Below are positions 1-64,000 of a DNA stretch of 64,000 nucleotides, one piece after another. A program made the translations under genes and the position numbers. Under the pieces are notes generated by a model that saw only the letters and a list, made by a program, of their open reading frames with translations, did not search any database and was not told the origin of the DNA. Position 1 is the stretch's first letter, and each line of letters starts with the position of its first letter. The DNA is taken from the NCBI GenBank assembly GCA_905221615.1, contig CAJNDT010006188.1:144501-208500 (forward strand), read 5' to 3'. The stretch comes from Symbiodinium sp. CCMP2592 (lineage: Eukaryota > Sar > Dinophyceae > Suessiales > Symbiodiniaceae).

Positions 1-640
1 CGTGCATGCAGGAGAGCCCCAAGCGCCCAAGCGGTCACCGCTCCAATGTTTGAAGGAGGAATGAGGTTTCGTGAGCATAACCAGACTTCCCATACCGCAG
101 AGGTTTCCTGCTCTGTGACGTGATGCAAGAAACGCCTCAACGCCGCAAGAAGCATAAAGCGTTGCTCCTGGCAGCATGTGCGTCTGCCGAAACCAGGCAA
201 CTGACCAGTGGCCAACCCTGAATCCATTCGAGAAGTTGCACACTCCCCATCCCCATCTGCCGAATTCGCATGTGGCATGGTGGCAGACCCCAAAGCTTCG
301 AAGAGGGAAGCCCGTCGCCCATTCAGGTAATGGGATGCACTGGCAGTCAAAGTTTCAAAAGCGAGTCACTGAAAGACCAGCCCCATATCTTGAGGATAGT
401 TTCAAGCTTAAACCTCAATGCAACTACACGGGCCTGCAAAACTGTTGGTACAGTTTGCACTGGGGAACCTGCACTCGATCCCGGAGCGAAAAACCTGCTG
501 GACCCTTGCCCCCTGCCAGCCGTTTCCATGCTGAGCAGGTGGAGGAGGATTTGAAGCACTTCGGGTTGATGGATTCCAACAGCCGCTCATTTTCAATTGT
601 TGCAGCTTGCGTGCGTACCATTGTTTGCCAGTCTTGTGGC
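1..640. other. No gene assigned upstream of the EF-hand exons
   Basis: Long open frames on both strands here show no domain I recognise and no convincing exon borders. Earlier exons of the EF-hand gene that becomes readable at about 641 may lie here, but I could not place any. Confidence 0.4.
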
Positions 641-1668
641 AGAGGCTTGAAGCAGCTGTGGAAGAAGCTTGACAGAGCTCGGACCTCAGTGCAAGGTGAG
701 ATCCGAGGCGAAGTCACATTCACAGCCTCTTGCCTTGATGTTGTCAGAACGGAAACAACATCGTCAGCTTGGCGGAAATCGACAGCCTTGTTGTGGACAT
801 GGTCAAGGCCCGGATGATGGGAAGGCCAGAGGATTAGTGATTTCCTAGTTACTCTTGAGGCCAGCCTGTGGCCAGAGTGGGTCAACAACAAGGATGCCAT
901 TCGCAGGGCTTACGAGAAGACCGCCAAGAAGCCGGTTTGCAATTATTAGCATGAGTTGTCAGCAACGAGACTGGCGGCGATGCATGTTTAAGTCTTTGAG
1001 GCTGGATGGCGATGGAGAAGGGGATGATGTGGAGAAGGACCTGCCGCAGACCGTAAACGACAGCATTGCAATGCTAAGTCTTGGCAGCCAGCAATCCACA
1101 GGCGCTAGCTTGGACAAGTCGCTTCTGAGCGCAGGAGGAATTCCACTCGTTGCTCCTGAACCTGTTCTGGTCCTAGGGCCGCAAAGAGGGAAGCCCGGCC
1201 CGGACGCACTGCTTGCGCGCTCGTTTCTGTGGGCTGCAGGTTTGGTCACTTGCATCGAATATTTGACGAAATCGATACGACCTTTGCAAGCATTAGGCTG
1301 AAATGTCTTTGTGATAGAATGCCGGCAGACTTTGCATGCGAAACTTGGGTTCTTGCCACCATAGCCGAGGAGCCATGATGGCAGGCTAACTCTGGAAGAG
1401 TTCACCGCAGGAATGGCTCAGCAAGATGCCCAGAGATATTCAGAGCTTCCACGAGGAGGGATGTCTGGAGCCGCAATCTGTGGCAAGGCTCGACCTTCAC
1501 CTGTCTCCAGAAGAGGCAAGAAAGGAGTTCAGGACCCGTCTGCCTCTGGGTCTTCCTTCACTGGTGGAGCAGGGCTTCTTTCCCGTCTCCTGTGTCAGTA
1601 CAATCGACATGGACCACGGTGGGATGATCCTCTTCACCGAGTTCTGTGCGTATATTCGGAGGCAGACA
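641..1668 (+). CDS. EF-hand calcium-binding protein, module 1 (several small exons)
   Basis: Scattered short exons read as one four-EF-hand module. EF1 is split: GLKQLWKKLD at about 643-672, then NGNNIVSLAEIDSL at 751-792 just after a TTGTCAG acceptor. A linker reading LWPEWVNNKDAIRRAYEKTA lies at 870-929. EF2 is SLRLDGDGEGDDVEKDL at about 991-1041. The tail of EF3 is DGRLTLEEFTAGM at 1378-1416. EF4 is IDMDHGGMILFTEFCAYI at about 1603-1656, with loop ligands D1, D3, G6, I8 and E12. Such modules bind Ca2+ and are common in flagellar and signalling proteins. The same order is repeated just downstream, so this is one gene with duplicated modules or two tandem genes. The front of EF3 and most exon borders are not resolved. 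The EF-hand call is strong, the exact gene model weak. Confidence 0.72.
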
Positions 1669-1966
1669 AAGTTCTGAAATGAGGCCTTTACCAAGAGTGA
1701 CTGAAGTGCCTTCCCGGTTCGAGGCGAGTCCACCCAGACCACAATCCAGCCTTTGATGCAGATATTGTCTGCCTGGCGAGTTGTGCTCCGATGTTGTGTA
1801 TGGTATTTGTTGATTTAACATTCCCAGGTGTCCAAGGACAAGTCCAATGAGACTTTGCGGAAGAAGCACGGTGACAAGGTGCCAAGTCGCAAAATGTCGC
1901 AAAGCTCTGTGGAGACCAGAGAGAACCAACCCCGTGCAGGCGACCCATGGACACTTCGTCAACAAG

Positions 1967-3642
1967 AAGAGTCTGGCCGACTTTGACAAACTCGAGAAGG
2001 AATTGAAGGCTGTGACCCTGATGCTGTTTCCATGCGAATTTGTTGCGACACGGCATTGCGCTTCGATGCGCCAGGATGTCTTGAAAGCCAACGACCAAGT
2101 GCAATTGAAAAAGAATCTGGGCCACATCTTGCCGCTGAAATTGTTTCACCGGAGAGGATGGCGAATCGTCTCAGCTGAGGATGTGGAAACGACTAGACTT
2201 CAATGGCAACAACATTGTGTCTCTGGCAGAGGTGCGAATGCTGATGTTTCATGTTGTTTGGCTTCCAAGGTAAGCCTGTTCGGCTGAGGTTGGCAAGATG
2301 GTTAACGAGCAGTACCCAGTGCTCAACCATCAGCCTGCACTGATGCGGGCTTTCAAGGCCACGCTTGAAAGAGGAGCCGTCCGTGGTGCTGAAAAACTGG
2401 GGGAGACTACACTTTGCCCTAGAAGGAAACGGGGATGAATGGGTGCAGAAGGCCGAGTTCAAGATGCTTTTGGGCCCCTTGCCCCAAGCCGAGGTGGTAG
2501 TGTGGGAGACGACACCCAAAAATCAGCTTCCTCAGGCAACCTGTTCTATTTCAACAAGCTTTACTGGCTGTTCGACCAGGTTCGTTCCGGGAAGCCCACA
2601 GCCGGTCGTTCAGCTGTCAGTTCTCGACAGGTAGACGAGGACCACGACCGCCGAATGACTCTCAAGGAGCCGATGGGTGCTTGTTACTAGCTGCTTTTCG
2701 GCGTATCTTGGAGTTGGCATTTTTTTCAAGTTGTAGGTATTTGCGAGGTTTCCTGCAATTTTTTGGTATAAATATCGGACTGGGTATTTACGATGTTTCA
2801 TGTCCTTGATCTATCGTCTCGCAGTCGGTACTTGCGCTTTTCGTTGTGTTTGCGCTTTCGCTTTCCAGGGTGGGGTGGCTGGGAGGAGGGCGGGGGCTTG
2901 TACTAACTATTACCACTGCGGGACACTCCTTCAATGGAGGTCGACTGATTGCTCAAACCAGGCATTGCAATGGCCTCAGCTAGAATCAGTCAACATTCTC
3001 GCGCCCTCAAGACGAACACGAAAATACAAAATTAGCAGCACATAGCATGAGGACTACCAGCGTCGCAAGCACCACCAACAGAACCACCACCAAGACAACG
3101 AGACGCAGTGATAAAGAAGAGGAAACATGATGATGATGATGATCGATGATGTATGATGAGTCCCGAACACCCCAGGCTTGCCCATGTTTTGTAGATGCGT
3201 TGCCTGCCCGACATGCCTCGCGGGAACCACCCGCGCGCCTTGTAGTAGGATTACCAGAGTGGCAGCGATAGTGGTTGTCGTGGTGAGACTGGCAGTAGTG
3301 GTAGCAGTGCACGAAATACAGGAGGGTACATGTTTACCTCCATCTTCTCCCTACTTCGCTCGAGTCTTGTGCCCCCTATCTCCTGACTCCCACAGTGTTT
3401 GCACGATTCGCTTTACGTGCTTCCGATTTCGCTTCCTGGCTTTCCCAACCTCACGAATCCAGTGGGCAGGAGTTCCAGTGGTGCATGTCCGTCTGCGGTA
3501 TCAAGATGTCTCAGGCCAAGTCCGAGGCAGGTTTGCAATTCTGTACGGTCTGCTTCCACATGTGAGTTCTCCCTGTCGTTTCGAGGCAGAGTTCAAAAAG
3601 GTAGATGTAAATGGCGGTGGAATTATTCTTTTCGACGAGCAT
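1967..3642 (+). CDS. EF-hand calcium-binding protein, module 2 (several small exons)
   Basis: Second copy of the module. A linker KSLADFDKLEKELK at about 1970-2008 leads to EF1 MWKRLDFNGNNIVSLAEV at 2181-2234; the exon ends at a canonical AAG|GTAAGC near 2270. The next exon reads VGKMVNEQYPVLNHQPALM from about 2288. EF2 is GNGDEWVQKAEFKMLLG at 2430-2480. EF3 is joined across a 51-nt GT-AG intron (2580-2630): NLFYFNKLYWLFDQ, then VDEDHDRRMTLKE (2631-2669). EF4 is EFKKVDVNGGGIILFDE at about 3591-3641, followed by a possible GA donor. Spacing and residue pattern match module 1 position by position, which is the main evidence that both are real. The EF3 exon reads Pro where Phe is usual after the last loop Glu. 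The function beyond Ca2+ binding is not known. Confidence 0.75.
3126..3160. repeat. (ATG)n microsatellite
   Basis: Short interrupted ATG/ATGATG tract inside the intron region between EF3 and EF4 of module 2. Confidence 0.8.
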
Positions 3643-3659
3643 CCTGGCTGCCAGCTTGT

Positions 3660-5880
3660 TAGATGACCATGCTTGTGCAGCCTTAGCAAAGCCCATGACA
3701 AAGCTGAACCGTACCATTACCAGAACACAGCAGGTGACAAGATTCTTAACAAGATGATAGGGCGGAGAAATCATGTCTTCTCGTCGGTGTTCCTTTTCTC
3801 TTGACGTACCAGTGTGCCGGACACTTGTGTAGGTGCCTCCAAGGTTTTGCAGATACTTTGCCGACAAGCACTGTCCGGAAGCCATGCAAGACGCTTGGAA
3901 GCAAGCAGACGTAAGGGATGCAGCAGAAAGCTTTGCTTGCCCAAGTCATTGCCACGTCGGTGCTTGACGCCTGGTCATAGTTTCCCAGCTTGGACCCTCA
4001 CGCTATGAAGATGCGTGAATGCCTGCAGTTCCGCCGTACACCACGCCACCATGTGAGAAACCAAGCGAATCTCTTCGATCGTCGGCTCGCACTTAGGCAG
4101 AAGCCTTTGATGCTCAAGCTACTGATTCTGATGTACTTGTCTGAGCATTGAATAATAGTGAATTGTAGGAGCAGCAGTTGTCGAGCCAGTGCTCGGGATA
4201 CACGGCATGCTTCACCTCGCTTTGCCAAAGCTGGTAGCGCGGAGAGTGGTTCGACAGCATGACAGCTAGGAGGTAAGGCCCAGGCAGGTTCAGCCCTGTG
4301 AGGAGTTCGTGGACGGCCTTTGAAGTTGCTTTGGGAATTTGGCTAACTGGAATGGCCTCTGGAGCTGCTATCTTGCCTTTGCTATTGTTGTTTCTGACCA
4401 CCGTCGCTGGAAGTGCATGGGTGGCTTGACTCGTCACACTTTGCGGTGCTGGAAAGTTTTCTGGCTTAAAGTCTTTCAACAGCGTGTCACCCTGAACCGA
4501 AAACGCTGCTGGCTTCGAGCCGCAGGGTGGGTAGTCGCACTCAGAGAGGGTTGTGAGCTGTGAGACAGTTTTCTGACATGACTGTGAACTCTGCCTTCGG
4601 GCTCCCATTAGAGTAACGCCACCTGCCAACTCCACTACGGCCAATGACACCATCGACTCGGGCAGAGTTTTCGGGAAAAGACCGGGAGTAGTCTGCAGCA
4701 GGCAAGATGCCTTCGGTCTGGCTGTCGCAATCTTCGCTTCGCCGTGGTGGCTCCAAAGCTCCTGCTATGCTTTCATGTAGAGATGGCATTCTCGGTCCAT
4801 TGAAGCTCAAGCACAGCCCTACCCTGCTAGGGCTACGAATCTACAGTGTACCCGTGACATCACAGGACTGGAGAGACCGAAGCAGACATGCGCTCTGCAG
4901 CAGCTCAGGCTATTCTAGTTCCTAGTTTGTCATGGACCACTCGAGGATATCTGGCATCTGAACATGATTTCGTGCTTGCGGGATGCCGCCTCCCGAGGCC
5001 ATGCCCTCTCTGCCATACTAAGGCAATATAAGGCAATGCAAGAGCTACACGATGCGCAAAGATCGTGGCACCTTGTTGCTTCGCCTGCGCAGTTGCCAGC
5101 AGCCCGGTGCAAGCTCTGTTGGTGACCCGGCGAAGCCTCCACCGGGTGCCGCCGCTTCGATGAGAGTGGTTTTTGGGGAAGCGACGGTGCGAAATACTCT
5201 GCGCAGGCTCCCGGACTGCCGTGGACAATCTATCATCCCCACATCCAGGCCCAAAACCTGGAAATTCCGGGCCACTTCCGCATCCACAGTTCGCTCCAAG
5301 GAGCCGGAGCACACAAAAAAAATCGTGGGCGAGACCAAAGGACTCGCCAGGAGCGCTGCCTTGGAGCGGAGTAACGTTTCGCTGACGGGCTTCAGTCTGG
5401 TTTCCAGGTACATTCCAAAGAACTACCGTCACCAGCAATTCATTGAATCTGTGAGGTCTGGCGAGTGCTCTCCCCTGTGGCAATGCTTTAATGCCTGCTG
5501 CGTCTGACAGAAATGTCAGGTACTTTGGGCCAGACTGGCCCTACAATATGCTGAGCTCGGTCTTTTGGAAGGCGCATCGGGAATCATCGCTGTGTACATA
5601 TTGTCATCCTCTCTAGGGAAAGAAAGCTGGAAATAATGAGACCTGACACTGGAAGGCGAGAAGGTACAATGCCACGTACAATCCGATTCCTGCGGACATG
5701 TCCGTCCTTCCAGGTGCGTAACCTGGCATGTAGCTGCGTGGAGCCGATTAGTTCCGGTCGTGATTTGAAATGATGACGAGGCATTCATTTCTACGCAAGA
5801 CTAAACGTCTGGTGTGTGGAGTGGTGGGAGCAGGCCCATGCGCGGCAAAACATGTCCGGTTTCCGGGATCGGCAGTGGCT
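3660..5880. other. Unassigned stretch
   Basis: I see no recognisable domain or tandem repeat. Open frames occur on both strands but none shows conserved motifs or consistent splice borders. Probably intron or intergenic DNA, possibly with undetected micro-exons. Confidence 0.4.
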
Positions 5881-5885
5881 GAGTG

Positions 5886-6075
5886 CAGTCGGAGCCAGGA
5901 TAAGCAGCGGTTTCGCTGGTTCAGAGCCAACTACGGCTTCATGCGAGCTAAACAGCATGCCGAGGACGTGCTGGCTAGCGTTGAGCGTTGGGATGCTGTG
6001 GACAGATTTGGAAGACGAATGTTTCTTGCCGTGCAGGATTTCCGAAGGAGTTTAATCGAAGCAGGTCGTGCACTG
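5886..6075 (+). CDS. Candidate exon of unknown function
   Basis: A plus-strand frame reads FRWFRANYGFMRAKQHAEDV and continues with a charged, helix-prone sequence (VERWDAVDRFGRRMF). Composition resembles coding exons elsewhere in the window, but no family is recognised and the borders are uncertain. Could be a chance open frame. Confidence 0.28.
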
Positions 6076-6099
6076 CCTAGTTTCTCAAGTCCTTCGCGT

Positions 6100-7080
6100 T
6101 GAGGTGGATCCGAGAAAGGGCTTCACGATCCGATGGTTGCCGCAAACGGTGAGGTGTCGATAACCGTCGCACAGATCGAGAGATTCGCATCCAGCTACTA
6201 GCTCGCACTGCCCTCAGACGGTGACCAAGCGTAGAGAGTTGAACGGTTACCAGCTTACATCAGGTTGTCAAGTTGTGCATGACGCTGTCTGCAGGCACCG
6301 AGGCCAAGAAACTCCTGAAGAAGAAGTTCTCTAACAAAGATGCCCGCCGCCTGGGCAATTCAGGCACAGGGTCCAGTTGGGCACGAGAGCATGCGATGCA
6401 AATGCAAGCCTTCACGACCTTGGAAGGCAGCAGGCAAGGTTCTGAGCGCAGGGCACGTCGTGACTACCAGAAGAGAGGCCTGGAGGGCAGGGCCTTTCCG
6501 AAAGACGATGTTCCCCCGTGTGGCTGCCCGGGCCGGGCCCCGGCCTTTGAAGGCCTGCTGCCCTGAGCACTGCAGCCGACCCCAACAACGGAATGCGCGC
6601 GCGCGCGCCGCTTCCATGAGCGAGCATTGCTGTGCGTTGGCTGCAAAAAGCTGCTACGTTTTGGCCGCAGGCCCTGCCAGCACTCGGCCTCTCGTGTGGA
6701 GTTGGTGCATGGTAGAAGACTCGAAGCTGTCCAACTCACAGCAAAGAGCTGCCACCAGCATCCACATGACATGCTTTATGAGTCCATTGACTGCACATGC
6801 GCTTTTAGCACTAGATGGAGATCAACAGCCCTTGCGGTCGAATGAATCGCTTGCGGTCTAGATATTGGCCAACACACCACCATACCACCAGAGCTCCAAG
6901 CGTCGCCTGCCTGATGACATGTGAGCCGCCTGCAAGAGGCTCTCGGTCTGCAATGCACTGAGAGTGATGTGCAGACGGGTTACTGGAGAAGCTTTTCCGA
7001 GGAGTCTGATGGTAGGACGCCCAGCAGAGTGCAGACGTTGGACTCATAGGAACTCTGTTCACTGATGTTCACTGTTCACC
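6100..7080. other. Unassigned stretch
   Basis: Open frames on both strands overlap here without recognisable motifs; a short alternating GC run lies near 6598-6608. No gene assigned. Confidence 0.35.
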
Positions 7081-7855
7081 GAGGCAAGAGCCATTAAGTT
7101 GCGGGACATCACCAACGAATTGAACGACTGCGTGCCTCGTCTCAGAGTCTCGTGGGCATCAATCGACTCAGTCGAGACTTGAGCTGTTTGCTGATCCGTG
7201 CCTTTGTGGCTGTTGGCCCGGCGGCCCCTCAGGTCTACACTAGCGGGAAGTATCCATTGCTGCTTGACACCACGGGCCAAGCGTGTCAGTTCCTGAAGTA
7301 CCGTGGGCCGAAGCCTTGTCTTTTTTCGCTGCGTTTCACGGATGTTTATGCTGAAGTTTCTCGCATGGCGGGATCCAAGTCGCTACTTATCGATCCTCAA
7401 GAAGGGCGACTTCGAGAAGGACACCCTTCGAAAGGCCTTGGTGCAGGCCGCCGGCGCAGAGAGCCGAGAGCGTTTTAGGTTGAAGTCCGTGACGAGAGCC
7501 AGGCGCTTCACAATGGGGCCTGGCTTGTCTTGGACTTCGACAAGCTCGAGTGTGACCTGCAGTCCTACTTCGACAAGGAGGGTACTTTGCCAGGGCTTAG
7601 ACTCTTAGACCTGCTCCACTGCTTCCGGAGCTTCCCGCGCTTTGCTTGTGCTCTGCTTGTGCTGTTTGTGAGAATGAGGACGCTTTTCCAGAGATGGTCT
7701 TGTCGCCGCATGAGCTCTTCCTCGAGGTTTTGGCACTGGAATGCAGGCTTCAGGTGGCTCCGGCTCGACTCCTACACCTGCAGGAAAACTTCACGCCGCT
7801 TCTGCGCCCCACCGATGAGTTTGCTGCGAAGGTACAGCCTCCGAAACTAGCGTAA
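7081..7855 (+). CDS. AAA-like domain exons, possibly IQANK1/dynein-related
   Basis: Candidate exons: ARAIKLRDITNELNDCVPRL at about 7085-7144; SGKYPLLLDTTGQACQFLKY at about 7243-7302; DFEKDTLRKALVQAAG near 7408-7455; and AWLVLDFDKLECDLQSYFDK at about 7519-7578. A last frame reads MVLSPHELFLEVLALE near 7693-7740. From memory, the segment with P-L-x-x-D-x-x-G-Q-A and the later W-L-V-L-D-F resemble the dynein-type AAA region seen in IQ/ankyrin proteins such as IQANK1, where a hydrophobic strand ends in Asp-x-x-Gly-Gln. Ankyrin exons follow downstream on the same strand, which fits, although in the proteins I know ankyrins come before the AAA part, so this may be the end of one tandem gene and those the start of the next. 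No Walker A loop is visible. Family assignment is tentative. Confidence 0.4.
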
Positions 7856-8290
7856 AATGAATGCGATGAGACAGTATTAATAGCCGTTGAAAAATCTCCG
7901 TCGATCAGGTAACCTACGAGCATCAGGCTGCATTAGCGGAAGGTGCATTTCAGGCCCTGCCTGTCGCTCCCAATAATTTAACATTGGTAAATTCCGCTGC
8001 TGTCTGCTCCTTCCTGGCAGGATAGGACAAAGTGCCATGCTCCTGAAAGAGTTGCAGATGTGAGCAAGAAGTGAGGTCCCCAGGTATTCCAAGACTGTCA
8101 GAGCATCGTGATTTGCCACGGGGCTCAGATTCGATCCCAAAGATTCGTTTCGCCTTGTGCTGGCGACAAAGCAGGAGGAGTCAGTCGAGCTAGGAGGAAA
8201 ACGTCGATTCCGCCTTTGAGATGTCCGCTGCAGGAGCCTCCTGCTTCCCTCAAAGACAAGATGACGCTTCTAAAGGCGACCCTTGTCTGC

Positions 8291-8312
8291 CTCTCTCTCT
8301 CTCTCTCCCCGT
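8291..8312. repeat. (CT)n microsatellite
   Basis: Run of CT dinucleotides seen directly. Confidence 0.9.
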
Positions 8313-8639
8313 GTCCCGTCTCTCTGTGACTCTCTGTCCCCGAAGGTAGACGTATCAGAAAACGAGGTGAAGGCCCGACCCTGAAGCGAAGCCTCTAGAG
8401 GCGCAAGCTGGGCATCTCCAGTGCAGGAGAATGCTGGGCGCTGGGCCGGCCGGGAGCAGCCCAAGAAAGAGAAGTCCAAAGAGCAGGTCCCGTCCTCCGC
8501 TGGATCTAGCGTGAGCGTGCGTGCCCGTGCATGCCTGTGCGTTGTGCTCCAGCACTGAGCTTGGGTGCATCTGTGGAAAGATATCGGCATCGTGCAGACG
8601 TGGTGGGCACTGAAGCTTCGCGTGCAGGTCAAGATGGAC

Positions 8640-8800
8640 GAAGAACTGCTGGAATTCGCCTTCGATGGTGAGCTGCAGGTCGGTTTTGCAACCTCAGTGA
8701 CCATCGAATGAGGCATTAACAGATTCCAGGAAGTTCAGACGCTGCTCGACAAGTCTGCAGACCCGATGGCGAAGGAGCCTTCCGTAGATCGGGCTCCCAG
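8640..8800 (+). CDS. Candidate exons leading into the ankyrin gene
   Basis: Plus-strand frame MDEELLEFAFDG (8633-8668) ends at a GATG|GTGAGC donor. After a TTCCAG acceptor, EVQTLLDKSADPMAKE follows at about 8727-8774. The second piece has the shape of the back half of an ankyrin repeat (helix ending L-L-D-x-x-A-D-P). It sits on the same strand as the clear ankyrin exons about 600 bp further on and is probably part of that gene. Confidence 0.42.
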
Positions 8801-8909
8801 TCCGCTGGATACGATATGATTCTATGATGGAACTTCTGGCATCCGGCGGGATGGGCTTGCATGTGCTCCCACCCCCCACCCTGCATGAATATGCATGATC
8901 GAGAGACCC

Positions 8910-8935
8910 AGGCGCACACACACACACACACACAC
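8910..8935. repeat. (CA)n microsatellite
   Basis: About twelve CA units read directly. Confidence 0.9.
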
Positions 8936-9329
8936 ATGAATGATCCGCCGGATGCGTTGCGAGGACGGTCGTGGAAACACTGCACTCTCTGAGGCCGCTG
9001 TGCAAGGCCACCGGGGGGCGGGCATTTGAGAAGTGTGGGGACTTCAGGGAAACTCTGGAAGCTGTGGAAATTGCACATCCTCTTCCGACCAGTTCGCAAT
9101 GACACCTTCGGGCTTTCAATGACGAAGTGGCAGAAGTGTTGATCTGGCTGTCGAGAATTTGTAGCGCGAGATTGCACCCACCAGTCCCCGTGTCCTGACG
9201 GACTTGAAAGTAGCGCCGATGCGGCTGTTCAGGAAGCAGTCCCGATTCCCGGATGCAGGGCCAAGACAAAACGGGCTCTCTGTTGTAGAAGACAATCGGC
9301 CCTCCAAGAATCCGAACTTGGAGTGTGGA

Positions 9330-9740
9330 GGCCACCTCGAAGTGGTGAAATGCCTGTTGGCTTTGGCCTCAGACCTCGGTGAGCTGAAGAGCTTTTCTCC
9401 GCAGTCTGCCGAGGATTGGAAGGCAGGTCGGATGAGACGCCTTGTTTTGTGGTGGATAGGTGCGGGCTGTGGGCTGTTCGAGTGCAGGCACCCATTGGGA
9501 GCGATCCGAATGCGGCAGGCAGAGTTGTGTCAGCGCACGTCAATTTCATTCCCGGCAGTCGGAGGAAACGATGGCCGCACTTCTCTCCATCGGGCCTGCT
9601 TTCAAGGACACCAGGCCGAGCGGGAGCCCGGACCGCGCGCGCGCCCGTTCCTGTTCCCAGGCCGTGGCCCAGGTCTTGCTGGAGCACGGCAGCGACCCTC
9701 GCACGAAGGCAGCGGGCGAAGGGGCGAATGCCCGGCATCT
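9330..9740 (+). CDS. Ankyrin-repeat protein exons (first cluster)
   Basis: Exon A reads GGHLEVVKCLLALASDL, a typical ankyrin second helix and loop, ending at a GT donor near 9379. Exon B (9559-9614) reads GNDGRTSLHRACFQGHQ, the classic D-G-R-T-x-L-H start of an ankyrin repeat. It is followed by a 46-nt GC-AG intron (9615-9660) and exon C, AVAQVLLEHGSDPRTKA, which completes the repeat in frame. Ankyrin repeats mediate protein binding. The joined repeat across the tiny intron is strong support for both the gene and the GC donor. Upstream AAA-like exons and the second ankyrin cluster at 14.4-14.9 kb may belong to the same or a tandem gene. Start and stop are not located. Confidence 0.7.
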
Positions 9741-9744
9741 TCTG

Positions 9745-12560
9745 CCTGTGAGTCTGTGAGTTTTAGATCTTCTGCCTGTCTTGACGCCCCTTGGGGTTAT
9801 GTACCGGACCATGCCCGTGCACCATGCGGTGTGCTCGATGTTTTCGGTATCTTGAAAGTGACGCCGTCACGTTAATTGAATTTCGATCCTCAAACATCTC
9901 AAAGTGACGTTCCTGTGATCGGTGCAGCACAGGCAGATTCATTTGGCATTCATTTTCAGGTCGATCCCGTCTTTTGCCGGGAAAAGCTCTCACGAAGGGT
10001 AGTGGGGACCCTTTGCAGCGATACAACATGGCCGCTTTGTGTGTGAACGTGTCGTTTATCCAGGAGAAAGGTTTTTCGGAATGCGAATACTCCGAGCGGG
10101 ATATGCTGATTTATTTCGTGAATATTTGTTTTTTCGCGCCCTTTGTCCAGCCAACAGCACGGGTTTGGCTCGAGCCCGGGGTCACTGACGCTGAACTTGT
10201 GGCCGGGAGAGAGAGAGAGAGAGAGAGCCCATGACATGCGCATACAGCAGATCATGACCTTTGCCACTGACATGTACACGGACACGAGCATGTCCACGAC
10301 CGCCGCTGTGCACTCTGCCCATATCCACGCTTCATGAACATGACCATCTCCATGACCGTGCCAGTCAAGTGATGAACGTTGCCATGCCCATGTTACCACG
10401 TCATGACTGCCGACCATGTTGCAATTGCAGGGGGGAAACTCCGGGAAGCGCCGTTTGCACCGAAGCCGCGGCAGCATCAAGACCTGACCTGCCATCGACC
10501 AGCCGCACCATTCGTGACGATGGGAAGCCTTGTCGCAATTCGACAGAGGGGAAGCGGACCCAATTTGGGAAGGCAAGGCCATGATAACCCTCTGGACAGC
10601 TGGAAGCTTCGCGCCCCAGAAGATCTTCATCGAAGGGGGAGGGAACGACAAAGGGGAAGTGACGACCGGCCCGACTACACGATCCGGAAGTACCACAACG
10701 CGGGGACCGAAGGGCCCAGGCCCAACCACGACACGCACAAGGCGGGCGAGCCCCGCTACATGATCCAGGATGGGGATGGGGATGTCGGCAGCCAAGCGAT
10801 GGAGGAATGTCGCACAAGGGGGAGTGGGAGCTGCCAAAGAACGCTGCCCAACCACGACGACTACATCGTTGGCCTCAACTACCATGCCGTCCAGCCCGAC
10901 TACGCGACCCAGAAGCCTCACGGGGAGAAACAGTACCAGCAAATCGCGGACGGACCCGGTTCGACCCCGCCGTACGATCCAAAACTATCAAGCCTGTGCC
11001 CTGACCCACTCACTCGCAGCAGGACGGGGGGAGCCAGCGTGCAAGCCGAAGGGCATAGCGGGCACGGAGCCACGAGAATCGGGGTTCCCCGGCCTACCGC
11101 AACCCCTCCCACTGCCACTACCAGAATACGCCGTGGATGCTGGGCGAACGTGTGGCCACCGTACTTTGCAGGTGAGGCCGGGGGCAACCACGTAGAGGAG
11201 GCCACGACACCCCATGACCGTGGATGGCCGGAAACACCACAATGAAGGGCTGCAGTTCGGGCACGGAGCCCAACAACAGCCGGGCCCCCAACACATGGTC
11301 GGGGGGGGGGGGGGCGCCACGCAGCAGCTACAGCCCAACAATATACACCATGAACATTCTCCCAACAACTGCCGCAACAGCCACACCAGCCAAAGCACAA
11401 CAGCGAGGTGATGGCAGTGGGCACTCCATGAACCACGATTTCCAGCACCGATACAGCACCCAAGCCAAGAAGCATACACACAAGCGCCACAGTTAGGCCA
11501 GACAGCAAAGACTAGCAAGAGCGTCAGCTTTGCCCCAAGGCAAGACGGCGCCCAGTGCCCGGATCTAGCAAGCAGACCAGCAGACGACCAGGGGCACAGC
11601 GAAAGAATGGCGGGACCAAGCAGAAGATGGGGGGTGCTCAACGCCGGCAAGCACAACCGGTACAGGGGGCAGACATCGACCTTAAGAAGCAAGCGAGTGC
11701 CATGAGCGCAAAAAATTCTTTGAGGAGATTTTCGCCAAAGCAGACGGCTTGGTGCAGGGCAGGACGTGAAGCTCACCAGGAGGCCAACCCATTCCCCAGG
11801 CCTGGCCAGTTGTGGGGGCACCTGGCCGCCGCAACTTCCATTGTCCCGGGAAACATACCTGCGCCTGCGTTACCTCACTTTCGGGGTTACCGCAGAGTAC
11901 AGCAGAGGGGTTTCATGGCTGCGTGGCGAACGTGGAGCTTTAGCAACTGCACAACGGGGGAGCCGATGCAATGGCTGATGCCTGTGAGGAAGGGACTCAA
12001 GCAAGGCGAGGGGGAGCGAGACGCCGCAACCCTTGCCCTTGGCTTCTACATGGGGGGTCACGGCGGGTAGAGACGAAGCAGTGCATTTTGCCCCTAACCA
12101 AATCGCAGCCATCAGGGCAGCCAGAGCGCTCACCGGTGGATGATCCATGGCAACCGCGTGCCGCTACTCCCCACTTGAAAATAGACACCTTTACCCCACC
12201 TCGGCCAACAGCAGTGGGGGGCCACCCAACCGCAGCAGCCGGCGCAGCACCAAACGGCAAGGCCGAGCCCCCCCCCACACGGCAGGAAAACTTTTCTTTC
12301 ATTTCCCTGCCGCACGCACACAGATCTTCCAGCCAGCATCCGGTTGCACATCAGAACCCCACAAAAGGCAAAACCACCATGCCTCCAGCTCCAGCTCGGA
12401 ATCGCCGTGGCCGAGCGAAGACGAGGCACATTGGAGGAAGGACCAAGCTTCCTCATGCAAGGAAGCAGGCCCTCGGAGACAACAGGGGGGAACACCACCA
12501 ACGGGCGACAATCCCCACACCGAACCAACCCAGCAAGCGCGGCAGCGCTTGATTCTGTGA
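9745..12560. other. GC-rich stretch, open on both strands, no identified gene
   Basis: Long frames on both strands overlap here: plus frames of 288, 171 and 193 codons and minus frames of 328 and 277 codons. The plus strand is rich in CA/AC and purine runs, which removes stop codons in several frames at once. None shows a domain I know. Contains a (GA)n tract at 10206-10227 and a run of 14 G at 11301-11314. I regard this as composition-driven openness; a repetitive or low-complexity coding gene cannot be excluded. Confidence 0.45.
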
Positions 12561-12594
12561 CCTAAAATTTGTAATCTTCCAAATGCTTGGGTGT

Positions 12595-12661
12595 TTAATT
12601 GAATAAAAGACAACAAAAGCATGCACGACGTTTATCTTTTGCTCTTTTATTCAAATTAAAG
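12595..12661. repeat. Inverted repeat (hairpin) 1
   Basis: A roughly 17-bp arm reading TTTAATTGAATAAAAGA is answered by TCTTTTATTCAAATTAAA about 32 bp later, with a further CAAAAG/CTTTTG pairing inside the loop. A strong AT-rich hairpin placed right at the end of the GC-rich stretch. Could be a fold-back element end or a transcript 3-prime structure. Confidence 0.7.
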
Positions 12662-12789
12662 CACCACACAATATCCCCCCAATATGACCTACATTCAATG
12701 ATATGGATATTGAACTGAAAATATTAAAGATATGGAAGATACTAAATTCTAGGTGTTCAGGATCCCAGGTTCGTTTCCGGGTGTCGTGT

Positions 12790-12870
12790 TCCTACTTTTT
12801 TCTGCTGCTTTAATATCTTTAATACAATGGAGTGGATCGGAAGCGTGATTAAAGCAGAAGAAAAAGAAAG
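12790..12870. repeat. Inverted repeat (hairpin) 2
   Basis: CTTTTTTCTGCTGCTTTAAT is answered by ATTAAAGCAGAAGAAAAAG, with loop of about 35 bp. It lies about 130 bp after hairpin 1 and has similar build, so the two may be parts of one decayed fold-back element. Confidence 0.65.
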
Positions 12871-13087
12871 GAACACAACAGATACAAGAGACTTCGGATG
12901 ACCCGACTTGAGCCAGCAAGGTTTTTCACAGTCACGGTTTAGGAGGAGTGTTTTGGGGGAGGGGGTTCACAAGCTCAGTCAGGGGAACGAATGCTTGTCT
13001 CATCCCCGAAAAGGGCAATGCAGACCTTGAAAAGCGCGGACTGTCGAGCGGGTAGGCCTTCCGGCCAGTGTTCCTTCGGGGGCCCAC

Positions 13088-13450
13088 GCCCCTAAGCAAG
13101 CAAGCAAGCAAGCAAGCCGCAAGCAAGAGAGAGAGAGACTGTCCGGTGACACTGACTCGGCCCCGAAGGAAGGAAGAGAGAAAGAACGTGAGAGTGAGCA
13201 CGGCGTTGGGGGAAGCGTTGTTCCAGGGAGTTCATGGAGTTCCAAGGTTCTGATGTGCACTGCAAACAAACTGCTTTCGTGGACAACAGGTGCCACGTAC
13301 AGCCACGCCCGTGAACCAAAATGGTCGACGGGGCTGCTCAAACGAGCGGGGCAAGCGGACTGCCCTTTCTCCTTGCCCCGGAGCAGAGCAGAGCAGAGCT
13401 GAGCAGAGCTGGACGCTTCCCGGGCTCCCACCTGGGAGAGATAGAGACGG
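13088..13450. repeat. Cluster of short tandem repeats
   Basis: (AAGC)n at 13095-13118 runs into (GA)n, a GAGCA pentamer tract lies at 13381-13410, and another (GA)n at 13450-13460. No gene recognised between 12.9 and 14.3 kb. Confidence 0.75.
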
Positions 13451-14379
13451 AGAGAGAGAGGCCACAAGCCCATCACCAAACCTTGGAGAAAAGAGAAGAG
13501 CCTGACACGCAGCACTTTGAGAAACATGGCAATGTGAGGGATTGAGGGCTAGAATAAGGTCGTGGTTATATATGAACTGGTGCTGTGTTTGATTGTTTTT
13601 GATGCTGCGTGTTCCCGCGTTTCAGAACGTAGTGCTTTGCCACAGGGAGCAGCTTCCGGCACATGTTCCAGAAGCCTGATGATTTTGGAGAGTCCGAGTC
13701 GTGTTGTGACCGAGTGGGGGGGCTAGCGGCTATGCCGATACATTCAGAAGGGGGCTGCAAGAACTGCAAGTCATGGTGCCAGTGTGGTGTAGGTCCTGGA
13801 ATCGCAAGATAACAGCAGCCGGAACCCGCCAAGGGTGGGGGGCAGCGACAAGCTGCAAATCAGGGAGCGGAAGAGCGGGAAAGGGAGTAGGCAACTGCGC
13901 TCTCTTGGTTGTGGAGGACCGGCACAGGGAGCTTCCCTACGACATGGCCAGCAACGACGAGACGCGCGCTGCTTTGGAGGCCCGCGATTGGAACTCATGA
14001 GACTTCCCTTCCTTAGCGGATCCGAGGCTTGGGATTCTGCAAAGACGGACTCTCTGAAGGAGGCACTGCACCTGCCACACCCTCACTCACGGCAAGGAAA
14101 TCCATCAATTCGCTTGCAAAGGAAAGAGCCAAAGCGATAGACGCAGAAGACGAGAAGAATGTTCGCAACGAAGAGGTTGCCGCAGTGCCGCATTGCCGGT
14201 CAGCTTCTCCAGAATTGCCGATGCGGCACGGCTTCAGGAGCGCTTGCAGCTGGCACGGCGAAAAAAGACAGCCAAGCTTTGTGAGCTCACTGAGCAGGGG
14301 CCGCGGAGGGAGGCTGACCAGCGAAGCATGGAGAAGTTCAGTCGCCTGCCGTAGGCAAGGCGACAAGGATGCGCTCGAG

Positions 14380-14870
14380 CTTGAGCTTTTGGATCTTGAT
14401 CGCAAAGAGGCAGTCGATGAAATTGATGGAAGCATCTCTTTCAGCCATGGGCCATTGAGCTTTTGTCGCCAGATCCCTGCCTACCGGGATGATCGAGGGA
14501 ACAGCATCCTGCACTTGGCGGCCACACATGGTGCTGCTGGCATTGTACGCCGACATCTGTCACTGTCCCTTCACTGTCTGCACGTTCCAGGTCGACAGGA
14601 AATCGTGACGCTGCTTTTCGAAAGCTTTGGTAAGGAACCGAGATCAGACGTTGTCGCATTCTGCTGCGGGTGAAGCGAGTTGGCTTTTGTCAGGCTTTGG
14701 GGCAAATCCCCGTGACTCCAAGGGGTGGACACCAATAGCAGTGGCTGCTTTTCACGGCCACAAGAAGATTTGCCAGGCTTGGAAGCTTCGCCCATGATCG
14801 GAACATAGGTTGCGCATGGAGGTCCTCATGGCCAGAAAAGCCGATCCGTTGATCGAGAATGCCTACAGGC
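14380..14870 (+). CDS. Ankyrin-repeat protein exons (second cluster)
   Basis: A frame with LLDLDRKEAVDEID near 14390-14430 precedes a chain of ankyrin pieces. DDRGNSILHLAATHGAAGIV (14489-14548) is a full first helix pair. RQEIVTLLFESFG (about 14594-14631) follows a TTCCAG acceptor and ends at a GT donor. ANPRDSKGWTPIAVAAFHGH begins near 14704 and continues into KKI. EVLMARKADPLIENAY (14819-14866) completes the repeat. Together they give two to three consecutive ankyrin repeats with the usual G-x-T-P and L-L-x-x-x-A-D-P positions. Likely a scaffold or binding protein; the gene's ends are not located. Confidence 0.68.
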
Positions 14871-15370
14871 ACTTGGCTCGTTTGCTACTAGCAGGAAATC
14901 CAGTGGCTCCAGCCCTTTTCTGATTTCTGTTCACGGGTCGTCTCGCTTGTAGCCTTCCATGGCGTTTCTTCTAGGAGTGCAGGCGTGCATGACATGTTTC
15001 AATTGCTGCGATGTATTCTTTTGCAGGAAGGCAGTTCTTGCTCGGGCAGCGAAACTTTGTGCGAGTACCTGTGCATCACGAACCTTTTTTCGCAACTGAG
15101 GGTGGTCTTTATTTCGTACCATTAAGAGTCATGCGGTTCCCCAGCGTATCTTCCGACCGACCTTCCGCGCTCACCTTCTCCACTCCATCCCTCTTCATGG
15201 AGACTCCACCTCACTTCTCGGTCAAGAAGAAGAAAGGTTTTCTTAGATCGACTGCCCTTGTCGCCAATTCATTGATCCTATGAGACCGGGACGCGAGGAG
15301 GCCGTGCCGGGACATGCGAGGAGGAACATGCTGGGCAGTTAACGTTAAAGTCTGCTGTTGTTGATTGCAG

Positions 15371-15560
15371 TGCAGTTTCCCACGGCGAGTGTGACCTGTG
15401 TAGGAAAGACGCCTTCGCCGTCGCCAAGGATGATGAGATCAGAGAGACGCTGAAGTGTTTCCGCCCCGGAAGTGACGGTTGGAAGTTTAGTCTAGTGACG
15501 CACTTGCCAGACACGTTCGTGCGACCAGGCGTGGACACGCCGTCGGAGGCTGGGCGTTTG
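15371..15560 (+). CDS. Candidate exon of unknown function
   Basis: Open plus-strand frame with no ATG, preceded by a TTGCAG acceptor and ending at TGA. It reads VSHGECDLCRKDAFAVAKDD and later SLVTHLPDTFVRPGVDTP. Balanced, protein-like composition, no family recognised. May be the last exon of the ankyrin gene. Confidence 0.35.
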
Positions 15561-15740
15561 GTCTGAGTGTTGCGGTGCAACTTCGATCCTAAATCTGGTT
15601 TGGTGATGCAGGTTCCGATCGCAGCGGCGAGCAGCGCAGCAGCAGGCAGAGCCAGCTGAAATGGCGACGTAACATGAAGCAACCCCAAAGCCCAAACCAA
15701 GCTCTTGATCACCCTAAGACAGTGCGAGGCACCGAGAATC

Positions 15741-15840
15741 CAGGTGAGGATGCCGGTGAAGAGGCGGAGCCCGAAAAAGCCAAGGCTTGGATCGGCAGAT
15801 TGGCGTCTTCAGTCTTCAAGACACGTGAACGTCTGCGAAG
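15741..15840 (+). CDS. Candidate exon of unknown function
   Basis: Frame reads GEDAGEEAEPEKAKAWIGRL then ASSVFKTRERLRRRK: acidic followed by basic, helix-prone. Unidentified. Confidence 0.3.
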
Positions 15841-16889
15841 GCGAAAGCCAAGGGGAAGGCCCTTCGATGTCCATCGTTTGTTCTGGCCTGGGCTCTTCTT
15901 TTGACCCGGTCAATGTGGGAGCCTTTACAGCCTTGCCATGCTGCACGTCTCTTCCTGTGCTTCGTCTCCTTCCTGTGTGACTGATAAACTTTCGACGCAC
16001 GGAGCGATTCTGCAACTGCATGGTGTGTTATGTGGACGAAGCTTCTTCTGAAATATATCAGCTCCCCCACCCCCCTGCTGGATCAACTTGCCAGTTGAAG
16101 ATGACCGACCCTTCCGTCGCTGGAACGGAGACAATCAAGTAAAGCCAGTTTAAAGCGCAGCGGACTCTAGCTTAGGATTCTTTCCAAGGCTCGCAGGTGT
16201 GCTGGCTGGGAGTTTGGGCAGACTTTCTGCAGCAAGTCTTTATTTGCATTCGACTGCTGACGGTTGCTGGCTTTTGTGGCTGATGGGGGGAGGAGAACCA
16301 TGTCGATACTCCAGAGAACGGCATCGTCTGCTTGAAGCTTAAAGTTCGCTGTGTCGAAGTTTGTGTCGCATGCATTGATGTCTTGACTTCTGTGTCTCTG
16401 CTCCTTGTGCGAGCTGCTTTAGAATGGTTGTTGACGCATCTGGTGCATCGTTGATGCTGGCTTCTCCAAATCGCATGAAGGTGCAACACAGACATGGAGG
16501 AATCATACTAAAATTGCCAGATTTTCGGGTATAGGTGTTAAGGCCTGTCCCAGGCGGAGCAGAGGGAACTTGGACCTTCGATTCGCTCCGATGTTTGGAG
16601 CTCCTTCTCGGGCTCACTGCCTTCAGGCAAAGGCTGGTGCAAAATCAGGTTTTGGCCTCAATTCCTCGGACTCATCAGGCAGAACTCGAATTCGGCCTGT
16701 CTCTGGGATCTAAGGCGGGAAGCCAAAGGCTAAAGCCAAAGGGCGCTAGCAGCTAGCTGCCTGCATCCTCAATGAGGAGCAGGACTGTGGGGCCAAAGTG
16801 CTCCTGCCTGCACAAATGCCCAGTCAAAAGAGCGAGGGCCCTTTCCTGGTGCTGGGAGGGGTTGTGGGGGTGTGTCGTCACCAGCTCTC

Positions 16890-18125
16890 CCTGCAGAGAT
16901 ACGTCGCAGAGGCTCGCCACCGGTACTTTTCTACGTTACATGCTTGTTTGGACAGCAACTCGGCTTCATCTCTGGCGAAACTATGTCGCCTGAGCTAAAT
17001 CCCACAACTTTTGCACAGTAGTCTCGAAACTGCGAAGCTATGGACCTCCTGACAAACGACGACTTTGGAAGCCTCCATTCGCACCGATGGAAAGCAGGGA
17101 GGGAGCGTCAGGTGCTGCGAGCTGCGAGTCGCACTTGCTCTTGGCTGCCTTAGCATCCTCAAACAGGTACCTCGCGGAGACAAGCCCAGCAGGCGGATCG
17201 TTTCCTCGCATGCTTGGAGCGCTGTGGTTCCTGATCCAGGCAATCGTTGCAAAAGCACGACAGCATCAGAATCCGATCGTCAAATACATCCAGCCCTGCG
17301 CTCGATGTTCGTTTGGATCACGTGTCTGGACATGCGGCCATGCGTATGCCGCGACAGGTCTACTCCCATCGACTTCGTTGAAGACCCTGAGCTGAAGCCA
17401 GATTTCTTGGCAGGCCACCAACTGAGCGACACCTACGATTCGCCTACTGATAATTTTCACCAAGTTTGCTGTGGGAAGGACCCGAGACGGCCGTGCTTTT
17501 CATTAGCCTCAAATTCCAGTGCCCTGTCAGCTTGGCATGCGGCAAGCGTGTCGGAGAGTAGAAGCCAAGGCGCCTCCATCAAGACTACTTGAAGGGCAAA
17601 GTGCAAAGCTTAGGCCTGCGGCCATGGATGCGAGCGGAAGTCGGAGCTATGGAGCAACAGCAAAGTGCACAGCAGAGCAGGCGACTTTCGCAACCGCGTT
17701 CTGCTCTGCAAAGTTGATCTGGAGCAGCCGGAGGAGACGCTGGAGCAGGCTCTCGGCTCTCGAGAGATCCAAACGCCACTCAGAGATGGCCGGCCAGCCC
17801 TTCCAAGGTGACGCTCGCAGCTTTTCATGGAAAGCTTTCCCTGCTGCTGGCTTGGAGTGATGCAGAGGTGCTTACAGCATCTCGAGCGTGAAACCTTGGT
17901 GAAGCTGCAACCTGCTGTAGGCCGCAGCTTACCTTGAGACGCTGTATCGGTGTCAAAGCAAGGGGGCTGAGGAGCTGCGACATACAGTTAAAGCCTCCCA
18001 ACAGCAGTTACCATATCTGTGTGCATGATGCAGGCACTGAAGCGTCGGGTGACGCAGGGAGACAGCAGGGCGCGGCTTCAGGAGGTCCTGACCACGATCA
18101 AGGCTCTTCCAAAGAACCAATAATA
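16890..18125 (+). CDS. Unidentified plus-strand gene, several candidate exons
   Basis: Protein-like pieces on the same strand: RYVAEARHRYFSTLHACLDS from 16900 after a CTGCAG acceptor; RMLGALWFLIQAIVAKARQH at about 17207-17266; IDFVEDPELKPDFLAGHQLS from about 17367; VDLEQPEETLEQALGSRE near 17714-17767; and MQALKRRVTQGDSRARLQEV from about 18029, continuing LTTIKALPKN. The last two are helical and coiled-coil-like. I do not recognise the family, and joins between the pieces are not established, so more than one gene could be involved. Confidence 0.4.
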
Positions 18126-18499
18126 TCCCACAGTTGTCCCCCCTGTGCATGGTTGTCCCGTAGATGATTTTACTGCTGTCGGTGTTGGTATTCTCTCGGA
18201 TCTGCAGGGCATCAACAAATCGGACGCTGCCTCCTTGGCATCCCGCTTTGGGCACCTCGGCTCGGCTGCCACATCGCTTGCAGGCTATGCAAATGTCCCT
18301 GCAGGTCCTTTGCGCAGATCGCACGCTCGACGGAGAAGGACAGGCTCCGGGCTTGGAGATGTTGGAGATGCGCTCAAAGCTTTCCCCAATCGCAAGGAGT
18401 TCCTACACTGCCACGGCATCGGTGATAAGAAGGCCTTTGCCGGTATGGGACCAGGAAGGGAGAGGTCTCTAGAAGCAATGGACAGGTGAAGCAACTCAC

Positions 18500-21400
18500 G
18501 GCCGTGCTGCACAAGCCTTTCTTTCCAAATGAGCAGAGCCATGACCACGGAGAGCAAGGGTTCTGAAAGTAGTGGCCTTGGAACACAAGGGCTGTAGCTG
18601 GCCGCGTCACAAGCGCATGCTACGGTGTTTACAGCGTGCCGCACAAGACGACGCGTGAGAGTTCGAAAAACAGATCGCCATGCCATGTGAGCTAGTTCCT
18701 TCCTCGTGCTGGTGAATGGCAGCAGTCATTGCATGTCACATGTGACGTGAAGTCCTGACTGCGGCGGTCGGCTTATGCTAGCATCACAGATGGACATAAC
18801 TTGGTAGAACAAGCCCAAAGGAATGGCGTAGAATGTTTGTTGGTCAGGATGACGCGCCTTGGTCAAGAGACAAGATTTATCTCAGACCTTCACATGTTGC
18901 GTGCTCGTCTAGTACATCAGAACAGGTTGTATTCACAGCATGAGCGTACCGGCATCAGCCGCCACCCTGCTGTCTGAGGCACTCGGTTGTCCAAAGCGAG
19001 CATCGCACCGAGAAGTCTGAGCAAATGCCGTTGCCATTTGCTCAGCCTCGACTCGAGGCGCACAGTCCACCAATCCATGCATGCAGACGAGATCATCTTC
19101 GAAGCCAAGGGAAGGGGTGCATTAGCTGCATTAGCACGGTGATGTGCCATCGAAACTGCGACTGAATGCAGAGGAGGTCCGTCGGAACTGGCTTCAGCCA
19201 AGGCCGGCAGCGTCGAGACATTTCCGGAGCTTGCGGAATATGCAAAAGACCAGATGTTCGTTGAGCAGGCCAGCGACGTTGACAACTTGGAGGCGACTGA
19301 CCAGCCTTGCGTCTGCACGGTAGCGGTGGCGGCGATAGTGTGATGTTGCTAGGTACCCGGCATACGTGCTGTGCGAGCATTTTTCAGGTGCCTCTCGGTT
19401 TCATTCAGCAGTATCGGATACTCTCAACTCCATCAGGAAGCGGCCGGCCTCTGCTCCGACTTATCGAGACTTTGCGTGCGCTGCCTTGCTGATCTGATAT
19501 GTTGCTGCATGGCTGCATGGAGATGCCAGAGTTGTGCAACGTGTAAGGCGAGGCGCTTCTGGGTACCAACCGGTGCTCCAGTCATGTTTCTGACTCGTTA
19601 GGTTGCCTTGACATTGTGGTGTGCTGCAGGCAACTCTAAGTTTCCACTTGTTCAACTTCGAGGACGCTGTGCTGGCAAGTTGTGTCGCCGGCTCAGCTTT
19701 CATATGGTGGGTGGCTTTCTGGGGATGCGGGAAGTTTCGTTCTCTCGCCCATTCGGAAGGCTCATGAAATCGAACAAGCTTCAGGAGCTGCAATTCCGTG
19801 GCATTCCCAGCAGACCTCTCGAGTCCACGATTTAAAAAGGGTTAGCCCTGCAGTGACGAGCGGAAGTACGACCTTGATACGGTACGTCTCAAACATATCT
19901 CGGAGTTTCACAGAACTCAGCGTCGCAAAGGCCCGCAGTGCGGCCAATTCAGTCGCCGCTGGATCGGAGACGAAAGAGCCTCGCAGGCTCGCTGGATTGA
20001 AGCGCACCGGCGCAGGAGGATCAATCTTGGGCATGCCAGAAGTCTGTGATCATAGATTAATTCCTGGCGACACGAGATTGTAGCTTTGTCGAGGGCCTAA
20101 CTCTCCAGCGGTACGATTATGTGACCTGTAGCTTGTCGGGATCCTTTCGGGTCTTTGGCTTCGGCCTCGGGACTCTTTGACCGGCGATCGGTGGCACTGT
20201 GGATTCTCTCGCTTTTGGCATATAGCAGTAGTTTCCGGGCCTTTTTCTCGGTGGAGGCCGGCGAGGCTTCATGCGCCCGCACCTTGAGATGTAGCAGCTC
20301 GAATCCACCACTAGAATTCCAGATGTATCCACGATCATAGCATGCTGAGGGAGGCCGCCTCCTCAAAAGGGTGCGTACCCCGCAGCACAGGCAGGCAGCG
20401 GGGGGGGAAGCGGGGTGAGGAAAGTGCATCCAGCTTGTCCACGCAACTTGCTCCAGAATCCAGATTCTTGAAGTAGACTGGGTAGACGCTTGAGTTGGCG
20501 AGCCAGGCTGCAAAGCCCCCCTCTACAGGTCCCGCACTCAGAAGTGCACACGAAGGATGGCTGTGTAATGCTGTGTAGCAGTGTAGTGATGGCCGAGTGG
20601 CAGAGCCGCAGGAAGAGGATTCAGGCACTGTCGCGAAAAGGGTGTCACCCATCCAACCACATGCTCTTTCTTCAGGCTTTGATGCGTCGGGGATCAGTCT
20701 TGAAGTTACACATCGTGCAGAGCCCTTGGCAAGTGTCGTGGTGGGGATAGAAGCCATGTGCCGACATTTCAGGTCCGGCATCCGCCACTTGGTGGCCGGA
20801 AGGTGTCGACTGGGCCGACCGGGTTTCCGAAAAGCCGTGTTCTTCTCAGGACGTGCAAACCTTCACGCCCTGGTTTGCGGTTCACGTTGGTCACTTCAGG
20901 CCGACCAGCCTCCGCCGGTGCAAGGCTGAATCAAGCGAAGGAGACCCTGCAGGCGATGGGCACGGCTCCGCGTCAGAGCTTAGACTCAGACCTGTTGGAA
21001 AGGCTGGCAGCGACAGCTCGATGCTTGGACGCTCTGATCAGTTGTTGCTTCCTTGCCTTGATGCGCTGTCCCAAGGCACTCCATGCTTTGCGCGAGTATG
21101 GCATCGGCGTCCTCTAATTGCGACTTGAAAATCAGATAAACGTGGTTCCTTTTGTTGGTGTTGTCCTGCACTTGCAGATGAGTGGTTTTTGTAAGCGCCG
21201 CGGAGGTTGCAGAAACTGTTGTGTGATGTTGGGGTGCTGCCTGTTGCATGCGTTTGCACGTGGCAGCCTTCTGTCGTCGGACACTCTCTGCTGTCAGTTC
21301 GTGCCACCTTCCGCCTCAATTTTTTTCTATTGAACATGGGATAGGGGATGGGGTGTTCAACCGCCTAGAAACCACCGTGGCTACATGTCTAGGCATCGGC

Positions 21401-22350
21401 TTAGACATGTCTGTACCTCTGAACTCTAAACGCCCTGTCGGCAGCTTGTTGAAATTCGCACGCAGAGACAGCATTTTATGCAAGCCGTAGCAACCGCAAG
21501 TCCGTAAATGGGGCTGGACATATCATGCTTGTCTTTTAGAACTCTGTGTTCAGAATGTTTAAGTTTTAAATTTTTCAAGTCTCAACATATATAGCCACCA
21601 ACTGTGAGCGACGCAGTTTGCGAGCCGGACAAGGTTTGGAGGCAAGGTTTCGAGAGGCGGGAAGTCAACGAAAGGTCGGAGACTAATCGCTGAGGCCGCC
21701 AACCAGCTCCAACAGAAGGATGTTGCAGGACTTGGCCTGAGTCGTGGCGTGGTGGCAAGGCCAACTGAATGACGGCTCGTGCTGCAGGCTTCGGCGACAC
21801 CGTTCTGGAAGGATACCCTCTCAACCTTTTGGAAGGTGGGTAGTTGAGAGCTGAAGCTGCTGGAGTGGCACAGAAGTTGTTTTTTCCCAGTGGTGTGCTG
21901 CCACTGCAATGCATTTGTTCCCGGCCAATGTTTCATGCCCGGCCGGCAGTCCAAGATTTGCCTGTCGGACGTCGAATTCAGGAGCTTGGTCAGGCCTGTA
22001 GTACTGTAGAACAGTGTATTTTTAAAATATATGGGTACCAGACGAGTTTTGTGAGCCGTGTCAATCAGAAGTTGCGGCGTCGAAAACGAGTGAGTTGTGA
22101 TCACAAACTCTGTGACACTGGGGACCGGTGCCCCGGTGCCGGGGGGCAGGTGATCGGAGCCTTTGATGCACGGATAAAAGTGCTGCATCAAGCGTCTGCT
22201 TGTACAAATAGACATGAAGGCATCAAAACACCAGGCCTGTCAGATGAACGCCCCCCACCTCCCATATCTGCAAGCAGTCTGTCGCATCACGATCGTGGCA
22301 GGGCATGCGCACGGTGCAACTGCATAACCCATATAGAGCCTGCGTGATCG
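18500..22350. other. Unassigned stretch
   Basis: No domain, tandem repeat or mobile-element end recognised. A short plus-strand frame near 20936-21110 (NQAKETLQAMGTAPRQSL and CPKALHALREYGIGVL) could be exonic. Confidence 0.35.
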
Positions 22351-22352
22351 TG

Positions 22353-22520
22353 GCCTCAGCAGCTGGTGGCATGGATGGTATTGAACTGCTGGCCCGTGCC
22401 AACAGCAACGATTCCGAGAGGACAAAGCTGCTCAAGCAGGCAGCTCGTTGCCTGAAGCTCGTTGCAAGTAATGACCTCTCGCGTGCGCTATCGCTTGAGG
22501 TGCTCCTGTCCTCGTCCAAG
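22353..22520 (+). CDS. Candidate exon, helical repeat-like
   Basis: After a CTCAGCAG acceptor the frame reads GGMDGIELLARANSNDSERT and continues LLKQAARCLKLVASND, resembling an ARM/HEAT-type helix pair. No donor is placed with certainty. Function unknown. Confidence 0.38.
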
Positions 22521-23289
22521 CTTCACAGGGAGCTTCGTGTGACCTTGGGCACACCTGCCCCCAAAGCGAGCAAGTTTGGCACCTTTGTACCGAGCGCCAC
22601 GCTCAAGAGACAAAAGGACTGCACAGCAGGATGCAAGGCATGTTTCAGTCAACAGGCAGTGCACGCCCTCAGAGGAGTTACAAGCTGCAAGCCCGTTGGC
22701 AGCGTCGTTGAAAGAAAAGCTCGAGCTTTGTGCGCAAGGCAGCCCGGGGGCACTGATTCCAACCAGCCTGCCGCAGCAGCAATTCATGTGAGTCCCAAAA
22801 GCATTGCTCTATTTCGCAGGCGATTCCGACATTTGCGAGACTGTGACGCCTGGACGAGAGCTCTCGCCAGTGCTGAGGTCTTGCGGGGCGAGAATCGGCA
22901 ACCTTTCAGATAGACTTTCCGCAGTGGAGGCCAGCTTTCAAAAATGGTAGCTCCTTAGGGACCCTTGTGTGCAAATGTCTGCTTCCCGTATACAACACAC
23001 AGGGGCAGTTGGTTCTGCGCGGCGGTGCTTTACCTGCACGGGAGGAGTCATGCATGTGGTCAAGACGTGGTAGGACATCCTCTCCCTGCTCATAAGTCGC
23101 GAGGAGGAGGAGACCCATCTCATCGAAATCGTCCCAAGGGGACAGCAGGCGCAGAGCGCTTTCAAAGGATTTGGACGTGGCATCAGTGCGATGTGTAAGC
23201 AATTCAAAAGAAGGACTGAAACAGACAGGCCTAATGCAATCTTATGACTTACGTGCTGCCACCGCAAGAGCACAGCTTCCCGGATCGCA

Positions 23290-23450
23290 GTATTTATTAG
23301 CCAGCAGGCCTCAGCAGCCACGCGGCACAAAGCCGAAGCGGCTGCAGAGCGGGCCCTGCAGCAGCATGCCCGCTTCGCCGCACTGGAGGCCGCAGACACA
23401 TTGAGCAGCAGTGAAGAGCAGGAGTTTGCAGGATTTGGCTCTTGCTCATC
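23290..23450 (+). CDS. Candidate coiled-coil exon
   Basis: Frame reads ASAATRHKAEAAAERALQQH then ARFAALEAADTLSSSEEQE: heptad-like Ala/Leu/Glu-rich coiled coil. It lies between introns without stops. Unidentified. Confidence 0.38.
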
Positions 23451-23779
23451 GTGCCGAGGACTTGCAAAATACTCTCCAAACACGGTTTTCATACGATGAC
23501 CTGCTGCGGCCCTACCCGTTCAAGTTTCGTGACGTGAGACAGAGAACGACATTGGAAGTCCGCACAAACAAGGGGTCGTCCGCACCCTTGAATCTTCACA
23601 GAGTCCGCGGTGCTGAGGCGGCAGGCATTCCCGCGCAGGTCGCGCTGGAATCCAAATCTCTACCTTCTGACAGACGAGACCTTGAAGAATCCGGCTGAGT
23701 TCAAGGAGGGAGACCACATTAGACTTGCATTGTGTGTTCCCGTTGCTGGTGGCTGTGCAGTGGCTCTCCGCTGTCCCTC

Positions 23780-23845
23780 TAGTAACAGCAGCAGCAGCAG
23801 CAGCAGCACTAGTCGTAGTAGTCGTAGTCGTCGTAGTCGTAGTCT

Positions 23846-23926
<81 letters not shown>

Positions 23927-23994
23927 CATAGTAGCAGCAGCAGTAGCAGCAGTGTAGTAGTGGTAGTGGTGGTAGTAGTAGTAGTAGTAGTAGC

Positions 23995-24032
<38 letters not shown>

Positions 24033-24050
24033 AAGTAGTAGTAGTAGTAT

Positions 24051-24116
<66 letters not shown>
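23780..24116. repeat. Large (AGT)n/(AGC)n trinucleotide array
   Basis: About 330 bp of nearly pure TAG/AGT units with CAG and CGT interruptions. All three frames stay open in places only because of the repeat, giving false poly-Ser, poly-Val and poly-Thr frames. Confidence 0.95.
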
Positions 24117-24118
<2 letters not shown>

Positions 24119-24589
24119 CCCTCTTTTCGCGGAGTTCCTGCGTTCGACGTCGGAGCACAGACATATGTCCGTCGGCTCATGGCCACTTCGCACTATTGGC
24201 GAATCCCGCACAACTAAGTCACACAGGAAAATGTTTGCTAGTCCATCGCATCAAAATCGAAAGAGCTGGCACCAAAGGTAATCGACACTCGACGTCACTT
24301 CCGACTGTAGTCTGCATTGTCGCCTCCTGCAGCTTCCCTTATGAGAGAGGCCAGAGGTTTCTCGACACTCAGAGCAACAATGAGTGTCAGTGCGAGCAGC
24401 CAGCCGAGTGCAACCCTCGGTAATGCAGGTGGTCAGGTGGTGATCTCTAGCCACAATAGCCGTTTTCGACGTCTCTCACAACGCTTGCTATGGCCACCAA
24501 GACCACACTCGGAACAGCAGTGCAGCCTATTCCCTCCCACAGCTCATGTGCCAACATCCGGATGTTGCGCAGATGGCGATGACCTGGGT

Positions 24590-24720
24590 GAGTAGCAGTA
24601 GCAGTAGCAGTCGCAGCAGCAGCAGCAGTCGCAGTCGCAGCAGCAGGAGCAGGAGCAGGAGCTGTGGCATAAGGGGTAGGAGTAGTAGTAGAAGCTGCTG
24701 TTGTTGTTGCCACGGGTCAC
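24590..24720. repeat. Imperfect trinucleotide tract (AGC/AGT)
   Basis: Interrupted AGC, AGT and GTC triplets. Confidence 0.85.
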
Positions 24721-24869
24721 AGAAGGCAGCCAGGCATAGCCAGGCCCCGGCTGCAAAGTCTCGAGACCTGGAACGGGTTGCCCGACCGGCTGAGCAAGTG
24801 CCTAAGCCTGCAGTGCACTGGAGCCAGCGCCTCGCGCCTCGTCGGGATACGGAGGCTAGGAGCCCCCCG

Positions 24870-25160
24870 CCAGTGGACTATCAGGGGCGAGACGGATAAC
24901 AAGTCCATTGATGGAGTCCCCCAAGTCTAAATCCTTGGTAACCTGCGTGGCTGTTCATGGGGAAGGCTAGCCGAACGCTACCGACTTGATCCCGGCTAAC
25001 TGCGATTTCGTTTCCATCCTAATAAACTCGTTCCGGTCAGTGCCAGCTTTGTTGTTTGCTCTGTGCGTGGTGTCGTTCAGCCAGCTCGTTTGCTCTTGTT
25101 ACTGTTATCGTACCTTGTGTTCCTTCCGGGCATGGTGGTGGGTTGGATACGCTTGGTTCT
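24870..25160 (+). mobile_element. Decayed retroelement scrap related to the insert in retrotransposon 1
   Basis: Two patches resemble 31.3-31.9 kb. CGGATAACAAGTCC (about 24889-24902) matches 31323-31336 exactly, where it encodes the TDNKS motif of an RNase H domain. About 25038-25160 resembles 31768-31890: GTCAGTGC, then a GT-rich run, CAGCTCG, TTACTG-TATCGT and GGCATGGTGGTGGG. The intervening distance is shorter, so the scrap has an internal deletion. Probably the 3-prime end of a family separate from copia. Confidence 0.5.
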
Positions 25161-25221
25161 TGTTGGTTGCTGTTGTTTGTTTTTGTTTTTTGTTGTTTGT
25201 TGCTTGTTGTTTGTTGTGGTT

Positions 25222-25223
25222 GT

Positions 25224-25261
<38 letters not shown>

Positions 25262-25350
25262 GCGTTGTACTGTAGTTGTTGCTGCTGTTGTTGTTGTTGT
25301 TGTCGTCGTCATCGTTGTCGATGTAGTAGTAGCAGCAGTGCATGCAGCAG
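25222..25350. repeat. (TGC)n and (TTG)n tract
   Basis: About nine CTG/TGC units followed by TGT/TTG and TCG triplets, next to the retroelement scrap. Confidence 0.9.
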
Positions 25351-25359
25351 CGGCAGAAG

Positions 25360-25915
25360 CATTGTCACAGCACGAAGTGCCAATGACTGTGAGCGTCCGC
25401 AACTTGTTTTCCAGCAGGAAGCTGTTTGGCGCAAGCTGCCGAAGGTTGGGCCGGTTCAGTGCACTTGGAGCTCCTTCGTAATTGACGACACGCTCAGCAA
25501 CTCGAAGCCGCGTCATGCTGCTTCGTGATTAGGCGGTTTTTACAGCGTTGCAGGAGTCCGAGTCAGATGCTGACGGCGCTCGTGGTGCTGTGCGCTGGCG
25601 AAGGACAGCACTTGTGATTCCACATTTCAGCGAAGGTTTATTGCCCCTGAACGGTGTGTTCGCGCAAAATTTGCTCATTGGCTGGAAACCGACCTCTTGT
25701 TTCATCAACGTTTGGTCTGTCACGTTGCCTTATATCCAAGTAGACTATGCCGAGATGCCCCGAAGCTCAAAGATACCTGAGAACAAGGTGAGATGTGGCC
25801 TTCCCCCGCTGAAGCCTGCTAACCCCACTGCTGCGCACGTTCGTCAGTGAATGATTCGAAACGCATCTGCCGTTTCGAAACATAGGTGGTTTGAGATGTC
25901 GATGATGTTCTCAAT
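25360..25915. other. Unassigned stretch
   Basis: A plus-strand frame (GLLPLNGVFAQNLLIGWKPT within 25640-25700) might be exonic, but no family is recognised. Confidence 0.3.
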
Positions 25916-25917
25916 CT

Positions 25918-26088
25918 CTTCTACATATACATACACAAACACACAGAAATAAACAATTAGATAAATAAATGAATGAATGAATGAATGAATATAAGAACAA
26001 AAATTTATGTGCACATATACATATATGCATATATGTCTATATGTCTATATGTCTTTATGTATATATGTATATATGTATATATATGTAT
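25918..26088. repeat. AT-rich simple repeats at the retrotransposon 1 insertion site
   Basis: ATACACA, (ATGA)n (25970-25990) and (ATGTATAT)n units. The last five bases, TGTAT at 26084-26088, recur just after the element at 33725-33729. Confidence 0.85.
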
Positions 26089-26235
26089 TGTGAAACCAGA
26101 TGCTGTGAGCGAAGGGTCTTGATCGATGTGTGAGCTGCCTGTCTTGTACGTGCCGACTTTTAGGCCTTGACCCGATTATGGCAATCGGCAGGAAAACCGC
26201 GTAGCCTGCTGTCCGCCCTGCGAGTGCGGTTCATA
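26089..26235 (+). repeat. 5-prime LTR of retrotransposon 1
   Basis: 147 bp, starts TGTGAA and ends TTCATA (imperfect inverted ends). Matches 33578-33724 at 145 of 147 positions by eye. The upstream TGTAT is the target duplication, weakened as evidence by the AT-rich surroundings. Confidence 0.92.
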
Positions 26236-26236
26236 G

Positions 26237-26248
26237 TGGCACCGGAGC
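26237..26248 (+). promoter_or_regulatory. Primer-binding site of retrotransposon 1
   Basis: TGGCACCGGAGC lies one base after the 5-prime LTR. It begins TGG, complementary to a tRNA CCA end, and matches the usual copia primer site TGGTATCAGAGC at nine of twelve positions, the rest being transitions. Likely primes minus-strand synthesis; the tRNA is not identified. Confidence 0.75.
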
Positions 26249-26742
26249 CTGAGTAGCTCTGCGATCCTTGCTTCCCTGCGCCTTCGCTTTGCTTTTCTTC
26301 GTGACCTTTTACCTCCCAAAGGCAGCTGGTTCACTACTTCATTGTGACCTCCCTGGGTGTCCTTCTGCTGGGCGACCTGGAGCTGCCTCAGCTGAGGCCC
26401 TGTTGGCTAGCAAGCTGCTGGCTGTGATCGCTGTGTGTCTGCGGCACCCTTTGGCGATCGAGGGGCACAGCTCTTTTGGTCCTGACTAGGGGACCCTTCT
26501 TCTTGGAACTTCTGGGCCGGCTGGCTTCTGCGAACCACGGCCCTGGCAACTTCTTTCTGTCCGGGATCCTCCGGCTTTTTTCTCTGCTTTGGCTCCTCGG
26601 GGCCCACCTTTGGCTGTACTTAGGCAGCCACAGCTTTGACCTGGAGGACGCGGCGAAAGACCTCGTCTTCTACTACCTCTTTCTTCTTGGGTTTTTGGAG
26701 GCCCTGTTTTGGCGGCAGCCTTGGCCGGAGCATTTTGCCACG

Positions 26743-28157
26743 ATGGCCGAGGACGACAAGACGACGTCGGCTTGGTACAAGGTGGCGACTTGGGACGGCA
26801 GCCCGGTGACTTGGCGGGCCTTTAGCCGTGAGATGCAGTGGTGGCTTTCTTCGCTAGATCTGGAAAGCACTAAGTACAATCTGGCAGCGAGATGGCTCTT
26901 GAGGCAGAGCGGTGTGGTTCGCCAGAGGGGCGAAGAGTTTGCGCCCGAAGACCTTCGATATCAGCCGGAAGTTAAGGCGAAAGACCGGTGAAGGAGGACC
27001 TGCTGGCGGGCCTGAACAAGCTGCTGAAGGCCCTTGAGGAGATGAATGGCACGAGTGCTTTGGACAAGAAAGGTGAGCTGCGGAAGCTCTTCTACACCGA
27101 CCTTATGAGAAAGCCAGGGGAACGGCCAGCGGACTTTATGTCGAGGTTTCGCTTCCTGGCTGCTGAGCTTAAGAGCGAGGGGATCGCTCTTCCCAGCTCT
27201 GAACTGGGATGGTTTCTTCGTGAGAAGCTCGGCCTCGACCCTTTGCGGAAACAGTTGCTGGAGACGGCCTTGCAGGGCCGGGAGAAGTTCGAGGAGGTCG
27301 AGGCTGAGGCTTTGCGTTTGTTCAAGGACCTCCATGCGGCGGACCCTTTGTTTCGCCGGGCCGGCTTTGAACCACGAGGCGGCCGGGGGCGAGGAATGGG
27401 TTATGCTTCTTCTTCTTCGTCTGGTGGCGGCGGCCCTCCGAGCGGTGGCTTCTCGGCCCCTTCTTCTACGCCTAAGGGCTCGACTTCGGGATCCTTCGCT
27501 GGGGCTGGCCGGGGCACGGGCTTTCAGCAAAGACGATTCCCCTTTTCGCGGCCCCGCCAGGCCATGGCAGCCGAGACGGAGGACGAGATGGCGGAGTACG
27601 AAGAGGGCGGCGAGGATGACGAGCTCATAGCGGACACGGGCGACCGCGAGGCCGGGCTGGACGAGCTGCTGGAGACGGAAGCGGAGGCCCTTGCGGCTGA
27701 ACTTGAACAGGCCGAGCAAGAAGGCTGTGACGAACAAGTGCTTGGCAACTTGGAGGATAGCTACGGCAGTGCTGCGGAAGCTTTGGTCTCCATGCGTGAG
27801 GCCCGTGCGCAACTGCAGGCCGTGAGGAAGGACCGTGGCTTTGGCAAGGCCGGTGGGCCAAGCAACCGATCGGGGCCGAGCTCTCCTTCTTCGACCGGCC
27901 CCATCAAGAAGCGCGGCATGTGCTGGGCACTGGGCTGGAGATTCGTGCTGCCCCAAGCCGGGAGGCGGGCGGCAAAGGAGCTCCAGTCGGGGTCTCCGGT
28001 CCACTTGACTGAGACCTTTGCGGAGGCTGAGCACGAGGTTCCTGAGGGGCACATGGTTCATGAGGCGGCCGTGGTGACCACTTTGGAAATTTCCGGGCCA
28101 GCCGGGGCTGGCCGGTGGGAGCTTGGCGGTGGACAAAAAGCTAGTGGGCGCTCTTGA
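26743..28157 (+). CDS. Gag-like protein of retrotransposon 1 (frameshifted)
   Basis: Likely start is the ATG at 26743 (MAEDDKTTSAWYKVATWDG); an in-frame ATG at 26476 adds a hydrophobic leader that is probably not native. The frame to 26991 gives the W-D-G-S-P start and REMQWWLSSLDLES typical of these Gags. A one-base shift near 26985 moves reading to the frame 26988-28157 (DLLAGLNKLLKALEEMNG, later an acidic low-complexity tail). A CCHC knuckle is expected near 27915-27950. In another frame GHWAGDSCCPKPG is visible but the first half is lost, so nucleic-acid binding is probably impaired. Gag forms the virus-like particle that packages element RNA. Confidence 0.78.
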
Positions 28158-28670
28158 TTCAGCATGCAACCGAACGGTCTGTGGGCGCGAGTGGTTTGAG
28201 AACTATATCGTCGCTTTGCGTGGTTTGCCCTGCTGGCAGGCCCTGGCTCCGCTTCTCGAGTCGGAGGCTGAGCGTGAGACCTTTAAGTTCGGGAATGACG
28301 GCACGAAGCCGAGCTTTGAGCGCCGCGCTTGCCGATGCTAGTGGGTGACACTTTGATCCTTGTGTGGACCAGCGTGGTTGAGGTCCCAAGCCTCGGCCTC
28401 TTGTTGGGCCGGGACTTCCTCGAGGGCATCGGAGGCGTGATCAGCTTTACCCGTAGGGCCCTGCGTGCAGATTACCTGGATGGCAAGCGCATTCCACTGA
28501 AGCAGTTGACGGCAGGGCACCTTTACCTGGAGATCCTGCCGGCGATCCCGCTCAACCTGCCCAACGGAGGGCAGCTGCACTTAAGCCTGTTGCTTCGGGA
28601 GAGCGAGTGCATGAGCAACTTTCACTTGAAGCGTCGGCCGGCATTCGCAATGTTGGGGGTTCGAGCATGA
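28150..28670 (+). pseudogene. Aspartic protease of retrotransposon 1 (frameshifted)
   Basis: The first frame reads ALDSACNRTVCGREW (28150-28194), the active-site loop with D-S-A in place of the common D-S-G. Reading shifts at about 28329 to a frame containing SLGLLLGRDFLEGIGGVISF, the hydrophobic motif near the C-terminus of retropepsins. The two halves are in different frames, so a full protease needs a shift. It would cleave the Gag-Pol polyprotein. Confidence 0.7.
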
Positions 28671-28722
28671 GGCCCAAGCCCCGGGAAAGCAAGGCCCTGA
28701 CGGTAAAGGCGGCGCGGCCAAG

Positions 28723-30020
28723 GTGATCCAGCGCTACCGCCGGCTATGCCTCCGCGTGCTCGGCCGAAACATGTGGCACTTGGGTGTTCTGCTTTGGTTG
28801 CTGCAGCGGCCCTCTCTTCGGTATGTTCCCCTGCCTTACGGGAGCGTCCGGTCCCCTGTGCAGTGGAAGGAGCAGGCCGAGGCTATGGTGAAGAACGGTG
28901 CGTGGCCCCGTCGGCACTTCAGGCGAGCCGTTATGGAGAACCTCTTCGAGAACCTGGAGCTGCTGAAGGATGGAGCCTACCTCCGCGACCGCCTGGGAAT
29001 CAGATTGGCTTTTCTGGAGGATCCAATGCTGGACGGCATGTTGGCGGCCAAGGCGACCAAGGGAACCAAGGCGGCCATCCAGTCCCAGCTGGTGTCCAAG
29101 CTCAAGCGCGAGGCGGCGGAGAAGCGCGAAAAGGGAGAGGCGATGAAGGCGGCAAGGTCGTTGCTCGGACCTCGCGGGGGGCTGCCCACTTTGAAAGGGG
29201 ACTTGCTGCGACTGGCAGCGCTTCTCAATGTCGAGACCTCTTCCGCCGAGACCGTGGACAAGCTCAAGCAGAAGCTCCGCCCGATGATCGACACACTTCG
29301 GGGCATTCCCTTGGAGACTCCAGCGGCTTCTTCGGCAACCCCACCGGGAGCACCGACGGCGACCGTGCAACCTCTACCCGCACCTCCGGGCGACCGTCGG
29401 CGGCACGATCCGGAACACCTTCGGCCAAGCGATTTGGGACAACCACTTGCAAGGACAGCCGGGCCCATGGAGGCTCCACCGGGCCACCATCGAGACGAAA
29501 TCCTTCGAGAAGTGCAGGCGATGATGGAGCAGCGGGACAACCGAATGGAAAGCCTCCTGGCCCAGACCATGCAGCACGTGATGGCCATGTCGCAGGCCGG
29601 GACCCACCATGGGGAAGATCCCCTGTCGCCGGACAGCAACATGGGCTTCGGTCTGGTGGAGGAGGAGGAGGAGTTGTGATACCTGAGTTGCGCCAGCGAG
29701 TCAAGCCCGGGCAGCAGCTTCTCCTTCGACAAGCTTGGGCTAAATACCGCCGTGACCGCGACCTGCTGCATGTTACCTCCCAAGATGTGCGCGAAGCTTT
29801 TGAAATGACGGCTGCCCAGGACTATGACACCGCCCTGGCCGAGCCGTTCGTCGGCCTTGCTGGCAACTGGCCGCGGCGGTCTTCCCCTAGCCTAGGCCAG
29901 CTGCTCACTGAGGAGGCTGGTCGACGTGGGCACGCCGTGACGGCGGTGCCTTTGGATGCGGCGCCGGCCGGCCTTACTTCGTTTGCTTCCGCTTGGCCGG
30001 CCCCTCTCCGCTTTGCTTAA
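28723..30020 (+). CDS. Linker protein between protease and integrase, unknown role
   Basis: A 318-codon frame (28723-29679) with basic helical segments (VSKLKREAAEKREKGEAMKA) and a small fold-like patch (LPTLKGDLLRLAALLNVE) followed by Pro/Ala-rich sequence and an acidic end. The overlapping frame continues VIPELRQRVKPGQQLLLRQA to 30020. Such long low-conservation linkers are common in dinoflagellate copia polyproteins. I cannot assign a function. Confidence 0.55.
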
Positions 30021-30479
30021 CTTCTCGGGGACCCAGGCCAGACGCGATGCTGAAAAGACAAATTTGGAGTGGCGGCCGTGCTGAAGGCGGCTCTGGCACA
30101 TCGTCGGTCTGGCGCATTTTTTGATCGAGTTTGATCGTGGCGCTCGCCCCGACCGCACCCCGGAAGGCAAGGCAAGGAGCTTCTTGATGAGCTCGGTGAG
30201 GCCGACTTCGTGATGAATGGGCGGCGCTACGTGACTTCGAGCCCCTCCTTTGTGACGGCGCTCAAGGAAAGCAATGCTGAGGACCTCGGCGAGCTGGCGG
30301 CCCGAGCCGAGCCCTTGGAGGTATCGAGAAGCAGTTCGACCGAGACTATGTGGAGGAGCCCGGGAAGGTTCACGAAGGCCTGGCGGCAGAGACGTTTGAG
30401 GATGACGACCCGGTCTCAGATCATGGCGAAGAGTCGGAGGTGGATGAGCCGACCCAGGCCACGGAGGAGGAGAGGATGA

Positions 30480-31190
30480 TCAAGGCGATTCCGGCTGTGG
30501 TGCGGCAGGCGGTGAGGAGGCTCCACGAGAACACTGGGCATCGGAGCGGGGGCTGAAGCTGTGCTGGCCGCGAAGCAGCTGAAGTGTTCCCTTTGCGAGG
30601 AGCGGCGACCACCTAAGGCTCTAAGGTGCAAAGATCGGCATCATTGCCGGGGCCCCGCGAGCCTGGCGACCAGGTTGGCATCGATGTCTTTGATGTTTTC
30701 GATGGCGTTGGCATGCGGCTCTCGGTTTTGCACGCTGTGGACGCCGCAACGAAGTTCAAGATGGCCGTGCTGGTGGAGCACAAGTCCAGCGCTGAGGTGG
30801 TGAGCTTTCTTCGGGAGCGTTGGGCCCCAATCTTTGGAATGCCGCGCACCTTGGCGGCAGACCAGGGCCGGGACCGGGAGTTCGTGAGCCAGGAGCTGGA
30901 GAACTTTGCCGGCGAGAACAACATGTACTTCCACCACATTGCCGTGGGTGCTCCGTGGCAGAATGGCTTGACGGAGCGAACCGGAGGGATCCTGAAGGTG
31001 CTTGTTGGCGCCTGTGTGGCGGCACAATCGCTGATGGGAGCTGAAGAGATGAAGATGGGCCTCGCTGAGGGGCTCCTGGCCTACAACATGGACGTGGGCG
31101 ACAGCGGCTTTTCACCGATGCAGGCGGCTGTGGGACGACAACCGCTACCCCCGGGAGATGCACTCGGTGGAGGGCGACTTGGAGAACTGT
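30480..31190 (+). CDS. Integrase of retrotransposon 1 (zinc-binding part damaged)
   Basis: VRRLHENTGH and LKCSLCEERRPPKA (about 30510-30620) are remains of the HHCC zinc-binding domain, separated by a frame change and a short loss. The catalytic core is open from 30626: D20 in VGIDVFDVFD, D79 in AADQG and E117 in GLTERTGG. Thirty-seven residues separate D79 and E117, two more than the usual 35, explained by a visible two-codon duplication (GRDRE for GRE). Integrase joins the cDNA ends to the host genome. The normal C-terminus is cut off by the foreign fragment that follows. Confidence 0.8.
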
Positions 31191-31895
31191 CGGCGTTCTC
31201 GAAGGGGGACCCCAAGAAAGTGATAGCTGCGCTAGAACTGCTAGCGACCCTCGTGGGGATACGTCTCTGGGTCCCCGAGGGCGAGGATGGAAAGACCTCG
31301 CGAGTGGCCATCCGTGGATATACGGATAACAAGTCCAATGAGGCACTTGTGAAGAAGGCTATGACGACCAAGTATCCATCCATGCTAATTTTAATGGAGG
31401 TAGCCGAAGAGCTATCCCAGAAGAACTGTGAGCTACAGCTCCAGTAGATACGGCGAGACATCAACCAGCTAGCAGACGACCTCACCAATGAGGAATTCAA
31501 GGAGTTTGACCCCGATCAGAGGATAGATCTGAAGGGGGAAAACTTCGAGTGGCGAGTCCTTGGCCGGCTACTCGCGCATGCAGATAGCTTCTACAAGGAG
31601 CTAGGCACGCGAAAGCGAGGGACACCGGATAGGATGTCGAAGTTTAGCCGAAAGGCCAGGAAGCTCGATCCCTGGTAGCCTGAGTGGCGATGCGTGGGGA
31701 TAGATAGCCGAAGGCTATCGGATATCTCCAGGCAACCTGGGATAGTTGCCACTTCAGACAAAAAGTCCGTCAGTGCTAGCTGAGTGTGTTTGTCTTGTTT
31801 GGTTGTCGCTCGGCTAGCTCGCAAGCTAACTACGACTATTACTGCTATCGTCCTGGTGGAGTACCGGGGATGGTGGTGGGATATAGGAGCTAGTC
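31190..31895 (+). mobile_element. Foreign retroelement 3-prime fragment inside retrotransposon 1
   Basis: From about 31190 the sequence stops resembling copia and reads KGDPKKVIAALELLATLVG, RGYTDNKSNEALVKKAM and, after an in-frame TAG at 31445-31447 (apparently TGG mutated), IRRDINQLADDLTNEEF, ending in KARKLDPW and a stop at 31676. From memory this is the RNase H end of a different dinoflagellate retroelement type (DIRS or Ty3-like). Non-coding sequence to about 31895 matches the scrap at 25.04-25.16 kb and is probably that family's 3-prime end. It replaces the copia integrase tail and the first half of reverse transcriptase. Confidence 0.72.
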
Positions 31896-31904
31896 CACGC
31901 CTTC

Positions 31905-33659
31905 ATGAAGGGCGAGAGATACATGGAAGGGACAAGGGAGCTCTACGTCAAGAATGTGGAGGTTCGCAATGGCAGCCCTTCCTTGCCTTTGGGCCGGCGC
32001 CTGAGCCGAGTGCTTAAGGGCGTTTTTGGCCTTTCCGACGCCCCTCGGGAGTGGTTCTTGAGGTTGCGCAAAAGCGTTTTGCGAGAAGGCTGGCGAACTT
32101 CGACCATGGATGCCGCGACCTTCTTCCTGTGGTCCAAGGGTCCGAACCCTCGCTTGCTAGGCATGCTTTGCAGCCACGTGGACGACCTCCTTTTCTGTGG
32201 TGGCAAGGAGGCCTGGGACTCTATTCGCCGATTGGGCGAGGAGCTGGGCTTCGGGTCGCTCGAAGAGAACACGTTCGTCTACTGCGGCAAGCGGGTGACC
32301 CAGGACTTGGTGAGCGGCGAGGTGACTGTGTCCATGAGAGAGTACCACCAGAACCTGAAGGTGATCAGAGTTCCGAGCACGAGGCGACGCGAGGTGGATG
32401 CCTCGTTGACTCCGGGAGAGCACAAACAGCTTCGAGCCCTTGTGGGCTCCCTTCAGTGGCTTGTGGCCCAGGTTCGCTTCGACGCTGGCTTCCTCCTGTC
32501 CGTGTTGCAGGCAGGGACGCCGACCGTGGGCACCCTTTTAAAGGCGAACCAGTTGATCAAGCTCTTCCAGGAGACCGGTGACTTCGAGCTGCGCTTCCGG
32601 CCGCTGGACCTCAGCAACGTCGGGATCCTTGTGGTGACGGACGCCTCCCTCGGCAACGTGACAAAGACTGGCGAGATTGGCTCTAAACCTCTGGAGCGCG
32701 TCTACAGCCAGAGCTGCTACTGTGTGTTGCTAGCAGAGGCCTCCTTGATGCGGGGAGGCAAGGGCCGGTTCACGGTGCTGGACCACCGGTCGCACAGACT
32801 GCAGCGAGTTTGCCGCAGCACCTTCGCGGCAGAGATGCTGGGAGTTGAAGAGGGTGCCGACGCCGGGCAATATTGCCGGGGGCACCTGGCGGAAGTCCTG
32901 GGCTATGACCTCGGCCACAAGGGCGTGGACTGCATCCTGGACGGCATCGGGATGGTGATCTGCACCGACGCCAAGGACGTGTACGACAAGGGCAACAGCG
33001 ACACCCCGTCGTATGGCAGCCAGAAGTCCCTAGCCTTTACTGTGGCATGGCTCAGAGGACTCCTCAGCAGGGGGAACACCGCCCTGAAATGGACAGCGAC
33101 GGAGAACATGTTCGTCGACTGCGGGACCAAGGACATGGACGGATCTCACATGCGGAAAATCCTTGGGTCCGGTGAGTGGAGCTACAAGTACGACGCCGAC
33201 CTCGTGAAGCAGACTGTACGCGCCCGGGCACCTGTCCAGCGAGGACCTCAAGTGCTGAGCGGCACGGCCGTGGGGCCGAGTGATCCCGTGCTCGGGTTTC
33301 TTCAGGGGCTTTCCACTGAGAAAGGATGGCATCGTAAAAACACGACGGCTATCCAAGTAGCCCACGGTGCTAAAAGCTATCGGCGACCCGAACCTCGTTT
33401 CAGCCCTAAAGATTACCCGTACCGTACCACTTATGCTTTATTCCATGATGAGCATGGTAGGGGTGCGTGGCGTTTGCTGGAACGAGATGAGGTGTACGGC
33501 CGTATGCTGAAGCCCTTCGACCGAACGGCGGCAGTCCTCATATCGATCTTCAAGACCCACAAAGAAAATAGGACCGATGTGAACCCAGATGCTGTGAGCG
33601 AAGGGTCTTTATCGATGTGTGAGCTGCCTGTCTTGTACGTGCCGACTTTTAGGCCTTGA
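31905..33659 (+). CDS. Reverse transcriptase (back half) and RNase H of retrotransposon 1
   Basis: Uninterrupted 584-codon frame. The first recognisable copia sequence is [20 protein letters not shown], then the catalytic [10 protein letters not shown] (Asp 93 and Asp 94). RNase H residues follow in [29 protein letters not shown] and NMFVDCGTK. The fingers region and the first catalytic Asp of the palm are missing, so it cannot copy RNA alone. A C-terminal extension of about 150 residues follows RNase H, and the last 27 codons lie inside the 3-prime LTR. The ATG at 31905 is only the first in frame. Confidence 0.85.
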
Positions 33660-33724
33660 CCCGATTATGGCAATCGGCAGGAAAACCGCGTAGCCTGCTG
33701 TCCGCCCTGCGAGTGCGGTTCATA
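33578..33724 (+). repeat. 3-prime LTR of retrotransposon 1
   Basis: Second copy of the 147-bp repeat. Preceded by purine-rich AAAGAAAATAGGACCGA, a plausible polypurine tract, and followed by the TGTAT target duplication. Confidence 0.92.
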
Positions 33725-33787
33725 TGTATATATGTATATGTGTATATGTGTAGGTATATATATATACACATGTATGCATATGTTAGA

Positions 33788-33839
<52 letters not shown>

Positions 33840-33852
33840 TATAAATATATAA

Positions 33853-33902
<50 letters not shown>
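33725..33902. repeat. (TA)n and TATATG tract
   Basis: Nearly pure TA/ATAT repeat of about 180 bp with some AAATATAT units. Continuation of the AT-rich island interrupted by retrotransposon 1. Confidence 0.95.
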
Positions 33903-33904
<2 letters not shown>

Positions 33905-33918
33905 TCACCCCCCCCCGT

Positions 33919-34415
33919 TGACAGACCATGCCCTTTCAACTCAGTCGTAGTGCATGGTCTGTGATCGGGGGGAGGGGGCACTCAGCTTTCAAAAGCTCAA
34001 TTTCAAAATTTCCAAAATTCTCTCCCCTAACTTTCCAGATTTCCAAAATTTCCAAAATTTCCGAAATTTCCGAGATTTCCAAAATTTTCAAAATTTCCAA
34101 AAAGTCCGCCCTTATGTTTTGGAAAAATCATGTCCACTACGTCGGGCCGTTTTGGAAATTTTGGAAATTTTGGAAGTTTCGGAAATTTTGGAATTTTCGG
34201 AAATTTTGGAAATTTTGGAAATTTTGGAAACTTTGGAAACTTTGGAAACTTTGGAAGTTTTGGAAATTTGGGAATTTTTGGAAATTTTGGAAATTTTGGA
34301 ACCTTGGATATTTTGGAATCTCTGGACCTTGGAACTGATTCTCAGGAGGGCTGATTGTGACCCATCCGATGACAGACCATGCACTACGACTTACTTGCAA
34401 AGGCAAGGGCTGTCA
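33919..34415. repeat. Fold-back structure with nested inverted repeats
   Basis: Outer arms of about 50 bp (33919-33968 and 34366-34415) share GACAGACCATG and an inverted AGTCGTAGTGCATGG. Between them the left half (about 33990-34105) is built of TTTCCAAAA-like 9-bp units and the right half (34149-34318) of GGAAATTTT-like units, their reverse complement. The whole could fold into a hairpin over 450 bp. Frames such as FGNFGNFGNFGNFG are by-products of the 9-bp repeat. Confidence 0.85.
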
Positions 34416-34429
34416 ATACTCATGCCCAT

Positions 34430-35930
34430 ATTTAGACGAATATCTCTATATCTGTCTATCTATATATACATATATGTATTGATACTCCTACATATAGCCA
34501 TTGCTAATACTGACATTGATAATTTGTTGAATGCTCAAGCTAATACCAGCATTACTACTAATATTACACTTCTATAAAAGCTATTAGTACTCCTACGCAT
34601 ATCAAAAATCATTTTCATATTGATATTAGTGTATATTAATACCAATACTAACACACACCTGTATGTATTAATGTACATAAATATGCATACCACTATATTA
34701 AAAATACAAATCCTTTAACTCACTTATGTATTCAACTGTTAGAATTTCACGTGATCAAGAGTAATAATAATACAAACATTTTTGCGAATGTAGATCATCA
34801 ATAATATTATAGTACTAATGCTAACACTACTGCTAATACTTAACACAAAATATATACTAACATCAATATTTACATAGCTATTGATACTCATACGAATACG
34901 AATACGTAAACTCTTGTGCGTTAACAGTAGTGCTATCACCAACACTAATACGGACTTTGATAATCTGCTGAATATTCAAGAATGCCACCAGTATAACCCT
35001 CACGAACACCCATATTATGGCTAATACGAGTATAAATAGTCCTAATTCTAATAATATGGACATTAATACTCCTACGAATACCAATAGTATATTCATATTG
35101 ATATGAAAACTAATATCATTACTAATAGACACCTGCATATACTAATGTACGTAAAATACATACCATTATCGTAAGATACAGATATATACATCAGTGCATT
35201 CATGTATTAATGCTTTGGCATAGGCATATACCCATATACCAATGTAACAATATACTTCTCGTCGTTGTATGAATATACTACACGAACATGTGACTATACT
35301 CATATACGACTACTGCACTATGCAAAAATACCGACATGACAAGTTCGTATACTAATATGCCAACATACTGATATACTCATAAATGATTAGATAAAACAGT
35401 AATATAGTACACATACTCGTATACTAATATGCTAACGTACGAATATACTGGTATGTCAATATACTAGTAAGCTAATACAGCAATATAGTAGTGTATTCAT
35501 GCACCAGTTGTACTAACATGTAAAAGATACTAGTATACAAGTATGCAAATCTTTTACTGTTCGAATACATTGATGTATTGATATACTAATCTGCTAATAT
35601 ACGAGACTATCAATATACTAACATATCAAAACTAACTAGTTCTAATATTGATACTAAAAACACGCCGCTGGCTAATACTAGCACTTCTGCGAATATAAGC
35701 TGCTGTTAAACCCAGCATTAAGACTGATACTGATACTACTCGTAGCAGTGGTGCTGTATTACTGTCACTGACACTGGCATTAGTGCTAACTCTAAAACAC
35801 GAACATGAGCACTAACACTAATTTATAGTTGGCAATATTGATAGGTATACTGACAGCAAACAATAGTACTAATATTAATAATAATACTCACCCTAATACC
35901 GATACTACCACAAGACTATTACGCAACTGA
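34430..35930. other. AT-rich degenerate repeat domain, no gene
   Basis: About 1.5 kb made of drifting TACTAA, ACTAAT, ATACTG and CTAATA words with little else. Far more AT-rich than the rest of the window. No coding potential recognised. Confidence 0.75.
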
Positions 35931-36042
35931 TGTGCCACACGTCTGGTGCTGTACTATGTACCTCAGGTAAAGGTTTTGCTTCATAGAATATCGTCGTGCA
36001 CGGTGTTTTTTAGACCCGCGGTCTGTCAACGGGGGGGGATGA

Positions 36043-36079
<37 letters not shown>

Positions 36080-36355
36080 GGGCATGTAACGCGAACATCG
36101 CAACCAGCATGCCCCCCCCCCCATTTCCGACTTTCTCCCAAACCCTTTCATTGTCCAGCTGACGTCAGCATGCGCATGCCCGCCCGACCTGAATCCGCCC
36201 TTTTGCGCTCCGACCCACCCGGACAATCGAAGATGCCTGAGCAGAGATCAGTACAGTTGCACAGCACGAGCGCGAGAGGCTTCGGGCGGGTGGGTTCGAG
36301 CAGCAGGCTTCGCATGAACGGAGCATTGAAGTGCACAAGCTGTTTGCAGGGATGT

Positions 36356-36600
36356 TCAAGCTGTCCGAAGCTGTATGACAACGATAGCAGGTCTATGGGT
36401 CCAGCCCGCATCTCCTGCCGAGCGCATGCTCTGGAGGACGGTGGGAGGAGCACCTGCCAGAGCCAGCATCATGAAGACTTCCAGCGATTTAGGCGCAAAG
36501 GCCAGCAGCATGGCAAAGTGTCGAAAGCATTCTTCCTGCCACTGCATGACGAAGCTTGCATGACCAGGCATCGTCTGGGAAGCCAAATGTGCGGGCTTCG
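36356..36600 (-). CDS. Candidate minus-strand exon, unknown
   Basis: The minus frame reads FRHFAMLLAFAPKSLEVFMM then LALAGAPPTVLQSMRSAG, protein-like and helical. The opposite strand is also open, so confidence is limited. Confidence 0.3.
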
Positions 36601-36955
36601 GTTTTGTGACGAACATCCAGCCCAGCCACCTTTGCAAGAAGATGGGCTTGTCGAGTCTGTCACAGCCCTTGCTGTATCCGTTCTGGCTTCATGCGCCGAA
36701 GTGAGGCAGGTTGTGCATTGTCGTTGTTATAGAATAGCATTGTACAGATCATGCCGATCCACCAGCTCATGTTGGTCGCGGCGTGGTTTTGCTAATATCG
36801 TCTTGCAAGCTACGCTTTCAGACAAGGGCCAGCAATTTCGGGAACGCTACGTGCTGTGGTTGCAGCCGCGATGAAGTTTCACGACGGCACCCCCTGTCTA
36901 GCTGTCCAAGACAGCGGCTGGGTTGAACCGACGGAAGCGCCAAATCGTGGGACTC

Positions 36956-37534
36956 TCATGGGATGGCTTGGCCAGGGGACTGAGAATCGTGGATCAACTG
37001 ACCTTTAGAGGCGGGAATCAAGACATTTACTAGTAGCGCTGATGAGGTGCCTTGGGGGCTCGCTTGAACAACGGCATCACTGGCCCTCCATAGCCCTGCT
37101 GCAGCCGCCTGTTGTGCAAGGTGAGGAGCAACCACAGACTCCAGCTTTCTGTCCGGCGCAGGTTGTGGTTTGATCGAGGGGATGTACAGGTCGACACTAT
37201 TCACTAGCTTAGCGTTGTTACCCGGGCTTCTGTTCAGCGAGATGTAGGACACAACTGGGATAGCCCTGAGCTGCTTGTTCCCACACCTCGAAGTCATTCG
37301 AAGTCGAAAGCAGCCTTCAAGCTCAATCAACTGTGGGGCAAAGACTGGACATGCGGTGTTTGATCGATTTATCTTGGATGGAGTAGTCAAGACAGCCCTT
37401 TCAACAGGAAGGACCAGGTTCCAGGCCCTTGAGTAGGTAAAGGGGAACTCCTGTGAAGCATGATCTAGACTCGAAGCATACGAAGAGTGATAAAAGAGAG
37501 AAGAGAACCAACTCGCCGGGCAGCTGCGGCTCAT
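36956..37534 (-). CDS. Candidate minus-strand coding region, unknown
   Basis: A 192-codon open minus frame with balanced composition: CPVFAPQLIELEGCFRLRMT, RAIPVVSYISLNRSPGNNAK, NSVDLYIPSIKPQPAPDRKL and QASPQGTSSALLVNVLIPAS. The plus strand here has no long frame. No family recognised. With the two frames below it suggests a minus-strand gene that runs away from the actin-family gene. Confidence 0.4.
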   Translation of the reverse strand: MSRSCPASWFSSLFYHSSYASSLDHASQEFPFTYSRAWNLVLPVERAVLTTPSKINRSNTACPVFAPQLIELEGCFRLRMTSRCGNKQLRAIPVVSYISLNRSPGNNAKLVNSVDLYIPSIKPQPAPDRKLESVVAPHLAQQAAAAGLWRASDAVVQASPQGTSSALLVNVLIPASKGQLIHDSQSPGQAIP

Positions 37535-37544
37535 TTAGAGCAAT

Positions 37545-37905
37545 TCAGCGGGCTAGTGTCTGTAGGGGACTCGTACACCACCTCGATCCGGGCCCGAATC
37601 TCATCGCTGACATTGTTGGCAATGCTGCTGCTTGCAAGCGTTTGCTCGTTTGCACGTGCCAGGGCAGATGAGGAACCTTCAGAACACCGCCGAGGACACT
37701 GGGTCCCTTCCAATGTGCAAAGCTGCGAAGTGTCTCACCCAGGCGATGCCCAAGGAGAAGCAGACCCTGTTCGCCGACCCCTCATGCTTCACTTCAGCTT
37801 ATCTCAAGATGTCATTTAGTGTCAGGTCGGCCAATTCCGGAAGACCAAGATGTGCCGCTTCCACGAAACTGGCCAGCACGTCAGATCTGCAACAGTGACA
37901 TGTCA
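37545..37905 (-). CDS. Candidate minus-strand exons, unknown
   Basis: Two pieces: SDVLASFVEAAHLGLPELAD (about 37804-37893) and LARANEQTLASSSIANNVSD with DEIRARIEVVYESPTD (about 37555-37670). Both look like protein and share the strand of the 36956-37534 frame. Borders not resolved. Confidence 0.33.
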
Positions 37906-37909
37906 CATC

Positions 37910-39106
37910 CAAGAACAGACCGGTTGGCTGATGCTGAAGTGGTTTTGGTTCTGAACTCGTCGATCTCGCGGCAAAGCCTGGCAATGCGGCGCAGGGAGAT
38001 GCCGCTACGGAGACGAGTGTCCGTTTGCGCATGACCCATCAGAGCTGGAGGAGAGGGATCGAGCGACCCACCGCTCCTGGCGGGGTGCAGTTTGCACTCG
38101 TGTGAATGCCACAGGAGCTCCCAGATCTTCGCAAGACTTCCATTTGCAAGACCCGGCCTTACTCCTCCAGCAAAGACTCGCTCGGGCCCCTGCAATGTCG
38201 CTGAACACCATGTTGGCAATTGCAGGAATTGGCAACAGGGACGCTGCTCCCATGCCTCCGAACGATGCCCGTTTGCCCACGGCAAGGCGGATATCCAGTT
38301 TCGATGATTCCCATGTCGATGCTTTCGACGGGACCATGCCCCGATAAGAGGAAGAACTCCGGAAGACACCGCCTTTCGGACGCAAGAGGTCTGGCCAGGC
38401 TCGGAGAAAGCGGACTTTTCACGGATGGTGACATCTCAACACAGTTTGGATACTGTCTTGAAAGATTGCACGCTGTGCAGGGCGAGACCTTTGCACGAAA
38501 GGACAGCTTCGAAGGTGACTGCAGCTCACCCTGCAATTAGCTCAAGGACCATGGATGTGTGACAGCCTGTGAGGCAGCGACGCCTATGCTTCGACATCGG
38601 AGGGCTATCGCAGTGGATCTGGATACTTCACCGATATCGACAGGCCTGGCTGCCGTCCTCGTTCACGATTAAGCAGTATAGTAATAGTGGCAACTCCAAA
38701 ACCGTTATGGTGACATGTGCGCAAGCACCAGGCAGTCGTCTTCAAGCTTCGATGAAGAGCCCGCAAGTCCGGCTCGGACAGACCGACACGATTAAGCCAA
38801 TCTCTTGACGAGCGTGAGCAGGTGTTGAGCTGGAAGCAGTCGTTTGCGCAACGCTGGGGTAGCTCATTGAGCTTCTCGAATCTGCGGACATGAATCAGGT
38901 GGAGCGACACGAGATGGATCTATGACTACCGTTGAAGTGTTTGTGGTGCATTGAACAAGAAGCATTCGGCAAACATGTTGGTGTACGAAAGGGCACGCAA
39001 AAGGGAATTACCTGAACGAAGACATCAAGCAATCACCCTGACTCATCGCACATTCCCGCACACGCATCCGCATGGATGCGGGCTTCCCGGTGCCCATATT
39101 GTCCGC
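37910..39106. other. Unassigned stretch at a possible strand switch
   Basis: Frames on both strands are open here (for example plus TMLAIAGIGNRDAAPMPPND near 38200). If the minus-strand gene is real, its 5-prime end and the promoter region shared with the actin-family gene lie here. I see no TATA-like or other clear promoter motif. Confidence 0.35.
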
Positions 39107-41776
39107 ATGGACGGGACACCGCTCGTGCTCGACAATGGCTCTGGCTCGGTCAAGGCACCACAAGTTGCCATGCACCGTGCTTCACAATGTTCAGCCTGTT
39201 CAGTCAGTCAAATTGGGGTAGAAGGCAAGCATTGTCAGGTTGGCTACGCGGGAGAAGTTGAACCCAAGGCAAGCAATATGAGAGACGAGCAGTGAACCGC
39301 TTTGGGTTTGTATTGCAGGTGGTCTACAGCAACATGTACACAGCCGTACGGGCGTCTCGCCACGAGCCATCGAAGGCAACTTGCAAGTGGAAGACTCATC
39401 ATGCAACAGCAGTTCGAAGGATGTCCATTTGGGTCCTGCTCCAGGCCGCAACAGAGGCACTAGAGAAGAGCAATGCCAGGCACATTCGCTGTGGAACAGA
39501 ACACAAGCCTCTACTGCGTTGTGCACACAGTGTTGAAGGGGCGTTCCGACTCTACTGCTTATGCTTGGGGGCACTGACACGTCCAGTTTTGCTGCCCTGC
39601 GGGCAGTCTCTTCTAGCGCCAGGTTGCATGTGATGGACCACGGTGTCGTGACCCAGCCGGGTCCACAGAGCTGCAAAGCGTCGACACGACAGTGCACTGC
39701 AGGCGAAGACTCGGAGGGCGAATCTGTTCGTCGTGCTGAACGGAGTTTGGTCCGGTGTCTTCCGAGGTGGGAAGGCCTCGTGGAAGTGTTCCAGGCAGCC
39801 CTTGACGAGATGAAGGTGCTTTGCCGCCTGATGACACGCATCTTCGGTATTCTTCGCTTCGTTTGCTACGCAATACTGTTTGATTGGAGTTCAGGTTCAC
39901 GACCCATCTCAACACCCTTGCCTGGTCACGGAGGCCATCCACATGTTGGCAACAAGTTCGATGAACAGCCACTCAGCCACTTCACGTCAACGTTGAAGCC
40001 ATCATGGGTTACACCAAGCGAGTTCAGGCTCCCTTCAACCCGACTGTGCATCGGGAAGTGCTAGCTGCTGCCTTTGCTCTCTCTCAGCCATTGGTGCACC
40101 ATGACAGGCATGACCACCTTGGCTCTGTGCCAAGGTGGAGAAACTCTTTGAAGAGCTTCGAGTGCCAGCAGTGCAGGCAACCGTGGCAACCGCCGTAGGG
40201 GGCGCGGTTGCATTGTTTGATATCCGGTGATGTTGATTCAACACAATGTGCAGGTGGTGCACTCTGGGGCTCTTGCGCTCTATGCGACAGACAGGCGTTT
40301 GGATCTAAGCACACTTCTCTCCTGAGCTCTCTGCAGTGTAAGCGTGGATTGGGTCCCTTCTTTTTTCGGTCCTGAGTTTAGGAGACCGTGACAGCGTGTA
40401 CTTGCGAGGAATGCTTCGTAGCAGTAACCATGTACTGAAACTCGAGAAAAATCGCAGGATTCCTCGAATATGCACGCCGCCACGGTGTACCAGTCTCCAG
40501 CACCAGCAGCACCAGCACCAGCAACAGCAGCAGCAGCAGCAGCAGCACCAGCAACCTTTGTGTATGCCGTGCAGCGGAGCCGCGGGTCGGCGCGCGTCAC
40601 TGGCCACAGACCGTGGCCCGTAAAAAGTTGGCAGGTTTAGCAAAAATGCAGAATCGGAATTGGCAAGTGACGGGGCGTGCTCAAAATATGTGATGAGGGA
40701 CGTGTTAAAGATATGCGGTGAAGCCAGATCACCAATGAGTGGTCATGTTTAAGTTATATGATGAGCTGGTCCCGCCCAATGGGCTGTTGGCACCGGAATC
40801 CCCAAAGGAGGGGACGTCTTGAAGATATATGACGAACCGGAATGACCACATGAAGGGTCGAGCTGAAGATGTTTGATCAATGATCAATGATGAACCGGAA
40901 TCCCCACATGAGGATGCGTGTTTAAGAAATACAATAAATTTGCAGCTTCGCAAATTGGAATTCCCCAATAGTTTGGGGCAAAACAAAACCTTGCAAGTTG
41001 TAGTTCCCCAATAGCTTGGCACAAAACAGGAGCTTCGAAACTGTTTTGCCCCAATAGCTTGGGCAAAACAATACCCTGCAAACTGTAATTCCCCAATAGC
41101 TTAGTGCAAAACTGCACGGTAGTTGCAACCAAAATATGAGCCAATGTTAGCAAAGGACACGAGAGGCTCCGCCAGCGTGGATTGTTTTTGCTATCCAGAA
41201 AAATTCCCTGTCAGCTCGCGGCTGAGGAACTGGCCTCGTGATTGAGGTCGGCGATGGTGTGGCTCAAACAGCTGAGTCCCCAGTGTGACATTGGTGTGTG
41301 CGAGTGCGAAGCCAGTGCTGCATTCAAGGAATTGACGTGGATCGGGATTTCTAGGCAGTGCCATCCACACTCGTCCGGCCAATCAAATTGGCAATACTAG
41401 CACCTCGCCCAGGCACACTGTTGGAGCTACACACGTCGCCACACTGCATTTGTGTGTCACTGCTGCTTGCAGCAACAAACCTTGACATGGTCCTCGCTAC
41501 GCACAAACGACATGCGTTCGGATAGTGATAGAACTCTACAAGTTGCACTTTTGTTGGACTTTTGAGAACACATGAGTTGGATCGCAACAAAACTCGCATC
41601 ATCGACAGCAACAGCCACCAGCCTCACTGCAACGACGACTACGACGACAACTACTTCACCTCCTGCTGCTACTATTACGTGCTACTGCTGGTACTACTAC
41701 TGCTGCGACTACGACTACGACGACTACGACGACGACGACGACGACTACTACTACTACTACTACAACTACAACAACA

Positions 41777-41816
<40 letters not shown>

Positions 41817-42436
41817 GTACGACCGCTGCTGCTACTGCTCTTGCGACGGCGACTGCGACATCAAGTGCGCGACGGCGAGTGCACTGCCACTGCCACTGCC
41901 TCTGCCACTGCTGCCGCTGCTGCCACTGTCGCTGCTGCAAACCTTTTGCCTTTGCCCCTGCCCCTTCCCCTGCGCCTTGCCCCGGCCCCTGCCCCTCTTC
42001 TCTGGCCCTGGGTTTTGCCCCTGCCCCTGCCCCCCACCCCCCCCTCCCCACCAATGTACGGCACCAGAATAGAAAGGTGAACACTAAAAAAAGAAAACAA
42101 AAGTCGCAGTCGCATGGAGCCCCCGACCCCCAAGCCGGCATGTGCAGAAAGTCGAGAGTCGGCAAAAATGCTGCAAAAACCGATGCGAAATGGGACACAC
42201 ACAGGAAAACACAGAAACAAACGAGGCCAAATGCAGAGCTGAACATGTTTTTGCACAGTGCAGCCCGCCGGCTGGCACACTTTTTTGCTCGAAAACACCG
42301 CAAAAACCGATGCGAAAGCAAAAGCAAAGTTCAATTGCGGGCGAACAAAGTGCCAAAACTCGAGTTTCAGCACATGCCAGCAAAGGAATCGCACCCCCCC
42401 GCGCGGTGGCAGACGCAACAGCTGCCAACAACAACA

Positions 42437-42469
<33 letters not shown>

Positions 42470-45400
42470 GCTACCGCTACTGCTACTGCTACTGCTACTG
42501 CTATTGCTACTACTACTACTACTACTACTACAAATTCTCCGTCTCCGATTCCGCATCCCATTTCTTTCACTCTGCTCCTACTCCAACTACTCCCACTCCT
42601 ACTTCTCCTCTGCTACTGCTCTTCCTACTCCCCCTACTCCACTCCTCTCAACTCTTGCTGCTATTCCTAGTCCTGCTCGTGCTGCCACTGCCACTGCTAG
42701 TGCTGCTGCGACGAGGAGGAGGACGACTATTGATACTCTCTCCTGCTGCTCCTGCTCCCTACTGCTGCCGGCTGCTCCTGCTCCTGGGCTCCTCCTCCGG
42801 CTACTGCTGCGCGACTGCTACAACGACTCGTGCTGCTACCACTACGACCAGGATTACGACTGGTACTGTGCCCACTACTACGACTGCCCACACTTCTATC
42901 GTTATTGCGCCAGCACATGCTAATGCATAATCGTGACAGCAATTATTCCGGTGCAGACCCCATTCTGGCTCCTACGTTGCCGCTGCAACCCAGGGCCAGC
43001 CGGAGACAGCCGGAACACCAGTGAACGAGGATGTTACAATTTGGTCAGAAACTGCAGTGGCTAATCCGAGGAAGATAGCAGCACGACGGGTGGATTAGGA
43101 TCTCTACCACTACCACGACCACTGCTGCTACAACTCTCGACCGGCACCAGCACCGCTGCGAGGAGGAGGAGGAGGAGGAGGAGAGGGGATGACGGGTGTC
43201 GTCGTATTCGTTGTTAGCGAACTTATGCGATCCGATAGGTCCAAATTTGGCAACACCATGCGAAATCACTATCTCGGACTTTGCTCAATGCAGAAGATCA
43301 GCAGTGCCTGGGGCACGAGACGGAATCATGGTTCCAGCAGACGGCCCTGATGTATCACGTTGCGCTTGCACCAGGTTCCACTGTTCGACAGCTACGTCGT
43401 CACCAATGCGGTGCAGCGACGAGACTTCGGGGGACGAGACTTAACTGTTTGCACCTCAGGATCGTCATGTTTTGGAATTGATAGCGATTCATTCGTCGTC
43501 ATGTTTGTGCGGCAGAGTGGGGACAGGCGAGTGAGAGCACGACCTTATGGATGAATTCCCTCGAGGGGTTTCTCGTGAGTTGATAGTTGTTATTCCCTGG
43601 AGGGCCCGCCAGGAAGACGTTTGATCTTTCAACCGTTCGTAACGGTCGCTGTGGTGAAGCGCACCGAACTCTTGAGGCATACCTGGGGGAGCTCCTTCAA
43701 AGAGAGCTTGGATACAAAGAGGCGCTTGCTGACGAGGTGCTTGCTGCTATAGTGCTGGCAATCAAGTTGCGAATGCCTAGCTTGAAAACCTCCGTGCTCA
43801 GAGGTATGGTGGACGCAGCTACAGACCGTGAAGGAGCTGGTGAACCTGGTGAACTACCTATGGTGAGAGAGCTACCTCCAGCCTTAGGAGCGGATGTGCC
43901 GAGTCGCGACCCAGCACGCGCCCTCCTCGCGACAGGCCCGGCAGGTAGCAGATGAGAGCCGGACCTCACGGTCCGCTCATCACTTGCTCTAACTCTAACT
44001 CACCTGTCCAAGGATCCCGTGCAGCAAGAGTACAAGCTGCCCGATGGCAAGGCCGGACTCTACAGCTGAAGTTGCATGTTCCATGAGTCGTTGTAGCTTC
44101 TTGCATTTGTGCCGTTGAAGACTGTAAGGGCATCGGACATGTCTCGAAGAGATCATTGTGCTGCAGCTGGCCTCTTTTGAAGCTTCCATCGTGTTCCAAA
44201 CACCATCGGCCTCGTTTTTGCGCTCAAAGTTGCAGCGGGTCGGAGTCATCTATACCCACCGCTGGCAAGTGACATAGGACCATGAGCGGATGTGATTACA
44301 TCATGCGTCAGGAGTACTACTATCTCAGCGCTTGCTGAGAACCCTCGATCGTGCGCAGGTTCTGGACTGGGAGCAAGGCCTTCTGTCACAATGTGCTGAG
44401 GCGCCATATGACATCTGTCTTGCCGATAGAACGACCAGATCGAAAGTGCAGGCACTTTTCCAACCTGGTCAGCACTTAAAGCTGGACGAGGACCTGTGAG
44501 ACTGGTCCATCCAAAGCCTTGCAGCCTCTGTGCGCAGGAGGCTGTGGGCATCCACAAAATGGCCGCCAGCAGTGTGCTGGCTTGTGGCGGAAGGCTCAGG
44601 GCATGCAAAGCTCAAGTAGAGCGCACAAGGGCCAAAATGCATTGCAGAGCTGAACATGGCCTAGGTCTTGACATCCAGAAAAGCTTGGCAAACAGTGTTG
44701 TGGGCGCCTTGGTATCTGCTGAGCAGGAAGATCGAAGGTTTTCGGAGGGACAGAATTATGGCCGAGCACGGTCCTGGCCCGTCTGGACGTGACATACAGA
44801 GGCAGACCTAATTATCGCTTGAATCGCCCCCTGCCCCCTTAAGGTCCGTCTGTTCAAGCAACATGGCAACTTGCATTTCGTTTCTGCTTGGCCGAGTGCG
44901 TCGGCGTAGCCGGTTGCTAGTCTGATGACTCAGTAGCTAGCCAAGCTGCCACCAGGACAGCTCGCTTAGGGGACCGCCTCAGCGGTTGGTCAACGAAAAA
45001 TCGCTTCTCCAGGCGTGTGCAAGGGACGAGGCACAATGTCGTCACATGAAAGTCGAGTGACGGACGAACCCGCTCAAGGGCGACCGCGTCGAAGATGCCG
45101 TCTACGATGGCAGAATACGAGCAACTGCTCCATGAGTGAAGTAAATCTCGACAAAAGTCCTGAGCACTCCGCAGAATAACCACCGAGCTCTATCGACTCT
45201 GCTCCCGGGTGAAGCCCTTCCAAGTGTTGCCGAGCTCATAACCGTACGTTTTCCCTACAAGCTTTGGGCCATAAGAGCGTTCGAGGTTCTCTCTGGAGGT
45301 TCGACGCTGTTCCCAGGGATGTGTCAGCGTGTTCAAGAGGACATCTCACTTTTCGCAGCCTTTTTGTCAAATAGCTTGACTTCTGCTAGGAGCTGCAGCG

Positions 45401-45741
45401 ACTGCTCCCATCAGCCGTGAAAGCCAAAGTCACGCGTGTGGCCAAGCCCACGTGCCTCGACATCGGGAAAAAATCCCCTTGGGGGATTCCTGTTGTCTCG
45501 ATGACCGCGTGCGCAAGGTACGCAGCTTTCATGGGAGGGTCTATCTTGGCTTCAATGCCAGACCTCCAGAGAACCTTCATGACCAGGAGTGAGCCATGAT
45601 CTTAATCTGCACAAGTCAGCTCGGAGAGTTGGGCCAACACAGGGATGCAAGAAAGTGCTTTGACTGAGGTACCTGGAGTACGGTGCTTCATTCATCCAGA
45701 GCAAGAGTGTGAGCCTGACGAAGCCACACCCAATGCCTTAG
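39107..45741 (+). CDS. Divergent actin-family (actin/actin-related) protein, at least 20 micro-exons
   Basis: Exons (first-last, key words): 39107-39154 PLVLDNGSGSVK; 39239-39268 VGYAGEVEPK; 39445-39479 EALEKSNA; 39623-39655 LHVMDHGVVT; 39767-39815 WEGLVEVFQAALDEMK; 39895-39933 HPCLVTE; 40028-40057 APFNPTVHRE; 40135-40176 LFEELRVPAVQ; 40254-40296 ALALYATDR; 41227-41270 TGLVIEVGDGVAQT; 43375-43446 VPLFDSY, FGGRDLT; 43677-43736 AYLGELLQRELGY; 43819-43862 TVKELVNLV; 44025-44051 QEYKLPDGK; 44452-44490 ALFQPGQ; 44538-44586 EAVGIHKMAAS; 44665-44696 LDIQKSLANS; 45286-45339 VLSGGSTLFPG; 45399-45433 LLPSAVKAKV; 45518-45586 FMGGSILASMPDLQ; 45669-45741 YLEYGASFIQSKS, stop. Each matches actin in order, and phases agree at nearly every join. 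Nucleotide-binding motifs are present, with Glu for the first Asp of the second phosphate loop. Segments equivalent to actin VGRP and GNERF are not placed; one could be 39319-39343. Actin-family proteins bind ATP and act in cytoskeleton or chromatin complexes; the subfamily is unclear. Confidence 0.9.
40499..40557. repeat. (CAG)n/(CAC)n tract in an actin-family intron
   Basis: Interrupted CAG, CAC and CAA triplets inside the 930-bp intron between 40296 and 41227. Confidence 0.9.
40735..40935. repeat. Degenerate repeats of about 50-60 bp in an actin-family intron
   Basis: Units share GATGAACCGGAATCCCCACA-like cores followed by AAGATATATGA-like tails; about three diverged copies. Confidence 0.6.
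40955..41130. repeat. 43-bp tandem repeat, four copies
   Basis: TTCCCCAATAGCTTGG-like starts fall at 40961, 41004, about 41047 and 41089, a period of 42-43 bp. Each unit continues with GGCAAAACA and CTGCAAACTGTA-like sequence. Confidence 0.85.
41615..42055. repeat. CTA/CGA trinucleotide tract and C-rich run
   Basis: ACGACTACGA and (CTA)n triplets to about 41818, then CTGCCACTG and CCCCTG units. Lies in the 2.1-kb intron between 41270 and 43375. Confidence 0.9.
42428..42535. repeat. (CTA)n/(CTG)n trinucleotide tract
   Basis: ACTACT and GCTACT units of about 105 bp in the same intron; further CTGCTC-rich sequence to 42880. Confidence 0.9.
43157..43182. repeat. (GAG)n microsatellite
   Basis: About eight GAG/AGG units in the same intron, shortly before the 43375 exon. 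Confidence 0.85.
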
Positions 45742-48700
45742 TGCCCTAATTAAGCTGTTGCAGAGGCACTTTTCTGTGCTCTGTGCAGAGTAGTTGGTGG
45801 CGTAGTTGTTTAAGCAGAACCGGGCCGCCCAGACCCGAAGGCCAGCATGTCTATCCTGTCAGAGTCGCCACTGGGAAGCAAACTTCTCGGAGACGGGTCG
45901 CTCCGGCTCTGCAAGTGGTCTTGCTGTGTCTTGCTTTCTTGGGCAGCGAAGCTTCCGACAAAGCTTGAGAACTCGAGGTGAATTGCGCAAGCAGCTTGGG
46001 GTGAGAGGTTGCTGCGTCTTTTCACGCGTGAAAGAATCGGCCCCCCCGCAAGGGAAATCTTATTACGTTCCTTATTCTCTTCGTGCGTGCGTGCCATAGC
46101 GAGATAGCAGGCAGCAGCTTCTTTGGGACCCGCTGGGCCTCGTGGCAAACGAGGAACTTCCAGCGGGTTGGTTGCTCCGCGAGTCTGTTCACTCAATCTT
46201 CACACGCCCCTCAACGCAGGCACCAGCAAATTGTGCGCCGAAGGTGCGATTCCCAGATTCATGCACCTTGCTCGAGATTTCGCGTGGGCATGGAAGTGCT
46301 TCTTAGAACTTCGACATTGGACAAGACCTGGATCAGAGCTGGCGACAAGGCTAACGTTACAGCTGGAACCTGCAGCAGATTGTGCTGTTCCTCTCTCGCT
46401 CTCGCGACGGAGGTCTCTCTCAGCAGATAGCTGATAGAAGCCGTGTGCCGATGAGGACCGAAGTGCCAGTGGGCTCAGACCCCACGAAGATCAGGTTTAT
46501 TGTGGCCGGGCTGAAGGACTGGATTCGACCACCCGATGATTGCCGCAGTGCCAGCTATGGCCGGTCCAAGCCTCACTCTCACGCTTTCAGCAATCCAAAT
46601 TTCGGAGACCACGCATGCACCAGGTATGCAAAGGCCTGATGCCGCGCAGGGGTACATGATGGAGGGTGGTGTGGCGCCGGCCCCAACATGAGACTGCTAC
46701 TGTCCGGTGAATCTCAAACGCGACCTGATGCGCTCGTGTTTGCCCTTGCAGGTTCCTGCAATGCCTGGGCATTTCGTGTTGATGCCTGCCATGCACCTGT
46801 CGCCACCTGCGCCCGCCTTTGCTTCTAGCGTCCCATCCTGTCGACAGCTGGAGCGGAATTTTGTTGCGAAGTCTTGCAGTCAGGTCATGTGGGAGGGAAC
46901 CACTCCGTACTCGCCATCCGGAAAAGAGCTTGAGGAGATGCTGCGGAAGGTGCTGAGACGTGCTATGCTTTGCAAGCTGTCAGGTGAAGGTAGCAGGTAG
47001 CATGTTAAGCTTTTCACTTGGGAGGCGATGCCGACACACTATGATGACTGAGACGATGGCATGAGAGGTCGCCCAAAGGACCGACTGGAGAATTGAGAAT
47101 CTGATCGCGACATGTCTCATCATCTCCCTGCAGGCTGATGGCTTTGGAGGGTGGCCCAGAGCCGGCCTAGCTTGGCCATGGCCAACTTTTTCCTTTACGT
47201 TTCACCTCTCGAGTGGCCTTCCCTGCCACTTCTCGAACCTCAGGCGCAGAGTGCTCCCTTCGCCGAGCCTCAAGCAGCTCCGTACTTTCAAGCCTTGGTG
47301 AGCAATATGGGGGCTAGGTTGGATCCCGATGGTCTACCATGCGAAGACGGGCCCGACGATGCCCTTACTCTGCATCCTGATGGAGATGACAGAATCGAAT
47401 CTTTGAAGAACTTTTTCTCAGCTCTGATGAGCCGCTCAAGCGATCGGACAACAGCAACAGCAGTTTAGTTGCGTGAGTGCTGGCCAGTTCTGCCTATGGT
47501 GTTGCGCCAGGACAATCACTGCAAAGGTTCCAGCCCCCAGTCTGAGCAGTCTGAGCTTGAGTAAAGCTTTCAAACTCACAAAATGCTTTCGATGCAAATT
47601 CTAGCACGGACCGGGGCTTCTTTATCGCCCTTCTTGCCGCCCGTCAGGCATGAGGGCGCTTCCCTGCTGTTGCCGTCATCAGTCGTAGCTCGGGTTGGAC
47701 CAACGAACTGAGTACGTGATCAGCCATAAGCCATAAGCTTTGCATTCTTAAAAGCACGTGAGAAGGAGAACAGTTTCGCCTGCCCAACCCGAAAGCGACT
47801 GTCTGTCGATCCGTGCTATTCCCTCTAGAGTTGACAGCAATGCACTAGAAATACTTTGAAGTCATGTTCTGCTGCTTCAAGACACGGATAAATCGCGCGA
47901 GCAGATTGCAGCTGGAGACGCCGCCTCGTCTGTTCCAACATACCACAGTCACCACAGTTAATGTGTAGTCTACACGAAACGGAAAGCTACCCAAATTCGG
48001 GCGGTGCTCTGGTGTTGCTTGATTGACGACGTCATAAGACTGTTCTGAAGATTTCGGAATGGCAGACGCCAGCCACGAGCTGTCTAGGCATCGCATCGGA
48101 AGCACAGGCCTAGTAGTTACACTGTTACTCTAAGCTTAAGTCGACTCAGAGTCTCCGAGCGGGCTGTTTGCGCTGGCGCTTGGCACCAAATCAAAATTAC
48201 CTGCTGCCGGACAGACAGGGATCTGCCAGATCGTCGAAGGAGGCATCAGCCGCGCAGCCCTACTGTGCAGTGGTGCCTTGGCTTCGAATGGACAGTAATT
48301 ACGGCGCAGGACTGAACGAGGTCAAAGTGTACTTGTCTCTCGCTTGTCTTTGATCTGAGGTGCGGTCGCTATGTTGCTGTGTGGAATGCTGTGGACATTG
48401 CTTGACGCGTTAGTCCTGGCAGGAATCTTGACGCAGCCTGTCAAGGGAATACCTAGCACAGCCTGGAAAACATGAAGATACTAATCTATCAAAAGCACTG
48501 TGTTTGCTGTGTTTGGGGCACAGAAAGGTTCGTGCTGCTTTCCCTTGGCCCTCACGGCATGAGCCCGCATCAATTTTGCCAAGCAGCGGTGAACACGGGC
48601 TCTCACCATGTGCCGTACAGACCAAGCCTGCGGTCTCATCAGCCCACCAGTGGTAGCAACGTGTGCTAGCAATTAGCTTTAGTCTGTGTTGAGTTCTTTT

Positions 48701-49150
48701 GCGGTCATAATCCTGGGCTGAGTTCGCGGCTCATGTAAATCCGCTAGAGATTGCCACGCGGCTTGGGCGCCTCTTGACGTGGCAACTTCTCGGCAAGCGG
48801 CTTTCATGCAACTGTACAGGAGTGGTGCGATCGCTGGACTGCCAGAACTGTTGGACACTTGTCCCGCGCCTGTCGGAATGTGATGAACGAGAATCTGGTT
48901 ACAAGATTCGAGAACGTAATGTAATGAATAAACAGTGCAATTTGATCCACCAGATCTGGGTAGACTACAAGACGCACGGGCATGTGTCTCCGAATGCTGG
49001 CAGGCACCTGTCGAAAGGAATGTTTTAGAGGGGAGAACTCGCCATGCCAAGCCCCGACTTTCTGGAAGTGTTGTGGCGATTCGTCGGTACTAGCCCTTGC
49101 CCGAGCCACGCCCATGTTGACAAATGACAATAGCACTGGGGTGTGTTGTT
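45742..49150 (+). other. Weak candidate exons, no identified gene
   Basis: Plus-strand pieces that look protein-like but are not recognised: MRTEVPVGSDPTKIRFIVAG (46450-46509) with LKDWIRPPDD; CRQLERNFVAKSCSQVMWEG (about 46840-46900) with LEEMLRKVLRRAM; and an open 105-codon frame at 47151-47468 (MANFFLYVSPLEWPSLPLLE, later ALVSNMGARLDPDGLPCEDG). The stretch 47470-49150 shows nothing I can support. Confidence 0.3.
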
Positions 49151-49159
49151 GAATTGCCA

Positions 49160-49290
49160 CTGCGCAGACGAAGGATAAGACTAAGCGTTGCGAAGAGCTG
49201 GCTTCTGCGCTTGACGCAGAGCGCGATCTCGTCTGCGAATTGCAGGAGAGCCTCAGCTGCCAGGAAATCGGCAGAAGCATCTCGTTTGCG
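49160..49290 (+). CDS. Coiled-coil exon of an unidentified protein
   Basis: The plus frame reads TKDKTKRCEELASALDAERD then LVCELQESLSCQEI, a clear heptad pattern, preceded by a GCGCAG acceptor at about 49167. The next open frame (49531-49995) continues LLEQTAEPVGECAKLRTLWE and LRERLIAAESLRR, probably the same protein. Function unknown. Confidence 0.45.
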
Positions 49291-49530
49291 CCAGAACTTG
49301 CCATCTAAGGAGATGTGGGTTTCAGCCCTCAGCTTGGAGCGACCCAAGGCGACTGCTGAGAGCGCGCTCTGAACTTTGAGATGTTCTTTCGTGGGTTAGT
49401 GTGTGGAGGCCCCGAGTTGATTATTGCTCGTGGGCCTAGAGAAGTGAGTGGGCTAGCATCGCAGACTCTGCCCAAAAAATTAAACAGAAGAGTCGATGCT
49501 GTATGCTCTCGATCCGAATATGAGTGAGAC

Positions 49531-49995
49531 GTGAGAGTGGTCACTGAGTGTTACGAATTGCTTGAGCAGACGGCGGAGCCTGTCGGAGAGTGCGCGAAGC
49601 TTCGCACCCTCTGGGAGCCTCTTAGAGAGCGCCTCATTGCCGCTGAATCGTTGCGACGAGTTGTTTCACGCGTAGCGAATCTGTTTTCGCGACTGGCCCA
49701 CAGAGAGCACAGTGGCAGCAGATTCTGGAGTTGCCGGCGAGTGGCAGCTGCACGAAGCAGAGGTGCACGACTAGCTTCTGAGCATGTCAATGTGACGAAC
49801 GCGAGCGAACAAGTCTGCCTGGTGACATCATGCGATTCTTGGAATGACTGCTGGGAAGTCGTAGAAGCTTGCGCGACACTTGGAACGCATCGCAGAGCAC
49901 AGAAGATGGCACACATCCAGAACGAGAAGCATGGAGACGGGATGGTTGCATGTCGGGGCTGGATACATAATGGATACAGCACACATGGTTCATAA
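49531..49995 (+). CDS. Helical coding frame, likely same gene as the coiled coil upstream
   Basis: An open frame of 154 codons, helix-rich in its first 60 residues. Later parts (NVTNASEQVCLVTSCDSWND) may be intron. No domain recognised; the end is set by the first stop and not by any splice evidence. Confidence 0.35.
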   Translation: MRVVTECYELLEQTAEPVGECAKLRTLWEPLRERLIAAESLRRVVSRVANLFSRLAHREHSGSRFWSCRRVAAARSRGARLASEHVNVTNASEQVCLVTSCDSWNDCWEVVEACATLGTHRRAQKMAHIQNEKHGDGMVACRGWIHNGYSTHGS

Positions 49996-50371
49996 AGGAG
50001 ACGAGTCAGCAACGATGAGCTTAGTCAGCCTGGTTATGATGAAGTAAAACGATGCAGTTTCCAGCAGACACGCTACAGATGCTATCGTCGTTCAATCAGC
50101 TAAGGTAGGCACAGCGCATAGCTAGCGCGTCCAACCTAGATTCCCAAGCTTCGCATCTAGGGCAATTGCGGATGGGCGGTAGCACACCGCGCGTTGTATG
50201 GACGATGAGAGCGGCAACGCCCTGCAGTCTTTTGTGCTTCAGGCTGGGGTTGTGCCTTGCTTCAGTGCCGTCACTCTGACCCATCCTGCTAGATGCGCCT
50301 CCTGTGCCCTGCAGAAGAGTCTTTTCGTTCAATGCCACATGTGGCTTCAACGTAGCTGCATTCGTTCATCG

Positions 50372-50634
50372 TGTTGTTTTCGGAGGCAAAGTCGCTACAA
50401 GTACCCTTGTCCGCATGCTTGTATAGAACGCATGCCAGTGCTGATTGCAAACCTCGCCATCCCTGTACATGTCGGTTCGAGGAATTCCTTCAGCCTAACT
50501 CTTTTTCCAGAGACGCTACGAGAGCATTGCGCCATGGCATGAAAACATTGGTGACTCCGACGAGGCCTGCACAGGCTTTGCTGTCACTTGTGGTTTGTGG
50601 GTTCAGCCATTTGAACCTTTGTTTGCTACCAGAA
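50372..50634 (+). repeat. 5-prime LTR of retrotransposon 2
   Basis: 263 bp, begins TGTTGTTTTCGG and ends TACCAGAA. Identical by eye to 59400-59662. Ends are TG...AA, not the usual TG...CA. Confidence 0.96.
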
Positions 50635-50635
50635 T

Positions 50636-50647
50636 TGGTAGCGGAGC
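50636..50647 (+). promoter_or_regulatory. Primer-binding site of retrotransposon 2
   Basis: TGGTAGCGGAGC one base after the LTR. Its complement ends CUACCA, as in eukaryotic initiator tRNA-Met, the usual copia primer. Confidence 0.8.
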
Positions 50648-50751
50648 CTTCCCTAAGACAGAGGGTTGGCTCCAGGGAAAACGACGCTCGACCGCTGCGC
50701 AAACTCGGGCTGCCTGTGGCTTGGGCCTGTCTTCTCGAGACCTACCCGGCT

Positions 50752-52380
50752 ATGAACCAGAACCAGGTGATCCCGTCTTGAAACGGCAACCACGCGACCT
50801 GGTCTGATTATGTTCGCCGAGTACGCCTCGAGTGGATGCGGACAGCTGAGAAGAATAAAGGGCTTCTCGGAGCCTCCCTTGCTTCGAAGCTGACTGGAAA
50901 GGCGTGGGAAGTGAGCATTGAGCTCGACCCGGTTCGTCTTCAAGATCGATGTGGAGCATCCTACCTGCTGGACTACCTCGAGGAGAAGCTGGCGAAAACC
51001 CCAGTGCCTGATCTGGGGGCCAGGCTTGAAGATTTCTTTCTGAAGACAAAGAGGAGTCCCGGGCAGGATATGGCTCAGTGGGCGACTGAGCTGCGAGAGT
51101 CTTACAAGAGGCTACAACGGGCCCTGGCGAGAGCGAGGTCCGGGCGGCCTATCTCCTCGACTTCGGCTATCCCGCCGCGATCTCCGTCGCCTCGGAAGAG
51201 TTCTTCCCCTTCGAGCTCGGCGCTGCGACGTGGATCTCCTACCAGGCGCCGGTCTTCTACTACCGTGGAGCCCGAGCCGGCCGACGACTTTGGCATCGAT
51301 GATCAAGTGCCGGATGAGGGTGAAGAGCTTCCTCCACCAGTTGCGCATGAGCGGCTGACGGGTGTGTATTCACGCGCTCAGCCTTCGTGCTCCGGTGAGG
51401 CGGAAGAACTACAGCGGTGGACCGACGATGAGTGGGACGATTGGTACCGAGGACGATGGCGCCGAGATGACAGGAGTGAAGCTTCCGGTCGTCCTCCCAA
51501 GGAACCGCTACCGGAGCCTGAGTGGGAGAAGTATGACATCAAGGACATTGAGGTCCTACCTCCGGAGATTCTGGGATGGCTGCTTCTGAGGAAATGCGGG
51601 TTGCCCAGTCATGAGATCGACGTGGTCGAGAAAGCTTTACGTGATCAAGAGGAAGAGCTTCTTGCTTCCGAGCGACACCGCGATCACCGTGACAACAGGT
51701 CCCGGAGATCCTACTGGGTCGAAGAAGGTGGGGAATGGGGACTTGTTGTGAATGATCTGGATCCCGCTGCCGAGGAATCAGAGCTGCAGGAGGTGATGTG
51801 GGTCGGCAGCCGCCTGCCTACCGAGGTGTATGCCGCAGATGAGCCTGAAGAATGGGTATCTCAAGGCGCCGATGGGTCTGAGGTTCACTGGACGTGGCAT
51901 GAGGGCGAGTACTACACCCAGGATGCTGAAGGGGTGTGGTGGTCCTGGGCGGATACCAAGCCGTGGATGGACATCGAGGAGTGCTACCAGGTGGACCCCG
52001 ACGGCGCGAAGGAGGTTGCGGAGGCCTACGCCGCCTACGAGCAGAAGGTCCGCAACTTCAAGGAGCCCCGACAGCTTATCGCGGCCAAGAACACCGCCCG
52101 TGGTTACTTCCCTCTCTCCAAGGGTAAGCAGAAAGGCAAGGGCAAGTTCGCAGGCAAGGGCGGCAAAGCAGCCGGAAAGTCTGGGGCAGTGATGGCGGCA
52201 GAAGGAAAAGGGAAGCAGAGACCGGGCAGTTCCTCCTACACTGGATGCTTCATTTGCGGTTCCAAGGAACACGACTACCGCGTGTGTCCCAAACGTTCCT
52301 CCGCGGGACATGGGAAAGGATCCTCTGCGGCTGCCTCCTACATGGTGATGAATGATGAAGAGGGAGCTGGTGAAGGATGA
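50752..52380 (+). CDS. Gag-like protein of retrotransposon 2
   Basis: Open from ATG 50836 for 514 codons. In the same frame an earlier ATG at 50752 gives MNQNQVIPS, then TGA (50779-50781), then NGNHATWSDYVRRVRLEWMR. Related Gags have Trp at the TGA position, so one TGG-to-TGA change has cut off the native start. The body reads LTGKAWEVSIELDPVRLQ and LDYLEEKLAKTPVPDLGARL. A CCHC knuckle sits at Cys471, Cys474, His479 and Cys484. Low-complexity Ser/Arg and Lys/Gly patches suggest RNA binding. The next frame (protease) overlaps from 52352 in +1, so Gag-Pol would need a ribosomal shift. Confidence 0.85.
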
Positions 52381-53290
52381 GGTCTCCGATCGACTTCTGT
52401 GCTACATGGACGTTAAGGAAGAGGAGGTGTCTACCGATGCTTCAGGAGACATTCCTCAGGACTTCGAGACGGCATGGGCCGCAGCAGGACAGCTGTATGC
52501 TGGCCTTGGCATCGTGGACTCTGGCGCTACCGAGACTGTCGGATCCCTCGAAGCGGTTGAGGCGGTGATGTCCAAGAGGAAGGCCATTTTTGGAATGGAG
52601 ACGGTGTCCGTCTTCCCGAATGTGGACAAGTCCTTCCGTTTCGGCAATGGCGAGCGGAAAGGAGCCTCAAGCTACTTGCAGCTCCCTCAGTTGCTGAATA
52701 AGAGTAAAGTTCAGCTTGGTCTCTACACCCTGGACGTGCCCCAGGTTCCCATCTTGATTGGTGTGAAGACTCTCAAGCGTTTAGGAGCATTGATTGATTT
52801 TGAGAAGCCGACTATCTGCTTCAAGAAGATTGCTCCTGATGTTTTCATTCCACTCTGCGAAAGCAAGTCTGGACATTTGATGATTGACCTCACGAAAGAC
52901 TGGATGTCTGGGGCCACAGTTTTCAGCACCCGCGCTACCGGGCGCGGCACTCGTGCACTTCAGCAAAATGCATCGCGATATAAGGAGTGCTTGCCTTCTC
53001 GCGATCAGGAGTGTGACGAGGCAGAGTTCAGTGAGTGTGCACATGAGCATGTAGAGATGCGACATGAGCAACATGCAGACAGTCTTGCTTCTGAAGATGT
53101 TCGTGCTGAGCTTGAGACACCACATGTACTACCTCATGTACCCCCTTCTGACCACAGAGCCTGTGACCTTCATTCGGATGCTCATGAGAAGATGGGCTCA
53201 ACGCAGAGCGCCAAGATAGCAATAGCAGGTGCAGTTTTTGTGAACACTGGTCTCGCAGGACCTAACTGCATCCCTCAATTCGACGGCGAG
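52352..53290 (+). CDS. Aspartic protease of retrotransposon 2
   Basis: LGIVDSGATETVGS holds the catalytic Asp56 in D-S-G-A form. QVPILIGVKTLKRLGALIDF follows about 100 residues later, the C-terminal hydrophobic motif with I-G in place of L-G. Open to 53653, but beyond about 53290 the better reading moves to other frames. It overlaps the Gag end by 29 bp in the +1 frame. It would release Gag and Pol parts. Confidence 0.82.
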
Positions 53291-53291
53291 C

Positions 53292-54082
53292 ATGTCGGCG
53301 CCAGACTTGAAGGCGACGCCTGCGAGCCCAGCTTCGGTGACTACGGCAGCTTCTTCGAGTCAGGAGAAGCCCAAGGCCGAGAAGGTCAAGAAGGAAAAGG
53401 TCCCCCTGGAGCAAAGGTACGATTTCAATCGTGCGACGGGACCCGATCCTCGGGACGGTCGGACCTCCGGCTACCCCTGCTTCGGCAAGCATGTGGAGGA
53501 GAAGATGGGTCGAGGATCGGCGAGCGGATGCAACGGAGCGGGACTGGAAGGTGTGCGCCAACTGCCAACTGCGCCTGCTGTATGTTCCCGCTTGGGGAGC
53601 GACGGGCCACTATCGACAAGCTGGACCTCTGCCGAAGGACGTCGAGACCGTGACCCAGCAGCGCAAGGAGACGAAGGAGCGTGGAGAGGAACCGAATGTG
53701 GCGACCCTGAAGGCCAAGGCTGTGGCTCTGGAAGGAGCCGAGGAGTCCATGCTTCGGGGACTCGAGCAAATACGAGCTCGGAAAAAGATGGAGCTCAGCA
53801 AGGCCTCCGGTGCCCAGCCGAAGAGCAAGGGCAAAGGAAGGGGAAAGCCAGCGACTACCACGCCGACGGCGACTCCTTCACCTACGGAGACATCCTCGCC
53901 TGCGGATCCGGAACAGATGGCCAGGACTCCGGGCCGCAAGAAGGCCAACGTCATGACGAGCGAGGAGCAGGAGTACGAGGAGTGCGAGGACCAGATCTGG
54001 ACGAGAGTGGATGCGCCTCGGGAGTGATTGGCATGACGGAAGCTGAGTGTGCTGAGCTTGAGGCTCAGGCTCGCGAGCTTAG
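53292..54082 (+). pseudogene. Linker region of retrotransposon 2 (frame changes)
   Basis: Frame from 53292 reads SSSQEKPKAEKVKKEKVPLE and TSGYPCFGKHVEE; from about 53500 the next frame is better: DWKVCANCQLRLLYVPAWGA, with C-x-x-C perhaps part of a zinc site. A Lys/Gly and Thr/Pro-rich tail ends at 54027. The real polyprotein passes through three frames here, so at least two indels are present. Confidence 0.6.
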
Positions 54083-54615
54083 CGCCTACTTAATGAACTA
54101 CGACAGCGTGACCCCAGGACTTCGGCACGGACAACCTCGAGTCTGGCCACCGCTTCCGGTGCATGGGACAAGTATATGGTCTTTGGACTTTATGCTCATG
54201 GAAACATGTCAGGGGTGACCAAGGCCACTGAGAGACAGCCAGAGCTTGTGAAGTATATCAACATGTTTCTGCAAGACAAGCTACCCAAGGACTTCGGCTG
54301 GACAACCTTCGTCATCTCCTATGACAACCAGTTTACCGTGCGCAAGGACAACCACAACGTCGGCCTGAATGCGGTGATTGGCCTCGGCGACTACAAAGGT
54401 GGGGAACTTTGGACTGCGAGCGAAGCTTCCGAAGCCAACTCGGTGTGGCGTGAGAGTCCTGATGGCAAACGACTCCCAGGCATTCTGCAGGACACCAGGC
54501 ATCAGGTGGTGGTGTTTGACCCCCACAACTTCCATGCCTCCAACTCCTGGGAAGGAACCCGAGTGATGCTGGCGGCTGTGAGTGTGCGATCCGTGTACAC
54601 GACCGAGGACCATAT
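54083..54615 (+). CDS. 2OG-Fe(II) oxygenase-like domain within the Pol polyprotein
   Basis: Numbered from ATG 54176: MVFGLYAHGNMSGVTKATER opens it, then WTTFVISYDNQFTVRKDNHN. A strand with LNAVIGLGDYKGGELW follows, then VVVFDPHNFHASNSWEGTRV. This is the double-stranded beta-helix layout: expected H-x-D near residues 56-58, a Gly-Gly-Glu-Leu strand, a distal His (H120) after F-D-P, and an Arg (R129) for the 2-oxoglutarate carboxylate. The first metal-ligand position reads Arg56 (codon CGC), not His. D58, H120 and R129 are present. Canonical family members hydroxylate proteins or nucleic acids. Here the domain sits between protease and integrase, in frame with integrase, so it is part of the element. 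Activity is doubtful unless His60 substitutes. Confidence 0.62.
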
Positions 54616-56989
54616 ACGTGGACGCCTACGGCAACTTCGATACTGTCTACCTCGCCGTCCACCTGCTGCTACCACGAGACCCTTAACGAGCTACGTCCTG
54701 GAGGACAATGAGGGCTTCTTAGAGCAGATGGGCGTCATGGAGGCTGATGACAAGGCAGAGCTCATGGCGGTGCTCGAGATGCAGTGCGACGACGCCGACG
54801 ATGTGTTGTCTGCTATGCCTACAACCGGTCGGCCAGAGACCGATGTGATGGAGATTGGCCCTCGACAGAGCCATGGCTTGCAAAATGCGTGCTTCAATAG
54901 AGAGCGGGACTATGTGTTCGTGGACTCCCTGGAAGCAGATATGGCTGGGCGTCGTGGTGTGAAAGCTGCTTCTCAAAGGCTGCAAATTTGCAGGCCTAGG
55001 TGGCTTGTGGTTCAGATGCCCTACTCTGCCTTCGACCACGGGGGAGAACTTGATGAACTACAAGCATCTCGCAAGAAGCGCCGAGCCCGAAAGATCATCC
55101 GGGGTTTATGCGAACTTCTGGCCATTCAGAAGCTACGTGAACAGCGCTGGATATTCCTGTGTCCCAAAAAGTCGAAGATCTGGAAAGAAAAGTCATTGTG
55201 CGCCTTTCTGGAAAATGAAAAGGGGACATGTGATCAAACAGAAGTTCGTGGCCTGTGGACCAATGGCGATACCAATGTTTACCGCCTGGTGACCAATGGT
55301 CAAGACCTTCTACGTGAAGTTCGACACGTTGTGAGGCCCAGCGGCAAGAACCTGTGTGAGGCTTTCATGCGACATCTAGAACAACCAGAGGTAAATGATG
55401 AAGTGTTTGGACTCCGTGACGAACCCCTCCTGGATGATGCCCTCACTCCTGAAGGCCGAAAACGAGCAGAACGGATGCTTAAGGTTCTACATGCTCGATG
55501 TGGCCACCCGTCGAACCAGACCCTGGCGTCAATGCTGCGAGGCCGGGGAGTGCATCATGAAGTGATCCAGATGGCTCTAAAGCATCAATGCCCGGATTGC
55601 CTGGAGACTCGTCTTGCTGACTCGCCACCTCAGGTCTCCCTACATCAGTGTGACACTCCTTGGAAAGTCATCGTGCTTGATAATGCAGAGTTTCGAGTGG
55701 GCAATGAGGTGACGCACTTCATGCTGATTTGTGATGAGGCGACTCACTTTGTTGCGGTGACGGAGCTCTTCAAACGACACTTCGAGGAAGGAAGGAATGC
55801 CACTGGAGAGGAAGTCCTGCGCGCTATGGAGCAAGCATGGATCCAGAGCTACGGCTACCCCGACCGTGTGAGGCTAGATCCTGAAGGTTGCTTCAGGTCC
55901 CGGCTTTTGGAAGATTGGGCAAAGGTGAGGGGAATTGAGATCTTCCCGAATCCCGGCGAGGCCCATCACCAAACTGGGCTGGCTGAGGCCCTTATTGGAA
56001 AAGTCAAGCAGGATGCTATGACGCTACTACACGGTGAGCAGATGGAGCCATTCAGAGCGATGCTGAACGTGGTGGCGGCGCACAACACGCTGCACAGAAG
56101 ACAGGGTTTCTCCCCTGCCCAATGGTGCTTTGGGCGAGACTTCACGATTGATGGGAGATTGTTTGAGTCCGAGCAAGCGGTGCCAGTTCTGGAGGGTATG
56201 AATGATCCTCGCCATGCTTTTGGAAAGAATATGAATGTACGACTGGCGTCGGAGGAGACCTACAGGAAGTCCCCGGCCTCCTTCCAACTCAGCAGGGCGC
56301 TCAACATGAAGACGCGGCCACAGCGAGTGTATCTGCCCGGGGACCTCGTCTACTACCGGAGGGAAAAGGCCCCTGCGGACAAGCCAGCTCATGAAGAGTT
56401 GGGAATCCCAAAGGCCAGAATGGCGAGATGGTGGGGACCTGCACGAGTGCTTTCGTCGGAGACTAGGTCTGATGAGATTACACGACGGCCTGCCCAGGTT
56501 GTGTGGATAGTTGCAGCAGGGAGGCTAAAGAGATGTTCTCCTGATCAACTGCGACATGCTTCCGAGCGAGAGGTGATCCTGGCGAACTCCACCCACGACT
56601 CGATCACTCCTGGATGGACCTTTCATTCCCTACTACAGGGAATGCAAGCGGGGAATTTCGATATCTACGACAACTATCAGCTGCCAGAAGACCGAGCTGC
56701 CATCGCTCGGAGAGGACCTGTAGGAAAGGCCCCGAGATCCAGGACCCCTGCAAGAGAACCCAAACAACGGAATCAAGAGCCTGATGTGCCCACAAGAACG
56801 ACAAGTCAAGAGCCAGGAAGGCCGTCAAGAGCTGCCACTGCTGGCATCGAGGACAATGGTCCCGTAGCAGAAAATAGCAGTCGTGTAGCTTCTGGTCCCG
56901 TAGCAGAAAGTAGCAGTCGTGTAGCTTCTGGTCCCTTAGCAGAAAGTAGCAGTCGTGTAGCTTCTTGTCCCGTGTTCAGCCTAAGGTAG
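54616..56989 (+). CDS. Integrase of retrotransposon 2
   Basis: Same open frame as the oxygenase-like domain. After a linker of about 290 residues the HHCC site appears: H439, H444, C472 and C475. The catalytic core has D502 in VIVLDNAEF, D568 in VRLDPEGCFRS and E604 in TGLAEALIGKV, exactly 35 residues between the last two (DD35E). The C-terminal part contains LPGDLVYYRREK and MARWWGPARVLSS, resembling the small barrel that follows copia integrase. Near the end three 36-bp repeats encode GPVAESSSRVAS-type units, then TAG stops the frame. The same frame continues after TAG into reverse transcriptase. Confidence 0.88.
56858..56965 (+). repeat. 36-bp in-frame tandem repeat, three copies
   Basis: Copies at 56858-56893, 56894-56929 and 56930-56965, differing at two positions. 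Each encodes twelve residues of the form GPVAESSSRVAS. A recent in-frame expansion just before the TAG at 56987. Confidence 0.95.
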
Positions 56990-57673
56990 TATCTGCAGGA
57001 CCCAGGATACGACCCTGATTTGTTTAGAGATGCCATGGAACGAAGGGCAGCAACCGCACCTACGTCAGAACTAGAAGGGCAACCGCTGTTCAAGCAGGCA
57101 CATGCAGCTCATGAACAAGCAGATCGTCCTCATCATGTCATAGTTCGGCAAGAGCAGCAACGATCAGCATCGAGTCACTTTGTTGAGGATCTTGCTGTGG
57201 GGGACACGGTGATGTGTGCGTTCAACGTGGAGCTGCCCAAGAAGGACAATCAGTGGAAGAAGATGTCTCGTGATCCTTCATCGTGGCTGGTCAAGGGACT
57301 GCGAAAGCAAGAGGTCAACCTTAGGAAAGTCACTCCTGAGGAGCGTGCTGGCTTCGAGAAGGCGAAGGAGGCAGAGGTTGAACAATGGGTCAAGGACGCG
57401 GCTGCGAAAAAGGTGTCGGAGCACATCCCCAAGGACCGTGTGATGCGCATGAGATGGGTCCTTACGTACAAAGACACCGGGGCACCGAAGGCGCGGATGG
57501 TGGTCGTCGGTTACGAGGACCCCGACTTGGAGACGCTGGTGAGTTCGTCGCCGACTATGAGTCGAAGGACACGTCAGCTGTTTTATATGATGACGAAGTA
57601 CATGAGAGCCAACTGCAGCGATGTGTCTATGCCAGACCGCCAGCAGAGTTAGCACGAGCTATGGGTGAAAGAA
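56990..57673 (+). pseudogene. Reverse transcriptase, front part, of retrotransposon 2
   Basis: Continues the integrase frame after TAG. RMRWVLTYKDTGAPKARMVV and GYEDPDLETLVSSSPTMSRR are the fingers region. MRANCSDV holds the first catalytic Asp, but the expected K-S-A-F-L-Q-G stretch is missing and the frame changes: VYARPPAELARAMG is read in another frame (about 57627-57668) before the inserted element. Not functional as it stands. Confidence 0.8.
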
Positions 57674-58230
57674 GGTAAGAGCGCCTGGTACGTGACCGGC
57701 GTTTTGTGGCGTAGCTGAAACAGGCAATGTGCTAAAACCTAGGGAAAACATGTATTATGACTAAAAAGTTGTGCTAGGAGAGGCGGAGAATCCCTGTGAC
57801 AGGTCGATCGTTTTAGCGAAAAAGGTGTTGCCGCTGCAGTAAAAGCCACTTTTGCGAGCACCGCGCTGCGCAAACTTGGTCTGAGTGGACGTTAATATGG
57901 TTGACCCATGCATGGATGCTCTGCGTCAATGAGATCTGGTCTGAGTGGACGTTAACATGGTTGACCCATGGATGCTCTGCGTCAATAACATGGACCACCC
58001 ATGGATGGTTTCGACGTGGGTTGTAGCAAGTGCCGAACACACTGTAATTACCGGTATGTTCGGCATATGACCCTAAGGAAACATTGGGCCTGCCTGCGAC
58101 AGAAGTCCGCAGTTCTGGGAGTTAAGGGTCGGGACTGGCCGGAATTAGCCCCCCCCCCACCCCCCACCAACACCCCCCCCACCCAAGAAAAGTGAGGGGA
58201 CGTACAGGACGCACACCAGGCGCTCTCACC
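57674..58230 (+). mobile_element. Introner-like inverted-repeat element inside the reverse transcriptase
   Basis: 557 bp. The left end GGTAAGAGCGCCTGGT (57674-57689) and the right end ACCAGGCGCTCTCACC (58215-58230) are inverted copies with 15 of 16 bases paired. Flanks repeat TGAAAGAA at 57666-57673 and 58231-58238 (10 bp if the following GG is counted). The left end creates a canonical donor (AAG|GTAAGAG) and the right flank supplies AAG as acceptor. Removing 57675-58239 restores the sequence without the element. The right end read on the other strand also starts GGTGAGAG, so it could supply a donor in either orientation. Inside are two 56-60-bp tandem units (57877-57992) and a C-rich run at 58150-58192. 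No protein frame. Confidence 0.85.
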
Positions 58231-58239
58231 TGAAAGAAG
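57675..58239 (+). other. Predicted intron coinciding with the inserted element
   Basis: GT at 57675-57676 and AG at 58238-58239. Joining 57674 to 58240 gives VKEGEAVQLVKACYGLVNA in one frame, a reverse-transcriptase segment that the unspliced DNA interrupts. Confidence 0.65.
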
Positions 58240-59388
58240 GAGAAGCTGTACAGCTGGTAAAAGCATGCTATGGCCTGGTGAATGCGACTCCCTAATGGGA
58301 CCACCAAACTTTTAGGTCTGGTGGTAGCTCATGTAGATGACTTTCTGCTGGCCGGGGATGAAACGAGTGAAAAGTGGCACGAGGCTGTGAGCACCTTCTA
58401 CCAGAAGTTTCGCTGGAGCCCGTGGGAGGTGTCCACTTATAATCACTGCGGAGTCCGAGTTCAAGAAACTCAAAGCGAGGTGATCCTGGACCAGAGCACC
58501 TATTGCGCTGGACTAGAGCAGATCAAATACGAGAAAAGGGATGAGAATCTGCCTGCCTCGCCTGACGAGATCTCCCAGCTGAGGGGACTGTTAGGAGGCA
58601 TACAGTGGAGAGCGTACTCCACAGCGCCTCAGCATCTAGCGATGTTGAGTCTTCTGCAGTCTCAGGTCTCAAAGGCCACAGTCCACACACGGCAGCAGGC
58701 GAACAAGTTGCGCAGAGAAGTTTTCAACCAAAGACACATGGTGATCAGAGTGCCAGACTTGGGCGTGAACGCCGAGGATGTGACATTTGTGGCATGGTGT
58801 GATGCTGCAGTTGGGAACCGTCCGGATTTGTCGAGCACGGGCGGCTACATGATGGCTGCCACGACGCCATGTGTACTTGACGGAGAAGTGGCACCCATGA
58901 TCCCGGTTGCCTGGCGATCTGGAAAGCTGCCTCGAGTGGCTAGGTCGTCACTCTCAGCAGAAACGCAAGCCTGCAGTGAAGCTGAAGAAGAGTTGATGTA
59001 CCTTCGAGTTCAGTGGAGCGAGATGTGTGGACGAGAAATCGACCTGGCGAAACCAGGTCCGACCGCCAAGGCCATCAGAGGTGTCATGGTCACCGATGCT
59101 CGAAGCTTGTGCGATCTGTTGCACAAGCAGGACCTGAACTCTTCGGCCGGAGGACTGAAAGAGAAGTACACCGCACTGGAAGCCCTGAGCCTCTTAGAAA
59201 GACTTCAGCAAACCAGCACAGAAGTTCGCTGGGTGCACAGCGATGCTCAAGTTGCAGACGCAATGACGAAGCCGAACCCGAGCGGATCGCTCTACGCTTT
59301 TCTGACATTGGGAAAGTCGCGACTGATATATGATCCTACTTTTACTAGTGCGAAGAAGCTCCGGAAAGGCAAGGTTTTTCATCAGTAG
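58240..59388 (+). CDS. Reverse transcriptase (back part) and RNase H of retrotransposon 2
   Basis: EAVQLVKACYGLVNA comes first, then a loss of roughly 25 residues with a frame change, then the frame from ATG 58282: RLPNGTTKLLGLVVAHVDDF with the catalytic Asp pair at 58336-58341. Connection-like sequence leads to RNase H with VAWCDAAVGNRPDLSSTGGY, SSLSAETQACSEAEEEL, MVTDARSLCDLLHKQ and WVHSDAQVADAMTKP, all four acidic positions present. The stop at 59386-59388 lies 11 bp before the LTR. RNase H looks intact, the polymerase does not. Confidence 0.9.
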
Positions 59389-59399
59389 CCTTTTGGGCG

Positions 59400-59662
59400 T
59401 GTTGTTTTCGGAGGCAAAGTCGCTACAAGTACCCTTGTCCGCATGCTTGTATAGAACGCATGCCAGTGCTGATTGCAAACCTCGCCATCCCTGTACATGT
59501 CGGTTCGAGGAATTCCTTCAGCCTAACTCTTTTTCCAGAGACGCTACGAGAGCATTGCGCCATGGCATGAAAACATTGGTGACTCCGACGAGGCCTGCAC
59601 AGGCTTTGCTGTCACTTGTGGTTTGTGGGTTCAGCCATTTGAACCTTTGTTTGCTACCAGAA
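59400..59662 (+). repeat. 3-prime LTR of retrotransposon 2
   Basis: Identical to 50372-50634. Followed by the CATCG duplication at 59663-59667. The sequence just before it is a weak polypurine-tract candidate (TTTTGGGCG). Confidence 0.96.
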
Positions 59663-59667
59663 CATCG

Positions 59668-60430
59668 AGGCTAAACAAGATCAGGGCTCAGACTTTGTTG
59701 AGTCGTTGGTCACAGCTGAGCTGCCGGAATCTAATCAGAGTGCAGGCTTTTCGGGATGCTCATTGCAGGATGGGCTTATTTGATTAAGCGTGCTTAAGCG
59801 ATGGTTGTTTCTCGGCGATGAAGTCACACCAGGTGGCATCACTTCGAAAGGGCAGCAAAGCGGCACAAGACAGGCTTTCACAAGCCTTGCTGGCGAAGGA
59901 TGTGGATTCCTCGGCTATGGGATTCCGTTATCCTGGACAAGGATTGATGTAAGTTATGTCGCAGCATCCGGGGGAGATCTGCCTAGTTGCTTGGCCGACC
60001 CGCGAGATCTTGAGAGTGATTCCGGGGAATGAAAGAGACAGAAACAGAAAGCAGCTCTCTCTCATCCACCAAGCATGCCCGCGATCTCAAGTTTGTTCCG
60101 TGTGCGTGTATCTTTGAGCAGTTGTCGCGCAGACCCCAGTTGCACAACCTTCTTCGAAAGATTGCACTGCATGCGTGATTCAGTGCTCAGCATGATAATT
60201 CGCTTATTGTTGCCTCGCGTCGCTTCCTGGTTCAGTTCAGCCTGAACCTTCTTCCGAGGTTTGGCGCCTTTGTGCAGAGGCCTTCTGGGCTCATTTGTCA
60301 TGTCGAAGTAGAATTCAGGATATCCAGGCCGTTGCCTTCAGACTAATGCTGAGATGCGCTCCCTTGACAAAGGGCTGAGGCAGCCAGTCAGGTAGTCGTT
60401 TGCCACACCGGAAGTTGCTGACCACAAGCT
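59668..60430. other. Unassigned stretch
   Basis: Continuation of the pre-insertion locus. No gene or repeat recognised. Confidence 0.4.
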
Positions 60431-60439
60431 GGACAGCAT

Positions 60440-60895
60440 GGTGTCAGCACAGACAGGGCAAAGCCCAGAGCGCGTAAGTGTTGGAGGCATTGTCGACTCA
60501 GAGGCTGAGCTTCGATGGAGAAGTCGACTCCTTCGTGAGGGTCTTTTGCGCCGAGAGCTCATGCTCGGCTTTAGAGCCTTAGAGCGCTGTCGGAGCCTCG
60601 AGCCTCCCTTTCAGCTTGCGCTGCGAGGCATCGCGGCTGGCCAACTTGGCAAGGCGCCTGCCTGCCTGGTGTCCGAAGGTGCGGGCCCGGGCTCTGCGCA
60701 AGGCAAACGTAAGCTATTGGCTACTGGCGTAGGCGTATCCCCGTGAAGCCCGAATCAGTGGGAAAGTTTGGCGATTGCGCTGCCAAAAGCTTATTAATAT
60801 ATAGCATATATAGCAGAAGCCATGGTTGGATTGAGCAGGACGAGCTGCAATGTTTTCGCGAAGCCATGCAGCTGCTTCTGTGTCAACATCCTGGT
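60440..60895 (+). CDS. Candidate exons, one EF-hand-like, unknown gene
   Basis: A frame from about 60440 reads EAELRWRSRLLREGLLRREL. Another exon, about 60822-60894, reads SHGWIEQDELQCFREAMQLL and ends CCTG|GTAAGTG, a canonical donor. The second resembles an EF-hand (G-W-I-x-x-D-E-L) with weak ligands. Whether both belong to one gene is not shown. Confidence 0.42.
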
Positions 60896-63300
60896 AAGTG
60901 TGAGCCCCGGAAGATACAGAGCTTCGCTGCAGGCGTGCTTTGCAGATGCAGCGGGAGAGTGACGTTGGGAAAAGCTGGCCTCAGGACTGCTGTTCTAACC
61001 CCGATGTGGCGCCCTTAGCTTCCGCGGGCCGAAGTGTTTGCCGCACAAGATGGCCGAGTCATTCGGAAGACGTGCACAGGGATGATGGGAAGATGCAGTT
61101 TGACGTTGTGTCTTCGAATCCAGCTGTCTAGCCTGCCCTGCGTGGCCACATGTGGCCAACCTTCAGCATCTTTCAGCTCATCCAATCGGTGTGGGAAGCA
61201 GGACATGCCGCTGCGTGTGCACAGCACATGCATGGATACAGGTCGCTCGCCGGATGGTGTGTGCGGCCCAACGTTGTTGAGTTGCGCAAAAGCAAGACAT
61301 AAACGCAACGCTGGCCCCCTCACTACATGTCTTACCCCGGCGACATGAGTTTTATTCGGGCCCTACGAAGGTGCATGAGGCGAGCAGGCCCTGCGAAACA
61401 CAGCAGTTGTGAGAGGAGGTCGTTTTTGCCAGTTCTTCCCCAGGCCCGAACCTTCTCCAGTGCCAATCGAGGCATGGCCGCACTGCGCGTGTCGCATCCC
61501 TTCCCTGCTCCGCCTGGCGAGAAGGCTCCTCAGCACTGTCTTGGCCCTTCCCGCAGCGAGCGCAGAGGAGACGCACTTTGCAGCTCTCTCGTGCACTGCT
61601 CTCACAATGCGTGGCTCTTCGTTGCTCGCCTTCAACGTCGTCGCGATGTGACCATCCCAAGTGCCCAAGTCCTGCGGATACCAACCTCGAGCTGAGGCTC
61701 TGACTAACCTTTCGCCCGCTGATCCGGCCTTCGCAGTCACTTCGCGGTCCTCCCGTCTTGAGCAGATGGATTTGCTCGTGATTCAACTTAAACGATCTTA
61801 AACGGCTTTTACGTGTTTCGCAGGATTTCATGAGGTTTATGAACACAGCAGACCGAATATGCCAAACTTGTATGAGAGTGTTCACGTTGCTCCACGATGC
61901 TTCCAGTAGTTTCGAACTTCTACGCTTTGCACCCGCGAATCAGTGCAAAGAAGCCGGCACTTCGCGACGACAGTGTTGTTGCAAACACAGCCACGACTCA
62001 GTCAAGCAGTAATGCATTACCGCTCAAATCCACGGTCGAGTTAGGCGTGATCCGAGCGTGTGGTTGGAAGGTTTAATACTTTCGCAGGCTGCCTGAAAAT
62101 GCTCATGGCTCAACAGGCCGTTCGACCCATCCATGTCCGCCTCGTGGTGAATGACGTTCTTCGGCCTCCGTTGCAAAGCGCATAAAAACACACCGGTGGG
62201 GCGCCGATCGGCCCATGCCGACTTCGTTGCCGCTTGGGGGCATGCTTGGGGGAACGTCAGTTGTTGGACCAGCCCCCCTCGCTGCCGGACAACGTGAGTG
62301 GCTGCCACATACGCCGGGCCTCGCCCCCGAGTTGCAAACAGTGCTTCCGCATGCGCCCGCTCGCGTGACCAAGCCGTGTTGGAGACTTTGCTTACCGCGC
62401 TGCCAGCCTCGCGCCGCCGCTCCGGGCCGCTGCATGCGCAGGATGGATCCAGCGCTGGTCCTGCCTCCTCGCTTTGTCGCGACGCAGTGTTTAAAAACTA
62501 ATTTCAAGTTTCCACAGGGGTGCAGCGCATCGAAAAAGGGTTCATGCACAACTCGCCCCGGAAACAGTTGCTGACCAGCCAGCTACCGGCCAGGAATCCC
62601 TCAGTTTGTTGAGGGTCTGGAATGTTTCCTTTACAAGCCAGGATGGAGAGGGTCTGGGGTCTTGGCCCGAGCATAGTAGACCTTCGAGGCCTTCGATTCT
62701 AGACCCTCGGTTTGGGGGAGATAAGTGATTCGGCACTATACGGGACAGCATCAGCAGTCATCAGGGGGCCGAATAGCTCCACCCACCTTTAGAAATTAAA
62801 CTTCATGGGGGGGCACAGACGTGTTTCATTTCGGTTTCATGTACCGTATCTGGGGACCACCTTTTTTGTGACATTGTTCATTTTTTCTGACAGTGGGCCT
62901 TTTTTTAGCAGTGGGTCTTAGTTCTACGTACCCCAGCGGGGGCACGTCTTCGTTTTGACAGTGAAAAACTTCTTTCTGGCAGCGGGTGCTTTCTTTCCGA
63001 AAGCGGGTGCATCTTCTTTTCGATCGGCTATCTTTTTTCTGACAGCGCCAATCTCCATTCTGACATCGCTCCGCTTTTGCACCGGGGCGGCTTTAGGGGC
63101 TTTAAGATAGCCTGCCCACGTGTCAGCCGCACTGCAGCGGAGTTCTGCATAGCGGTTTTCTGTGCATAGGCCATGGCACGGTGCAGGATAACGGCGGAAT
63201 GCTGCGATGCTGCGCAGCGTCCTTCCACGTGTTAGAGACACATATGAGCGCACCGTACACCGGACGACATGCCGTTTCGAGGTGAGTGACGACACATTCA
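60896..63300. other. Unassigned stretch
   Basis: Open frames on both strands, none with recognisable motifs. T-rich and TTTTTTCTGACAG-like repeats occur at about 62855-63065. Confidence 0.4.
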
Positions 63301-63317
63301 CCGCATGTGTTTGTTTT

Positions 63318-63440
63318 TCCTTGAACAGTTCTGGCAAAGAGTGCTTCGCGAGGTGGAAAGTACCAAGCAAGTTTGTTTGGAGCACAGCGCTCAATGCTTG
63401 TACCCCAAACCGCGACACGTCCTTTGTGTGGAAAGTCGGT
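63318..63440 (+). CDS. Candidate exon, strand uncertain
   Basis: The plus frame after a TTGAACAG acceptor reads FWQRVLREVESTKQVCLEHS, protein-like. The minus strand over the same bases reads SDR-like VLQTNLLGTFHLAKHSLPEL. Only one can be real; neither is confirmed. Confidence 0.28.
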
Positions 63441-63469
63441 GCTTGCATCAAGTCCATTGAGGTCACGTT

Positions 63470-64000
63470 CTGTCCACGATATTCATATGAACATTATTGA
63501 TAGTACTTGGTCCCGGGGCTATCTCGTATCACCTGGGTGTTTTACGCATCTGCAAGGCGTCTACTTCGGGGAACGCATTATAAACGTTATATCATCTTAT
63601 CAAGCTCTGTATCTTCACCTTCATATTCTTCGGCGTCCGCAGCACGCTCTCGCATTTGTCAGTGTCAGTGGGCTTGTGCGCGCTCATCTTCGCACTAGTG
63701 TGTGCTTGTGTATTGCAGCTTATGTATTAGACATCTGTATACATTTGCACTGGTGCGGTCTGTGCCTGTCGGTTTTTGAAGCCCAAAGAGTCTTCTGCTC
63801 ACATCTGCGTCGCGCAGGGTCACGCGGGACTCGCGTAGGACTATAATATAGCGACCTACTCACCACCCATTTTTCAGGGTTGCTTTTCATGCTTCCGTGG
63901 CGGGTTCAGGCATCCTCTCAGTCTTATACTAGTAGCATGCCACTTTCAAATCCCAGCGTCTATTTGGCAAACGCACTGCTTTCTTATCTTGGAATGCTTC
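63470..64000. other. Unassigned stretch at the window end
   Basis: No gene, repeat or mobile-element end recognised. Confidence 0.4.

Follow-up and report, generated by a model that had tools for sequence, protein, structure and literature searches.

The window analysed here is a stretch of 64,000 nucleotides from Symbiodinium sp. CCMP2592 (C5326:144501-208500 in a 1.1-Gb assembly of 5383 contigs), and it contains a Ty1/copia-type LTR retrotransposon with a short transposon-like insert in its reverse-transcriptase (RT) region. The features of the locus, in window coordinates, are:

50367-50371 and 59663-59667: 5-bp duplication CATCG around the retrotransposon
about 50372-59662: Ty1/copia-type LTR retrotransposon
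50372..50634, + strand: 5' LTR, identical to the 3' LTR
57020..57652, + strand: ORF with the 5' part of the RT homology (homologues P0001-P0012)
57666..57673, + strand: target-site duplication TGAAAGAA, left copy
57674..58230, + strand: MITE-type DNA transposon with GG...CC ends, 557 bp (from boundaries, duplications and family copies)
57674..57689, + strand: left terminal inverted repeat GGTAAGAGCGCCTGGT, with the 5' splice-site-like GTAAGAG inside
57675..58239, + strand: predicted scarless intron GT...AG, 565 nt (read from sequence)
58215..58230, - strand: right terminal inverted repeat, GGTGAGAGCGCCTGGT on the - strand
58231..58238, + strand: target-site duplication TGAAAGAA, right copy, which with G58239 gives AG acceptor candidates
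58236..58298 (approximate; varies with the homologue), + strand: RT homology just downstream of the insert, third frame
58282..59388, + strand: ORF with the 3' part of a copia polyprotein (RT end and beyond), 88% identical to P0013
59400..59662, + strand: 3' LTR, identical to the 5' LTR

The host element was assigned to the Ty1/copia type by its LTRs, its short target duplication and its copia-type RT. An earlier note on this DNA had described it as a retrotransposon with identical LTRs, and comparison of the LTRs confirmed this with a 265-bp match at 100% identity. The retrotransposon protein has named relatives in Symbiodinium sp. CCMP2592, Symbiodinium pilosum and Effrenium voratum, and the homologues bear PF07727; a Pfam search of the window's own retrotransposon ORFs returned nothing significant, and the RT is therefore identified through the homologues. 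RT homology lies on both sides of the insert, which bears out the claim that the insert splits the RT region. This homology follows frame 2 as far as about 57604, frame 1 between 57607 and the insert, frame 0 just past it, and frame 1 again from about 58282-58309, and stretches conserved in the relatives are absent on both sides. As judged from these predicted frames, the RT of the window copy is broken independently of the insert. Identical LTRs combined with a damaged RT suggest that this copy was mobilised in trans or was damaged after integration. A 36-bp tandem repeat (3.2 copies, 56857-56973) lies between the body of the long ORF at 54176-56989 and the RT.

The insert, reported earlier as 557 bp with 16-bp inverted ends, was found as described at 57674-58230. 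Its outer sequence on the + strand is GGTAAGAGCGCCTGGT...ACCAGGCGCTCTCACC; the 16-bp inverted ends carry one mismatch, at position 4, and the inverted arms were measured as 17 nt at 94%. The target duplication is exact over 8 bp, and of the 8-10 bp first proposed only the 8 bp stood, the 9-10-bp figure having arisen because the G following both copies was counted in. The ORF list of the window holds no ORF of at least 120 aa within the insert, which contains a tandem duplication with a period of 60 and a C-rich tract. It is classed as a MITE by being short and without a transposase gene, by its inverted ends and duplication of constant length, and by its many similar copies. A scan of the window for exact 8-bp repeats around 14-bp inverted ends (at most 2 mismatches, at most 3 kb) returned the insert together with hits whose anchors are AT simple repeats at 33.7-36.1 kb, and the same scan on 30 Markov-resampled windows gave 1 hit in total. 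A chance inverted repeat was ruled out as a reading of the insert by this resampling control and by the family copies. Separately, 20 bp just after the 5' LTR (50693-50712) are 90% alike to 57864-57883 inside the MITE, possibly by chance.

The insert is one member of a young family of MITEs. The genome search gave 259 candidates, from which 40 copies with 86-100% identity were scored; only the candidates closest to the window element were scored, and their number is a lower bound. The window copy is identical over 557/557 positions to a copy on contig C802 (locus L002), which has a different site, a different duplication and different flanks, and this identity upholds the view that the insertion is very recent. 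The nearest neighbour is at least 98.5% identical for 29 of the 40 copies. GG...CC ends with an 8-bp duplication of at most one mismatch were seen in 31/40 copies (exact in 26, one mismatch in 5). The other 9, whose end or duplication is not clean, were left out; they include L023 and L031, at which the automatic boundary looks shifted and a perfect duplication is visible. The ends fall mainly into two types, GGTAAGAG and GGTAACAG, the latter in 15/40 copies and the poorer donor. The family also has a GGTRACARCGCC subfamily, and the genome-wide end count covers the pattern A + GGTRAGAGCGCCTGGT, which has 44 exact sites (both ends of some elements counted) against 0 for the reversed control. 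The end sequence, whose possible uniqueness the earlier note had put up for checking, is thus not unique; a search of viral_contigs did not find it. Ten further loci were found by end sequence, of which five are clean and five (L057-L061) were left out. The pattern that found the five clean copies requires an A before the end, so that the count of A-ending duplications is biased and the count of the following G is unaffected. One of the loci left out, L058 (C813:34470), has an exact MITE end without a MITE body; it was rejected as an autonomous partner after the 1.6 kb examined showed no second end to match the first, and its end-like site is possibly a chance match.

The family prefers targets that end in A. 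Over 36 clean copies, A stands at position 4 in 34, at position 5 in 33 and at position 8 in 30, giving the preferred target nnnAAnnA, often followed by G. Among duplications ending in A, G comes next in 13/25 (window copy included) versus 0.268 expected from the flanks (p=0.006), and in 18/30 with the five later copies. This G excess is best read as target preference, because it is seen at copies without a recognised gene. The flanks have less than 50% G+C at 22/31 clean copies, and many are repeat-like by eye. MITE copies at L004, L008, L021, L022 and L024, and also at L054 and L056, lie in repeats that look similar by eye and carry TATAAGTA/TATAACTA-like motifs, as if these repeats were landing pads for the family. 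Because several copies land in intergenic repeats that are related to one another, they do not count as independent, and part of the strength of the motif comes from there.

Repeated origins from DNA transposons are proposed for introners. The ends of this element begin GGTRAG both ways round and resemble a good 5' splice site. The earlier note had derived a donor from the element and an acceptor from the duplicated target, and both are present in the sequence as described. The predicted donor is AAG|GTAAGAG (intron from 57675) and the predicted acceptor is AAG|GAG (intron end 58239), in the context ...TGAAAGAAG|GAG. Further AGs in the target duplication and the right end compete as predicted acceptor, which makes the acceptor ambiguous. 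Predicted splice sites thus come from the element and/or the duplication, as in introners. A scarless intron is possible on paper at 13/31 clean copies in the forward direction (the window copy and 12 of the 30 others) and at 6/31 in reverse, and the donors of the 13 forward candidates are GGTAAG in ten (window copy included), GGTAAC in two and GGCAAG in one. There are 15 junction-spanning ORFs of at least 90 aa; six were compared with Pfam and gave no convincing match, a comparison that is weak for small exons. Splicing had also been said to restore the original reading exactly. This is right for the nucleotides and wrong for the open reading, as the flank frames disagree even without the insert; with the RT frame broken on both sides, splicing would bring back the old DNA and not a working gene.

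The insert could be a true introner, in which case the family would lie regularly in genes, its copies would be spliced, and the window copy would be an intron of a retrotransposon transcript. Donor-like motifs at both ends, a usable AG after the target duplication and the G excess after A-ending duplications agree with this, and there is precedent, as Symbiodinium has published introners that bear terminal inverted repeats (TIRs) and target duplications (PMC9860276) and recent introners occur in 4/5 dinoflagellates according to Roy 2023, in the form in which an excerpt of PMC11453091 cites that work. We nevertheless consider a true introner improbable, given the low G+C, often repeat-like flanks of most clean copies, the Pfam comparisons of the junction-spanning ORFs, the poorer donor of the second end type and the ambiguous acceptor; target preference, moreover, explains the G excess at least as well. 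No gene was recognised at other copies by these weak tests, and of the introner identity first proposed, it is the introner-like ends, as predicted, that hold. The family may instead be a transposon on its way to becoming an introner, with end and target rules that yield a ready GT-AG intron at many sites; we regard this as unlikely, if worth keeping in view. Were it true, splicing competence would come from the end and target rules of the transposase and not from selection as an intron. The copies so far lie mainly outside recognisable genes.

The relation of the insert to its host was examined through other copies of both. The 39 other scored copies lie within 49 fetched loci (L002-L050), none of which matches the retrotransposon in its LTR or its body. 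Elsewhere in the genome the left RT flank found a single match, on contig C113 at 71%, in a search that skips very common words, so that the flank may be less rare than this count suggests. At this match (L052), the RT runs uninterrupted through the homologous position in a 558-column alignment with P0017, so that the empty-site comparison proposed earlier turned up related sequence free of the insert; this nearest empty site lies in a relative with about 71% identity and not in a sister copy. Thirteen homologous predicted proteins were compared at the site, and seven of them extend across it without a break (P0005, P0010, P0012, P0015, P0016, P0017 and P0024), and in the remaining six the site is not recognisably spanned. 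Gene models may have removed an intron, which makes the genomic DNA of L052 stronger evidence than the predicted proteins. With no other scored copy in this retrotransposon and an uninterrupted relative, the insert looks private to the window copy. A fixed part of the retrotransposon was ruled out as its identity among the copies found (the 49 loci and C113/L052).

The earlier note had argued that the insert must have landed as DNA after integration, since an intron would be lost on the next RNA copy. DNA insertion into this retrotransposon copy is supported, and the argument from RNA copying is not strict, because LTR retrotransposons normally package their genomic RNA in unspliced form. The insert could accordingly predate the last transposition of the retrotransposon and have been carried along in its unspliced genomic RNA, and the identical LTRs give by themselves no order of the two events. 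This sequence of events is nonetheless hard to credit, as no other retrotransposon copy with the insert occurs among the 40 scored element copies, the genome search with the left RT flank brought up no close sister copy, and identity to the independent C802 insertion indicates an element moving recently as DNA.

The superfamily of the element was approached through its ends and through transposase genes. GG ends and 8-9-bp duplications mark Merlin, which is present in Symbiodinium according to portions of PMC8101967. The window element is alike in TIRs starting with GG and in the 8-bp duplications of its family (26 exact and 5 with one mismatch, as above); it is unlike the Merlin described there in having no transposase, an inverted end of 16-17 bp versus TIRs of 24-462 bp, and no autonomous partner found. 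Searching the genome with DDE_Tnp_IS1595 gave 23 matches, each over the cut-off and without internal stops, compared with a match in 1/14 control genomes. The open frames of these Merlin-type transposase genes measure 128-503 aa (23 places; loci L063-L074). At 12 of the 23 loci, examined for 1.5 kb on each side, none had GG...CC inverted ends with an 8-bp duplication. Because of the short inverted end, and with no transposase locus tied to the ends, the element is called Merlin-like, as a putative placement, and is not filed as Merlin.

Another superfamily with 8-bp duplications, such as hAT or P, is a minority possibility that concerns the Merlin part of the interpretation only. Target duplications of 8 bp occur beyond Merlin, and both the sub-range inverted end and the want of a Merlin gene tied to the ends leave room for such an origin. 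We think it the less likely one, since the GG termini agree with Merlin whereas hAT and P termini usually begin CA, and Merlin-type transposase genes with open frames are present in the genome. The locus as a whole is very probably explained by a recent non-autonomous Merlin-like MITE that inserted into the RT region of one Ty1/copia-type retrotransposon copy. We infer both this order of events and a Merlin-type transposase as the mover. Acting in trans, the transposase would have inserted the MITE into the RT region and duplicated 8 bp of target; the GGTRAG end would mimic a 5' splice site, and a target of the form nnnAAnnA(+G) would tend to place an AG just beyond the opposite end. Scarless removal of the insert could then follow, provided that the locus is transcribed.

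Among published introners are families that have TIRs, duplications of 3-9 bp and one splice site taken from the duplication (PMC9860276). Those of Symbiodinium microadriaticum resemble the Merlin-like MITE in having TIRs and duplications, with one splice site from the element and the other from the duplication, but their duplications are 4 bp, the element carries the 3' site and the duplication gives the 5' site, whereas the window element has an 8-bp duplication and carries the predicted 5' site; they are also introns of genes, while the window element is a candidate intron (PMC9860276). Introners of Aureococcus share the 8-bp duplication, but bring both splice sites with them and lengthen the transcript by 12 bp, in contrast to a potentially scarless window element (PMC9860276). 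The introner elements of Amoebophrya, as far as sections of PMC7789003 describe them, are alike in that they lack an internal transposase, are flanked by direct repeats and have inverted repeats of 8-20 nt close to their ends; their direct repeats are 3-5 nt and they are defined among introns with non-canonical splice sites, unlike the predicted GT-AG of the window element. A search of the open-licence literature for introner, retrotransposon, target site duplication and splice site together returned PMC9860276 and PMC7789003 only, and a search for dinoflagellate Merlin MITEs returned nothing on the subject by title.

A mobile element with splice-like ends in an already damaged retrotransposon shows how such elements could become introns. 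A young family that combines donor-like ends with an acceptor-giving target motif would allow a direct test of whether intron-making precedes life in genes. Should none of the copies turn out to be spliced, the family illustrates how readily a Merlin-like MITE can mimic an introner.

Two further observations concern neighbouring sequence. At L042 (C4334:906200-916100), an open frame of 1352 aa (5844-9899, - strand) lies about 550 bp from a MITE copy. A second retrotransposon region of the window, at 26476-33659, has a PF00665 integrase core match at 30626-31447 (E 2e-7, narrowly below the cut-off) and, at 31905-33659, a weak match to RVT_2 (E 0.19).
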